Source: Asterias amurensis (Eukaryota; Echinodermata; Asteroidea; Forcipulatida; Asteriidae). Taken from it: a stretch of 64,000 bases of DNA. This document shows positions 1 to 64,000 of the stretch, piece by piece. The notes under the pieces are model-generated. The model saw only the letters and a list, made by a program, of their open reading frames with translations. It made no database searches and was not told where the DNA came from. Each line of letters begins with the position of its first letter. Position 1 is the first letter of the stretch. A program made the translations under genes and the position numbers. Where the stretch lies: the NCBI RefSeq assembly GCF_032118995.1, contig NC_092649.1:20149832-20213831 (forward strand). The letters are read 5' to 3'.

Positions 1-440
1 CTGTCGGTGCAGCACTTGCTTGGATTAAAGTTCATTAACCAAGTGTCTTGCCATTTTCCAGGAGTTTTTTGGTCATTCTGCAAAAGTGCTGGTGTCCCCG
101 TTGGTAGGAATTGGGTGTACAAAGCAAGCAGTCATCTGTAAAAGCCTGGTCTGGGAGGTGAAGTTTGTTTGGCAGGTTGTTGATGTACAACAAAACAATG
201 TTGACCAGTGACAGTGCCTTGTGGCACACCAGATGACGGCTGCTAGGTGATGTATGCCCATTACGACTTGTTGGGTTTGCCCTGTTGGGAAATCCTGAAC
301 CCAGGTTGAGTTCTACCCCACTTAATCCATAACATTGAAGTTTGGAGATAAGACGACGGTGCCCTGTGTCTATGGTACTCAGTGATGGTACAATGTAGTT
401 GAGTGTCTTAAGTCTGTCTTTGTAGTTTAGATGCTTCACA
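1..440 (-). pseudogene. LINE reverse-transcriptase fragment, cut by window edge
   Basis: Read on the minus strand, an open stretch of about 134 codons resembles the palm region of a non-LTR retrotransposon reverse transcriptase (jockey/CR1 group). HRRLISKLQCYGLSG fits the segment after the FD.V.H motif. VNIVLLYINNLPNKL fits the VLGP.LFLLYINDLP block, and TDDCLLCTP stands where FADDCLLY (the catalytic ADD motif) is expected. The first alanine of ADD is already T, and the PQG block is garbled, so the copy is dead. The rest lies beyond the window start. The family call is by motif only. Confidence 0.6.
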
Positions 441-514
441 ACATTTAGGATGAGTCATGTAGCTGGTTGCTGGAGCTTTACCAATATGGTAACGGAAGGA
501 CATGTATGCTTTAA

Positions 515-856
515 AGACAGTGGTTACTATTGGTAATTGTCAAAGACCAGTATTCTCACTTGGTGTATTTCAACATATGCATAAAATAACAAACCTGTGG
601 AAATTTAGCTGATTTGGTCGATAATAATGAAATGAATAAGTTGCAAGATAATAATGAAAGAAAAAACACCTTTGTAACACGAAGTTGTGTGCTTTCAGAG
701 GCTTGATTTTGAGACCTCTAAATTTGAGGTCTCATAATCAAATTCGTGGAAAATTACTTCTTTCTCGAAAACTACATCACTTCAGAGGGAGCCGTTTCTC
801 ACAATGTTTTATGCTATTAACCTCTCCCTATTACTAGTTACCAAGTAAGGTAATTA
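515..856. mobile_element. MITE family A, copy 1 (one end missing)
   Basis: Begins after TTAA at 511-514 with AGACAGTGGTTACTATTGG, runs through the family's interior (CATATGCATAAAATAACAAAC, a GAGACCTC/GAGGTCTC inverted core, CTTCAGAGGGAGCCGTTTCTC) and stops before the opposite TTAA end. About ten copies occur in the window (see 12784, 30848, 32780, 37161, 38566, 43040, 50226, 52540). No coding capacity. Confidence 0.7.
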
Positions 857-1313
857 TTGAATGTGTTAGTTAAATTTATAACTGACAAAACAGCAATTAT
901 ACTTTGGGGTTTTATAATTTACTTAGCTCCCATAACAAAAACTTCACAAAGACAATTTGGTGAACCATCAACAAGTGCTTACAGAAGCAGATTTTTAACA
1001 ACTTTTTAAAAGCCCTATAGCAATGTGTTTTTGCTTACACATTGTACACGTCATAGTGCAACCAACTTACATGATAAAGTATAGAATGATGATGGTAAAA
1101 AAGCATTCTTCACTTGTAGTTAGCGAAAAAATTTGTTAGCACAGAATGATTAACTACCATAAAATTGGGTCTTGCTGGATATTGGATCCAGATGACCCAA
1201 AATTTTGTCCATACAATCATTCATTTTATACCAAGTTTCATGATGAGGTTAAAAGATCATTTTCCATAATAACTATTAAAAGGCGTTTTTTTCTGTTTGA
1301 AACAAATTGCAGG
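857..1313. other. no recognisable feature
   Basis: AT-rich sequence. I see no splice-bounded open frame, repeat or RNA-like motif that I can support. Confidence 0.4.
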
Positions 1314-2330
1314 TTAAAACCCTTGGAGATTCTGGGTCTCACCATGGTCTGACACACCAATTAGCAGGGCCTTTGGGATGCGTTCCTCTGGCATATGGAG
1401 AACGTGTCCAGTCCAGCGCAGCTGTACTTGGGGCAGGATCGATTCAATGGAAGGCATGTTGGCAGGATTAGAACTTTTATTGGTGACCTTATCCTTCCAG
1501 GAAATACCCATTATTGTGCACAATGAGAGAGAGTGAATGTTTCTGCCGAGTAGAGCACAGCACTCAATATCACGGCCCGGTATACCTTGCACTTTGTACG
1601 TGGTCAGTCTGATGCCACGCTGACTCCACAGTCGGTCTTTCAGGCGAGCAAACGACGCAGCTGCAGCCTTAACCCTGCCATTAAGCTCTGCATCTAGGGA
1701 GTTTCCAACTGTGAGAGTGGAGCCAGGTTGAGTGTTTGGACGATGTTGAGTGGAATCTCAGGCTTCATTGGGGTTTGACCAGAAGCAGGTTGATATAGCA
1801 TCACTGTCTTCTTGATGTTGATTGACAGCCCAAAGGCACTTGCTGATTGTACAAAGCGGTTCAGGATTTCTTGAGTGTCGGGCAGTGAGTGAGCTACCAG
1901 TGCAGTGTCGTCGGCATACAGGAGATTACAGAGACTTTTCTCAAGGATTTTTCGGTGAAAACGCAGCCGTGATAGATTGAACAGGCCATCGTCCGACCTG
2001 GTATGGATGTACATGCCACTGGTGAGGTCAGTTGACATGTCCTGGATCACTACCGTTAGGAAGAGAGCAAAAAGACCAGGTGCAAGCACGCAGCCTTGTT
2101 TGACTCCATGCTTCACGCCAAAGGGTTCAGATCTTTCGCCAGCCACTGAGACACTCAGCCAAAGACGGAATGCAAGTGTAGGTCCCATCCAAACACTTCC
2201 AAACAACTCCTGCCCTATAGATATTAAGTTTTTTTCCAGTAAACATCAAAGCCTTATGGATCTTTATGATCACCATGAAGGGCTGGCAGGGCTCAAAACT
2301 TGCACTGGACCGCATGTCCAAGGCCAGTGA
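1314..2330 (-). pseudogene. decayed non-LTR retrotransposon, RT and C-terminal part
   Basis: On the minus strand, about 2206-1694 encodes a reverse-transcriptase palm: GVKQGCVLAPGLFALFL (the PQG-type block), then LLYADDTALVAHS with the catalytic ADD. Further on, about 1592-1314, comes a tail with KDKVTN, NMPSIESILPQVQLRWTGHV and MPEERIPKALL, which is typical of the C-terminus of animal LINE polyproteins. The frame shifts between blocks and the 5' part is absent, so it is a truncated, dead copy. It belongs to a different LINE lineage from the intact element at 23-26.7 kb, judged by the RTWTGH-type tail. Confidence 0.7.
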
Positions 2331-2419
2331 TTTTCCATGCCAGGCCTAGTATGTTAAAAATTTGGTAAGACTGGCAATCTTGTGTTGTTAAATTCATTAA
2401 TATGTTCTTTCTCTTTCAG

Positions 2420-2459
2420 TTGGCTACCCAGGATATCCACCACGTCTTCTTTTGGCAAG
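2420..2459 (+). CDS. internal exon, unidentified gene (3'-end gene, exon a)
   Basis: A 40-nt exon after a good acceptor (TTCTTTCTCTTTCAG) and before a weaker donor (AAG|GTATTA). Read with two leading bases that finish a codon, it gives GYPGYPPRLLLA plus two bases. Those two bases (AG) plus the first base of the exon at 11242 make a serine codon and continue an open frame through 12262-12365 to a stop at 13742. The phase agreement over three junctions is the main evidence. The protein was not recognised. Upstream exons lie before the window or were missed. Confidence 0.5.
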
Positions 2460-2639
2460 GTATTAACTGTACTATGGACTATCCATGCAAGACTACATGT
2501 ACCCTCCTACTAGAATGGAGTAGGCCACCAGAGGCAGGGTCCAGATATTCACGATGACTCCCTCCATTTAAACGCTTTTGTTTTGCCAAAAAATTGGACG
2601 AACAGCTCATGGGTAAGACAATCTCCTATCCAAAATGTT

Positions 2640-3200
2640 TATTTTTCACAAGTTTGGTATCAATACTCAAGATATTTGTTTTTATGCCCCATCGGCAAAG
2701 CCAGTCACAGGGGCAAAGAGTGTTCGCCTTGTCCTTCAGTATGTGTGTGTGTTTGTATGGCCTAGCCTCCGAGGACATTTTCAATAAGGACAATAGGTCC
2801 TCACTAGTCTGTAGTCATTTGTGTACAAAACCAAAAGCGATTGCTTCAATACAGGAACAACAGAAAATACATGTAGGTGTCCTCTAACATAATGGTCAAA
2901 CACTACGGCGTGCGTGTGTGGGTAGGTATACACATTCATACCCAGGACATTATAAAAAAAAAAGTAGTTGAGTTCACAGTTTGGGAAAGGTCCTAGGTTT
3001 GGAAAACGTGTACAAAACCAATGGAGCTGTTCCCAAAAGAGTATAAACAAAAGAGGGACAATGGTTGCAGGACAGTACATACTTGGGTGTGTGCGTGTAA
3101 TCATTGTCCGAAACTCAAGAAGGACTTGGCGTATCAAATCCAAGCTTATTTTGAACTGGTCGAGAGATCCCCCAGAGGCCTATTGTTTTTGGACCCCCTC
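2640..3200. repeat. dispersed repeat, shared with 39370-39590
   Basis: The segment around 2915-3130 (TAGGTATACACATTCA, GGGAAAGGTC, GGAAAACGTGTACAAAACCAA, GAGTATA, CAGTACATACTTGGGTGTG) recurs at 39370-39590 in the same order with moderate divergence. Nothing in it looks coding. The family is unknown to me. Confidence 0.55.
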
Positions 3201-3580
3201 AGTTAAATATTAAGGTCACTATGGCTAAAATAAAATATTTTGGCCAAGCAAAAACTGAAGAGTGAGATTTCTCATTGGAGCATTTGTGTTTGTCAGCGTC
3301 ACACCATTTTCATCAATCTTATTTTTGTTCTCCAAGGGTAGCTGCCCTCATGTGCGATACAGTTTCCTCTTGATTTCCACCCGTCGGGGATAATTTTGGT
3401 AGTCAGCCTTCACAGTCAAGATGCTTAGTGAAAACAGACACTTGGGTGATGAGGTCTGAGACAGGGAGAAGATGCTATATGGTGAGTTAAAACTAATAAA
3501 CATCCCAAATCTTTCGCTAGCAGTAACAAAACTAGTTTGTATAGTCAAGACACAGTTCCAGACCAAGACCGAGACCTTAA

Positions 3581-3938
3581 AGGAACACGTTGCCTTGGAT
3601 CGGACAAGTTGGTCTATAAAAAGCATTTGTAACCTAATTATAAACAAGCCTCGATATTGCGTGGTTTTCCTTTTACTGTGCGAACTAACACGTTCGGCCA
3701 TTTAGGGAGTCAACAATTTGACTCCCATAAATGGCAGACCGTGTTAGTCGACGAGGTAAAAGGAGAACCGTGCAATTTAGAGGCATGTTTGTGTGGGTCA
3801 GTGTATTCTACTTTTAAAACATCTTTCCAACCATTGTATGTTATTGTTTAACATCTTTATACCCATATGCATTTTAAAACAAACGGTTTCAAACGGTTTT
3901 CAAAGACCAACTCGACCGATCCAAGGCAACGTGTTCCT
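3581..3938. mobile_element. hairpin MITE family B, copy 1
   Basis: Flanked by TTAA at 3577-3580 and 3939-3942. The ends AGGAACACGTTGCCTTGGAT and the reverse complement ATCCAAGGCAACGTGTTCCT are nearly perfect, and the inverted repeat extends almost to the centre, around the palindromic TTTGACTCCCATAAATGGC core. Five copies lie in this window. TTAA duplication suggests piggyBac-type mobilisation (inference). Confidence 0.85.
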
Positions 3939-4290
3939 TTAATAATCTTTGAGACCAGAGGGTCCTAGGATAAATACCAAGAAGGTCAGAAACCAAGTTT
4001 AGAGACATGTTTATAAACAAAAATGGGCAAATGGAAAGCCCAGCAAAGTTGTAGGAGTGATTATCATTGTGCTTACAATTTATTCTTATGAAACAAAGTG
4101 AACAATTAACTTGTGAAAAGAATTGTAAAAACCTAGCTTCTAACAAAACAGTTAGTGTAATCTCGTCCACCAGGTCTGGACATCAAGGCTCAGTTTTTGG
4201 AGCAGAAATATTGGCTGTACTCCGTTTTTTTTATACCAATTGATTCAGACCAACAAATGAGAAAAAAGAAGACTTGCTAAGACAATTTAA

Positions 4291-4394
4291 GGGCAGTGGA
4301 CACTACAGTGTATTTCTCAAAATAATTATTAGCATAAAACCTTACTTGGTAACAAGTAATGACTAGCTGTTGACAGTGTAAAACATTGTGAGAA
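4291..4394. mobile_element. MITE family A, copy 2 (half element)
   Basis: Starts after TTAA (4287-4290) with GGGCAGTGGACACTACAG and stops at GTGAGAAATATG, where the 41-bp minisatellite begins. The second half is not found at the other end of the array. Confidence 0.65.
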
Positions 4395-6290
4395 ATATGT
4401 CTGCCTCAAATGGGAGCATGTCAGGGACTTCTTCACCTCCAAATATATTAGATGGGCCCGGTCAAGTTCTGCCACTTCCCAAATACTCAGGTGGGAGCCT
4501 TTCTGGGTCTGCCTCATCCTGATCACTAATTTGGGAAGCATGAAAGTGTCAGGCCATTTCCGACCAGTGAGGTGGGATACTGTCAGTGTTTACTTCATTC
4601 CAAACAACTCATATGGGAAGCAATTTGGTGTCAGCCTCATCTCCAACCACTGAGATGGGATGCTGTCAGGTTCTGCTTCATTCCCAACCTCGCACATCCA
4701 AAACACTCAACCACCTTTTCGGGAAGCATGTTAGTGTCAGCCTCATAGCCAACCACTAAGGTAGGATGCTGTCAGGTTCTGCTTCATCCTCAGCAACAAA
4801 GGTGAGAGCACGCCAGGGTCTGCCTCACCTCAACCACCTATTTGGGAAGCATTTAAGTGTCAGCCTCATTGCCAACCACTTAGGTGGGAGGCTGTCAGGG
4901 TCTGCTTTGTTTCAGCGACTCAGGTGAGAGCCTATCTTGGTCTGCACCACTCTAATCACTCAGGTGGGATACTGTTCGTGTCTTTCTGATCCCCAACCTC
5001 CAAGTTGGATATCTGTCGGGGTCTGTCACATGACCAACCACTCAAATAGGAATCTGTCAAGGTCTTCCTCATCCCTAACCATATATGTGGGAAGCATGGC
5101 AGTGTCGGTCTCAACTCCAACCCTGAGGTAAGAGGCTTTCAGGGTCTGTTTGTTTTTCAACAACTCAGGTGACAGCCTGGCGGGGGTTGCCTCTTCCTAG
5201 ACCATTCAGTTTTGAGCCTAAACCACTCATACGGAAGCCTGACAGGGCCAATGAGATGGGGCCCGTCAGGTCCTTCCTCTTCCCAAACCTCTCAAGTGGG
5301 AGCTTGTCTCGGTCTGCCTCATCCTGACCACTCATTTTGGAAGTTTGTAAGTGTCAGCCCCAACCACTAAGGTAGGATGCTTTCAAGGTCTGCTTCATTC
5401 CAAACAACTCGGGGGAGAGCTTGTCAGGGTCTGCTGCCTCTTTCCTGGCCATTCAGGTTGGAGCCTGTCGGGTTATGCCTCATCATTACCCACTCATATA
5501 AATCTGTCAGTGTCTGTCTCGTACCCAAATCACTCACGTGTGATCGTTGTGGCAGCTTCATCTGCAACAACTGAGGCGGGAGGCTGTCGGAGTCTTCTTC
5601 ATCCCAAACAATTCGGGTGAGAGCGTGTCAGGGTCTGCCTCATCTCCAACCACTCAGATGGAAATCTGTCAGTGTATGTCTCATACCCAACCACTCAGTT
5701 GCGAGTAAACATTCAGGGCTTGTCTCATCTAAACCATCCAGGTGTGAGCCTGTCAGGGTTTGTTTTATCCCAACTACTTAGGAGCCTGTTAGGGTCTGCC
5801 TAATCCCTAACTACTCAGACAATAACCCGTTTGGGTCTGCTTCTTCAACAGGTGGGAGCCTGTTATAGGTCCAAAGGGAACCTGTCATGGTCTGCTTCTT
5901 CCCCCACACTTGGGTTGGAGCCTGATACGAGTCCGACTCATTCCCTGCCACTAGGAGCATGTCAGGGTCTGCCTAGTTCCATACCACTCAGGTGGGAGCC
6001 TGTACAAGTCTGCTTCATCCCAAACCACTAAGATGGCCAGGGAACCTATTGGGGTCTGCTTCTTTTCTAACCACTCAGGTGGGAGGCTGTCTGGGTCTGA
6101 CTCTACCCCCATCCACTCCGGTGGGAGCCTGTCTTCATTATTTTTAACCACCAAGGTGGGAGCCTGTTAGGGTCTGCCTCATCCCTAACCACTCAGTTAG
6201 GAGCACGTCAGGGTCTGCTGCATACCTAACCACTCAGGGGAGAGCTGTGAGGGTCTCATCCACCACCACTGAATTAGAACCATTCTGCAA
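4395..6290. repeat. 41-bp minisatellite, block 1
   Basis: A degenerate tandem array with a period of about 41 bp. The consensus reads approximately ACCACTCAGGTGGGAGCC then TGTCAGGGTCTGCCTCATC then CCCA. Units vary at many sites and some are shortened. Because 41 is not a multiple of 3, the frame rotates every unit, so open stretches here (up to about 140 codons in block 2) are chance products rich in S, P, G and C and should not be called genes. Lies in the intron between exons 2420-2459 and 11242-11307. Confidence 0.9.
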
Positions 6291-6786
6291 TTGTGCATTA
6301 TTAAATATCCTTGTTCCGTTCATCGCGCATTTCCCCCCGTATACCAAGTCAGCCTAATTCATTCCTGAGGATAACCATAAATTCCAGTCCAACTAAAGTT
6401 TGTTGCTTTTAATACACCTCTTGGGCTCCATCTCCAAAATGTAAGTCTCAGATACTTAGGGGTGGACTCCCCAGATGTACTTGGTCAGCGGTCAGCATAC
6501 ACTCATCACACACAAAGTTGCCAACGTTCACTGGCAAAACTACCAATGCCCACTCTGAAAGGGCCATGTCACCATCCTGGGCTTACATGACTGAGGTTTC
6601 ATTTGTTTGACAAGATTTATACCTTTACTGTAGAGAATACAGCTGACATCCAGTTGTTGCATGGAAGCTAGATCGAGAGCTCTAGTTTGTACAAGAATAG
6701 GCCTGTGGGTTCCACTTTAGGACATTCACAAGCAGCAGTTTGAAAAACATCCCTTAACATTTACAGTGTGTTTATTACTTATGCAG

Positions 6787-6898
6787 GATGTGGTACAGGC
6801 AGAAGGACAAGTTAGCTGTGCCACTCTTGGAACAACTAGATCTCTTGATGCATCCTCAAGACAATGACTGGATGTCGTGACTGCACTCTAAATAGTAT
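6787..6898 (+). CDS. candidate alternative terminal or poison exon
   Basis: Lies in the 1-kb unique gap between the two minisatellite blocks. Acceptor TTACTTATGCAG ends at 6786, and a consensus donor GTAAGT starts at 6899. Spliced to the exon at 2420-2459 in phase, it adds R then MWYRQKDKLAVPLLEQLD and ends at TGA 6878-6880. The other two frames also hit stops, so including this exon must end translation. It could be an alternative C-terminus of about 31 residues, a poison exon that triggers decay of the transcript, or a fortuitous pair of sites. The peptide composition looks protein-like, but I do not recognise it. Confidence 0.35.
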
Positions 6899-7289
6899 GT
6901 AAGTTGCTCATAAAAATGTAACTTAGGTTAAAGTTAATATTTGGAAATCATTTGACCCATTTATGTTTAAAAGCCATGTTCTTGTAATCGATTTTTTCTA
7001 GAATCAATATTGTCACTACTGAAATTGTGTCCTCTTTAAGAAAAAACAAGGTTCTTGATTTATTCATGCAGTTTCCAAGCAGTTTCACCACAACACGGGG
7101 AACTACAAACACTGAACATTTGAGTAGTCAGAAGTAAAGGCAAAAGCACTTTGTTTATGTTTACTTTTTTTCAAAAGTTCCACCACTTACTTTTCAGAGT
7201 AACAATTGATTTGTAAAATTATTTAAACTGTTGATTTAATCAACTTATCCTTAATTTGGAAATCCCCTGATGGAGAAATAATTAGTAGA
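6899..7289. other. unique intronic sequence, nothing recognised
   Basis: AT-rich, with no repeat or coding signal I can support. The same holds for 6291-6786, apart from the candidate acceptor region. Confidence 0.4.
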
Positions 7290-10200
7290 GCTCTGCCTCG
7301 TGTTTAATCCATTCAGGTTGGAGCCTGTTAGGGACTGCCTCATCCCCAGCCACTCAGAAAGAACGCTATCAGTGTTTGTCTCATACCCAAACTAATCATG
7401 TGTGAGCCTGTCGGGGTTTGCCCCAACCTGAACTACTCATATGGGAGCCTGACATGGCCTCCAAATATCTTGGGTGGGAGCTTATCCTTACCACTCTTGT
7501 GGGTAGCATGTTAGTGTCAGCCTCATCTTCAACCACTGAGGTGGTATGCTGTCAGGGTCAGCTTCATTTCCAACATTTCAGGTGAGAGCAAGTCATGGTC
7601 TGCCTCATCCTGACTGTTCATTTAGGAGTCTGTCAGGGTCTGCACCAACCCCAGCTACTTATGTTTGAGCATGTCAATGTATGCCTCGCCATAACAACTC
7701 GTATTGATCATTTCAAGGTCTGGCTCTCCCAACCTCTCATGTGGGAGCCTGTCCCGGTCTGCCTTATTCTTACCACTCATGCAGGATGCATGCTAGTGTC
7801 GGCCCCATCCTCTTCCAGTGCGATACTGTTAGGGTCTGCTTCATTTCCAACAACTCAAGTGAGAGCATGTCAGCGTCTGCCTCATCTTGACCACCCATCT
7901 CAAACCACTGAGTTGGAATGCTGTCAGGGTCTGCTTTCTTCCAAACAACCCAGGTAAGAGCAGGTCAGAGTCTGCCTCTTAAACCATTTAAGTTGGAGCT
8001 TGTAAGGGGGTGCCTCATCCCCAACCTCTCAGATAGAAATCCATCAGTGTCTGTCTCAAACCAAAACCTCGCAGGTGTGACCCTAGAAGTGTCTGCTTTA
8101 ATTCAACCAGTGAGGTTGGAGGCAGTCAGCGTCTGCTTCATCACCAAACAACTCAGGTGGGAGCCTGTCAGGGTCTGGCTCTCCCCAACTTCTGAGGTGG
8201 GAGCAACTTGGAGTCTGCCTCATGTGGAAGCATGTCATGGTCTGCCTCGTCCCCAACCATATCAGGTGGACCCTGTCAGGTTTTGCCTCCACCAAAACTT
8301 CTCAGGTGGGAGCCTGTCTAGGTCTGCCTCATCCTGACCACTCATGAGGGAAGCATGTAAGTGTCAGCCCTATCTCCAACCACTGAGTTGGGATACTGTC
8401 CGGGTCTCCTCCATTTCAAACAACTCAGGGGAGAGCTTGTCGGGAAGCATTTTGGTGTCAGTCTCATCTCCAACCACTGAGGTAAGTGGCTGCCAGGATC
8501 TGCTTCATTCTCAACTTCGCAGATACAACTATGTCTGTGTTTTTCTTGTACTCAAACCACTCCACCACCTGTTTGGGTAACATGTTAGTGTCAGCCTTAT
8601 CGCCAACCACTAAAGGTTGGATGCTGTCAGGGTCTTCTTCATCCTCAGCAGCTCAGGTGAGAGCATAGGGTCTGACCCACCCCAACCACCTATTTGGGAA
8701 GCATGCTAGTGCCACCTTATCAACGACCCCTTGGGTTGGAGGCTGTTTGGGTCTGCTTCATCCCAAGCAACAGATAGGATACTGTGAGGGTCTTCTTGAC
8801 CCCCAACCACTGAGGGAGGTATCTGTCAGGGTATGGATCATCCCCAGCCAATCAGGTGAGGTAAGAGACTGTCAGGGTCTGCTTTGATTCCAACAACTTA
8901 GGTGAAAGCCTGTCAGGTTCGGCCTCTTCCTAACACATACAGGATGGAGCCTTATAACCACTCATACTCATACGGAAGCCTGACACGGTCTGCTTTCTCC
9001 CCAACCACTCAGGTGTGAGTCTGTAGGGGGAAAGTCTCATCCCCAGCCGGTCAGTTGAGAGTCTGTAAGGGTCTGCCTCATCCCAAACCACTCATATGGG
9101 AATCTTGTCAGTGTCGGCCTAAACTCCAACCACTGAGGTAAGAGGCTGTCAGGGTTTGCTTCGATTCCAAAGCCTCAACTGACAGCTTGTTGGGTTCGGC
9201 CTCTTTTTAAACTATTCAGGTTGGAGCCTAAACCATTCTTACGGGACCCTTAACCCTAACAGGGTGTGCTTTCTCCCTAACCACTGAGGTGGGAGTCTGT
9301 CAGGGTCTGCCTATACCCAAACACTTTTGTGGGCCCTGTCAGGTTCTGCTTCTTTGAGGTATGAGCCTGTCTGTGTCTGCCTCATCCTCACTACTCCTTT
9401 AAGAAGCACGCAAGTGTCTGCCCCATCTCCAACCACTGAGTTGGGATGCGGTCAGGGTCTGCTTCATTCCAAACATCTCAGGGGAGAGCTTGTTGGGTTC
9501 TGTTTCATCCCGGTCACTCATGTGGGAAGCAACGGTGTCAGCCTCATCTCCACCCCCTGAGATGCGATGCTGTCAAGGTCTGACTCATTCCCAACCTCTC
9601 AGAGTGTCTTTTTCAGAAGCATGTTTGTGTCAGCCTCATCGCCAATCACTAAGGTGGGATGCTGTCGGGGTCTGCTTCATCCTCGGAAATTTAGGTGAGA
9701 GCATGTTCGGGTGTGCCTCACCTCACCCACCTATTTAGAAAGCATGTGAGTGTCAGCCTGTTAGGGTTGGCCTCATCCCCTAACACCAATTTGTAATGCA
9801 TGATAGTGTCAGCCTCATCCCCAACCACTCATGTGGAAAGAATTTCAGTGTCAGCTTTAACTCCAACCACTCCAACCCGTTCAGGTCTGCTTCTTCCCCA
9901 GGTGGGAATCTGTCTTTGTCTGCCTCATTCCCTACCACTCAGGTCGAACCCTGTTAGGGTATGTCTCATCCCTAGCCACTTAGGTTGCCAGTGAACATGT
10001 GGGGGTCTTCTTTATCCCAATCTACTCAGGTGGGAGTCTGTCTGGGTCTGCTTCTACCCCAACAGTTGATATTGGGTGTTGGTCTGTACTATTCCCTACC
10101 ACCAATTGGGAAACATTTTAGTGTCAGTCTAATAGCCAACCACTAAGGTTGGAAGCTTCATCCCAAGTAACTCAGATGGGATACTGTTAGGGTTTTATTG

Positions 10201-10982
10201 ATCGAAACTACTGAGGTGGGTATCTGTCTGGGTCTGCCCTTATTCTGATCCACTCATGTGGGAAGCATGTCAGTGTCAGCCTCAACTCCAACCACTGAGG
10301 TGAGAGACTGTCATGGTCTGCTTCGTTTCCAACAACCCAGATGACAGCCTGTCAGGTTCGGCTTCTTCCCTAACCATTAGCAGTGTCCGTTTCATCTCCA
10401 ACCACTGGGGTGAGAGTCTGACAGAGTCTGCTTCATCCCCCAAAACTCAGTTGAGAGTATGTCAGGGTCTGCCTCATCTCCAACCACCCAGATAAAATCT
10501 GTCTCGTCTACCTCATACCCAATCACTTTGTTTTGAGAAAACCACTCGGGGCTTGCCTCATCCCAACCATTTAGGTGTGAGCCTTTGAGGGTCTGCCTCA
10601 TCCCCAACAACTCAGATGGGATGCTGTTTTGGTCTTCTTGATCCCCAACCATTGAGGAGGTTATCTGTCAGGGTCTGCCTCATCAAAGAATTCCAGTGTC
10701 AGCCTCAAGTCCAACCACTCAGGTGAGCGCCTGTCAGGTTCGGGCTCCTCCCAAACCATTCAGGTTGGAGCCTAAACCATAGGGGGCCTGACAAGGTATG
10801 CTTCCTCCAAACCACTCAGGTGGGAGTTTGTCAGAGTCTGCCTCTCCTTAACCACTCATGTGGAAGCATCTCGTTGTCTGCCTCATTTTGGAGCATGTCA
10901 GGGTCCGCCTCATTCCCAAACATGTCACATGGGCCCTGTAAGGTTCCACCTCTCCCCAAACCTCTAAGGTGGGAGCCTGTAC
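7290..10982. repeat. 41-bp minisatellite, block 2
   Basis: Same family as 4395-6290: runs of GGTGGGAGCCTGTCAGGGTCT and CTGCCTCATCCCCAACCACTCA at a period of about 41 bp, with many substitutions, small indels and some fused or shortened units. A third scrap of about 1.5 units lies at 12030-12100. Long open frames within it are fortuitous for the reason given for block 1. Confidence 0.9.
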
Positions 10983-11241
10983 ACCCATATACCCACCTAA
11001 AAAGAAAAATAGAAAAAAGTACCGTTAAACTTTCCCACCAAGTGTGGTCTCCCTTTGACGAAAGGATAACAACAGTCCAATGTTGGAAACTAATGTACAA
11101 AGTGAACCATGATGTATCATACTGTATTTATAAAAAAAAAATCATTGATGGGTCCTCAGCACTTTGAAATCACCCGCAAGTGCTTGACTCATTAAATTTG
11201 TTGGTTTAACATATTTCTTATCTGTAAACTTGACCTTTCAG

Positions 11242-11307
11242 TGCCAGAGATGTAGCTAGTGCCATGGAAAAGGGAATTACCTCTACTGACATTTTGAAGG
11301 CTACAGG
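11242..11307 (+). CDS. internal exon, unidentified gene (exon b)
   Basis: A 66-nt exon with acceptor TTGACCTTTCAG and strong donor GTGAGC. With one leading base it reads ARDVASAMEKGITSTDIL then KATG and leaves two bases, which the next exon completes. Composition and clean phase on both sides argue for a real exon. The intron before it is 8.8 kb and mostly minisatellite. The function is not recognised. Confidence 0.6.
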
Positions 11308-11441
11308 GTGAGCAACGATTGTGTACATTACAATCATCAAGACCTCTTAGCTGTTCATCTAGCTAATTCGGTGAATGAACAAGCAAAGTGATAGGGACCA
11401 CTATGAACAACCCAACCAAGTCCTTACCACTATGTTTTTAA

Positions 11442-11814
11442 AGGAACACGTTGCCTTGGATCGGTCGAGTTGGTCTTTGAAAAGCATTTGTTATAAAATG
11501 TATATAGGTAGAAAGATGCTGTGAAAGTAGAATACAATGATCCACACAAACATGGCTCGAAATTGTACGGTTTTCCTTTTACCTCGTCGACTAACACAGT
11601 CGGCCATTTATGGGAGTCAAATTGTTGACTTCCATAAATGGCCGACCGTGTTAGTTCGCACAGTAAAAGGAAAACCACGCAATTTTGAGGCAAACTTGTG
11701 TGGATCATTGTATTCTACTTTTAAAACATCTTTCCAACCATATGCATTTTATAACAAACGGTTAAAAACGCTTTTTTATAGACCAACTTGTCCAATCCAA
11801 GGCAACGTGTTCCT
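11442..11814. mobile_element. hairpin MITE family B, copy 2
   Basis: TTAA at 11438-11441 and 11815-11818. Full-length inverted repeat with AGGAACACGTTGCCTTGGAT ends and central GGGAGTCAAATTGTTGACTTCC. Sits in the intron between exons b and c. Confidence 0.85.
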
Positions 11815-12261
11815 TTAATAAGATGGATTTGAAACTTTGCAGTGTGGAAGTAGAGAGGTTTGTGGTAACACCATGTGAATATATCTCTTTTGAGTAGTGT
11901 TGGTTCTGAAGGCGATCACTGAGTATACTGATCGAATTATGAGTTATCACCCGTTCTTTTCAGAACCAAAACTACTGAATATATATATTCAAATGGTGCT
12001 ACCGCAGACATCTCTACCTGTACAAAAAAATAAGGGTCTGCCTCATCCCCCACCACTCAGATGAGAGCCTGTCAGGGTCTGGCTCATCCCACATCACTAT
12101 TTGCTCTCATAGTTAATTGTTATAATTACATCTTTATTTTTTTATTTACTTTTGGCGTTAGGGTCTTGAACTCAAACCTTGAGTGGTATTTTGTTGATTT
12201 TGAAAAATGAATAATAATCATATACTTATGTCAATGCATTCATTCGACTATACTTTTTCAG

Positions 12262-12365
12262 ACGAAGTGTCTTTGACAAGTTTAACTGCCAAAATATAGT
12301 GCAGCTGAAGTATGACGACGTGAAATTCTTGTTTAAACTTTCCCCAAAGAGTTACACTTTCGCAG
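12262..12365 (+). CDS. internal exon, unidentified gene (exon c)
   Basis: A 104-nt exon after a polypyrimidine acceptor (ACTTTTTCAG) and before CAG|GTTTGT. The first base completes a Gly codon with exon b, then RSVFDKFNCQNIVQLKY and DDVKFLFKLSPKSYTFA follow, leaving one base (G). That base plus AA at 13738 makes Glu, then TAA stops. The whole C-terminal region from exon a to the stop is about 70 residues. No transmembrane segment or known motif is visible. Confidence 0.6.
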
Positions 12366-12779
12366 GTTTGTTATTTCATGTTGGGTCACATCCAGTGTGG
12401 ATACTGGTCAATATACTGGTCAATAATAATACTCATTATTATTACTTGTTATGCTGGTCTATGACAAAATAGAAATGTGAAACATGTGAAATAAAAATGA
12501 ACTAGAAAGGAAAAACTACAAAAATGGGCTATCACAATGGTATAAAATGTTGTGTGGCATCGATGGAACACTCACTCATTCAGTCGACCTAAGTTGTCGT
12601 GTGGCCACATGTTTGAGTCAGGCTCGATGTCTGATACGCCACACAACTCTACCCTGCATACAACTGATAAACCCTTCCTTGTTAACTCCTCCTGCATCCT
12701 CGATCAGGGTCTTGATCATGGTACTAGGTATGTCTTCCGGGGAAGCGCCTGCTGTGAGTGGATTAAAATGAACCCACTG
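12366..12779. other. intron, nothing recognised
   Basis: Contains a short direct duplication of ACTGGTCAATA near 12405-12425. No other feature is supported. Confidence 0.35.
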
Positions 12780-12783
12780 TTAA

Positions 12784-13655
12784 AGGCACTGTACATGTAC
12801 ATGTTTGGTAATTGTCAAAGACCAGTATTCTCACTTGGTGTATGTATACCATCATAAGCATAAATTAAAGTCACCTGGAAGTTGTATTTTTTCAAAATAA
12901 AGCTTTTGTCACTAATATATGTGTTTTGATGAGTGGAATCAGAATAAACAGTTTACTAAGGTTTTACAAAATCAGTTCTTATGTTATTTACAAATTTAAG
13001 AGTAGACCCCGACCCGAGAGGGCGCTGTTCATGACGTCAATCGAGGCAGACCTTTTTTCCGACAATGCCGACCAGGTGTGTATTGCTGCTGAATGCAGAA
13101 AAACACTTTTTGAAATGTACCAACTCACGACTTGGACGTACATGTACTTTGCACGTGTGTTTACTATACGCATTGCAGGCAAAGTCTGCCTCGATTGACG
13201 TCACAAAAGGGGTAGGCGGAGTCAGCCCCCAAACAACTTTGCATATTTTTTAAACATATAAATCGTGACAAACAATTACTAAAAAAATGTGTTATTGTTC
13301 GTAAGCATATACTCTTATGTTTGAAAGAAAAAAAATTCTATTTCCAGGTGACTTTAACAAGCCTGTGCAAATTTTGGCTCAATTGGTCATCGAAGTTGCG
13401 AGAAAATGATGAAAGCAAAACACCCTTTTGGGACGAATTTATGTGCTTTCAGATAAGAATAAGGACTTCTAAACAGCTAGAAGTTTTTTTAATATTTTAG
13501 TGAGAAATTACCTCTTTCTAAAAAAACTACGATACTTCAGAGGGAGTCGTTTCTCACAGTGGTTTATACTTTCAACAGCTCTCCAATGCTCGTTTCCAAG
13601 TCAGTTGTTAAGTTAATATTTGTTTTGAGCAAATTACCAAACGTGTATCTTCCCT
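12784..13655. mobile_element. MITE family A, copy 3, with nested MITE C
   Basis: TTAA at 12780-12783 and 13656-13659. Left end AGGCACTGTACATG, then TTTGGTAATTGTCAAAGACC. The element resumes after the nested insertion at CAAGCCTGTGCAAATTTTGG and ends at ACCAAACGTGTATCTTCCCT. Without the nested element it is about 385 bp, the usual family length. Confidence 0.8.
12869..13353. mobile_element. MITE family C, nested in MITE A
   Basis: TTAA at 12865-12868 and 13354-13357; removing the insert and one TTAA restores the host MITE's GCATAAA..AACAAGCCTGTG. Terminal inverted repeats AGTCACCTGGAA and TTCCAGGTGACT. It holds a second, inner inverted repeat near 13030 and 13180 (GACGTCAATCGAGGCAGAC and its complement), so a cAMP-response-element-like TGACGTCA half is present on each inner arm. 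No coding capacity. Confidence 0.8.
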
Positions 13656-13737
13656 TTAATAAATAGATAACATTTAGGATAACTTAAATTTTCAAACAAC
13701 ATTATGTTAGTTATATTACTTTGTTTTATAATTTCAG

Positions 13738-13742
13738 AATAA
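13738..13742 (+). CDS. last codons of unidentified gene
   Basis: Acceptor TTTTATAATTTCAG ends at 13737. The exon begins AATAA: its first two bases complete a Glu codon with exon c and the next three are TAA. The 3' UTR would then run about 440 bp to the poly(A) signal at 14161. The very short coding part makes the call dependent on the phase argument alone. Confidence 0.5.
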
Positions 13743-14160
13743 TTTTTAAGTACTCGACAGGAACAACAAGCAACCAATGTCTGAGCAATTTACAGTATTT
13801 TTGATCAAGTGGAGGCGTATGTGAACCCAAAAGTTACTGATGATACTAACTTAAAAACAGCTGGTTTTTTTCTTCTCATTATTGTTTGGCTATGGATGCA
13901 AGAAAGAAACATACAGTCAGTCAAACTTAACTTGAACTGCAATATTGTGATGCAAAGAATTTCGTTGTCGAAAGCGCTCCCAGGCGGTTAAAACACTCAA
14001 CTTAATTCTTCATTTAAAGCCCAAGGTCAAAATGACACTTTGTATAAAGGACCAATCTCTGCTGTAAATTTGTTGTATCTTTCAAGTGTAAAACTACTAT
14101 TTATGGTATTTAATACTACTCGTTAATTTGTATTACGTATAATGTGTTTTCTGCTCCGCA

Positions 14161-14166
14161 AATAAA
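14161..14166 (+). terminator. poly(A) signal of the 5' gene
   Basis: Canonical AATAAA about 420 bp downstream of the stop at 13740-13742, with an A-rich candidate cleavage region near 14180-14190. No other full AATAAA on the plus strand lies closer to that stop. Confidence 0.5.
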
Positions 14167-14185
14167 CAGTATTTTAAAGACCAAA

Positions 14186-14988
14186 AAACATGTCTTCAAT
14201 TCTTTTTCCCCCGGCTTATGATTAGGTCAAAGTTCAACAAGAGCATATTATTATTTTGTACCCATCTGCCTGGGGTTTATAAATGTGTTACGTTCGAACA
14301 ATGCTTTTCAAGCAGCGATTTTACCCAGCGGGCTTGCTCCAAGAACTTTTGAGCTGTGATCTCGGAGTTCAAATCCTGGCAGGCCCGTTTTTACAAGATT
14401 TTCACCTTGCAAAAATATAACTTGAAATTTCAAGAAATTCTTAACTGCTCTAGTTTGACCTGATGAAAAGTCAAATGGTCTCTAATATTCCTTTAAATCA
14501 GTTCTACCCTACAGTTAAATTACATCAAACTATAGCCCCATCTACATGTTTTCTTTCAATTCATTTCGAATTTTTCCTTTAAATAAATTCCACTAAACCA
14601 TTGCCTACAAAGGCTATGTAACAGTACTTTTGTATACCCAGCAAGCCACCCCCCCCCAACCAGACACACTCCTTAACTCACTCATGCCCTCATCAAACCC
14701 CTGCAGTCATTCCCCAGCATAATGCTAGTCCAACCCACCCCTTCCCTCAATTCGCAATCCTATTCCCTGGCCCCAGTCATCAACCCAATTTGCTCATACC
14801 AATGTCCGACCAACCACACTCCCAGTGAATGTACCACTCGTCTCCCCTTTCCTCAAATCCACCTCTAAATCCAACTTCCTTGCTCAAGTCGTCTACCTTG
14901 CTTGATAAATTTCACGTCGCCAACAAGCCACACCCAGAAAGTTACTGCATAATTGTCCTAAAGCTAGTTGTTCATAACCCAGCCATCT
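14186..14988. other. intergenic, nothing firm
   Basis: A C-rich stretch at 14647-14660 and a box-B-like GGAGTTCAAATCCTGG near 14363-14378 are the only notable points. It forms the left flank of the large inverted repeat. Confidence 0.4.
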
Positions 14989-16225
14989 TGCGGGAGCCAG
15001 TGGGTCACCCGTGTGGTCTTTGGGCGGCACAGGTGATTGGAACCAGCCAAAGCAACCGACAGGTACCAGATCACCGCCTTGCAACACATAAACATATAGT
15101 AGGGGTCAGGGTACTTGACGGCTTAGTGCCGTGACACGATATTCAAAATGGCCACCAGCCATGCTTGGTTTATGTTAACACCGTGGATGTATTACGACCA
15201 TTGTTTCATGTGTTTTAATATCTCTAGAGGTAAGCTTTATCATGTAATGTTATTAAGCTCATAATGTAGAATAGGAATAGGCCTCACGGAAGCAATGTAA
15301 ACACCTATAAGGTCATAACATGGGTAATTATGTGTCATTTTGTTTTGCCTTCACGCATGTAAACAACAACACTTAAAAGCGGGCACTAGAAGTAGATGTA
15401 CTGTTAACGTTTGGCCATTGTGGGTCATTGTGTTGTCAGTCAATGGCGACTAGCTGTCAATCAAATGTAACAATTAACTTTCTGTTTAGAGTATTATGGG
15501 TTACATCACCTTAACCACTTGTAGTGTTCCGCACGTCAATGCGTGAATAGTTTAGTATCTCCCCGTTTCTAGAATGCATGTAACGTGAGGCAGTGGACAA
15601 TGCTCGTAGTTTAATATCCAAAATATGCAAAATAGTTGATATCATAAAAACTTATTTAGAGAGCTATTGATATAGTATAGAACACTGTGCGAATCGTATA
15701 TCATTGCAGTTCTTGAAAAGAGGTAAAGTTTTACTCAAATATTAAAAGACTTCGAGCCTGAAACATTTTATTATTTATGCATCTTAAAGCACACAAATTT
15801 GTGCGTATTTCTTTCATTATTCTCTTGCAACTGCAATACCTAGTTTAGCCTAAGTTTTTCGATGTCCAGTGCTGTATTTTAAATTAAGCACCCATAGGCA
15901 TTTTTATACAGTTCGTGTTACTTCTAATGTTAAAGTACTTACTATGGTTAATTGTCTTAGTGGTATTTTTTGTATTATGTGTACTGTTTTCCACGAATAA
16001 ACTATTATTTCAACAGACATTAATAAACAGGTTCTTCGTGATACATTTTCCCCCTCCTGCCTCTGCCATCCACCCACATCAGAATGACAACATGTCACAA
16101 AGTTTATTTTTACGTAATCTTTGCCGTTGCGACACACAAAATGTCTTCACTGTATCCTCCCAAAATAGTTTTAAATTATTTAATTGGGAACATTATTTTT
16201 AAAATGCATGGGGAAAAACTGGCAT

Positions 16226-16490
16226 TTCTTAGAGCTTCTTAACGGTTGATTTTGTGCTTAGTGTGCGATTTCCATTCGTTCAGTGATAACCGCAAGCATA
16301 ACAGGCATGCTAGCCTTCTGGTGCTTACTGCACGAAACTTAATCAATTAATAATGCAAAATCCATGTTGAACACGCAAAACGGCCGCCTAACGTTCTTGC
16401 TAACCCTTGAAATACACTCACCATTTAGGAAAGATTTCTGCTACAGTAAGCACAAAAACCGTTAAGCAGCGCTATGAAATTTAGCCATGG
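16226..16490. mobile_element. MITE family D copy inserted in left arm only
   Basis: Carries the family's paired motifs AGAGCTTCTTAACGG..TTTGTGCTTA and TAAGCACAAAAACCGTTAAG..GCGCTATGAAATTTAG. Related copies are at 34216-34402 and 63620-63896. There is no counterpart at the mirrored site in the right arm, so it inserted after the arms formed. Confidence 0.6.
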
Positions 16491-16549
16491 TCGTCAACAA
16501 GTCTCACTGACTGCCCCTCTCCAATGCAATGCATTATCCCCGACGGTAT

Positions 16550-16715
16550 CACAGCGAGTACTACCCACCCCCGCCACCCAGCCCCGTCACACTCTACCCC
16601 GCCACCCTACTCAACCACCCGACCCCACTACTACCCTACCACGCTATCCTACCCCGCCACCCTACCCAGCCACCCAACCTACACCACCGTACCCCGCAAC
16701 CCTCACCTGCAACAA
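16550..16715. repeat. C-rich minisatellite, about 13 bp, left arm
   Basis: Imperfect repeats of CCACCCTACCCAG and variants. Complementary GTGGCTGGGTAGG repeats stand at the mirrored place, 30480-30650. Confidence 0.75.
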
Positions 16716-17189
16716 CCCTTAATGTATTCCCATCAGTTGTCAAATCAACTACAGCGTGTCTTAAACTCGAATACTTTTTAAGTCCAAACCCTAGAATACG
16801 ATGTTTGTTTACTTATTGTCCATATCTACAGCGTGTGCTTTCTACTCAAATATATTTTAAGTCAGAACCAAAGACCCCCCCCCCCCCCGGTCTGCTCTAA
16901 TAACCTACTCCCGGTTACGGCGTATGCCTTCTATAATACTCGCAAATTATTTACAAAATTATAAAGTAAAAAGCAATGATTTCCCTATGCCATAGTACCC
17001 TGCCGTGTACCCTATTTCTTAACTAAACTAAGTTGTTATACCCGTGGCCTGTAGCGCGTGCGTTCAATTCATATTTATTTTGATTAAGGCCGAACCATAA
17101 TTGAGTCCACCATTTGCCCGTTTCCTTAGTGAACTATTGTTGCATACCTACAGCGTGTGACTTCCACTTGAATTATTTTCAAAGTCCGA

Positions 17190-17815
17190 ACCAAAGAATC
17201 CCCCGTATGCCTATAATATTTCCTATACACCATGTGCCCTGACTTTCCCATACTGAATTTCCCATACCATTGCATCCTGCGTAAAAGAATTCCACTAGCA
17301 AATTATATGCGAGGTATAAAGCACTGTAATTCCATGCCATAGTATCCTGTTTAAAGAATTCCACAAAGCACCGGATTTCCGATACCATAGCATCCTGTGT
17401 AAAGAATTCCACTCGCAAATTATAATTATATTAAGTACAAAGCACCGGCTTTCCCATACCATAATCATCCTGCGTAAAGAATTCCACTCGCAAATTATAA
17501 TATATTAAGTAAAAAGCACTGATTTTCCCATACCATAGTATCCTGTGTAAAGAATTCCACTCGCAAATTATATACCAAGTATAAAGCACTGACTTTCCCC
17601 TACCATAGCATCATGTGTAAAGAATTCCATTCGCAAATTTTATATTAAGTACTAAGCACTGACTTTCCCATAGCATAGCATTCAAAGATATCCACTCGCA
17701 AATTATATACCAAGTATAAAGCATCGACTTTCCCATACCATAGCATCCTGTGTAAAGAATTCCATTATATACTAAGTGTAAAGCACTGTATTTCCGTGCC
17801 ATAGTATCCTGTGTA
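17190..17815. repeat. 70-bp tandem repeat, left arm
   Basis: About eight to nine units built on CCATAGCATCCTGTGTAAAG, AATTCCACTCGCAAATTATA, and AAGTATAAAGCACTGACTTT. Mirrored by 29405-29880. Its core shares CTATGG.AT.GGGAAA and TTTGCGAGTGGAA with the spacers between some tRNA-like units, so the two tandem components are related. Confidence 0.8.
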
Positions 17816-17864
17816 AAGTATGAACCGAAGGTTTATCAAGTCCAAAATGCGTATTTTAATGGGG

Positions 17865-17945
17865 GGACCCACCTAGGTGTCGTGGGTAGGTGTCGGTCTC
17901 CGAAGCGAAAGGTCCCCGGTTCGAACCCCGGCAGCGGCGCCCCTC
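17865..17945 (+). repeat. outermost tRNA-like unit, left arm, plus strand
   Basis: Contains CGGTCTCCGAAGCGAAAGG followed by a strong B box, CCCCGGTTCGAACCCCGG. It points opposite to the rest of the left array. The same unit, complemented, is at 29280-29365. It is followed by a conserved block to 18055 that is also mirrored. There is no full acceptor stem, so it is not called a functional tRNA. Confidence 0.6.
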
Positions 17946-18139
17946 GATACGAGCCACGGTGGTGGCAGCTTGGTGAGCGACCGACCGCGAAGTCCCGACT
18001 CACCGCGCAGTGGCACCCACCGCTCCCACTCGCTTAGAAAAGAAACTTAAAACTTAAAACGAACCTATGAACTTTTTAAAAATGAATTTTTAAATTTTAC
18101 GTAAAAAGACTTTTCTTAAAAGGCCTCGAATATTTTCGA

Positions 18140-20535
18140 TAACGGGATTCGATCCCGGGACCTTTCGGTCCAGAGCCCAGAGTCCTTCCACTGGACCACT
18201 GCTCCTTCTTACTAAATGTGCGTTCGAGTTTAATTTTAAACCTTCGTATGAACAATTTTAAATTAAAACGGAATTAAAAGAACACCCATCAGGATTCGAA
18301 CCCGAGACCTTTCGGTCTAGAGTCCGGAGCCCTTCCACTGGGCCACTGCTCCTTCTTACTAATTATGCGTTCGAGTTTAATTTTAAACCTTCGAATGAAC
18401 AATTTTAAATCAAAACAGAATTAAAAGAACACCCATCAGGATTCGAACCAAGACCTTTCGGTCTAGAGTCCGGAGCCCTTCCACTGGGCCACTGGTCCTT
18501 CTTACCAAATATGCGTTCGAGTTTAATTTTAAACCTTCGTATGAACAAATTTTAAACCAAAAAGGAATTAAAAACACACCTATCAGGATTCGAACCCGAG
18601 ACCTTCTGGTATAGAGTCCGAAGCCCTTCCACTGGGCCACTTTTACTTTTACTTGATTTGCGTTCGAGTTTAATTTTAAACCTTTGTTTGAACAATGTTA
18701 AATCAAAACATTGTAAAAGAACATGCATGACTCGAACCCAGTACCTTTGGCTATGAAGCCCGGAGCCCTTCCACTAGACCACTGTTCCTCTTACTAAAGA
18801 CGCGTTCGAGTTTAATTTTAAACATGGGGTTGAGCAGCTTCAAACCAAAACGTAGTTAAAAAAACAGGCACGATTCGAACCCGGTACTTTTGTGTATGGA
18901 GTCCGGAGCCCTTCAACTGGGCCACTTCTACTGTTACTTAATTTGCTTTCGAGTTTAGAATGAGCAATTTTAAATCAAAAAGTAGGAATAGAACACACAT
19001 GATTCGAACTCGGTACCTTTCGGTGTAGGGTCGGGAGCCCATCCACTGGGCCACTACTACTCTTACTTTATTTGCTTTTTAGTTTAATTATAACCCATAG
19101 AATGAGAAATTTTTGATCATAATATATCATAAAGCGTATGATATCCACTCGCAAAGTACTAAGTATAAAGCAAGGATTTCCCTATGTCATAGGGTTAAGC
19201 GTAAACCAATTGGCTCAAGCGTAGAAAAAAGAACATCCATGATTCGAACCCGGTACCTTTCGGTGTAGGGTCGGGAGCCCTTCCACTGGGCCACTAGTAC
19301 TCTTACTTGATGCCCGTTCGAATTTAATTATGAACCTTAGAATAGGCAATTTTAAACCAAAATGTTTTCAAGCGTATGCTTTCCACGCGCAACGTGTTAA
19401 CTATTCCATAGGGTGAATCGTTAACCGATTTGGCTTAAGCATAGAAAAAAGAACACCCATGATTTGAACCCCGTACCTTTTGGTTGGAAGTCCGGAGCCC
19501 TTCGACTGACCCACTGCTCTTGTTACTAAGTTCGAGTTTAACTTAAAACTATAGGTTGAATAATTACTTTAAATTAACATGCAGTAAAAGGACATCCATG
19601 ATTCGAACGCAGTACCCTTGGGCATGGAGCCCAGAGCCCTTCCACTAGGCCGCAACTCCTTTTTCTTGATTTGCGTTCGAGATTAATTATAAACCTTAGA
19701 ATGAATAACTTTAAATAAAAACGTAGTAAAACAACATCCACGATTCGAACCCCGTACCTTGTGGTATGAGGCCCAGAGCCATGCCATTGTACCACCGATC
19801 CTCTTAGTTAAAAAGGCTCTCGGGTTTATCTCTAAACCTTAGGAGAAACAACTTTAAATCAAAACGTAGTATAGCGTATGCCTTCCACTCTCAAAGGATA
19901 AGGTAAATCATTAGGATTTCCCTATGCTATGGGGTCCTGTTTAAACTAATGGTCTTGCGTAGAAAAAACGTCACCCGGGTTCGAACCCAGAACCTTTTGG
20001 TTCAGAATCCGTCGCTCTTCCAACTAAGCCACTACTCTTCTCACTTCGGTTGTGTTCGAGTTTAATTATAAACCTTAGAATGAACAACATAATATCAAAA
20101 CGTATATAAATAGCGTGTGCCTTCCCTTCGCATGTTTTTGAGTGTAAAGCAAGTATTTCCCTATTATATGCTTTGGTGAACTGTGTACACCAATAATCTT
20201 GAGGGTAGAAAAAGAACACAGCCGGGCTCGAACCCAGTACCTTTGGGTTCAGACTCCGAAGCCCTTCCACTCGACCACAACTGTTCTCGATTGAAATTGT
20301 GTTCGAGTTTAATTTTAAACCTTAGAATGAACAACTTATTAAACAAAAACAATTATTTTAGCGTATTATTTCTTTCCACTCGCAAATTATTGAAGTGTGA
20401 AGCAGAGGTTTCCCTCTGCCATAGGGTACTGCTTCATATAATGACCTTAAGCGAAGAAAGAACACCCGGGCTCGAACCCAGTACCTTTGGGTTCAGAATC
20501 CGAAGCCCTTCCACTGGGCTACCGCTCCTCTGCCT
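18140..20535 (-). repeat. array of 14 tRNA-like units, left arm
   Basis: Minus-strand units at about 18140, 18291, 18432, 18581, 18724, 18868, 18996, 19233, 19458, 19597, 19738, 19974, 20222 and 20464 (plus-strand left edges, each about 70 nt). Each shows an A-box-like GTGGCCCAGTGGAAGG and a B box GGTTCGAATC, 35-40 nt apart, as in type 2 pol III promoters. In several, TTCGG..CCGAA can form a five-pair anticodon-type stem with an eight-base loop. No unit has a matching 7-bp acceptor stem. Spacing is about 140-150 bp, or about 220-245 bp where a CTATGGCATAGGG module is inserted. tRNA-derived, not functional tRNA genes, by my reading. Confidence 0.8.
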
Positions 20536-20594
20536 AATTTGCATATTTATCTTGTGTAGTATCTTAGAATGGAAACACCGACCTGAACATCAAA

Positions 20595-22983
20595 ACCTTG
20601 GTCGTCTACCTTGGCAACTATTTGAGACATTGGCTGTATTCGGATATAACGATGCCTCAATAATATTTGGGACCCGTCCCATTGTTCCAGCAACCTGCAA
20701 CTTGGAGACTGTCTTCTACACATAAAGAACTTCCTTTGGTCAAATTTTGAGGCACATCGGAGAGATAAAGTTTTCGAGGGTGAAAAAACGTCAAGTTATA
20801 CCCCTTGTCATTTTTTCCAGAATCGGCCGAAAACTTTTGTTTTCCAAATCGCCTAAAATTTCATATACAGATGTAAAAAGGTGCGAGGATCACAAAAATC
20901 TTGGTTTTAGTCCTCTACGGTGTCAACTTTTTGAGATATTGGCTAAATTTGGATATACCGACGGTTCAAAATTAAGATTAAAATGAATAATTAAGACCCA
21001 TCCAATTGTTCCAGCAACCTGTAACTTGGAGACTGTCTTCTACACATAAAGAACTTCCTTTGGTCAAATTTTGAGGCACATCGGAGAGAGAAAGTTTTTG
21101 AGGGTGAAAAAAAGTCAAGTTATACCCCTTGTCGTTTTTTCCAAAACCGGCCGAAAACTGTTGTTTTCCAAAACGCCTAAAATTTTATATACATATGTAA
21201 AAAGGTGCGAGGATCACAAAAATCTTGGTTTTAGTCCTCTACGGTGTCAACTTTTTGAGATATTGGCTAAATTTGGATATACCGACGGTTCAAAATTAAG
21301 ATTAAAATGAATAATTAAGACCCATCCAATTGTTCCAGCAACCTGTAACTTGGAGACTGTCTTCTACACATAAAGAACTTCCTTTGGTCAAATTTTGAGG
21401 CACATCGGAGAGATAAAGTTTTCGAGGGTGAAAAAACGTCAAGTTATACCCCTTGTCGTTTTTCCAAAACCGGCCGAAAACTGTTGTTTTCCAAAACGCC
21501 TAAAATTTTATATACATATGTAAAAAGGTGCGAGGATCACAAAAATCTTGGTTTTAGTCCTCTACGGTGTCAACTTTTTGAGATATTGGCTAAATTCGGA
21601 TATAACGACGGTTCAAAATTAAGATTAAAATGAATAATTAAGACCCATCCAATTGTTCCAGCAACCTGTAACTTGGAGAATGTCTTCTACACATAAAGAA
21701 CTTCCTTTGGTCAAATTTTGAGGCACATCGGAGAGATAAAGTTTTTGAGGGTGAAAAAAAGTCAAGTTATACCCCTTGTCGTTTTTTCCAAAACCGGCCG
21801 AAAACTGTTGTTTTCCAAAACGCCTAAAATTTTATATACATATGTAAAAAGGTGCGAGGATCACAAAAATCTTGGTTTTAGTCCTCTACGGTGTCAACTT
21901 TTTGAGATATTGGCTAAATTTGGATATACCGACGGTTCAAAATTAAGATTAAAATGAATAATTAAGACCCATCCAATTGTTCCAGCAACCTGTAACTTGG
22001 AGACTGTCTTCTACACATAAAGAACTTCCTTTGGTCAAATTTTGAGGCACATCGGAGAGATAAAGTTTTCGAGGGTGAAAAAACGTCAAGTTATACCCCT
22101 TGTCGTTTTTCCAAAACCGGCCGAAAACTGTTGTTTTCCAAAACGCCTAAAATTTTATATACATATGTAAAAAGGTGCGAGGATCACAAAAATCTTGGTT
22201 TTAGTCCTCTACGGTGTCAACTTTTTGAGATATTGGCTAAATTCGGATATAACGACGGTTCAAAATTAAGATTAAAATAAATAATTAAGACCCATCCAAT
22301 TGTTCCAGCAACCTGTAACTTGGAGAATGTCTTCTACACTTAAAGAACTTCCTTTGGTCAAATCTTGAGGCACATCGGAGAGATAAAGTTTTCGAGGGTG
22401 AAAAAAAGTCAAGTTATACCCCTTGTCGTTTTTTCCAGAATCGGCCGAAAACTGTTGTTTTCCAAATCGCCTAAAATTTCATATACAGATGTAAAAAGGT
22501 GCGAGGATCACAAAAATCTTGGTTTTAGTCCTCTACGGTGTCAACTTTTTGAGATATTGGCTAAATTTGGATATACCGACGGTTCAAAATTAAGATTAAA
22601 ATGAATAATTAAGACCCATCCAATTGTTCCAGCAACCTGTAACTTGGAGACTGTCTTCTACACATAAAGAACTTCCTTTGGTCAAATTTTGAGGCACATC
22701 GGAGAGATAAAGTTTTCGAGGGTGAAAAAACGTCAAGTTATACCCCTTGTCGTTTTTTTCCAGAATCGGCCGAACACTTTTGTTTTCCAAATCGCCTAAA
22801 ATTTCACATACAGATGTAAAAAGGTGCGAGAATCACAAAAATCTTGGTTTTAGTCCTCTACGGTGTCAACTTTTTGAGATATTGGCTAAATTCGGATATA
22901 ACGACGGTCCAAAATTAAGATTAAAATGAATAATTAAGACCCATCCAATTGTTCCAGCAACCTGTAACTTGGAGACTGTCTTT
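20595..22983. repeat. 323-bp satellite array with 647-bp higher-order period
   Basis: A degenerate partial unit (20595-20746), then units starting near 20747, 21071, 21395, 21718, 22042, 22365 and 22689. Units alternate in type, so 21071-21717 and 21718-22364 are near-identical dimers. Four units keep a 79-codon frame opened by TTG rather than ATG (RHIGE..KFGYTDGSKLRLK); the others differ by T-tract length (5 or 7 instead of 6 near GTCGTTTTTTCC) and are out of frame. I regard the frame as a by-product of repeat identity. The array stops where the LINE begins. Confidence 0.9.
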
Positions 22984-25900
22984 ATTGATTTGATTTCTAT
23001 GTAAGAAGAGCACTGGCCCTGTGCAAAGATTATGGACTCTGAAATACCTTTTTGATGAACGCCATTTTCTATGAGAGTTAGAGCTATGTCTGCACTTTAC
23101 TGGGAAGAAGAAGCAGAAGACGTGTTTTGTTTATCGAGAACACCCCGTCAAAATGACTGGCTCTGTGCACGCCGACAATCTCTTCATCGGTTGCACCTCC
23201 ACACAAGCTCCAGCAATTTTTGGTATTTTGTTGCCTAAGTAAACTTGGTGAATTCCATTACTTGTCCAGTAGACATTTGTCTGTCAGTGATCATCCTCGT
23301 TCATTAGTCGTGGAAATCTACGCCTCCATTTCTGCAAAATTCTGAGATTTTCATCCGGTTTCTCCCTTGGGATTCAGGCGAGCTCAGTAGTATAGCCCTT
23401 GCAGTGGTTTTGATCTCCTTTGTACTCCAACTACTGTCATATGCATGGCTGACTCTGCTTTGTTCTCCATTGTGCTGATGCTTTTCTTACCTGTAGTCAT
23501 GGCTGCAACTACAACAAACTCCTACAGCAAAGCCGATCTACTGGAATTGTTTCCTTCAGTGAAAGCCAGGGTACCCCTGCATATCCACCACAGACTGAAA
23601 GAACTTGGAATTGGTGTGGCTAGACCGACGAAAAGGGGCCGCAGATCATGGTCTAAAAGGCAGAAACCAATTCCTTTTTTGTCTCGTTGTGACCAACCTT
23701 GTGAGTTTCACCCTGATTACCAGCCAAGTCATAACGGTGCTCATCTCACCAACCTTGTACATATACCACCTACTTCTTATACTGAGCAGAAAACGGTCCC
23801 TACAAAGTTCGGTTTATGGAATGCACGATCAATAAAACCTAAAATCACTGTCATGTGTGATCTCGTCATCTCTAATTCCATTGACATTTTCTGTATTACT
23901 GAAACATGGTTATCTGGAGATAATCGTGACCACCGTGCAGTCGCTGATCTGACTTCTACGTTACCTAACTACCAAGTTCATCACATCCCTCGTATAGACC
24001 GTGCCGGTGGTGGAGTTTGTGTACTTCTTCGAGAGAGCTTTGATGTTCATAGAAACGAAGGTAGATCATTTGAATCATTTGAACATATTGATTTATCCAT
24101 CAACGCCCGCTCGAAAACTCCTCTTCGTCTCATTGTCATCTACCGGCCCCAGAGACTTGCTAGTGGCCGTTTGACAGGTCCAGCTTTCTTCACTGAATTT
24201 TCTACCCTTTTAGAATCGGTTGTCTCTGAGCCAGGGTATGTTTTGATATCTGGGGACTTCAATTTCCATGTTGATGACCAAGCAAACCGCGAAGCTGCGA
24301 TCTTTCTTGATCTCATCGACTCATTCAACCTCGAGCAGCATGTTACTGGTCCCACACACTGCGACGGTCATACATTGGACCTCCTCTTAACTCGCTCAAC
24401 AGATGACGCAATTTCTCATGTCAGCACTACGAATTACTTGCCCTCCGATCACGCTGCCGTAAAATGCTTGCTTAACATTAATCGCCCGGATCATGTGAAA
24501 AGAGAGATCAGGCTACGTGAACTCCGCAAGATTGATATTGAGGCTTTTCGCCAAGATGTTCTGGCCTCACCAATATCTACAACTCCAGCCACTGACCTAG
24601 ACTCTCTTGTTCATCAATATGATACAAGTCTGGGAGATCTTCTGGACAAGCATGCCCCTCAAATCTGGCGTACCATTTCATCATGCCCTCATGCTCCCTG
24701 GTACAATGAAGATATTCGCAAAGCAAAGAGACAACTGCGTAAGTGCGAACGCAGGTGGATGTCTTCCAGATTGATGGTTCACAAACAACTACTTAAAGAG
24801 CAGAGCTATCACTACAATCAACTTATAACCGAGACTAAATCGGAATATCACAGGAACCAACTGAAGGACTGTGACTCCCGCCAACTTTTTCGCAAGGTTG
24901 ACAAATTATGCACACCAGCCTCTTCAAAAACCCTCCCGTCGGCCGATTTGTCATCTGAACCTCTTGTTGAACGTTTCTCTAAGTTCTTCGTCCAGAAAAC
25001 GCGGAACATAACTACAGAACTTGACGAAACTCCTGAGCTCGTAGTTTCTAAACCAGTATTCGACTCATGCATGACTACCTTTCATCAGTTTGAACCACTT
25101 TCACAGAACTCAGTGAGAAACATCATTGCTGCTTCCCCCTCTTCTACATCCAGGCTTGATCCGATTCCCACATGGATTTTGAAGATGTGTTTAGACGAGC
25201 TCGTTCCTATCATCACGAATATCGTCAATCTTTCTCTGCTGCATGGTCATTTCCCAGAAGCAATGAAACATGCCCACATCACTCCCTTGCTTAAGAAACC
25301 TAACCTGGACACAGAACAACTCAAGAACTACAGGCCCATTGCAAACCTGTCATTTCTTTCAAAGACAATAGAACGTGCAGCCGCTGCCCAACTTCAAAAT
25401 TACCTCACCGACAACAATCTTCATGGACACTTCCAGTCCGCTTACAGAAAACATCATAGTGTTGAGACTGCCCTTCTACGTGTTCAAAACGACCTACTCC
25501 TGGCAGCCGATAAGGGGCAAGAAGCTATTCTTGTCCTCCTTGATTATTCATCTGCCTTCGACACGATCGACCATAACATCATGCTTCAGCGTCTTACGAA
25601 CAGATACGGCGTGTCCGGTCACGCTATCGGTTGGTTTGAATCCTATCTAGAAAATCGCACCCAGAGTGTCGTCATCAATGGTGCTCTTTCGAACCCTCAA
25701 GTGCCATTCTGCGGTGTTCCTCAAGGATCTGTTTTGGGACCGTTATGTTTCACTCTCTACACATCCCCCCTCGAAGACATCATCGAGGGCCATGATATCA
25801 ATAGAATGTTGTACGCCGACGACACCCAGGTATACGTCATCACTAACGAGCAAGATCGCCCAACTACCATCTCACAGCTAGAACACTGCCTTAATGACGT

Positions 25901-26757
25901 ACGAGCATGGTCTGTCGCCAACAAACTAAAATTGAATGAAGAGAAGACCGAGGTCATTCACATTACATCTCGCTTCAGAAGCTCTACCACACTTTCACCT
26001 ATCTCAATTGGCAGTTTTCCAATAGAACCGGTTCAGAGAGTACGAGATCTTGGTGTCACTTTTCAGAACGATCTTCGAACGGACATCCATGTGAAAAATA
26101 TCTGCAAATCTTCGTACCTCGCATTACACAAAATTGGACAAATTCGCAATCTTCTTGACAAATCCACCACGGAAAAACTGGTTCACGCCTTCATTACATC
26201 CCGCCTTGATTTTTGTAATAGTCTTCTTCTCGGTCTACCTGACTCCGGAATCTCCAAACTTCAGCGAGTTCAGAACTCAGCAGCCAGATTGGTCACACGA
26301 TCCAAAACCTGTGACCACATTTCACCTATCTTCTCGGACTTGCACTGGCTTCCGGTTAGACAACGGATTGCTTACAAAACCCTTCTTCTGACATACAGCT
26401 GTATCCATGGCCACGCACCTACATACTTGCAAGAACTTGTTCACAAATACCAGCCTTCTCGAAATCTCCGCTCTCAATCACAATCTCTACTTGCCTGTTC
26501 ATCCGCTTCTACTAAGTCTTACGGCCAGCGTGCATTTTCTACGTCTTCTCCTACTCTTTGGAACAAACTCCCCCGCAACATCAAAGACGCTAAAACTCTG
26601 GCTAAATTCAAACGCCTTCTCAAATCTCACTTGTTAAACTCCAACTAGTTTTGTCTGTTTTTTTTTTTCTTTCTGACTTTGTACAGCGCATTGGGACTCC
26701 GTGTGTAATGCGCTTTAAAAGAACGGTTTATTATTATTATTATTGTTTCTGTTATAC
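22984..26757 (+). mobile_element. near-complete CR1/L2-type LINE
   Basis: The 5' leader 22984-23444 follows directly on a broken satellite unit (..GGAGACTGTCTT). One long ORF is followed by a 3' tail with TTGTACAGCGCATTGGGACTC and GTAATGCGCTTTAAAAGAAC, ending in TTATTATTATTATTATTG, the microsatellite-type end typical of this superfamily. It sits in the spacer of the giant inverted repeat, next to the right arm. No clear target-site duplication was found, which is usual for the group. The uninterrupted ORF implies a recent insertion. Confidence 0.85.
23445..26648 (+). CDS. LINE polyprotein: AP endonuclease and reverse transcriptase
   Basis: A 1067-residue open frame. Residues 1-120: N-terminal region with a hydrophobic stretch (about 5-21) and a basic patch (64-76). 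About 122-350: exonuclease/endonuclease/phosphatase-type endonuclease that nicks target DNA, with WNARS (125 on), ITETWL, SGDFN (D271), and LPSDHA near its end. About 570-870: reverse transcriptase with NYRPIANLSFLSK (628), SSAFDTIDH (F705), GVPQGSVLGP (P759) and LYADDTQVY (YADD 790-793, catalytic Asp pair). The C-terminal region has LHWLPVRQRIAYKTLLL (H967), usual for CR1/L2 relatives. All expected catalytic motifs are present and there is no internal stop. No separate ORF1 is seen upstream. The ATG was chosen as the first in frame after the leader; translation might start further in. Confidence 0.9.
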   Translation: MADSALFSIVLMLFLPVVMAATTTNSYSKADLLELFPSVKARVPLHIHHRLKELGIGVARPTKRGRRSWSKRQKPIPFLSRCDQPCEFHPDYQPSHNGAHLTNLVHIPPTSYTEQKTVPTKFGLWNARSIKPKITVMCDLVISNSIDIFCITETWLSGDNRDHRAVADLTSTLPNYQVHHIPRIDRAGGGVCVLLRESFDVHRNEGRSFESFEHIDLSINARSKTPLRLIVIYRPQRLASGRLTGPAFFTEFSTLLESVVSEPGYVLISGDFNFHVDDQANREAAIFLDLIDSFNLEQHVTGPTHCDGHTLDLLLTRSTDDAISHVSTTNYLPSDHAAVKCLLNINRPDHVKREIRLRELRKIDIEAFRQDVLASPISTTPATDLDSLVHQYDTSLGDLLDKHAPQIWRTISSCPHAPWYNEDIRKAKRQLRKCERRWMSSRLMVHKQLLKEQSYHYNQLITETKSEYHRNQLKDCDSRQLFRKVDKLCTPASSKTLPSADLSSEPLVERFSKFFVQKTRNITTELDETPELVVSKPVFDSCMTTFHQFEPLSQNSVRNIIAASPSSTSRLDPIPTWILKMCLDELVPIITNIVNLSLLHGHFPEAMKHAHITPLLKKPNLDTEQLKNYRPIANLSFLSKTIERAAAAQLQNYLTDNNLHGHFQSAYRKHHSVETALLRVQNDLLLAADKGQEAILVLLDYSSAFDTIDHNIMLQRLTNRYGVSGHAIGWFESYLENRTQSVVINGALSNPQVPFCGVPQGSVLGPLCFTLYTSPLEDIIEGHDINRMLYADDTQVYVITNEQDRPTTISQLEHCLNDVRAWSVANKLKLNEEKTEVIHITSRFRSSTTLSPISIGSFPIEPVQRVRDLGVTFQNDLRTDIHVKNICKSSYLALHKIGQIRNLLDKSTTEKLVHAFITSRLDFCNSLLLGLPDSGISKLQRVQNSAARLVTRSKTCDHISPIFSDLHWLPVRQRIAYKTLLLTYSCIHGHAPTYLQELVHKYQPSRNLRSQSQSLLACSSASTKSYGQRAFSTSSPTLWNKLPRNIKDAKTLAKFKRLLKSHLLNSN

Positions 26758-26819
26758 TAACACTCAACTGAATTAATTCATTCTTAGACTCTATACTACA
26801 AAAATATGCAAATTAGGCA

Positions 26820-29085
26820 GAGGAGCAGTAGCCCAGTGGAAGGGCTTCGGATTCTGAACCCAAAGGTATTGGGTTCGAGCCCGGGTGTTCTTTCTTCGCT
26901 TAAGGCCATTATATGAAGCAGTACCCTATGGCAGAGGGGAAACCTCTGCTTCACACTTCAATAATTTGCGAGTCGAAAAAAATATATCTTAAAATAAATG
27001 GTTTATTTTTTAAAATAAGTTGTTCATTCTAAGGTTTAAAATTAAACTCGAACACAATTTCAATCCAGAAGAGTAGTGGTCGAGTGGAAGAGGTTCGGAT
27101 TCTGAACCCAAAGGTACCGGGTTCGAGCCCGGCTGTGTTCTTTTTCTACCCTCAAGAATATTGGTCTTCACAATACCCCAAAGCATAGAGAAAGTCTTGC
27201 TTTATACTCAAAAAGTGCGAAGGGAAGGCATACACTATTTATATTCGTTTTGATTCCATGTTGTTCATGCTAAAGTTTATAATTAAACTCGAACACGATC
27301 TGAGTGTTAAGAGTCGTGGCTCAGTGGAAGAGCGACGGACTCGGAACCAAAGGGTACTTGGTTCGAACCCCGGTAACTTATTTTTCTACGCATGAGACCA
27401 TTAGTTGAAACAGTACCCTATGGCAAAGGGAAATCTTTGCTTTACACTTGATAATTTGCGAGTGGAAGGCATACGCTGTATTACGTTTTGGTGTATAGTT
27501 GTTCATTCTAAGGTTTATAGTTAAACTCGACCGCAAATTTAGTAAAATGAGTTGTGGCCCAGTGGAAGGACTGCGGACCCCATACCCAAAGGTACCGGGT
27601 TCGAATCATCTGTGTTCTTTTTACTACGTTTTCATTTCAAGTTGTTTATTCAAGGGTTTATTATTAACTCGAACGCAAATTGAGTAACAGGGGCAGTGGC
27701 CAAGTGGAAGGGCTCCGGACTCCATACCAAATGGTACGGGGTTCGAATCCTGGATGTTTTTTCGATGCTGAAGTAAAAATGGTTTACGGTTCTTCCTATG
27801 GCATAGGGAAATCCTTGCTTTGTACTTTGCGAGTGGAAGGCATATGCTACAATACGTTTTGATTTATAATTGCTCGTTCTAAGGTTTATAATTAAACTCG
27901 AACGCAATTGAAGTAATAGTAATAGTGGCCCAGTGGAAGGGCTCCTGACCCTACACCAAAACGTACCGGGTTCGAGTCATGGTTGTTGTTTTTCTTACGA
28001 TTTAATTTAAAGTTGTTCATTCTAAGGTTTATAATTATTCACGAAAGAATATCAATTAAAAGGAGTTGTGGTCCAGTGGAAAGGCTCCGGGCTAGTAACC
28101 AAAAGGTACGGAGTTCGAATCTCGGGTGTTCTTTTTTCCATGCTTAAGCCAAATGCTTTTACGCTTCAACCTATGGCATAGGGAAATCCTTGCTTTGTAC
28201 TTTGCGAGTGGAAGGCATATGCTACAATACGTTTTGATTTATAATTGCTCGTTCTAAGGTTTATAATTAAACTCGAACGCAATTGAAGTAATAGTAGTAG
28301 TGGCCCAGTGGAAGGGCTCCCGACCCTACACCAAAAGGTAGCGGGTTCGAGTCATGGTTGTTCTTTTTCTTACGATTTGATTTAAAGTTGTTCATTCTAA
28401 GGTTTATAATTATTCTCGAAAGAATATCAATTAAAAGGAGTTGTGGTCCAGTGGAAGGGCTCCGGGCTAGTTACCGAAAGGTACCGGGTTCGAATCATGT
28501 GTGTTCCTTTACTACTTTTTTGTGTGTAAACGTTGTTAATTCTAATGTATACAATTACATTCGAACGCAAATTGAGTAAGAGGAGCAGTGGCCCAGTGGA
28601 AGTGCTCTTGGCTGTATACCCAAAGGTACTGAGTTCGAATCATGGGTGATCTTTTACTTCGTTTTGATTTACAATTGTTCATTCGAAGGTTTAAGATTAA
28701 ACTCGAACGCATATTTAGTAAGAAGGAGCAGTGGCCCAGTGGAAGGGCTTCGGACTCTATACCGAAAGGTCTCGGGTTCGAATCCTGCTGGGTGTCCTTT
28801 TAATTCCGTTTTGATTTAAAATTGTTCATTTGAAGGTTTAAAATTAAACTCGAACGCATATTTAGTAAGAAGGAGCAGTGGTCCATTGGAAGGGCTCCGG
28901 ACTCTAGACCGAAAGGTACCGGGTTCGAATCATGGGTGTTCTTTTAATTCCGTTTTGATTTAAAATTGTTCATACGAAGGTTTAAAATTAAACTCGAACG
29001 CACATTTAGTAAGAAGGAGCAGTGGTCCAGTGGAAGGGCTCTGGGCTCTGGACCGAAAGGTCCCGGGATCGAATCCCGTTACCGA
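26820..29085 (+). repeat. array of 13 tRNA-like units, right arm
   Basis: Plus-strand units start near 26820, 27068, 27309, 27549, 27690, 27922, 28062, 28294, 28437, 28581, 28724, 28874 and 29017. Typical motifs: AGTGGCCCAGTGGAAGGGCT, then TTCGGACTCTATACCGAAAG (five-pair stem TTCGG/CCGAA), then GGTACCGGGTTCGAATC. The unit at 26820 matches the left-arm unit at 20464 almost base for base, including its flank, and the order of unit variants runs in parallel in the two arms. As on the left, acceptor stems do not pair. Confidence 0.8.
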
Positions 29086-29279
29086 AAACATTCGAGGCCT
29101 TTAAAGAAAAGTCTTTTACTATAAATTTTAAAAATTCATTTTTAAAAAGTTCATAGGTTCGTTTTAAGTTTTAAGTTTCTTTTCTAAGCGAGTGGGAGCG
29201 GTGGGTGCCACTGCGCGGTGAGTCGAGACTTCGCGGTCGGTCACTCACCAAGCTGCCACCACCGTGGCTCGTATCGAGG

Positions 29280-29365
29280 GGCGCTGCCATCACCAGGGTT
29301 CGAACCGGGGACCTTTCGCTTCGGAGACCGACACCTTCCCACGACACCTAGGTGGGTCCCCCCAT
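29280..29365 (-). repeat. outermost tRNA-like unit, right arm, minus strand
   Basis: Complement of the unit at 17865-17945: AGGGTTCGAACCGGGGACC and CTTTCGCTTCGGAGACCGAC. The adjacent conserved block at about 29155-29280 mirrors 17945-18055. Confidence 0.6.
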
Positions 29366-29404
29366 TAAAATACGCATTTTGGACTTGATAAACCTTCGGT
29401 TCAT

Positions 29405-29880
29405 ACTTTACACAGGATACTATGGCATGGAAATACAGTGCTTTGTACTTAGTATATAATTTGCGAGTGGAATTCTTTACACAGGATGCTATGGTATGGG
29501 AAAGTCAGTGCTTTATACTTGGTATATAATTTGCGAGTGGAATTCTTTACACAGGATGCTATGGTACGGGGAAGTCAGTGCTTTGTACTTGGTATATAAT
29601 TTGCGAGTGGAATTCTTTACACAGGATGCTATGGTATGGGAAAGTCAGTGCTTTATACTTGGTATATAATTTGCGAGTGGAATTCTTTACACAGGATGAT
29701 ATGTGGTATGGGAAAGTCAATGCTTTATACTTCGTATTTAATTTGCGAGTGGATATCTTTGGATGCTATGGTATGGGAAAGTCAGTGCTTTGTACTTGGT
29801 ATATAATTTGCGAGTGGAATTCTTTACACAGGATGCTATGGTATGGGAAAGTCAGTGCTTTATACTTGGCACTTATGAAT
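29405..29880. repeat. 70-bp tandem repeat, right arm
   Basis: Six to seven units of TTTACACAGGATGCTATGG, TATGGGAAAGTCAGTGCTTT and TACTTGGTATATAATTTGCG. Some adjacent units are almost identical, pointing to recent homogenisation. The repeated WYII/EWNSLH peptide read from it is an artefact of the repeat. Confidence 0.8.
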
Positions 29881-30479
29881 AGGTAAAAGGGGACTCTTTG
29901 GTTCGGACTTAGAAATAAATTTGAGTTGAAGGCACACGCTGTAGGTATGGACCATTATATAACTTAGGAAACATAGGCATACAGGGGACTCTTTAGTTTG
30001 GACTTAGAAAAATAATTAAGTGGAAGACATACGCTGTAGGTATAGACCATTAAGGAAATAATTAAAGTGGAAGACACACGCTGTAGGTATAGACCATTAG
30101 TTAAGTTAGCAAACATATAGGCATATTGGGGTACTCTATGGTTCGGATTTAAAAGTAAATTTAGAAACTTGGGAAACAGGGTACGCAGCAGGGTAATATT
30201 GCATAGGGAAATCCTTGCTTTATACTTGAAAATAAGCTTGTAAATAATTTGCGAGTATATGGTAGGCATACGCTGTACCCGGGAGTAGGTTAACAGGGCA
30301 GCAGACAGGGGAGTCTTTGGTTCTGACTTGAACAATATTCCACAATAAAGCACAATCTTTGGTTTGGACTTGACAAGTATTTGAGTTTAAGACGCACGCT
30401 GTAGTTATAGAAAATTAGTTCACATAGGAAACTGATGGGAATGTTTTATTTGACAACTAATGGGATAACATTTTGGGGT

Positions 30480-30650
30480 TGGTTGCAGGTGAGGGTTGCA
30501 GGTGAGGGTTGCGTTGGACGGGTCGCGGGGTATGGTGGTTTAGGTTGGGTGGCTGGGTAGAGTGGCTGGGTAGGGTAGCTGAGTAGGGTGGCTGGGTCGG
30601 GGGTTGGGTGGCTGGGTCGGGTGGCTGGGTAGGGTGGTTAGTCTTGTTCT
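30480..30650. repeat. G-rich minisatellite, right arm
   Basis: Repeats of GGTGGCTGGGTAG/GGTGGCTGGGTCGG, complementary to 16550-16715. G-runs separated by short loops on the plus strand make quadruplex formation possible (inference). Confidence 0.75.
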
Positions 30651-30847
30651 GATGTGGGTAAGCAGGAGAGGGAAAAGATACAAAGAAGAACATTTTATTG
30701 ATGTCTTTCAAATAAATAGTTTATTTGTGGAAAACAGTATACATAATACATACCACTCAGACAGTTAACCATAGCAAGTAGTCTAATATTACAAAGTTAC
30801 ACGAACTTTTTTGAAGAGATTATGGTTTTTATTTCAATTGCATCCAA

Positions 30848-31155
30848 GGCACTGGACATTAACAAATCTGTGAAAACTCGGTCTCAATTAGTCATCGCAG
30901 TTGCAAGAGAATAATGAAAAAACATACGCACAAATTTGTGTGCTTTCAGATGCGTAAATAATAAAAAGGCTTCTGGCTTGAAGTCTTTTAATATTTGTGA
31001 GTGAAACACTACCTCTTTTTGAAGAATTGTTGCTACAGAGGAAGCCGATTCTTACCATGTTATATACTATCAACAACTCTCTGTTGCTCGTTACTAAGTT
31101 ATAAGTTTTTATAATATAAATTATTTTGAGTAATTACCAGTAGTGTCAAATGCCT
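30848..31155. mobile_element. MITE family A copy in right arm
   Basis: AAGGCACTGGACATTAACAA to GTGTCAAATGCC, ending at TTAA 31156-31159. Part of it has a counterpart in the left arm (15740-15850), so this insertion predates the arm duplication or was copied between arms. Confidence 0.65.
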
Positions 31156-31850
31156 TTAAGGTTGATTGTCATTTTGTTTGACGAAACCACATGTTTGATA
31201 AAAATAAGCAATTAACAACAGCTCACGTTTACATGCATTCTAGAAACGGGTAGGCCCAGGCACAGGCCAACACATTGATACATGTACTAAACTATTCACG
31301 CATTGGCGTGGAAATACACTGGAACACAACAAGTGGTTAAGGATGATGTAACCCATAATACTCTTAACAGAATTGATTGATTGTTACATTTGACTGACAG
31401 CTAGTCGCCATTGACTGACAACACAATGACCCACAATGGGCCAAGCTACAGTACAGCTACTTCCGGGGCCCGTTTACAGTGCCGATGTTTACATGCATGA
31501 AGGCAAAACTAAATTGCCACAAAATATGACATTCTAGGTGTTTAAATGCCTCCCATGAGGCCTATCCTATTCTACATTATGAACTTAGTTTAATTACATG
31601 ATAAAGCTTACCTCTAGATACATTAAATCACATCAAAAGATCGTAGTAAATCCACGGTGTTCACATAAAACAAGCATGGCTGGTGGCCATTTTGAATATC
31701 GTGTCACGGCATCAGGCCGTCGAGTACCCATACCCCTACTATTATGTTTATATTGTGATCAACGGTAGTCTGGTTCCTGTCGTTTACTTTGGCTGGTTCC
31801 AATCACCCGTGCCCGTTACAGACCACAGGGGTTCGCAACTGGCTCCCGCA

Positions 31851-32775
31851 CTATCTCGCCGCATGAACATAAGCGAGAGTCTGTATAACTAAATGCTGGT
31901 ACATAAAAATAGAACCTGGGTTTTATTTCTATGGGCTGGAATAATATCTAATGACATACATTTTAATAACTGATTGGTAAAATTAAACGCAACCAAGATA
32001 TGCAGAACTATATATAAAAGTGGGGTTTGGGTTTATGTGTCTTAATTAAGCAAAAGGTCTTAATCTTTAGTGGCAATATTTTATTAAAATTGCATCAAAA
32101 GTACAAGACTATCTATCTTTTAAAGATCTAATTTTACTCCACCCGCCCCCCGCCCAGAAAAACAAAATAATATGTAAAACTGGCACTTGCCAACCAGGAA
32201 CTGCCCCCTGTACATAACAAACTCCCATTTTTGATGAAAATAAAGCATGGCTTTGAACACAAGATCATTTGATGCAAAACTCGCTGTTTTTATTCAAAAT
32301 TTTAAGAGGCACTCCTTGCAATTTAAAATAAATACGTAAAGTATAGAAAAAAACGCCCCATTAGCCTTGTCCCACTACCCCCTCCTTCTCAAATGAACAT
32401 TATCGGACTAACAAAATTAGATATCGTTTAAGATGGCAAATCTGGAGTAAAAAGGGGAGCGAAAAAAAAAACAAAAAAAACCGAAAACAATATTAAAGGG
32501 AAGATATACGCTTGGTGTTCACTCCTAACACATAATGGCAGTACAAAACTTACTTGGTTAGATACAAGTACAGAAGCTTTCAAATATATAAACTATTTGG
32601 AGGATCATTTCACTTCGAAGTAGTGTGGCAGTAATCCAAAACTATTTCAATCTGAGAACGGTTACCCCAGTAATGTTTCTCCGATTGTATAATCCAACGG
32701 ACACCAACTCAACACCAGTTTTTTGACATTATTTTAAAGGAACATCCATTCTTAAAGTTTAAAAACCACAACACT
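31851..32775. other. intergenic, nothing recognised
   Basis: AT-rich. There are short C-rich and A-rich runs near 32140-32165 and 32460-32480. No coding or repeat call. Confidence 0.4.
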
Positions 32776-32779
32776 TTAA

Positions 32780-33000
32780 AGGCACTGGACACGATTGGTT
32801 CACTAATAGTTGTTAGCATAACCGTATTTAATTAGTAACGAGCTATGGAGAGTTGTCATTGTGAGAAACGGCTCCCTCTGAAGTAACGTAGTTTTCGTTA
32901 GTAACTCACTCAAAAATTAGAAGATTTCAGGCTTCAGGCATATGAAAGCACACAAATTAAGGTTTTGTTCTTTCATTATTCTTTTTTCAACTTTGATGAC
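32780..33000. mobile_element. MITE family A, truncated
   Basis: After TTAA 32776-32779: AGGCACTGGACACGATTGG through GGCTCCCTCTGAAGTAACG to TTTCATTATTC, then the sequence leaves the family. Confidence 0.7.
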
Positions 33001-33199
33001 GAAAAAAACCAAAAAGCAAATAAATAAAACAATCAATAAGGTAATAAAGGCAATCTTTATGCATTACGCATTACAAGTGGAAGACAGCAACAGGGGCAAA
33101 CAACTAAAAACGGCATAGCAATGGGTTGGTAGTAATTTAGCACTTAAACCAACAGTTGCAAATAATATGATTAAAAACAAAATACTTTTACAATAAACT

Positions 33200-33535
33200 A
33201 CAATTGCTTCCATGAATAATATTTATTGATTAGTGTGTAAAACCTTGTATCAAAGGGCATCACGGCGTAACAACCACTATACACTATAGTATTTCGAAAA
33301 CCACCCAAACTCCTTTAGAGTATGCATCACCGGCAACCAAATTGGTTGCTTATCGTTCGTATCAACTAACGCTACCCTCGCAGGTACCAACTTACTCCTG
33401 GGTGATGAGAAGCAATTATTGTAATTCGTGTCTTGCCCAAGATCTGCAGTGTGGCTAACAAAATTTGAACCCACACTCTAATGAGTCAGCCACAAGAACT
33501 TGAGTTTAATACCCTAGACCACTAGGACCTAAAGT
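33200..33535 (-). mobile_element. tRNA-derived SINE, minus strand
   Basis: On the minus strand: a tRNA-like head with an A-box-like CCTAGTGGTCTAGGG and box B TGTGGGTTCAAATTTTG, then the SINE body GCAAGACACGAATTAC, TTGCTTCTCATCACCCAGG and GGTACCTGCGAGGG, ending in an A/T-rich TCAATAAATA tail. The body layout is that of animal tRNA-SINEs with a conserved central domain. Confidence 0.6.
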
Positions 33536-33639
33536 AGATGCTAGCTCAACTTAATTCAACAATCTTGGCAGAATTTACACTTGCTCATTATTTTTCAAAT
33601 CTCTTAATAGGCAAAAAAGCACTGTTTACATCCTAGACA

Positions 33640-34000
33640 TGCTCAACATCTACAAACCATCTCGCAACCTTCGTTTTGCAAAAAAAAATTAAAATCTTCT
33701 TCAAGAAATCAAATCTAATCGCACATGAAGGACAGATCTTTTTCTGTTGCACACTACACCTCTGGAATCAACTACCTCTTCACATAAAAACATCCACTTC
33801 TATTCACTCTTTCAAAACATCTCTCAAAGCACACCTGTGTCCATAGATATGTTCTTTTGGATTTACTCTGCTTTTTTATTTTTTATTTTTTTTTTAATTT
33901 TTTTTTTTAGTTCTGGTTGAGTTTTCTTTGTAACAGCGCCATGAGCACTTTTGTGGATATGTTTGCGCTTGATAAAACTTTGTAATTATTATTATTATAA
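33640..34000 (+). pseudogene. LINE 3' end remnant (CR1/L2 type)
   Basis: In shifting frames it reads YKPSRNLRFA and LWNQLPLHIKTSTSIHSFK-like residues, the extreme C-terminus of L2-type polyproteins (compare the intact element at 26450-26640). It ends in TTTGCGCTTGATAAAACTTTG and ATTATTATTATTAT. This is the same superfamily as the intact LINE, but diverged. Confidence 0.6.
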
Positions 34001-34215
34001 AACCCTTTGCATGAGATACACATTGATACACAACTGGGGACTTTTGACTGAATTAATTTCTGTCCAATTATGGAAATTTTGATAATCCCACCTTTGTGTT
34101 CACATGTATAAATAGTTCTTGTTTCAGATTTTAGAAACATATTTATCACTTGCAAACAGAGAATAGTCTCCATTTCAACGAATCATGCTTTCATAGTGCG
34201 ATATTCTCAAAACCG

Positions 34216-34402
34216 GGGCCAATTTGTAGAGCTGCTATAGCACAAGTAGCTAGGCAAAACACATCATGCTTACCAGAATAAGGTTAAAGGCTAAAATGCC
34301 ATGTCAAATGTTCAATTTGTGCCTGGTATGCTGCTCATTTCTGCTTAGCAGACAGTGGTTAATCAGTATTTTCTGCTTGAGCAGCTCTATGAAATTGGGC
34401 CC
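34216..34402. mobile_element. MITE family D
   Basis: Inverted ends GGGGCCAATTTGTAGAGCTGCT and GCAGCTCTATGAAATTGGGC, with GCTTA/TAAGC-rich interior. Related copies: 16226 and 63620. Confidence 0.7.
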
Positions 34403-34663
34403 GGGTGTCAGCTCTTAAGGACAAAAAAAATATACAATCTGTAGATATATAATTTGATACAAAAAACAAACTTCGAAAAAACACTCGGCCATCAGAGCTT
34501 GACTTGGCAGACTCCGGGAGAGTTAGCAGCTCTGCAGATGGTTGGAGTGAGATACTGGATTCCGAGTGGTCAAATTGAAAGTGTGCAATCATACATTTGA
34601 TAAGGTTTGAAGTGGCCACTGTGCAAAGGGATGTCAAAGTGGAGGCTGATGTAGCAAGGATCA
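34359..34663 (-). pseudogene. possible 3' exon of the decayed TSP1/GON gene
   Basis: Acceptor GGTTACCAG ends at 34664. Joined to the exon at 36972-36933 in phase, it is open for about 100 codons (ILATSASTLTSLCTVATSNL..) to a stop, and overlaps MITE D at its end. The peptide does not resemble the known GON C-terminus (expected further Cys residues), so either the true exon was missed or this is fortuitous. Confidence 0.25.
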
Positions 34664-34895
34664 CTGGTAACCATTAAAAAGCCACTATTCACATCACATC
34701 CTTCACCAAACTAAAGGAAGGCACAGTATAGGGGGTACTTTTAGTCGTAGAGAGGTGGTCATATTACACAAGTAGCTACAAGGATACATTGGGACGGTGT
34801 GGTCCCAATACAAAGGTAGCCACTTCTTCTCAACAGGCACATAAACGTAGATTCTTGGCTTCAAAGTTACTGAAATTCACTGCAGAGTAAAACAG

Positions 34896-35022
34896 GAAGA
34901 ACAAAAAGAAAGAAGGGAGGAAACATAATTATTATATTTTTGCTAAATGACATTCAGAAGAACAAAAAAGAAAGAAGGGAGGAAACATAATTATTATATT
35001 TTTGATAAATGACATTCAAAAA
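34896..35022. repeat. 61-bp tandem duplication
   Basis: GGAAGAACAAAAAGAAAGAA..TTATTATATTTTTGCTAAAT is repeated once at about 34956 with two or three differences. Confidence 0.85.
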
Positions 35023-35439
35023 AATTGAAACAGGATAAGACTTCCCACCCCATATTGTTGGCTGGGTCTACAAAATAATACCTGCAGAGAGCTACATATA
35101 CATTGTTTCCTATGCTGGCAGGCAAAAGACTTAGAGTTTAACGCACAGTACTACCATCTGGTGTCTGCTCCACGAAGCCCTGTGATTTCACACAACATTA
35201 GTGTCCTCTTTTTCTCAAGCATTAAATGCGAAAGCACTCAAAGAACCAGCTCATACTACTGTAGGGTGGGGGTCTACATCACTCGACTAATTAACCTGTA
35301 GAGCACATACTACATTTGCATAGACTCGTGCTGAATACAGCAGTGGGTATAGACACAAAACTATTGTATGTATACAGTGGCAAAACCGAAAGACTGAACT
35401 TCTAACAATTAGACCCGGAAACATGGCACTGGGACAAGG

Positions 35440-35880
35440 GAGAAGTTGAGTGTGGCCAAGGGGTCCACAGTTTCAAGCGCAAAATGTCAGAAGGATATCA
35501 CCATTATGGGAGTAATGATAAGGCTGTTCGAGCTGCCCAACATGATCAGGCTGTTTGAGCTGCCCAGGATCGGCCTGGATGGCACAGACAAATTTCTAAC
35601 GTTGAACAAACCTGTGGTCACAACGTCTCAAGCCGAGTTCGGCCCGAGTAGCGTCAACTATTATATTAGGCCCAACAGGTACGCCTCATTATATTTCAAA
35701 TGCACTTTCAAAACATTGAGAAAGACTGGCTGTGTTTTTTTCGGGAGACTGGATTGGCGGCCTTCCCTATCAGCCCTGCCGTCTGTCTGAAGGATATCAT
35801 TCAGGTAACACTCAGAGAAAGTGGTGTCGGCTACAGACACAAACCCTTAGAAAAGGCCCAAAAGGCAGCTACTCCCCTGA
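35440..35880. other. open but unrecognised segment
   Basis: The plus strand is open for about 114 codons, with an internal 24-nt repeat (IRLFELP twice). There is no splice support, no homology I recognise and no start context. Possibly part of the minisatellite that follows. Confidence 0.2.
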
Positions 35881-35904
35881 CAAATTAGGACAGCAGAATA
35901 CTAC

Positions 35905-36260
35905 ATGAGCCCTATCGCTCAGAGGCCTGCCGCCTAAGAACCAACATCGGTAAGCAGTGGCATGCCCCCAGAGGTCTGCCGTTAAAAAGCTATCAGCGGA
36001 CAAACATCGGCAAACAGCAGCATACCACCAGAGGCAAAATTGGCCCGATATTGGCAACCAGTGGCATACCAAGAGAGGCCTGCTGCTCAAGAGCAGACAG
36101 AGGACCGATATCAGCAACCAGTGGCATACAACAATAGGCCTGTCAGAAATGAAAGCGGACCAGCATTCGTAACCAGCAGCATACCAACAGCAGCCTGTCG
36201 CTCAAGATTTATTAGTGAACTGACATTGGAAACCAGAAGCATACCACCAGAGGATGCATT
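35905..36260. repeat. minisatellite, about 58-60 bp
   Basis: Six degenerate units with GGCAACCAGTGGCATACCA, AGAGGCCTGCCGCTCAAGA and GCGGACC.ATAT motifs. Confidence 0.75.
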
Positions 36261-36932
36261 TGTGTTAAACCCTTAGTCATGTGCCTGGCGACATATGGAA
36301 CAATGCCAATGTACATGTACACGTAGTATTCGCTCTATAAGTAAATTGAAGAAGTAGACAGAGTGGTAATGGGGGGTAGGGTTGGTCAATTAGGAATTGA
36401 TATCAAATAACCCTGATTCCTCAAACTTGAAATCAAGTCTAGAAAAGGACCAATAGGTCTACTCTAATATTCGGTTCTTTTCAACACCACACACATACCT
36501 AAGATGAGTATTATTCAGGTTTGTACCTAATACACTGATGATTGTTAAGGATTGTATACAAGGCGCTGACCTAAGCATCAACAACAAAATCCACAGGCAT
36601 ACTACTAAGGTTGAATTTGAACCCACCCATGTTCCCCCTAGCTTTCTAGAGATGTTGTTTGAAAGGTGTCAACACTCACCTCAACCCTTACTTAATCCTA
36701 CCAGACTGCTATGATATTTGATGCATGTATTGTGTTGTCATTAGCTATTTTTTTCTTCATTTATTCAAACTAATGGTCTCGTATTTATAATGTGATGAGA
36801 TCACTATGACCCGAGTGTCATGATAAATACATCACTCCTCGAATGTTGTTTTGTGGGAGAATATTGCGTACCTGGATCATGATAGGTATGCCACTCCTAA
36901 AATGTCTCTCCTTCCCTCAAAAAAACACATAC

Positions 36933-36972
36933 CACAGAATCCATCACATCTGCCGACTATTTTCTGGTCCAA
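36933..36972 (-). pseudogene. GON-domain exon, C-terminal part (VGRCDGFCG)
   Basis: A 40-nt exon on the minus strand: acceptor TTTTTCTTGTTTCAG, donor GTATGTG. Reads LDQKIVGRCDGFC, which fits the GON-domain signature VVGKCGGYCGKC near the end of ADAMTS9/ADAMTS20. It joins in phase to the end of the exon at 38444-38231 (..KTLTRDD|LDQK..). This exon has no lesion itself. Confidence 0.6.
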
Positions 36973-37160
36973 CTGAAACAAGAAAAAGAACAAAATAGAG
37001 ACATTTCACTGTGAAAACCTATGTCAAATAATGAACCTCAATGGGAACTGACTGGGTGAATTTTAAATGATTTGTTTGAATCATTTAAAAACTCCCAAGT
37101 AAGTTTCCCTTGTGGTTTATATTTTATATTAAATGTAAAAACAAAGTTGCATCCCCTTAA

Positions 37161-37445
37161 AGGCACTGGAAACTATTGGTAATTACTCAAAATAATTGTT
37201 AGCTCAAAAACTTACTTGGTTACGAGCGATGGAGAGCTGTTGATAGTATAAAAACATTTTGAGAAACTGCTCCCTCTGAAGTAACATAGTTGTTGAGAAA
37301 GAGGTTTTTTTTCTTCCATCATTCTCTCGCAATTTCGAAGACCAATTGAGTTCAAAGTTTCACAGGTTTGTTATTTTATGCATATGTTAAAATACACCAA
37401 GTGAAAAGACTGGTCTTTGACATTTACCAAAGGTGTCCCATGCCT
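37161..37445. mobile_element. MITE family A
   Basis: TTAA at 37157-37160 and 37446-37449. Ends AGGCACTGGAAACTATTGG and CCAAAGGTGTCCCATGCCT. An internal deletion has removed the GAGACCTC core. Confidence 0.8.
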
Positions 37446-37570
37446 TTAAGGTGATCGCCTAGGTTGTATCGTAAACTAGGGTGTGTAATACCTGGCTAAA
37501 TGGCACATGGCTTCTAACTGATGGCACCAAAAGAACAATAATAGTGACAAAGTAGGGAGACCTCCAACAT

Positions 37571-37700
37571 AGGGTTTAATGGCTCAGTTGGTAGAGCACT
37601 GGTTTGTTTATCTGGAGGTTGTCACTGTCAGTTCAAATCGCACTCTCTAGTAATTTTTCTTTGTTCAACCCCTAATCACTAAACACTTTTCTAATGAGTA
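37571..37700 (+). mobile_element. tRNA-derived SINE head
   Basis: A box AATGGCTCAGTTGGTAGAGC and B box AGTTCAAATCGCAC, then TTCTTTGTTCAACCCC. Looks like a tRNA-related SINE on the plus strand; the 3' boundary is unclear. Confidence 0.6.
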
Positions 37701-38230
37701 ATTTCAAAAACTCTCCCTCAAAATTCTAACCAGATTTGCCAAAATTTGCCCAGCATTTTAGAAATACATTTTGTCCTTGATGAATACATTCATGTCCTTG
37801 GCCAAATAAATCAGCAAAACTTTTTGGATCGAATATAAGTGGCCGGCTCAATTAAAACATCCCCATTTATAATGCATCTGCATTGTGAACTTAAAATGAC
37901 CTTTGTGAATGTCCTAGTTGTAACCAGAATACATTTTGGGAATAACAACTTTTGTAAGCTCTGACTGCAGTCAATGATTTTAGAACTTTTAACTTTTAGT
38001 AGTACGGTAATTAACTGCTACAAATGCATGATAGTGGCGGGCCAAGGGAGCAATCATTTGAAATTAAGTTTCTTGAAACATTAAAGTTAATTGTTAAAAC
38101 AAAATTTAAATTTAAAAACCACTAAATGAAACTGTTTTAGATGCACAGCTATTGTCCAAACATGAATGTTTTAATTTAATTATTACTAAAATAAAATGTG
38201 TCTTCAATTTGCTTTTCCATAAATACTCAC

Positions 38231-38444
38231 ATCATCTCTGGTTAGTGTCTTAGTGACAGCTTACTTTGACGTGTCCCAGTCTGGAGCTAAGACTATAGGC
38301 TGGATCCAATCAGATTGATACGAAAATGACCCTGTGGACAGGCAGCTGAACTGCAGCAATCACCAGCCAAAGCATACGGGACAAACTGACCAAATCGGAC
38401 ATCCGCAAAGGTTGGGTCAGTTCTTTGCTGTATATGACCAGTTG
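38231..38444 (-). pseudogene. GON-domain exon, central part, with frameshift and stop
   Basis: Acceptor ..CATCAATCTGACAG, donor GTGAGT. Reads TGHIQQRTDPTFADVRFG then QFVPYALAGDCCSSAACPQ and GHFRINLIGSS, a clear match to the GON motif [24 protein letters not shown] of ADAMTS9/20. After GSS the frame runs into stops; one base over, it continues PIVLAPDWDTSK, stop, AVTKTLTRDD, which fits the next part of the domain (a Trp, then the segment before VVGKC). So one frameshift and one in-frame TAA are present. The gene is either a pseudogene or mis-assembled here. Confidence 0.75.
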
Positions 38445-38565
38445 CTGTCAGATTGATGAAATAGAGAGAAAAAAATAAGGTTAGATGGGATAAGATACTT
38501 GTTATTCATCAGCAAAACAATGAATTTTGAAACGGTATTGGGTGAATACATGTATACTGCTTTAA

Positions 38566-38931
38566 AGGCACTGGACACTATTGGTGATTATTCATAATAG
38601 TTTTTAGCATAAAATCTTACTTGATAACAAGCAACATAGAGCTGTTGATAGTATGAAAGGGCTCCCTCTGAGGTAACATAGTTGAGAAAGAGGTAATTTC
38701 TCACTAAAATATTTGAATTGGATTTGAGACCTCAGCTGAGGTCTCAAATTCAAGCATCTGAAACCACAAAACTTGCGGCGAGGTTTTTTACTTCCTCTTT
38801 TTCTCTCGCAACTTTGTCGACCAATTGAGGTCAAACTTTCAAATGTTGTAATTTGATGCATATGTTGAGATAAACCAAGTGGGAAGACTCGTCTTTGACA
38901 ATTACCAAGGAGTCCACTGCCATCAACAAGA
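38566..38931. mobile_element. MITE family A
   Basis: After TTAA 38562-38565: AGGCACTGGACACTATTGG to ACCAAGGAGTCCACTGCC. Has the GAGACCTCAGCTGAGGTCTC palindromic core. The right TTAA has decayed to ATCAA. Confidence 0.8.
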
Positions 38932-39029
38932 TCAAAGCAATGTGAAATCGGGGCTTCCCCCATGTACAATCACTGATTATTAAAGAGATGACAAACTCAG
39001 TCTTTTAATTGAGTTGTCTGATTGTGTCT

Positions 39030-39125
39030 TTTTTAAGGACACACTAGGTGTCACATTCAAACCCACACTCTGCTGATCAGCAACACCAGAGCTTGGTCCA
39101 AACTACAGTACCGTCTGTGTCTTAT
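39030..39125 (-). mobile_element. tRNA-SINE remnant
   Basis: Minus-strand box B GGGTTTGAATGTGAC and TGCTGATCAGCAGAGTG, the same head as the SINE at 50130. Confidence 0.4.
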
Positions 39126-39369
39126 TAATCATATTCTGTGTCCATCGATACAATAGGCATTTCACCACCACCTCAGCTTCAAGAAGATGCCAATGTTTAT
39201 ATCCCTCATTTGGGTTGGAAATAAACACAATACATTGTACCACTGAACTTCCCAAATCCCCAAAACTGGCTCAGGGGCTAATATCACTAGCCACGGGCCT
39301 GCAGTCCAGTGTGAGTTTCGGGTCCTAATTACCTTCTTTCTGATTGGATAAAAGTTTAGTAAGCCACAC

Positions 39370-39590
39370 CCCAGGCCTCTGTGTGTGCATGAGATAGGTA
39401 TACACATTCAAACTGGGGACCTTTAACAAAAGAGGACAATAGGGTCCACCAGTCGGGAAAGGTCTACAGTTGGAAAACGTGTACAAAACCAATAGGAGCT
39501 GTTGTCAAGAGAGTATATAAACCAAAGAGTGACAGTAGGAGGTCCACGGTTGCCGGAGTGTACAAGATTGGGTGTGCATGTAGCACTTTT
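39370..39590. repeat. second copy of dispersed repeat (see 2640-3200)
   Basis: GATAGGTATACACATTCA, GGGAAAGGTCTACAGTTGG, AAACGTGTACAAAACCAATA, AAGAGAGTATA and GTGTACAAGATTGGGTGTG in the same order as at 2915-3130. Confidence 0.55.
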
Positions 39591-39715
39591 CTCGATATAT
39601 TCACACTGTTATATTCAGGTTGGCTGCTGTCTCCTTGATAGAATTACAATGTCATTTAAATATTAATAACATTTATGCCATAATAATCAAATAAAATGGA
39701 AAATAAACTCCTCAC

Positions 39716-39898
39716 ACATTTTGGGTAGATCAATGCAAAAATCTCCCATTCTCCTGTCGATTGACTGATGAGTCTGCTGTAGTGCTGCTTTGCATTGTGT
39801 GGCAGTAAAGACAGTCAATGGCCTGCCTTGTACTAGAATGGAATATTCCTTCTCCTCAGGCATATTGTGCTGCATTTTATGGAAGCTTGTGGACTGAA
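39716..39898 (-). pseudogene. GON-domain exon, N-terminal part, frameshifted
   Basis: Acceptor CTCTTTTACAG, probable donor GTGAGG. Reads STSFHKMQHNMPEEKEYS then ILVQGRPLTVF. One base over, it continues YCHTMQSSTTADSSVNRQ. This fits the GON start, where the pattern is DGEY..(V/I)xGxPLxVYC..M. A single-base frameshift at PLTV and a later stop break it. Its position upstream (on the minus strand) of 38444-38231 is the correct domain order. Confidence 0.6.
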
Positions 39899-40189
39899 CT
39901 GTAAAAGAGAATAAAGGGTTTCAAAAGGGTAAAGACTTATTGAGGGTAAAACCAAAATGAATACACTTGATCCGTGATGTAAATTCAACATAAACTAATC
40001 CCTCGCCTTGACGGACTTTATAACGCAATGAACTTCCTAAAGACTATAGGAGATCACATGGCTGGATCTGGCTTAGCTGAAGTATGGCTGGAGAGTTGAC
40101 TGTTAGGAGAGGGGTCTGTGTAGCTGGTCTTGTCAGGAAAAGCATACAACAAGGCTACAGTATAAGAGCTCACAAACTTGCACCCTGCA

Positions 40190-42210
40190 AGCCCTGTCCT
40201 GTGGTGGCTTTTGTTGCCACAAATTTTCTTGTTTGCTGAAGAAGTGGTCAAGGAATGTCGTGATGAAATTTCTGCAAAGGCAATTGATGTACAAAGAATT
40301 GCAGAGCTGGTAACATGTGTGAAACAGGAACGTTTTCAGAAACTTCCTAAAGTTTTCATTGCAAGTAAATCTGATGATGTTCATTTCGTCTTCTGGTGGA
40401 ACGTCATGGATATGGAGTCAATGCTACTGCAATTAATCCCCAATTTTGAGATGGCATTACTCACGGACTTTGATCCAATTCACTCGAGCTCAGCAAGAAG
40501 GAATCTGGGAGATTCATCTCCACTCATTCAGTATGATGTTGCCCTACATTATGCGATATGACCACCTGAACTATGCACGATGGGGGTCCAGTGTACTTAG
40601 CAGAGATGTACAAACTTCAGAGTTTCAACGGGGCGACTTTGTTTTAAGTGTTCTGTTCAAAAGTTCAACCAAGTAGACCCAGACCAAGCCAATGAGTGAC
40701 ATGGTCACAATGAAGCAACCAAATTAAGGCAAAAGCGAAATCAAGAATGATGAGATATTGCTGTAAGAATGATGGCATATTACTCATGACCTTCCAGAGA
40801 TTCAAGATGTATGCATCACTTTCACCTGGGTCCATGCAGAATCTTGTCATATAAAAGACTTGGCAACAGAGGAGATTCAAAACCCATTACTTTGTGCCAG
40901 AGGACTCGTAAAGAAACAAGTGAACACATTCGTTGAAGAAAGAATGATTGTACCTAAGCAAGGTATTAAGCCAGACGTCTTAATCCATGTGTCTTTACAC
41001 AAGTGTAATGTCAAAGAGAGTAAAGACAAAGACAAGGAACTGTCCTAAAGGCAGATAGAAACACCCAATGGGCCAAAACATGGGGAATGAACTTCAAACA
41101 TGGCTAAATGTTAGACAATGCACTTGTCTCGCAAACGTAATACTGGCGTAACATCCTACACCATGACCATGTCTGACTCCCCACTGGCAGAGACAAAGAG
41201 CTTCACTTACTTGGGCATCACTATTTAGCAAAACCTTTGTTAGGAAAACCACGTCGATCATGCAGTCACTAAAGCTACCCAGATCCTCAACTTTATCAAA
41301 TGTAAATTTCACATGTGTTCTAAAACCTTCAAAGAAAGACTTTATGTCACCCTTGTTAAACTCACCTCCAATATGGCACCACTGCTTGGAACCTGCACAA
41401 AGCAAACCAGATTACACGACTGGAAATGGTCAGAGAAGGGCTGCACGCTAGTTTGTGGCGATTTCCGCACAAGCAGTGTTTCCAGCATGCTCGTATCCTT
41501 GGGTTGGGACACTCTTCGGAGTCAACAACAACATCACCATCAGTTAACAACACTTTATAAGATGATCAATGGTGTATCAAAGTCGACCACAGCCACATTT
41601 TATAATCAAAACCGCAGAGGGCAAAAAAGGGCAACTACAATCAGTTCAAAATACCCAGCGTCTTATCTACCATCTAGTACGAACCTTTTTTTTTCCAAGA
41701 ACACTAAAATTATGAAATAATCTGCAACAATCCCTCATAGATTTGAAATCCCACCAAATCTTCAAAAGCATTCACAATTTAGGCCTAAACAACAACATAC
41801 TGAATTAGACGACATTCTCTTGACCTCCTTGTCAAGTTCACCAGTAGAAGTTTCAGGAGGGTAACTACCAAGTACCATGTACTAAAGTAATGGCTGCTTG
41901 TTACTGCCTATACAAAGCAGGTCGTCCCGTTGACTTGCCAGCTATCTTCAAGCACAAGCTTCAGCCAGTCCCTATTTCAATTGCTGAAATGAATAGTACA
42001 CTCCGGACTGGAAACAAGTCTGTATACTTGCAGATAACTTACTAAAGACACAGTTTGTCCTGAAGCTATTGAACTTCATAACTCTTCCTCTTGCCTCATC
42101 ATTGGTTGTCAGGCATTAGTGGCAGCTCTGGGAAAGCCTGCCAATTCAGTGACATTTGGGGATTTGGCCAACACTATACGTAAGATCGTTACTGAAAGAA
42201 GGGGCTTACT
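40190..42210 (+). pseudogene. transposon-associated gene remnant, interrupted by a LINE
   Basis: Plus-strand pieces in shifting frames: FVFWWNVMDMESMLLQL, then TRAQQEGIWEIHLHSFS and MLPYIMRYDHLNYARW, then FNQVDPDQANE; after the LINE insert, GRPVDLPAIFKHKLQPVP, TLRTGNKS, and later ALVAALGKPANSVTFGDLA. These blocks occur in this order in a large family of uncharacterised invertebrate proteins associated with mobile elements (family knowledge, no name available). Frameshifts and the LINE at about 41060-41830 make it non-functional. Confidence 0.55.
41060..41830 (+). pseudogene. LINE fragment (RT C-terminal region) inside the transposon gene
   Basis: Reads TQWAKTWGMNF, ETKSFTYLGITI, VTKATQILNFIKCKF, FKERLYVTLVKL, VCGDFRTSSVSSMLVSLGWD, TLYKMINGVSK in successive frames: the thumb and C-terminal part of a jockey/CR1-group polyprotein. 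Many frameshifts and stops. Confidence 0.65.
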
Positions 42211-42227
42211 ATCAACGGATCCTTGTG

Positions 42228-42350
42228 CACGATATGAACCTGTGACCTCTGGGTTAACATGTCGGTGCTCTGCTGACTGGGATTGCTAGTCGAGTTAGCT
42301 CAGTTGGCAAATCATCACGTCAACCCAGAGGTCACAGATTTACATCCTGC
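42228..42350. repeat. palindromic pair of tRNA-like heads
   Basis: CTGTGACCTCTGGGTTAAC on one side and AACCCAGAGGTCACAG on the other, with GAGTTAGCTCAGTTGGCAAA between: two tRNA-SINE heads in inverted orientation forming a long hairpin. Similar structures: 42660-42775, 48783-48855, 63069-63216. Confidence 0.65.
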
Positions 42351-42455
42351 TCTCAACTTTCAACTCTCAACCAATATTGATTGCTCCTTGTGATGTGTTA
42401 CTTGATAAAATAAAATAAAAAGTACATTGTGTAATGACATTACTTTTCTCCTTAC

Positions 42456-42592
42456 ATGGTTGGTAGTAACAGATCTCCCAAGTCTCTGGTCTGATGGAGG
42501 GAGGTCCACCCCAGTTGACACTTCCAAATAAACGTCATGGCATTGAAACTTGCAGTCCTTATGAAGTCATCTCCATCACACTCTTTAGGACA
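42456..42592 (-). pseudogene. TSP1-region exon of the decayed gene
   Basis: Acceptor TTTTTCTTTCTTCAG, donor GTAAGG. Frame 1 gives CPKECDGDDFIRTASFNAMT. A frame one base over gives FGSVNWGGPPSIRPETWEIC then YYQP, which resembles the end of an ADAMTS thrombospondin type-1 module (Trp, Pro-rich turn, paired Cys). It sits between the TSP1 exon at 43.5 kb and the GON exons. The domain call for this exon is weaker than for its neighbours. Confidence 0.4.
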
Positions 42593-42659
42593 CTGAAGAA
42601 AGAAAAACATTGAAATAATCTTTACAATAAAACAATGAAGCATCCCGGCCATTGGAAAG

Positions 42660-42775
42660 TATTGTGTTTCACTGGGTTAACATACCGGTGCTCTACCAAC
42701 TGAGCTACAACTAGTCAGGTAAGCTCAGTTGACAGACCGGCACGTGAACCCAGAGGTCACAGGCTAAAAAATCCA
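42660..42775. repeat. palindromic pair of tRNA-like heads, second copy
   Basis: CTGGGTTAACATACCGGTGC with CTACCAACTGAGCTA, then, inverted, TAAGCTCAGTTGACAGACCG and GTGAACCCAGAGGTCACAG. Confidence 0.6.
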
Positions 42776-43039
42776 CCACCAACAACCAACCAGACAAAGA
42801 AACAAATAATCTTCTTCTCCTTTCTTTTGCTATATTTTGTTTCATTTTCATATTTTTGGTGTGTTTTTAAAAACTTGTGAGCAATGCAATTTCTTCTTTT
42901 GAAGATCATCAATACAGATTTCTTATGTCTTATGTCTTCTTGTGCCAACTTGAGAAAAACTATGAAATGAAGACTGGTGCAAATCATGGGCACAAAAAGT
43001 AGGAACATTTTTTTGGGTGGTGAAACATTTAGGAGCCAA

Positions 43040-43365
43040 TTTCTCACTTGATCATGTTGGTGTAACTCAACATATGCATAAAGTAACAATCTGTGAAAAT
43101 GTTGGTCGTTAAACTTGCAAGAGAATATAAAATGAAATAAAACATATACTTGTCGCACAAATCCGTGTGCTTTCAGATGCATAATAAAAGGCTTCAGGCC
43201 TGAAGTCTTTTACTATTTGAGTAAGAGATAACCTCTTTCTCAAAAACTTCGTTACTTCAAAAAGAGTTGTTTTACATTGTTTTCTACTATCAACAGCTCT
43301 GATTACTTGTTACTAAATAAGTTTTTATGCTAACAATTATTTTGAGTACATATGTGTCCCCGTAT
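43040..43365. mobile_element. MITE family A, ends worn
   Basis: CACTTGATCATGTTGGTGTA, CATATGCATAAAGTAAC, GTGTGCTTTCAGATGCATAA, CAACAGCTCTGATTACTTG: family interior without clear TTAA ends. Confidence 0.65.
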
Positions 43366-43412
43366 CTATCAAGAAGTCCACGAGAGTATTTTATCACAAG
43401 ACTGGGCCTGAC

Positions 43413-43597
43413 CTGACTCAATGGTCCTTTGACCCAGTGAACGTCCGCTGAGCACACGTGAAACAATCCCTGGGAGCTGAGTGGCTTAGTGGACCATCAC
43501 AGGACTCATCATCAGTTGGGACGATCCAGCTATCCGGGCTCTGAGCCTGGCTTGTGATTGATCATGTCTGCTCTCCCAGACCAAATGGTGCAGAACA
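43413..43597 (-). pseudogene. thrombospondin type-1 repeat exon with stop
   Basis: A 185-nt exon: acceptor TTTTTACCTTTCAG, donor GTCAGG. Reads CSAPFGLGEQT, TGA, SITSQAQSPDSWIVP, TDDESCDGPLSHSAPRDCFT, CAQRTFTG. Joined in phase 0 to the exon at 52837-52686 (..QWSDWARWNQ), it makes the classic TSP1 pattern W..W..W..CS..CG.G.Q.R. The second core Cys is Phe and the Arg codon is TGA (CGA to TGA is a typical CpG change). Strong domain evidence, and clear decay. Confidence 0.7.
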
Positions 43598-44227
43598 CTG
43601 AAAGGTAAAAAGGTCAAAACTTTTACCTAGTGCTTTAATTGTGTTATAAAACTACTTTACTACTTCAGTTTTACCCAACCTAAGTTTTATAAATAGTCCA
43701 GAGAAATAGAAACAATTTTAAGTGAAAATATTATGTAAAAAAGTACGTCTGATGTATTGTTTTGGAAAACTTTTAAATAATCTCCATAATGAGTTTCTTT
43801 ATAATCTATCAGTACCTTAAATTCAAATCATCTGAATTGTCTTCTAGCAAATCATACTTCATATACCTCAATTGAAAAGATAAAAAAAAATTCTGACAAA
43901 ATAATGCTTTCACGTTTTTGTCAAACCAACTCCCAGCTTTTAAAATGGCCTCTGGCTTACATGGCTTATGACATAATACTGACCTCTTTCAAGGGTTCAG
44001 AAAGCCATGACACTTCTTGATGTGAATCACAGTTGTGAGTAAATTGCACCCAGTATTTTCTCTGGGTTTGCTGCACGAAGCGTACATGGTGTTATCCCTT
44101 GCTATCTATGCAATCAAAATTACGTAGGTTTCGATCCCTATACGCCTGGAACACTGCATATACCAAACACAAAAAGTACTCATAACAACCTTGGTGATGA
44201 TGAAAGTGTCTCTAAAGTCAAATCTAT

Positions 44228-44285
44228 TCGTTTTAAACAACTTCCCAAGAAGAAGTTTCTGCTTGGGAAATCGTTTAAAACTTAC
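44228..44285. repeat. short hairpin
   Basis: CGTTTTAAACAACTTCCCAAG and, after a 12-base loop, CTTGGGAAATCGTTTAAAAC can pair along about 18 bases. Flanking sequence 43600-44480 shows no other feature I can support. Confidence 0.5.
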
Positions 44286-44484
44286 AAACAGATGGTCGGA
44301 TTTCAAAAACTTGTCCCCGAGTGAAATTAACCACTTGTGTTCATGTTTTTTTTTTTATGTTGTTTATTTTTTATGCAAGTTCGCCCAAAAACAAGGCAAA
44401 AGCCACTGTAGGTATGAAAGGGCTACAAGGAAGAAAACATAGATATGCAGAAACTCAGTGGAGCTAAAGGTAGGAATTGACAGA

Positions 44485-45500
44485 TCATAGGATGAAGGGA
44501 AACATGCACCAGGCAAAGAGTTCTAAAAAGATGCAATACAAGGGAAAAGCATCTCGGCACAGCCACAGTATAAGGATAAGAACAAGCAGAAAGCCAGTCT
44601 CATGCTCAAACACCCTGTCAGGAGGAACAAGGTTGAATAGACTGGTGGAACATTTACTATGGAAATATCTGTAAAACAGACAGAGGCTGGCTACATACCT
44701 TTGTTGAGAAAGGGGTTGTAGTGTAGATCCTAACTCTTCTCCAACCAGGTTAACAATGCGCTTCTGCACTCGATCTAGTAAAGATAAAAGGCAGGCAGAA
44801 GCTCCAGCCCAAATAGGGCAACAGTACTCCATGAGGGGTCGTATAGTTGTCTTGTACAGAAATATGTAGAGAGTAGCCTCAGGCATGTCTGGAGGTAAGA
44901 ACTTTTGAGCTTGATACAGACAACTTACTGGCGTGGAAGCACTCTTGGCGATACCTGAGATATACACCTCCCAACCTGTATTACTGGAGATGTCAAGTCC
45001 AAGCAGGCGCAAGTGTGACATCTCAGGCAAAGTCGACTCACCCATATGAATGGAGGGACAGTAGTTTAGTTTTCTTAGAATTGAAGGTGACCAGCAAGTT
45101 GCTTCCCCACTTCAGTGCATTCTCAAAATCATTATTGAGTGAGGCACCCACCACCACGAGAAGTGCTAGAAGGGTTGGAGGAAACACATAGGGTTGAATC
45201 ATCAGCATACATGGCAAGCTGAGACAAAATTACATCGGGTAAATCGTTAATGTATGTACACAAGAAAGAGAGTATGACCAAGGACCGCGCACAGGGGAAT
45301 ACCTGAATTGATAGAGCGAGTAGGAGAAGATTGACCCACAAGCACATTCTTCAACTTGTGATTGGAAAGGAATGCAGCAATTTGAGCTTTGCTACCTGAC
45401 ACACCATATGAATGGAGCTTGTGGAGAAGGCCATTATGCCAAATTAGGTTGGAAAAACATGACAATAAATGATCATCAACCTTAGCTGAAACCACAATCT
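44485..45500 (-). pseudogene. LINE remnant, RT palm to C-terminus
   Basis: On the minus strand: DRVWHNGLLHKLHSYGVSG-like, SSPTRSINSGIP (PQG block lost), LFLVYINDLPD-like, LAMYADDSTLCV (ADD intact), then LRLLGLDISSNTGWEVYISG, QAQKFLPPDMPEATLYIF, LMEYCCPIWAGASACLL, LDRVQKRIVNLVG. Several frameshifts. Jockey-group character, a family distinct from the intact LINE. Confidence 0.7.
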
Positions 45501-45682
45501 TTTATGGCTGTCCATTAAGTGACAGGAGTTATTTTGTACTATGACTTGACATTGGAATTTATAAGCCACAAGGTCCAAACTATTCTGATTATTATTTGGA
45601 GACATACACAAACTTGGTTGAAAGTCATGATCATGCCCATAATAAGATAGTTATTTGTATTTTGATTCAATTGATCACACAC

Positions 45683-45760
45683 CATGGATTCATCAGCGAT
45701 TGGAGTTCAAGATGCACTGGCTCGACATCGTTCTTGGGTTCTGCGATCAAAGAGAAGATG
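45683..45760 (-). pseudogene. possible further exon of the TSP1 gene
   Basis: Acceptor CATTTTATTTCAG and donor GTGTGT bracket 78 nt. One frame is open (IFSLIAEPKNDVEPVHLELQ); another, with a frameshift, gives RRTQERCRASAS and CTPIADESM.C, weakly TSP1-like. It lies between the two TSP1 exons that already join in phase, so it may be spurious. Confidence 0.2.
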
Positions 45761-45819
45761 CTGAAATAAAATGCAGAACATTAGTAATAATGTATTAAGA
45801 ATTCTTATGATAACATGGA

Positions 45820-46930
45820 TGTTTTGTTGCGGGCAGCTTGCTTCTCCATGATGAAGAAGGAGGAATAAGTGAATATTACTCTGGAGAAGATTAGACATCT
45901 CTTCAAGTGTCTTAAACTTCAAAGTAGGGGAACAAGGGAAAGCGGTGCAACAAGCACATGTAATAGATGGCCCTCGATCCTAAAAGGTAAACTTGCAAAC
46001 ATCCAGAGAGGCTTTCCTGAAGAAAAGACAACAGTGCTCTAAAAAACAAGTGAAAGAGCACAAACTGCAGATGAGCCACATATGCGGTGATGATTTGGAT
46101 TGAGGTGATACGCAGGACACCAGTAATACATGAGCCAAACAGTGCTCAGAAAATCGTCTTGTTGCTCCAGACTACACACCCTGCACAAGGATTGCTCATG
46201 TTGAGGCTTTCCTGAAGATTAAGAAGCAGAAGGTAGAAACCATTGTTGAGACAGTTCAAAATTCTGCTGAAAATATTGATGTTTTGTTGCCGGCAGCTTG
46301 CTACTCCGAGATGAAGCAGGAGGAGGAAGAGGTGAATGTCACCCTGGAGAAGATTAAACAGCTCTTCAAGTGTCTAAAGCTTCAAGTACTGAAGTAGGGT
46401 AACAAGGGAAAGCTGTACAACAAGCACATATGAGCGTCTTACAAAAAGTAGACTTGCAGATGTGTTTCATCTTGTTTTAGAGGATCGATGTGAAAACGGA
46501 AAAAAAAGAAACCCTATAAACACAGCTACATTATTAAACTCTGGTGATGATCTTGCAAACTAATACAGAGATGCAAAGTCCAGAGGCCAGCTATGCGTGA
46601 GATTTTTCAAAGCTCACCACCACCCCTGCAAAAAAACATGTAATCAGCAGAATTCTGAACTGTCTCTACAAAGCAGTGCAACAAGCTGATATGGCCCTAC
46701 CTTAGAAAGTAAACTTGCAGACATCCAGGGAGGCTTTCCTGAAGAAGCAGATAGTAGAAACCATTTTAAGAATTCTGCTGATTACATAGATGTTTTTTTT
46801 GCAGGCAGCTTGCTATTCCCTGACAAAGAAGGAGGGGGAAGAAGTGAATGTCACTCTGGAGAAGACTAGACAGCTCTTCAAGTGTCTGAAGCTTCATGTA
46901 GGGGAACAAGGCGAAGCTGTGCATATATGG
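45820..46930 (+). repeat. three degenerate copies of an ORF-like unit
   Basis: Copies around 45820-45960, 46180-46440 and 46720-46930. The middle copy is open for 62 codons to TAG at about 46395: RIAHVEAFLKIKKQKVET, NIDVLLPAACYSEMKQEEE, EVNVTLEKIKQLFKCLKL. The other two share GCAGCTTGCT, GAAGTGAATGTCACTCTGGA and CAGCTCTTCAAGTGTCT but have stops. The protein is not recognised; it reads like a helical, acidic/basic segment. Possibly duplicated pseudogene copies. Confidence 0.45.
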
Positions 46931-47302
46931 GCCTAATTCAAAAAAATTAACTTGCAGACATCCAGATTTAGCATCTGCATAATGAGGTTATGAGCATGCC
47001 TTGTTTTTACATTTTAACATCATAGTCTCGGTATTTCTGAGTAAGGCCCTTTGGGTCTCAGGAATCACTTTTTAAAACAATCTTTCTGAAAGTTTTATGT
47101 ACTCATCTCCTATGAGTACCTTGTTGGTAGACACATGTGCTATGTAAGACTTCAATTATGATTGTGAGTCTCACGTTTTTATTGTGCTGGCTGGGTTTTT
47201 CAAAATCTACAGTGGTAGAGTGTATAATTATTGAAGATTGATTAGTTCAACAAATAATTTTTTAGATATATTACCTTCGTCGCAATAGTTTTTTCTAATT
47301 AG

Positions 47303-47458
47303 GGTGGGTGTCACTATCCTCCTGACCCCAGTGACAAGAAACCAGTGCCTGCCGAGATCTTGTGCCACCCGAACAGGTTTAACCTTACTGGTGACAAAGA
47401 AAGGGCAGGCTGGCTTGATGGAGTCAGGAGTGGACCGACAGACTTTGTCAGCGTATAG
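47303..47458 (+). CDS. exon-like open segment ending in a stop
   Basis: After an acceptor-like TTTTTTCTAATTAG, 51 codons open to TAG: GGCHYPPDPSDKKPVPAEIL, CHPNRFNLTGDKERAGWLDG, VRSGPTDFVSV. Composition is protein-like. The minus strand is also open here. No neighbour exon is seen on this strand, so it may be a terminal exon remnant of a mobile gene. Not recognised. Confidence 0.25.
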   Translation, partial: GGCHYPPDPSDKKPVPAEILCHPNRFNLTGDKERAGWLDGVRSGPTDFVSV

Positions 47459-48017
47459 TTGTGTTCACCACAACCGGTGCTGGGCCAGCAACGTCCGCCG
47501 TCTTGTGTTTTTTGACCTATTGTAATGTATAAAGTAAAAAAAAAACAATTTCTAAAAGATTCCGCAAACATGTTGTGCAATCAAATGTGACACGCTCTGT
47601 GAAAATGAGTCAGATGTTGACAATTTCAAGAATTGAGTTATATGCATGGCTGGAAAGAACACACCAGCAGCATAAATTTAGTATATGTCTAAACTTTGGG
47701 GTGTATTGCATTGCTGAGTTACTCCCGTTTAAAATTAGCCAATACACCATTTTTTGTGAAAAACGAATTACAAGCAAAGTGATGTTTGAAACTAATGTAC
47801 CATTTCGCGCCAATGGATACAAATTGGACATAAGTATCATAAAATTGTTGTATTCATAGCTTTATTGCCTAAAAGTAAGTGTTCTAAGGTTAACCATGCA
47901 AATATAGATCTTAAAAAATAAAAACATTTTTATTTTTATTTTATTTTTTATATTTACCACATTAAACTATCCATAACTTAATAATGCATTGGGCGACATC
48001 CGACTCATTTTGTCTGT

Positions 48018-48229
48018 GCTTTACACGTGTGTAAAAAATCCGATATAAACTTAAAAACATCTTCATAGAAAGACACTTGTATTTTAAAGTAACATTAGAT
48101 TTGTACAACATACATAAAAAAGCTTCATGTCATGTTAAGAGCTCATATGTGCAATTAACCACTGTTTTCTTTTTTTCACATGGTGTAACTATATGCCAGG
48201 TATCAAGTCTTTACAACCTTAACAATGAC
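48018..48229. repeat. 215-bp direct repeat, copy 1
   Basis: GTGTGTAAAAAATCC to CTTTACAACCTTAAC; about 90 % similar by eye to 49790-50000. Confidence 0.8.
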
Positions 48230-48350
48230 AAGAGAAGAAAACAAAAGAAGAAACAATAACAACCAGATAACATATCAAACTGTTCACATGTGGAAGGGTA
48301 ATGTTCAGCTACATAAAAATAATAGAAATGTACTTACAACAATCACTCAC

Positions 48351-48530
48351 CGATTACTTTGAGCCCTTGCTGCCTCAAACTCTTGTAACTCCAAGTTGGC
48401 AACTACTCCTGCCCTACCCACGTTGGACAGGATTAGTGCCAAAATCATGTATGATCTGAAATAGGTCGTGTCTTTTTCCAACAGCTCTGTCCCAGCATTT
48501 AGTTGGTCTGTAAGAAGCTTTCCAAACTTC
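48351..48530 (-). pseudogene. exon of a transposon-like gene (QRPG-type domain)
   Basis: A 180-nt exon, acceptor TTTATTTGCAAAG, donor GTGAGT. Reads KFGKLLTDQLNAGTELLE, TYFRSYMILALILSNVGRAG, VVANLELQEFEAARAQS. The pattern LxxN.(Q/G)R(P/A)G.V.NL...EF..A is common in recombinase-like proteins encoded by invertebrate mobile genes (family knowledge). The exon has no lesion. It stands downstream (minus sense) of the apparent last exon at 49297, so the gene is rearranged or duplicated. Confidence 0.5.
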
Positions 48531-48782
48531 CTTTGCAAATAAATAGGTATTGTTATTTAGTCAAAAAGGGTCTGTTAATTCATTAAAAAAATTATGTAAT
48601 CAACGGTGTTGTTTTAAGGTATTTAGGCTTGATGGAGCTGACAAAATGGTCACAGTGAGCGTTAATGTTGTTATCCACCATAGATGAAACAACAATCCTG
48701 TGAAAATTTTGGCAAAATCCTTACAATTTGTCGCGAGAAAATGGTGGATTGGTAGAAAGATTCTCTTAAAATATTAACTGAT

Positions 48783-48855
48783 TTTGGGGGAGTGGGATTC
48801 GAACCAACGACCTCCGGATTAACGTGCCGGAGGTTGTTGGTTTGAATCCCACTCT
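48783..48855. repeat. 28-bp-stem hairpin made of two tRNA T-arms
   Basis: GAGTGGGATTCGAACCAACG ACCTCCGG, a 9-base loop, then CCGGAGGT TGTTGGTTTGAATCCCACTC. Each side contains a B box. Confidence 0.75.
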
Positions 48856-49296
48856 AGTCAATTCTTTGTTCAACCCCAAAAATCATTTCAAAATTTACCC
48901 AGTCAGTTTCCCTTGTGGTTTATATTAAAATATTAACTGGTTACAGGTTTTACGAGCTGAAAATAATTTTCGTCTCACTGTGACAATTAAAAAAAAAAAA
49001 TTATACTCGTTTTACCCATTTCGAAATACCTACAGCATTTTATCAGCAAGTTATAAGCGAATCTACAATCATAACCCCCGTGTAGGTTAATGCAACTCTG
49101 TGGACATTGTGTTTCGTGTCCTACAAGAGTACCCAAACCCTGTTTTTTGCCCTATTAACTCACCATGGACAAAACCTTGATAACAAAAATTACAAAATAA
49201 TTTTTAAACTGATTTGGATGGAGGGAAGGTCTAAAAGTTCATGGTTGCATCAGTTTCTCGATAGGCCTCCCTTAGTAATTTGATTGTTTCTTTGCT

Positions 49297-49528
49297 TCAT
49301 TTTCTTCTGCTATCAAGTTTAAAACGGAGTAGAACCATGTGCTGAAGATGACAATAATCTAGATAGGGCTCATTGGTGTCTGAAACAGATGGACGCCAGG
49401 CACTGTTGTAGTTCCCTTCCATCCACTGAACTTCTATTGGGTTATCCATCCTTCGAACGATGGCAATAAATGGTCTTCCTTGTTTCTGCTTTAGGTATCG
49501 CCACCAGGTCTCCGACTTCAAGGTCACC
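49297..49528 (-). pseudogene. C-terminal exon of transposon-like gene, frameshifted
   Basis: Acceptor TTTGTATAAATAG. In the phase inherited from the exon at 49745-49692 it reads GDLEVGDLVAIPKAE and soon stops. One base over, it reads QGRPFIAIVRRMDNPIEVQW, MEGNYNSAWRPSVSDTN, LDYCHLQHMVLLRFKLDSRR, K, stop. The two halves make a sensible small barrel-like tail domain (VGDLVAI..GRPFIAIV..VQW..G....W+P) seen at the C-terminus of integrase-like mobile-gene proteins (family knowledge), so a 1-base indel near 49490 broke it, or an alternative acceptor (CCTAAAGCAG) is used. Confidence 0.5.
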
Positions 49529-49691
49529 CTATTTATACAAATCATAAAAATAAATTCAAATAAATATCCCAGACAGTAAATGCACATAAACACAAATTTA
49601 TATATATAGTTACTCTTATTATCCACACCATGCAAAGCTTCAAACACCATATACATGTAGCACACAAAAAGAGTGCTTCAAAATTACTTAC

Positions 49692-49745
49692 TTTGGACTG
49701 CCCCTTTATTCTTGGAGCTGCAACTGAGGTGGATCTGCCGCGGTC
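49692..49745 (-). pseudogene. small internal exon of transposon-like gene
   Basis: 54 nt, 18 codons (DRGRSTSVAAPRIKGQSK), acceptor CTTTTTTTGTTAAAG, donor AAA|GTAAGT. Phase 0 at both ends, matching the exons at 51490-51363 and 49528. Confidence 0.5.
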
Positions 49746-49789
49746 CTTTAACAAAAAAAGAGCGGGTGACAAATTGTCTATGCTTACAT

Positions 49790-50000
49790 GTGTGTAAAAA
49801 ATCCAAAGTCCTGCCGAATTATAAACTTAAAAACATCTTAATAGAAAGACACTTGTATTTTAAAGTAACATTAGATTCGTACAACATTACATCAAAAGCT
49901 TCATGTCATGTTAAGAGCTCATATGTAGCAATTAAGCATTTTTTTTTTCACATGGTGTAACTATATGCCAGGTATCAAGTCTTTACAACCTTAACTTCAA
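49790..50000. repeat. 215-bp direct repeat, copy 2
   Basis: Same sequence as 48018-48229, same orientation, spanning the interval that holds the three exons above. Confidence 0.8.
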
Positions 50001-50129
50001 CTGACTATCAAGGAAATACAAATTTCTACAAAGGAGTTTTGCTCTGCTGGTCACATAAACATGACTGTCTACTTTGTGTGGGTAAATTTGTCTGTAGACA
50101 TTTAAACCAAACAATTTAACAATACTGGA

Positions 50130-50770
50130 AGTGAGTGGTATGTAAGAGCACCAAATTCAAACTCTGGTGTTTATGATCAGCAGAGGGTGGGTTCAAATCC
50201 CCAGCCATGACACTTGTGTCCTTAAAGACACTGGACGCTATTGGTAATAGTCAAAGACCAGTCTGCTCACTTGCTGTATCTCAACATATGCATAAAATAA
50301 CAAACCTGTGAAAATTGGAGCTCAATTGATCATCGAAGTTGCGAGATAAAAATGAAAAAAAAAAAAAAAACCAAAACACTGTCACACAAAATTGTGTGCT
50401 TTCAGATGCTTGATTTCAAGACCTCAAAATCTTAATGCGAGTTCTCGAAATCAAATTTGCGGAAAATTACTTCTTTCTCAAAAACTATGTCACTTCAGAG
50501 GGAGCCGTTTCTCACAATGGTTTATACTATCAACCTCTCCCCATTACTCATTACCAAGAAAGGTTTTACACTAATAATTATTTTGAGTAATTACCAATAG
50601 TGTCCACTGCCTTTAAGCAAGACACTTAACAACTGCTTCATCATTTGACGGCCAATTGGTCCTGTGTTTTGTGTAACCCACGCAAAAGAACCAACTGCGT
50701 TTATCAAAAAGAGAAAGTGTTTGCCCTTGTGTTCCTCGCCGAGTTGGCAGCATATTGCACCACAGTACCC
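50130..50770 (+). mobile_element. tRNA-derived SINE split by a MITE A
   Basis: SINE head TGTAAGAGCACCAAATTC, GTGGGTTCAAATCCCC, then GTGTCC; it resumes after the MITE at GCAAGACACTTAACAACTGC, the expected SINE body. Removing the MITE and one TTAA restores a continuous SINE. Confidence 0.7.
50226..50612. mobile_element. MITE family A, full length, precise TTAA insertion
   Basis: TTAA at 50222-50225 and 50613-50616. Ends AGACACTGGACGCTATTGG and CCAATAGTGTCCACTGCCT. The best full-length copy in the window. Confidence 0.85.
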
Positions 50771-50799
50771 TGTAAAACATTACATGGTGCTATGTTTAA

Positions 50800-51170
50800 A
50801 GGAACACATTGCCTTGGATCGGTCGAGTTGGTCTCTGTAACCGTTTTTTATAAAATGCATATGGGTAGAAAGATGTTGTAAAAGTAGAATACAATGATCC
50901 ACACAAACGTGCCTCAAAATTGCGTGGTTTTCCTTTTACCTCGTCGACTAACACGTCGCCCATTTATGGGGGTCAAAATTTTGACTCCCATAAATGGCCG
51001 ACCGTGTTAGTTCGCACAGTAGAAGGAAAACCACGCAAATTTGAGGCAAACTTGTGTGGATCATTGTATTCTACTTTTAAAACATCTTTCCAACCATATG
51101 CATTATATAAAAAACATTTACAAACGCTTTCATTTTGACCAACTCGTCCGATCCAAGGCAACGTGTTCCT
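50800..51170. mobile_element. hairpin MITE family B, copy 3
   Basis: TTAA at 50796-50799 and 51171-51174. Nearly perfect inverted repeat with central GGTCAAAATTTTGACTCCC. Confidence 0.85.
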
Positions 51171-51362
51171 TTAAAGAGTAGATCTCATTGTTCAAATGTA
51201 GTTCGCACATACCTTGAAGAAAATACTGTATGATTAAGGGCTTTGAGTTGCCTTTGGATATATATTTTTATTCTTACAGTTTCCACCATAAGTAAAAGTA
51301 ACATACTCCTTACACTCATAAAGCGTTTCAATTGTTAATGAAAAAATGCAAGATTGACTTAC

Positions 51363-51490
51363 TTTAGCAAGGACTGTTTGAGGTGCTGCTTTCGTAAAGA
51401 CTTGTCCGTAACTTGGTGTCTTCTCAGCAAGTGTTGACTCATGTAAACCGTCCACATCCTGCACAGGGAACAATTGCGCGTTTTTCTTAG
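51363..51490 (-). pseudogene. upstream exon of transposon-like gene
   Basis: 128 nt, acceptor TTTCATGTTCAG, donor AAA|GTAAGT. Reads KKNAQLFPVQDVDGLHES, TLAEKTPSYGQVFTKAAP, QTVLAK. Ends in phase 0, as needed by 49745-49692. No internal lesion; function unknown. Grouped with the exons to its left on phase and strand only. Confidence 0.45.
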
Positions 51491-52535
51491 CTGAACATGA
51501 AAGAAAAAAAATAAAAGAAAAAGACAAATGAATGAACAGACGTTTATCTATTTTTCTCAGAAAAAGAGCATGAAAAAGCGTGGGATCTCATCATTGCTAG
51601 AATTCGCAAGTATGAATAGGAGAACAAATGACTAAGGAAAGGACTTCATAGTTTTCTTTGAGGTCTGGGGGAGCAGCACATTTAGAGGAGTTCCCAAAGA
51701 TCTTATAATGGGTGGGTTCGAATCACAGGACTCGGGAAGTACTGAGTATACAGTACTGAGTATAGAGTGCTAACACACATCGGTGTATGGGTAAAAACCA
51801 AAATTAATATTCTTTATCCCCGATGCAAATTTAACATCTATTATATCCACTGTAGATGTCGTGACTAGACATGCTAGAGGTCTGCGTGTGAGCTGGCAAT
51901 TTACATGACAAATGAACTTACGTGGATATCACAGAAATAGGAACTTTGAATGTCAGGTCATTGCGTCTCGCCTGGTTGCGTCTTGGTTGCACCATCTGAG
52001 TCGTGTGCATCATCGGTAAGCTCAATCACAGACTATTAACAGAAGTGGAAATAAAAATAAAGTTTTTCATTCAGGTGGGAAACTTCAAATATATATTTAT
52101 GGGACAATGTGACTTACAGAGACACGTTGCATTTGATCTAAAAGTTTTGCTACGCATTTGGAAACTGTTCGTCAAAAAATGCATGGTTAGAATGATGTTT
52201 GCTTTTATAATACACACAATTATGCCTCGAAATTGAGTGGTTTTCCCTTTACTATACTCACACAAAAGAGATTTACACATGTTTGTACCCGCATGTAATA
52301 CTATTTTTATAGCTTCTTCCTTTTCATCCACACCATACCAAGCTAAAACAAAACTTGCGATGTTGCCAAAACACCCATCCAGTACACTCCCTGAACATGT
52401 CGACAGACAACACAAGGCCATCTAAATCAGTGTCCCCCTCTTAACAGTCTCAGTTTTAGGTACAAATGTAATTTTGCCAAATCTTTTGCTAAGTTACAAT
52501 TGTTCACACTTCATTTGTGATGGATGCTTAACCTC
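51491..52535. other. intronic, little recognised
   Basis: A box-B-like GTGGGTTCGAATCAC at 51713-51727 and weak MITE-B-like words (ACATGGCTCGAAATTG type) around 52070-52290 suggest worn repeats. Nothing firm. Confidence 0.3.
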
Positions 52536-52539
52536 TTAA

Positions 52540-52637
52540 AGACAATGGACACTATTGGTAAATGTCAAAGACCAGTCTCCCCGCTTGGTGTATCTCAACA
52601 TATGCATAAAATAACAAACCTGTGAAAATTTGAGCTA
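52540..52637. mobile_element. MITE family A, one end only
   Basis: After TTAA 52536-52539: AGACAATGGACACTATTGG to GAAAATTTGAGCT. Confidence 0.65.
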
Positions 52638-52685
52638 GGGACAATTCACAGAAGATTTACAAAAAGAAGAAACAGCTTCCAATAC

Positions 52686-52837
52686 CTGATTCCAGCGAGC
52701 CCAGTCTGACCACTGTGTGAGCAGAGAAAATCAGGATAACGGGGTCTGATATCGCAGTTCTGATACAAACAAGCCGAATTCTATTGGAGAGATACAATTT
52801 GCACCATTGGGCTCCGTCTTGAATGCCAAATCTGGAG
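52686..52837 (-). pseudogene. exon leading into a thrombospondin type-1 repeat
   Basis: 152 nt, acceptor ATCCTTCTCTTTTAG, donor CAG|GTATTG. Reads PDLAFKTEPNGANCISPIEF, GLFVSELRYQTPLS, TGA, FSLLTQWSDWARWNQ. The end is the typical start of a TSP1 module and continues in phase into 43597-43413. One in-frame TGA. The intron between them (9 kb) contains the LINE remnant, the transposon-like gene and several MITEs. Confidence 0.6.
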
Positions 52838-53581
52838 CTAAAAGAGAAGGATGGTGTGTTCAACACTGTCAATCGCAGCACTTGTTGTGAGTTACCGAGT
52901 TATGTAATAAATCACTCAGGCGTGCATGTGGCCGGCTAGTTTGCAGTCTACACAGTGCCCTGTTATGGTTATGGGGCAGTCAGGTAAAAGGTACAACAGA
53001 GTCGTAATGTCTCATCTGTCTTGTACCTTACCAACTAAAACAGCAGCAGCTGGACGGGTAAACCATGTCCAACAGCACTAGAGTGCTGTTAGCATTTCTG
53101 AACATTGGGTATGTTCAGAAAGCGTACCAAGTTAGACCCAAACCGACTCAACTTTACAAGATGGATGCATATAATTCTAGCTCCATGATGGATGTAAAAC
53201 GTTGTTCCCCTTCAGGGGGGCCCTTGCTTTCAGACAGCTCTGGACAGGGAGGCTTGAAGAGAGTTTGTTTCTTGGACCAGCACGGGACAGCAGACACCCT
53301 AACTAACTTGAGAGAGAGAGGGGTCTTTTTTATTCGGTCCACAAAGTGTTTAAAGATAAACCCAAAGTGGTCTAAGGATAAACCCCCCCAGCTCGCTGAT
53401 CTTACTTTTACAGGTTAAACCGATTCAGTCTAACTTTAGAACCGTTCAGACACACAGAGTTGAACTTGATCGGATTGAACCATGAGTTAAATACTTTAGT
53501 ACTGTGTCTGAACAAACTCCTTAGGAGTAGGCAGCAGGATTTGAACCAACAACCTCTGAATTACATAGAACATGCCAGCAC

Positions 53582-54710
53582 CAGCGTTGTAGCCACGGTG
53601 GGCGGCGGTGGGCGGGCCCGCCCAGCACTGACAATTACCGCCCGGCACTTCAGCTGAAAAATAGACTGCCGCCCACCACTAAATTTCCCCCAAAATTAAT
53701 AAAAAATTAAAAGTTCTACTGATATTGATCACATTGCAAGACTAAAATGTCATGTTTTTCGTGTTTTGTCATTTTAAATGCAGTTGTAATTTGTTTGGGC
53801 CAGAATTACGAGCAATTAAAACCTCAAACGTGTTTTCCCACGTAACTTGCCTCTTGCCATCTTGTGAAGTTTTCTTCGTGAAATGTGCCCTGACGTTTTT
53901 ATTGAACCAACTATAGTACAGTGTAGAAGGCGTACCGTCTATACAAGCTGACAGCAGTGCTAGTACCGTGCACATGTACACGATGTATGTATGTACATGT
54001 GGTGTACACCAGCGCGCGCTGTGGTAGACCCTAAAGTGCACTACAAGTCTAGTCGTGAGGTTTTCGCGGGGATTTCACGCATTCCATGTACACACAAACA
54101 GTATCGCCACACAACAGTACAAGGGGGCTGTGTAAAGTCTAGTGTATGAGTTCGCGTGTCCCGGATGTAGGCATGTAAACACGTTCGCTTCGTCCACACG
54201 TGTGACAGCGTGCTGGGTTTTTAACTTGAATGAGATCTGTGTTAATTTTAAGATGGCCTCGCAACGTACGGTAAACTGGACAACTTTTTTTGAAAACGGG
54301 AAAATATTGGAAGATGATATAAAAGTATCTCGTGCAGCTTCAGTTAGTGCTGAGAATGAAACTGTACCTGAGACTATTGAGACAGTTACTCCACCTTCAA
54401 AGTTCAAGTTCAACTTTATCGCGGCGGGATTACAACAAGCAAACAGCAGAAACTATTTAAAAAACAGTCTGTTCACAACAAATGCATCACAATTATTTCA
54501 TTTTAACACATTTTTGTAATAACAATTGTCATTATACTTAAAAATTGTGATTCTTGAATCTTACATAATGTGCATTTGGCACGATTGGAATGTTAATATT
54601 TAGCCCTAAAAACAATCCTTACAACAAAGTACGTGCGCACTGCTCGCAATTTCTGACCAAGTTTAAATTCAGCTGCACCCACCACTAAAAATGTCCTTGC
54701 TACAACACTG
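53582..54710 (+). mobile_element. hAT-type DNA transposon, non-autonomous, with 8-bp TSD
   Basis: Flanked by identical 8-bp GCCAGCAC at 53574-53581 and 54711-54718. Terminal inverted repeats CAGCGTTGTAGC and GCTACAACACTG. 8-bp duplication and CAG..GTTG termini fit the hAT superfamily. 1129 bp, too short for a transposase, but it keeps an N-terminal coding exon (54253). It is inserted in a tRNA-SINE (53520-53573 and 54719 on). Confidence 0.9.
54253..54519 (+). pseudogene. N-terminal exon of a hAT transposase
   Basis: 88 codons from ATG: MASQRTVNWTTFFENGKI, LEDDIKVSRAASVSAENE, TVPETIETVTPPSKFKFNF. No zinc finger or dimerisation domain is reached before TAA, so it is the leftover first coding part of a larger transposase, kept in an internally deleted element. 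Assignment rests on the element's ends, not on this peptide. Confidence 0.5.
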
Positions 54711-54745
54711 GCCAGCACTCTACCTACTATCAAGAATTTACTTAC

Positions 54746-54872
54746 CCCTCTTCAGAGTCAGACATTCCACTTTGGTGTTGGGCAGGCCATCTTTCGACAC
54801 TCTATCTGCATGTCTGGTGTACCGTCTCGGCCTGCCTCGCATTCCTCATCTGGCATCACGTCACCAGACCCA
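54746..54872 (-). pseudogene. thrombospondin type-1 repeat exon, 5'-most seen
   Basis: 127 nt, acceptor TTTGTTAAAG, donor GTAAGT. Reads GSGDVMPDEECEAGRD, GTPDMQIECRKMACPTPKWN, V, then TGA twice near the end. The spacing C..(PD)..C....CP...W fits the second half of an ADAMTS TSP1 module followed by the Trp of the next. It ends in phase 0. First recognised exon of the decayed gene; metalloprotease exons, if any remain, were not found upstream. Confidence 0.6.
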
Positions 54873-55242
54873 CTTTAACAAATGATACTCCTACACTGTG
54901 ATGATGAACTGATATCACACATCAATGAACACTGTAAACAAATAAGGAGGACGATAAAAGCAAGAATACGGATTTTAAAAACAATAAATATTCTGGTATT
55001 TTGATTTTCCAAGAACTTATTAAAAAGTGAGGATTGTGCAAGTCTCGCATTGGGACCCTTTGGTAATAAACACACTGCAATTGTTATATGAAAGCCCACA
55101 TGTTTTAAAGATGGTAAAAACCACTTTTAACCCTGCCTTTAAAACACTTACATGCAGCGTTGACAGTTTCATAAAATATAACATAACACAAATTGTATTA
55201 TTATTTGACTCCAGACTTCAGAAAATCATACATTCATCTTAA

Positions 55243-55550
55243 AGGAACACATTGCCTTGGATTGGCCGAGTTTGTCAATAAAAAGTGTTTTTAACCGTTT
55301 GTTATAAAATGCATGGTTAGAAAGATGTTTTAAAAGTAAGATACAATGATCCACACAAACATGCTTTGAAATTGCACGGTTTTCCTTTTACCTTGTCGAC
55401 TAGGAAAACCACGCAATTTTGAGGCAAGTTTGTGTGGATCATTGTATTCTAGTTTTAAAACGTCTTTCCAACCATAAATGCATTTTATGAAAAAACAGTT
55501 ACAAACGCTTTTTATAGACCAACTTGTCAGATCCAAGGCAACATGTTCCT
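55243..55550. mobile_element. hairpin MITE family B, copy 4
   Basis: TTAA at 55239-55242 and 55551-55554. The centre is deleted to GTCGACTAGGAAAACC, leaving a shorter hairpin. Confidence 0.85.
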
Positions 55551-56250
55551 TTAAAGCCTAGCATCATAAAACTGTCCAAAATGTATTGATTTATTTCAAA
55601 ATAACTTGTTGATCATAATTCACACTTGATACAGACCCTTAAATCTTAACACTCTCGCATCTTCTGTTGCAGAGGTAGGCTTCATCAGACATGTATGCAG
55701 CTATCCTAAATAAAAACATAACAAATAAAATGTTCATTATGAAAGGAGTGTGGTTTTCCCCCCCTCAATTGCAGCAGCGAATTTATAATGATTTAACCAT
55801 AAAAGGGTGCAAACAACACAAAATGTATAACACTCATACTGTATCAATCACTCACTGCTGTGACACTCAAGGCGCTTCAAAACCACGTATTCGTGCAGGT
55901 AAATGAAGCTATAATTAAGTATGTGAGACCGATTCCCACGCATCTAACGTGTAGTCTTAACAAGCATGTCAGTTGAGAATGTCACAACAGAGGTGTCGTC
56001 AATTTCCATTTTATTTGCACAAATAATGTCATCCTAGGATAACAATTCTTAACAAAAGAAGGACACAAGGAAAATGTTTGCTCAATTTAGATAAAAATAA
56101 TTGTTTTTATTTTTCTTCATTTTGTTCGCTACATGTGGGCTACATAGCATGTACATGTTAGCCCAGGTTGGACCCCTCCGTTGCAGGCAACGCGACAGAG
56201 TCCAGGGTATACAATGTAGGCCTGAAGGTTCCGTACCATTGCGAAAAGCA
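55551..56250. other. nothing recognised
   Basis: AT-rich, no supported feature. The same holds for 56620-57315. Confidence 0.4.
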
Positions 56251-56258
56251 ACATTTAA

Positions 56259-56611
56259 AGGAACACGTTGCCTTGGATCGGTCGAGTTGGTCTTTGAAAA
56301 GCGTTCGTTATAATATGCATATGGGTAGAAAGATGCTGTAAAAGTAGAATACAATGACCCACACAAACATGCCTCGAAATTGCACGGTTTTTCTTTTACC
56401 TCGTCGACTAACACGGTCGGCCATTTATGGGAGTCAAATTTTTGACTCCCATAAATGGCCGACCGTGTTTGTTCGCACAGTAAAGAGAAAACCACGCAAT
56501 TTCGAGGCAAACTTGTGTGGATCATTGTATTCTACTTTTAAATTATCTTTCTACCCATATGCATTTCATAACATTTCATATGCATTTTCCGATCCAAGGC
56601 AACGTGTTCCT
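56259..56611. mobile_element. hairpin MITE family B, copy 5
   Basis: TTAA at 56255-56258 and 56612-56615. Central GGGAGTCAAATTTTTGACTCCC. A deletion near the right end. Confidence 0.85.
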
Positions 56612-58134
56612 TTAAAAAAAATTGCAACATTTGCAACATTTAAAAAAACTCTACTTTTACTCACATGTTCCTTTTAGTCGGAAAAACTCCAAGACGGCTT
56701 TTTTCTAATTGTTGAATTTTCTCCTTTGGTGCTAATATTTTGTGAAAAGAAAATTGAAATTGACATTTCCCCGGAACTTCCGTGTATACACTTTCTTGCA
56801 CTTATCACTGGTGGTCTACTATTTGAAGCCAAATCGCAGTCAACTCGCGTCAACCAACCAATAAGCAGATGGATTAGTCAGCAAGCAACTTACACAAGCG
56901 CCGAACATAGTATACTATGCGGAATAAAGCATTGATTTCTTGTGCCAAGACTATTCCACATTCTGGAAAGCACCCTCTGTTGTCCGTACAGTGTATGTAC
57001 AAGCCCTATGAAAAAGCAAGATGGCGACAGACGGCTTTGCTGCTTATAAATATATTTCTTTCACAAGAAAATAAACCCCTCAATTTCTGTAACTGAATTT
57101 TAACCAGAAACTTAAAAAGGTTCTACATATTTGAGCTGTAATACTTTAAAGTTTTAGTCTGACTGTTACAACAAATGAATGCCCCAAAATGACAAAAATA
57201 GGCAAGGAATTACCTTAAAAACTGCCTTTTTGAAAACTAAAATTAAAAAAAAGGAGTACATAGTGCCCCAGTTACTGGGTCTAGCAATTATCTTACTTAA
57301 TTTATAAAATTATAGGAATTCCTAGTAGGCGATGGGTGCAAAATACTGTAACAATTGCTCAGAAAATGATAAAAGCATGAAACTTGACACAAGTATTTTT
57401 CAACCCATACTGATTATTTTTAGGGGTGGAGCCATTGAAAAATGCATTTTCCTTAGCAACGGTTGCTAGGTAACTCATTTACCCTAGCAACAGCACTTTT
57501 AAGCCTCCCTAGTGCACCCGGATGGCCTCGTCCCATGTTCCAGAACATCATAACTATCAGTGGACATGTTTCAAAGACAGTCAGTGTCATCAGGAAACAA
57601 CACAATACTGTAAGTGTCACCAGAAAACAAAAGAAACAATTGTTTTGTTGCTAGGGAATGGATAAACAGAACAAATAGTCTATCCACTGTTTGTTAGAAT
57701 GTTTGTTCTATTTCACATTGCCTCTTGTCTATAGAAGAGAATAATTAATGGGTAAAATAAATTTCAAGGTTGTCATAATTGTTATACAAAACAATTTTTT
57801 TAAATATTTAGTTGCTTAGTAACGTGTTTACCATAGCAACCATCCGAGTACACATAGAAGACTGCCTGTGAACACAGGTTTCACTTTCACTGAACTCATT
57901 TATTCTAATACTGAAAAGAACTGTTTACCTTATACGTGTACCAGGAGAGCAATGGTATTTTACACCTTAAGCCTAAATGGAATCCAAACATTGTTGCTAC
58001 GTACTAAATCAAAGGTATCAAAAAGAAACTAGCAACTGACAATGTTGTCACTGCTTGTGCATTAAACAATGCATTGATAATAAATAACACTAAACAGTGA
58101 AATTGAGGGTATAACGGTGTGTGTATATGTAGCC

Positions 58135-58480
58135 TTTTGGCCCTTTCACACTGTATGTATATCTTATCCCTGTGTGAAACAGCCCCAGAGGATGCCCCGG
58201 GACTTGTTTTACCCTGCGATGACCCCATCTCACTTTCACTCTGTGTATTCCATGTGGTTCCGGTTGCATGTTTAAAGAGTACCCCAGGATTTTACGGCTT
58301 ATCCCTGCTCCAGAGCAGTTGGAGCAGGGGTGGCTTTTCACCAAGGTTTGCCCATTTGCAGCGGTAGACAGACTAGGGCAGACTGAGGAATAAGCAACCA
58401 TAGTGTGAAAAGGCCGGCCGTTAATCCCTGGGGGCAATTGCAAACCCCGGTGAACAGAGTAGTGTGAAAAGGGCTTGGCT
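58135..58480. repeat. inverted-end repeat inside the element
   Basis: CCCTTTCACACTGTATG near 58140 and CAGAGTAGTGTGAAAAGGGC near 58455 face each other, with related GTGTGAAA copies between. Probably a small nested hairpin element. Confidence 0.4.
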
Positions 58481-60105
58481 CCGAAACGAATCGGTGTGGT
58501 CTCGACCAGCAAAGTAAAGCTCAATTGGGTAGAAAGTATCCAAGTTTCCAATATGTTGATCGGTGATGCTTTGGAGTTGTCTGCTGGCTGGATTCGTTTG
58601 CGCTGGTGTGTATCAGTATGGTGGTCAGCTGCTGCTGCAAATATCATTGATGAAGACAATGAAGTGTTTTGGAACTATTTTGCAAACAATGATCTTGACT
58701 TCCAGTCGATGAGATGATCTTCTTGTGAATGCTAGATGGTTGCTTATTTTGTTCAGGTGTCCCAGTATGCCATGTGATTGATGCTCATTGATTCTAGATA
58801 TGTAGATATGTGACCAGCCTCCCCGGTGCATACTTTCCCATATAGGCAGTGAGTGCAGTAAAAAACAGTCTTGTCTTGGGTGTCTTGCTTTTATTTGAGT
58901 GTATGAAGTGCTGCATGAATCAAGTTGGGGAATGTGTGGAAAGTCTTGACTTAAGCTTGACTGAAGATCACGTTGGAGCTTGCGTGATGGTCATTCTGGT
59001 GGGAGGCTTGTCTGATGTGCAAAGATCTTGGTTCTCGATCGTTCAAGCTCTTCCATGAACAAATTCACCAGGGGACCGTGGATAGAGGGATCTCGTAGCC
59101 GTCCCATAGGTTTGCTCGTACAACCGGTCCCTCAATTGGAAGCTTGGTGAAAAAAAAAACGCAGGTGATGAACATATCAGTGACTTCTTGAAGAGTGAGG
59201 CTTGTACGGTCAGTCATTGTCGGATCAGCTTGAAGTGTTGTTTGGCGATTATGTGCTTCTCTCGTATGTTGGTGAAGAGAGAGACTTCCTCAAAACTGAC
59301 AAGAATGTCGGGTTGACTGAGTTGAGTGTCCTTATGGTGTTGACGATCTGCCAGTTGGTGATATGGTGATGTGTGAGGCCCACAAAGGGTGAGACTTGAG
59401 ACGTCTGATGTTGGTGAGACGTTGGTGAGACAGCTGGCTGTGTTGTAGGTTGGTGAACCCCCTCCCTGGATGCAACGTTGGGGCAGAGAGAAACATCAGC
59501 ATTGTGTATCTTGAGTTGACCGAAGAAACGAGGGCAGGAGGACAGTACTTTGGTGTGTCTTTGGCTTGGGACTAGAAGTGAGCAGGGAGCTGGTTGAGGG
59601 ATATGCAACATACATGCTTGCTAAGAGAGAATGCACTTTTGGGAAGACTGACCTGTGCCCCTGCGTTACAAGACCTTCAATGGAGCTCCGACATCCTCCT
59701 GTGTCAATTCAATTATTGGGCAGCATCAGTGTTGGTTCCTATCAAGATTACACATATCTCCTATTGGTGGACTGACAATAGGTGCACTGGTTAAGAGTCG
59801 TACAACTCAAAGTCAGCCGTACACAATGAACGAACCAACACAAGTAGTTTCAGTTCAAGACATGTGGGCTTGTTGGGCATGTTGGGTACAGGAGACATAG
59901 GATACCTTCAAGATTGATTCCACAATGTCAGGGGCTGCCACGTCTGCCTCTCGGAGAGTTTCCCACCAACCACTATCTTCAAATCAATGACCAAAGACTT
60001 TGTTAAAAGTCATCTGTTGACGTCCCCAAGACGTAGGACAAACTACATGTAGTTCTAACCACACAGCCTCTTTATAGACAATGTACTGCTCTCATCTTGA
60101 CAAAC

Positions 60106-60417
60106 GGGGCTGATAAACAGTTATAACTGGAATCTGGCTTAGGGTTGACATGTTGTATGCACGGCTGCTTGAATAGCTTCAAAGCAGTGACCCGTCATTG
60201 AGGGGTGTGGTCACCTAAGCAAAAAGGGGCGGCATAGTGTCGATGGATGATGTCTGCTATTAGGGGCTGATAAACAGTTATAAGAATCTGGCTTAGGGTT
60301 GACACGTTGTATGCACGGCTGGGTGAATAACTTCAAAGCAGTGACCCGTCATTGTGGGGTGTGGTCACCTAAGCAAAAAGGGGCGGCATAGTGTCGATGG
60401 ATGATGTCTGCTATTAG
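60106..60417. repeat. 157-bp tandem duplication
   Basis: GGGGCTGATAAACAGTTATA to GATGATGTCTGCTATTAG occurs twice in a row with few differences. Confidence 0.85.
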
Positions 60418-61049
60418 ACTGGCGTGTTGATACCAACATGTACATATTGCTTAGTAAAGTAAGCAATCTATATTAACATTTTTGAGTGAAGTAAGCATCT
60501 AAGGATTTTTTTTTTAATATTTAAAATGCTTATTGCATAATAATCGTTGTAAAAAATAGTATGTATAGACATCCTATGTACTGGTTGCTAAGGAAAATGT
60601 GTTGCCTAGCAACCATGTTAAGCCTTCTGTATTGAACTTGTCAATCGCTCAAGATTGATATTAAAATGAAATATTTAAGTTACATTTGTCTGTGGGCAGT
60701 TTTTGTGCCGGTTGCTATGGAAAACTTAGTTGCTGTGGGTAATATGTTGCCTAGCAACCATGTTAAGCCTATTGTATTTGCCATTTGCTCCAGATTGATG
60801 TTAACATGATGGGTAAAGATAAACATGCATAAAAAGTTTAAATTTGTATTTTCAAATTGCCTGTGGGCATGTTTTGTGTTAGTTGCTATGGGAAATATGT
60901 AACATAGCAACCGTTGCTATGCTGGATACAATTCTCGGTGGCTCCACCCCTGAAAAGGTTGAGAATGTTGTTATGATCATTTGTGCCAAGTTTCATGCTT
61001 TTATCACCTTCTGGGCAATTTTTTCACCAATCGCCTAGACTATAGGCCT

Positions 61050-61340
61050 ATATCATGTTTCAATGAACAAAAAGGGAAACTTTCCGCATGGCGCCACCAC
61101 TTTCTCACTCATTTTTACAAAAAGGGATAGGCCTATCTCCATTAATAAGGTAAATTAGAGGATAACTTTCCGTATGGCGCCACCACCTTTTCACTCATTT
61201 TTACAAAAAAGGATATATCAATCAGGTAAATTAGATACTATATTTTTTTATTTCGAATGAAAAAGTGGTGGCGCCATACGGAAACTTTTCCAAATTAGAT
61301 ACTACTATTATTTTTTTTCGAATGAAAAAGTCAAACAAAA
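61050..61340. repeat. direct and inverted copies of a short motif
   Basis: AACTTTCCGCATGGCGCCACC (61078) and AACTTTCCGTATGGCGCCACC (61164) are direct copies; GGTGGCGCCATACGGAAAC (61268) is inverted. A related piece, ACTTTCCGTATCCTGCCACC, is at 62838. Confidence 0.7.
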
Positions 61341-62780
61341 AAGTCAGGTGGCAGGATAAAACAAGTTTTCACAATTAAAAGTATCACTCAGTCAGACTCT
61401 CGCCCCCCTCTTTTCAGCATGTTCAGATAGTTAGTAGGTCTACTAAAATTTTAAAAAGCAGAAAATAAAAAGTAAATTTAAAACAAAATAAGATAAATTA
61501 AACGCAGAAATAATTTTACAAATTGAATTAAAATAAATATAAGACCTTCACACTAGTCTTATATTTATGTGTGAATCCGGGATGATTAAGGAGCACCGCT
61601 CATAGTCTTCACACCATTCACCCACCACCTGCACTATTATATAGTTATATTTTATGATTCAGAATCAGAGGAACATAAATAAAAAGAGCAGCCCGAGCCT
61701 AAAATATATCCCCCAAAATCTTCAATTTCTTTGAGTAAAAATCCTTAATAACACAATCATCTCAATCACGAATAATTAAGTTACTCACAATCACACTTTT
61801 GTAGGTAGTTGTGTCTCTTGAATACAGTAAAATCTTGAAGTTGTTCGAGAAAAAGGGCGACGTAATGTAAATCTGTCTACACTGTCATGTTTTGTAGGTC
61901 TTTAAAAATGGCGGTACACACATGTGCTTTGTGTCACGTGATTATGTCACGACAATCTCATTCGCTGCTTGTATACTTTCTTATTTTGACCGTAGACAGT
62001 TTTTAAAATTTCTTATGATACAAAAAATAGCCAAAACATATAAGGTATCACATAAATTTCACTTGAATATTAAAATGTTTGTGAGGCTGGGGAAGGTGGG
62101 GGAGGGAGCGGGGCGGAACTCGACCATTAGCAGTGGCATGCATAATGAGTTCTGGATGGACTTACCAAGTCTAGTTTTTACCTGTCTGCACGGGTACGAT
62201 CGAGAGGGTGCGGAGTGCGGATGATACCGCGCGAGAAGGGAACGTGGGTGTACACAAACACATGAGAATGCTCGAATATCCAATTAGTAATAAGTACCAA
62301 GTTTCGCGCACTCTCTGGATTTGGGTCATTTAGCCCAGGGTTTCACTTTTTATCTCGACGTTTTTGATTATGTTTTTCAGCTCAGGTGAGTGGATTATTG
62401 TGATCAACGTTTGATGATTACTTAACGATGTCAAATATGTACTTTCGCTTGATTTTACTGATTTCGATTGTGTGTAAATAACCATTAAATTTTGGCAAAA
62501 TTGTTTGATAATGTAAAAAATGGAATCTGTTTCTATGGACGCGTTGTGTGTCAAAAAACCGCGCGCTCTACACGAATTTACGATCTTGCCTTTTGCATCA
62601 AGACAGAGACATGAAAAGGACTGAGGAGACGGGTCCTAATTCTGTCAGCAGCACACACGTGCATCACTAAACACCATGGCTGCTGACGATTGTGAAAGTG
62701 TCACAGCTCAAGTGCTTTGATTGGTGATTCTTCAATCATGAATCATAAAATTACACACACACGCGAGTGGCAGAGATTGC
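61341..62780. other. upstream region of the NEK-like gene, nothing firm
   Basis: More CpG than its surroundings near 62100-62320 and 62545-62580, which could mark a promoter region, but I see no clear TATA, initiator or first exon. An ATGGC at 62676 opens only a short frame. Confidence 0.25.
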
Positions 62781-62804
62781 TATCATCATCATCATCATCA
62801 TCAT
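62781..62804. repeat. (ATC)n microsatellite
   Basis: About eight ATC units. Confidence 0.9.
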
Positions 62805-63068
62805 GGGGGGATCATGATGGCTATTTTGCTGGGGATAACTTTCCGTATCCTGCCACCACTTTTCCTCCCCCATTTTTACATTTTAAGTTTAACATATTTG
62901 TATTGATTGTAGGCCTAATTATGTTCCCTGAGCTGCTGATAGTTGTTTATGGCAACCGGCTCGATGGACTAGTTAGTTTGTACATGGTTAGTTGGACATC
63001 TGGATTCTGGTCAATCAATGCAAGCAAAGGTCATAGGTCATACTCAGCCTCAGTACTTTCCCAGAGTT

Positions 63069-63216
63069 CTCTGAAATTAAAACCACCACATGCAAATCAC
63101 CTGGGTATGTGGGTTTGGATTCGTGAGTCATCATATTCATAGGTTCGAATCCCAACCCAAGTGATTTGCCTGTGGCGGTTTTTATTTCAGAGAACTCTGG
63201 GGAAAGTACTAACTAA
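63069..63216. repeat. palindromic tRNA-like hairpin element
   Basis: AGTTCTCTGAAATTAAAACC and CAAATCACCTGGGT on the left; AACCCAAGTGATTTGCC and TTTTATTTCAGAGAACTCTG on the right, with box B GGTTCGAATCCCAACC within the loop-proximal side. Confidence 0.7.
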
Positions 63217-63470
63217 GTATACCATGCTTAAATACTTGTCAGTCAGCATGGTCAGTGTAAATGAAGGCTACAATATAATTAAGGGTAAAAACTAATTGTC
63301 CCACAGTCATGACGGTGTTCACAACGGCTTCCTTTATGGCTATTGTACATTTTACATCTATTGACTATTGGCATGAAATGACACATCTAAATATTTTGCT
63401 GTTGAGTGCTGATCTTTTTTCTCTTTTTCACTATTTAGTGTCTTACTTAGTGATGTATTGATTAGCCAGG

Positions 63471-63563
63471 ATGTCTCTGGATCACTATGAGATATTGAAG
63501 GTGGTAGGAAAGGGTAGCTATGGAGAGGTATGGCTGGCAAAACACCGGAAAGATCGAAAACAG
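63471..63563 (+). CDS. NEK4: NEK-family protein kinase, first coding exon
   Basis: 31 codons from ATG to a consensus donor (CAG|GTAAGA): MSLDHYEILKVVGKGSYGEV then WLAKHRKDRKQ. It contains the glycine-rich ATP-binding loop GKGSYG (residues 13-18) and the first two strands of a kinase N-lobe. VVGKGSYGEV and KHR.D.KQ match NEK4 better than NEK1 or NEK3, whose loops read IGEGSFG. NEK kinases phosphorylate Ser/Thr and act in cilia, cell cycle and DNA-damage responses (family knowledge). The exon is preceded by an acceptor-like TTGATTAG, so a non-coding first exon probably lies upstream. The catalytic lysine is in the next exon, beyond the window. Confidence 0.8.
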
Positions 63564-63619
63564 GTAAGAAGGTTTCTCCATTTCTACCCATTTAAAACTT
63601 TACACACAAGTATAACGTG

Positions 63620-63896
63620 CGTTCCCACCAGGGTCCAACTTCATAGTGCTGCTTAGCGGCCGATTTTGTGCTTACTGTGTGGTTTCCATTTCATAGCGCT
63701 GCTAACCGTAAGCACACTAAAAGGCATGCTAACCTTCCTGTGCTTATCGTGCGAAAAACAATTACGTCGAAATGCAAATTCATGGTAAACGGGCAATATG
63801 GCCGCCCAATTTTTATGCAAACCTGTGAAATACGCTTGCGCCTTAGCAAATATTTCTGCTACAGCAAGCAGCGCTATAATATTGGGCCCTGGACTT
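63620..63896. mobile_element. MITE family D in first intron of the NEK gene
   Basis: CCAACTTCATAGTGCTGCTTAG at one end and AGCAGCGCTATAATATTGGGCCC at the other, with GTGCTTA/TAAGCAC interior, as in 16226 and 34216. Confidence 0.7.
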
Positions 63897-64000
63897 AAAA
63901 ATCATTGATATTTGCTCAGTATTTTACAGCTGGTCTGGTAGGTTTACCTGGCAGAGCTTTTCCATTGAACATTTTAGCGGCTCTGTTAAGTTACTGTGGC

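Follow-up and report, generated by a model that had tools for sequence, protein, structure and literature searches.

Mirror arms, patchwork identity and a spacer are familiar from the palindromes of mammalian Y chromosomes, which are kept by gene conversion. The SINEs of squamate satellites are tRNA-related. According to the published sources cited here and below, the SINE-derived satellites of squamate reptiles repeat portions of SINEs and show a modest amplification, likely linked to subtelomeric regions (PMC10702118). Fission yeast centromeres and mating locus have a central domain between inverted repeats with tRNA genes or B boxes, the centromeric tRNA genes being intact and the centromere one per chromosome (PMC6538654, PMC2040200), and Foldback/Galileo elements have long inverted repeats, with internal tandem repeats in some subfamilies (PMC3573991). 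We have found a structure in the starfish Asterias amurensis that is like each of these in part. Unlike in the Y palindromes, its arms are repeats present on several chromosomes and the joint lies within a private satellite. It resembles the squamate satellites in its modest amplification and in its tandem repeats, which may be of SINE-type origin, but here each unit amounts to an entire pol III-like gene that has its own upstream motif and T-run, and the block of its outer unit had just 59 first-look candidates in the genome. In contrast to fission yeast, the units are degenerate and there are up to 13 sites per chromosome. Finally, fixed ends or a target-site duplication, as in Foldback/Galileo, were not found in the starfish copies, most of which look one-armed. 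No published account of such elements was found among the listed papers of the open-licence PMC literature.

The window (the whole stretch of DNA analysed, 64,000 nucleotides) carries the structure at 14989..31850, which corresponds to C2 20.165-20.182 Mb. The COX1 of this genome is identical to that of A. amurensis. The mirrored inverted repeat described there by the earlier note appears as an anti-diagonal in the self-BLASTN of the window. Besides the end blocks (Table 1), inverted matches pair 15710-16060 with 31026-30662 (78%), 16852-17018 with 30338-30173 (81%), 17365-18957 with 29861-28268 (87.5%) and 19592-20571 with 27757-26779 (84%). Over a global alignment, 3929 of 4888 positions of the two arms are identical (80.4%), against 42.4% for the left arm aligned to an unrelated stretch with the length of the right arm. 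A sequencing fold-back or assembly artefact is an unlikely source of the arms, because they differ at about 20% of positions and the layout recurs elsewhere. The assembly was built from HiFi libraries with a fragment size of about 15 kb (PMC10625585), and one read of about this size may fall short of spanning the 16.9 kb structure.

The same note had counted 27 tRNA-like units in two arrays plus one reversed unit at each outer side, with a spacer of satellite and LINE, and these components were all recovered by the A-box/B-box scan, TRF and ORF analysis. In both arrays the units point outward, 14 and 13 of them, with one opposite-strand unit outside each. The scan gave 46 rows, from which the 14 + 13 array units and the 2 outer units were retained; the other 17 were one duplicate, rows on the opposite strand inside the arrays, and rows that fell beyond the structure or within the LINE. 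The left outer unit is the tRNA-like head of a roughly 300-bp block, and the right one sits in a block (29096-29402) present in 21 arms of the window and the fetched loci, the outer unit fitting the same unit model in 21 of 21 arms (E up to 0.009). The LINE has an intact 1067-aa endonuclease/reverse-transcriptase frame, and was rejected as part of the structure, with no match in the 14 other loci compared.

Table 1. Components of the inverted structure, in window positions.
Feature	Position	Strand	Evidence
Left end block	14989..15557	.	82.5% to 31850-31285
Left 13-bp minisatellite	16561..16702	.	TRF 16563-16702; inverted match in right arm
Left 70-bp repeats	17252..17821	.	TRF; inverted matches within 29403-29869
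Left outer unit, opposite strand	17867..17947	+	A/B-box scan; unit-model match 17875-17947, 26 bits
Left array, 14 tRNA-like units	18126..20529	-	Innermost 20458-20528 above Rfam tRNA threshold
324-bp satellite core	20598..22982	+	TRF 20671-22982, 7.1 copies; first partial copy from 20598
LINE	22983..26750	+	Borders approximate, by eye; ORF 23445-26648
Right array, 13 tRNA-like units	26821..29095	+	Innermost 26822-26892 above Rfam tRNA threshold
Right outer unit, opposite strand	29277..29357	-	Scan; model match 29277-29349, 32 bits
Right 70-bp repeats	29403..29869	.	TRF 29406-29869
Right 13-bp minisatellite	30481..30639	.	TRF
Right end block	31285..31850	.	Inverted match to left end block; genome-wide matches

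The structure belongs to a family with a repeated architecture. Among the matches listed there are about 27 sites on five chromosomes, namely six palindromes, one rearranged and about 20 apparently one-armed, and full sites are restricted to C2, C4, C10, C14 and C16, with 13 on C10. A genome-wide search with the end block, as the earlier note had proposed, gave 40 matches (best 40 of 42 candidates scored), and the outer-unit block gave 43 (best 40 of 59). The satellite matches listed (best 40 of 59 candidates) are on C2, C4, C10 or C16 and coincide with element sites or with two places that have the satellite only. In 20 fetched stretches the order of the parts was repeated, with gaps, at 14 other sites; the outer unit is absent from one locus (L023). 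The array and outer-block searches found mostly element sites among the matches listed, together with a small number of partial matches to the outer block on C7, C9 and C10. The 81-position unit model had 225 strong matches (E up to 8e-10; 257 at E up to 0.1) over the window and 22 loci, and the upstream motif, with up to 2 mismatches, was found at 838 places of the genome vs. 5 for the reversed control. Together these form a ready-made collection of candidate pol III promoters arranged in arrays. Of the 838 places 100 were listed individually and 206 fall in fetched loci, and the 59 exact ones are, by hand count, all at the 27 sites.

Four places appeared as arrays only (C2 21.68, 22.2 and 22.6 Mb and C6 19.56 Mb), a status given by the listing, with C2 22.6, C6 19.56 and the right end of the C2 21.68 array outside the fetched stretches. 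The arrays at C2 22.2 and 22.6 Mb came from the best 20 of 78 candidates, the one at C6 19.56 Mb solely from the best 7 of 60 and the one at C2 21.68 Mb solely from the pattern search with the upstream motif; further genome searches covered the best 40 of 528 and the best 37 of 72 candidates. The catalogue of sites is incomplete.

The one-armed status of about 20 sites was assigned from one end block per site among the matches listed, and the inner side was fetched at two of them (C10 1.50 and C2 28.1, about 5 kb each). At C16 2.58 Mb the same strand carries a second outer unit at a distance of about 5 kb. In a hand tally the orientation of the satellite to the arm was constant in 17 of 18 one-armed sites, the exception being C10 1.50 Mb, and by this rule the satellite core of the window runs in the direction proper to the left arm. 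In its basic form the element appears to have a single arm, which comprises, in this order, a 324-bp satellite block, a row of degenerate tRNA-like pol III units in tandem, one opposite-strand unit, the 70-bp repeats and the end block. Since the borders vary, the copies would have spread through segmental duplications that differed in extent.

A giant non-autonomous foldback-type DNA transposon, one of the two origins proposed in the earlier note, would explain the many copies and the long inverted arms filled with tandem repeats, a foldback-like trait that is indeed present. However, when copies were compared for their ends no fixed outer terminus was found, the shared sequence stopping between about 0.05 and at least 2.3 kb past the end block at 22 borders. 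Inspection by eye revealed no target-site duplication, either in the flanks of the window or in the 22 aligned borders, themselves variable; for the left flank of the window, weak matches turned up at just two C2 sites. Most copies look one-armed, and in the end-block tree the arms of C16 0.60 pair together, and likewise those of C16 1.89, while the two arms of the window are not each other's partners. With variable ends and one-armed copies this transposon was rejected, and we regard it as very improbable. The other proposal, a chromosomal palindrome that amplifies tRNA-like modules, came close, while the long double-stranded RNA or cruciforms envisaged in the earlier note are conjectural. 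The explanation that we favour, and consider probable, is that the structure represents the palindromic state of a macro-repeat dispersed in the Asterias genome, which was segmentally duplicated and consists of degenerate pol III units whose promoters are partly under selection.

A functional tRNA gene cluster is unsupported, as 25 of the 27 window units are under the Rfam tRNA threshold and only two pass it; the 14 loci L009-L022 added two more matches above it. The anticodon stem is decayed (39–41% paired). In the 27 window units the cloverleaf was 66.1% paired vs. 65.8% when shuffled, with 209 of 500 shuffles as high. For 144 distinct units, drawn from the best 150 of 257 unit matches, the values were 67.2 and 66.5% (17 of 500 as high) in an alignment fitted to the structure. 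Changes on both sides of the cloverleaf pairs in these units were 78 vs. 57, exceeded by none of 500 shuffles, and 91 after sliding by one column; the covariation score was matched by 2 of 500. Some RNA-level constraint on the cloverleaf would be compatible with these counts.

Such decay is what would be expected from a dead cluster of tRNA pseudogenes, in which tandem tRNA copies and satellite spread passively and without function and any conservation left in the boxes is a remnant. Sequences like tRNA abound in the species, with 14,926 tRNAscan hits reported (PMC10625585). Besides, slower divergence of whole unit bodies between the window arms was not found in general: they did not clearly exceed their surroundings in conservation (P 0.85 and 0.48), and two overlapping stretches gave P 0.08 and 0.045. 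We nevertheless consider a dead cluster rather unlikely. Among 218 units chosen by their A and B boxes, the upstream motif (-28 to -15) showed a conservation similar to that of the boxes (P 0.0012, rank 3 of 88 contiguous windows), as did the T-run (P 0.0025, rank 6 of 103), neither of them having served in the selection. When 254 units were chosen by the upstream motif alone, P was 0.0002 for the A box, 0.036 for the B box and 0.026 for the T-run. Over 49 recent sister pairs, the A and B boxes plus terminator had 45 mismatches in 1443 positions vs. 308 in 5725 elsewhere (P 0.0002), and the A and B boxes diverged at about half the rate seen in the remainder of the unit. Such constraint is only partial (odds ratio 0.57), and the terminator taken by itself was not significant in these pairs (P 0.31). 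The A and B boxes look to be under partial constraint and the promoters partly selected, while gene conversion or uneven mutation could mimic this pattern. These arrays combine a decaying anticodon stem with promoter boxes that are preserved in part. Under the macro-repeat explanation TFIIIC would bind the units and pol III would transcribe them, at least in part, into short RNAs, mostly not tRNAs, and a role as chromatin boundary is possible by analogy with fission yeast.

The conserved boxes over a decayed anticodon stem, and a satellite core placed between inverted tRNA-like arrays, would also suit an element of chromatin domains, its A/B-box arrays recruiting TFIIIC to form boundaries, bring sites together or protect the satellite core, with parallels in the tRNA clusters of fission yeast centromeres and the B-box inverted repeats of the mating locus (PMC2040200, PMC6538654). 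The 13 sites on C10 are 220–702 kb apart, more evenly spaced than random (CV 0.37, P 0.0003). In contrast, 11 places on C2, where the list is incomplete, are clustered (CV 1.32, P 0.96), and C16 including an end-only relic is not even (P 0.38); midpoints were taken from match lists, and the C2 and C16 P values vary with the sites counted. Full sites on five contigs only (among the matches listed) and the persistence of some cloverleaf covariation also speak against a chromatin element, which we judge improbable. A lineage-specific animal element, with hundreds of degenerate promoters diverging around a private satellite and acting as TFIIIC-bound domain organisers or satellite shields, is likewise improbable; such sites, hundreds of kilobases apart, would be an animal counterpart of the tRNA/B-box barriers of fission yeast. 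A regional centromere with tRNA flanks would be one site per chromosome, and C10 has 13. A 300-kb tandem segmental duplication behind the even spacing was weakly tested by the left-flank matches at the two C2 sites; the probe 57600-60400 proved to be a dispersed repeat, uninformative on this point. With these arrays one can ask directly whether TFIIIC sites have a part in organising animal chromosomes beyond the production of tRNA. Since Hi-C for A. amurensis is public (PMC13317027), some of this test is possible without new data.

Under the macro-repeat explanation, two arms would have been joined head to head through the satellite to give a palindrome, and later recombination between the arms would homogenise parts of them, as the anatomy suggests. 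In the unit tree, matching positions pair across the window arms (1-1, 2-2, 3-3 and the outermost 14-13, all starred) and some middle units pair inside the right arm. The array is older than the inverted duplication in the window, because units of matching position pair across the arms. The window palindrome may itself be an old one that was copied, given that its arms are unpaired in the end-block tree. At five other palindromes the likeness of the arms was 76–98% by segment (segments over 250 bp); C10 5.22 Mb provided no arm segments of this length. The palindromes look secondary and joined via the satellite, possibly forming repeatedly, and the joint is visible in one copy, readable almost to the base: at C16 0.60 Mb the satellite runs on the + strand up to base 10680 of the joined locus and on the - strand from 10682.

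The inverted repeat claimed by the earlier note is real. Self-BLASTN of the window gave an anti-diagonal running from 14989/31850 inward to 20571/26779, and the two arms are 80.4% identical across 4888 aligned positions (42.4% with an unrelated control). Identity by 100-base block is patchy, with 92–99% at 17800–18500, 98% at 20400–20500 and mostly 70–87% in the middle units. The 27 tRNA-like units and the reversed unit at each outer side that had been proposed were also recovered (29 of 46 rows kept from the scan): 14 units on the minus strand in the left array and 13 on the plus strand in the right one, pointing outward, and one opposite-strand unit beyond each array. In the unit tree, the cross-arm pairs 1-1, 2-2, 3-3 and 14-13 were starred, and since units at matching positions pair across the arms we infer that the array predates the inverted duplication. 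The end block, outermost in each arm of the window, contains long runs identical between the window arms in their alignment (15130–15170 and 31670–31715), with motifs there that we take to be promoter-like (CCAAT, CAAAATGGCC). On these two grounds the end block itself may be a pol II promoter.

The window lies at C2:20149832–20213831. We searched the 491.5-Mb assembly (23 contigs) with probes for the end block, outer unit, array and satellite, which matched the same places among the matches listed. By our tally these contained at least 27 family sites, on contigs C2 (6), C4 (2), C10 (13), C14 (1) and C16 (5). About 20 of the 27, again among the matches listed, were one-armed in appearance, six were palindromes and one was rearranged; at least four places had only the array, and relics with the end block only or the satellite only appeared at further places among these matches. 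Satellite, array, opposite unit, 70-bp repeats and end block followed one another in this sequence, with gaps, at 14 other sites (20 stretches), and the LINE of the window spacer did not turn up at any of these 14 loci. The three long arrays at C2:22.20, C2:22.61 and C6:19.56 Mb, which lie on two contigs, gave near-identical series of match scores and are therefore probably recent copies of one another.

Places of the family in the assembly (contig and Mb) and other features of the window (nucleotide positions)
Feature	Position	Remark
Palindrome	window	
Palindrome	C2 20.47	
Palindrome	C10 2.78	
Palindrome	C10 3.94	
Palindrome	C16 0.60	
Palindrome	C16 1.89	
Rearranged site	C10 5.22	irregular; strong unit beyond end block, L022:2393–2473 (L022 is this locus)
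Irregular copy	C16 2.58	second same-strand outer unit (C16:2580221 and 2585517)
Array only	C2 21.68	strand switch, units pointing outward from one place there too
Array only	C2 22.2	
Array only	C2 22.6	
Array only	C6 19.56	
Degenerate minisatellite	4400–11200	~41-bp units, several kb
Four related short dispersed repeats	11435–11818, 50795–51175, 55239–55554, 56254–56616	three self-complementary (self-BLAST)
LINE frame	23445–26648	intact, 1067 aa, endonuclease and reverse transcriptase
Open frames	1694–2245, 44485–45111	resemble reverse-transcriptase fragments, judged by eye
Dispersed repeat	57600–60400	at least 71 matches (best 40 of 866 candidates scored); one 97% identical, C10:5475751

Of 18 one-armed sites, 17 by our tally have the satellite turned the same way with respect to the arm, the exception being C10 1.50 Mb. 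In every palindrome the satellite forms one main block that runs in a single direction, and thus only one of the arms has it in the native orientation. At C16 0.60 Mb the satellite runs on the plus strand up to base 10680 of the joined locus and on the minus strand from 10682, a head-to-head joint. Outer borders were variable: the C10 3.94 arms have ~1.05 kb in common past the end block (97%), and C10 0.75 and C16 1.46 at least 2.3 kb (87%). Trees of end blocks and of outer units each set a C2 group apart from one made up of C4, C10 and C16. For end blocks, the tree paired the arms within C16 0.60 and within C16 1.89, mixed those of C10 2.78 and 3.94, and left the window's two arms unpaired. 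Our reading is that one-armed and palindromic copies would have spread by segmental duplication, alongside repeated joining or arm-to-arm conversion, processes that these data do not tell apart.

With the arms of one palindrome merged, no pair of sites among the matches listed was between ~17 and 214 kb apart. The 13 C10 sites had a gap CV of 0.37 (P 0.0003) and the first five C2 sites were 258–333 kb apart (P 0.0013). For 11 C2 places, leaving out the 21.68-Mb array (~310 kb from its neighbour and outside the spacing tests), the CV was 1.32 (P 0.96) and the test of the smallest gap gave P 0.064; for C16, P was 0.02 or 0.38, hinging on one relic. Even spacing is suggestive only, because the C2 and C16 results vary with the sites counted. 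PMC13317027 reports a median of 190 kb for A. amurensis domains.

As to the units, parsimony on the 27 of the window singled out the A box (P 0.017) and B box (P 0.0008). The upstream motif (-28 to -15) and the T-run stood out in a set of 218 units, though neither served for selection (ranks 3 of 88 and 6 of 103 among contiguous windows), and in 254 units picked via the upstream motif alone the A and B boxes did. Across 49 sister pairs, mismatches were 13/539 in the A box (P 0.0015) and 15/490 in the B box (P 0.025) versus 308/5725 elsewhere; the terminator in these pairs was not significantly slowed (P 0.31), and unit bodies were not clearly slower than their surroundings between the window arms. 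Only 2 of the 27 window units, and 2 more in 14 further loci, passed the Rfam tRNA threshold, and ARAGORN called the two innermost window units tRNA-Gln. Cloverleaf pairing in the 27 units was at the shuffled level (66.1 vs 65.8%). A larger test of 144 distinct units (from the best 150 of 257 matches), in an alignment fitted to the structure, gave a small excess (67.2 vs 66.5%); in that fitted alignment both-side changes numbered 78 vs 57, with 0 of 500 shuffles as high, and sliding the partner one column gave 91. The D stem, overlapping the A box, was 97% paired and the anticodon stem 39%. This pairing makes some RNA-level constraint possible, yet the anticodon arm is lost in most units. Judged from sequence, promoter parts are better kept than the tRNA fold, and constraint on the pol III promoter boxes is measurable but partial.

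In anatomy the nearest parallels, as far as the passages of PMC6538654 and PMC2040200 go, are fission yeast centromeres, where inverted repeats that carry tRNA clusters flank a core, and barriers formed by inverted repeats of B boxes. By composition the nearest known kind is SINE-derived satellites (PMC10702118). The window family, whose copies have variable outer borders, differs in its termini from foldback elements as presented in passages of PMC3573991, and on this ground the proposed new class of giant foldback elements is unsupported. Titles, abstract starts and passages of the papers listed yielded no published description of this family. We would regard the window structure as a new composite that brings together kinds already known: tandem repeats of tRNA-like units, satellite and segmental-duplication palindromes.

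The best match of the LINE frame was unnamed (56% identity), the first named one being from Amphiura filiformis. Mitochondrial COX1 (447 aa) is carried by C23 and matches that of Asterias amurensis with full identity. Two further mitochondrial COX1 copies stand on the nuclear contig C5 (C5:658874 and C5:675294), separated by ~16.4 kb; they may belong to nearly complete mitochondrial inserts in tandem or else reflect a misassembly.
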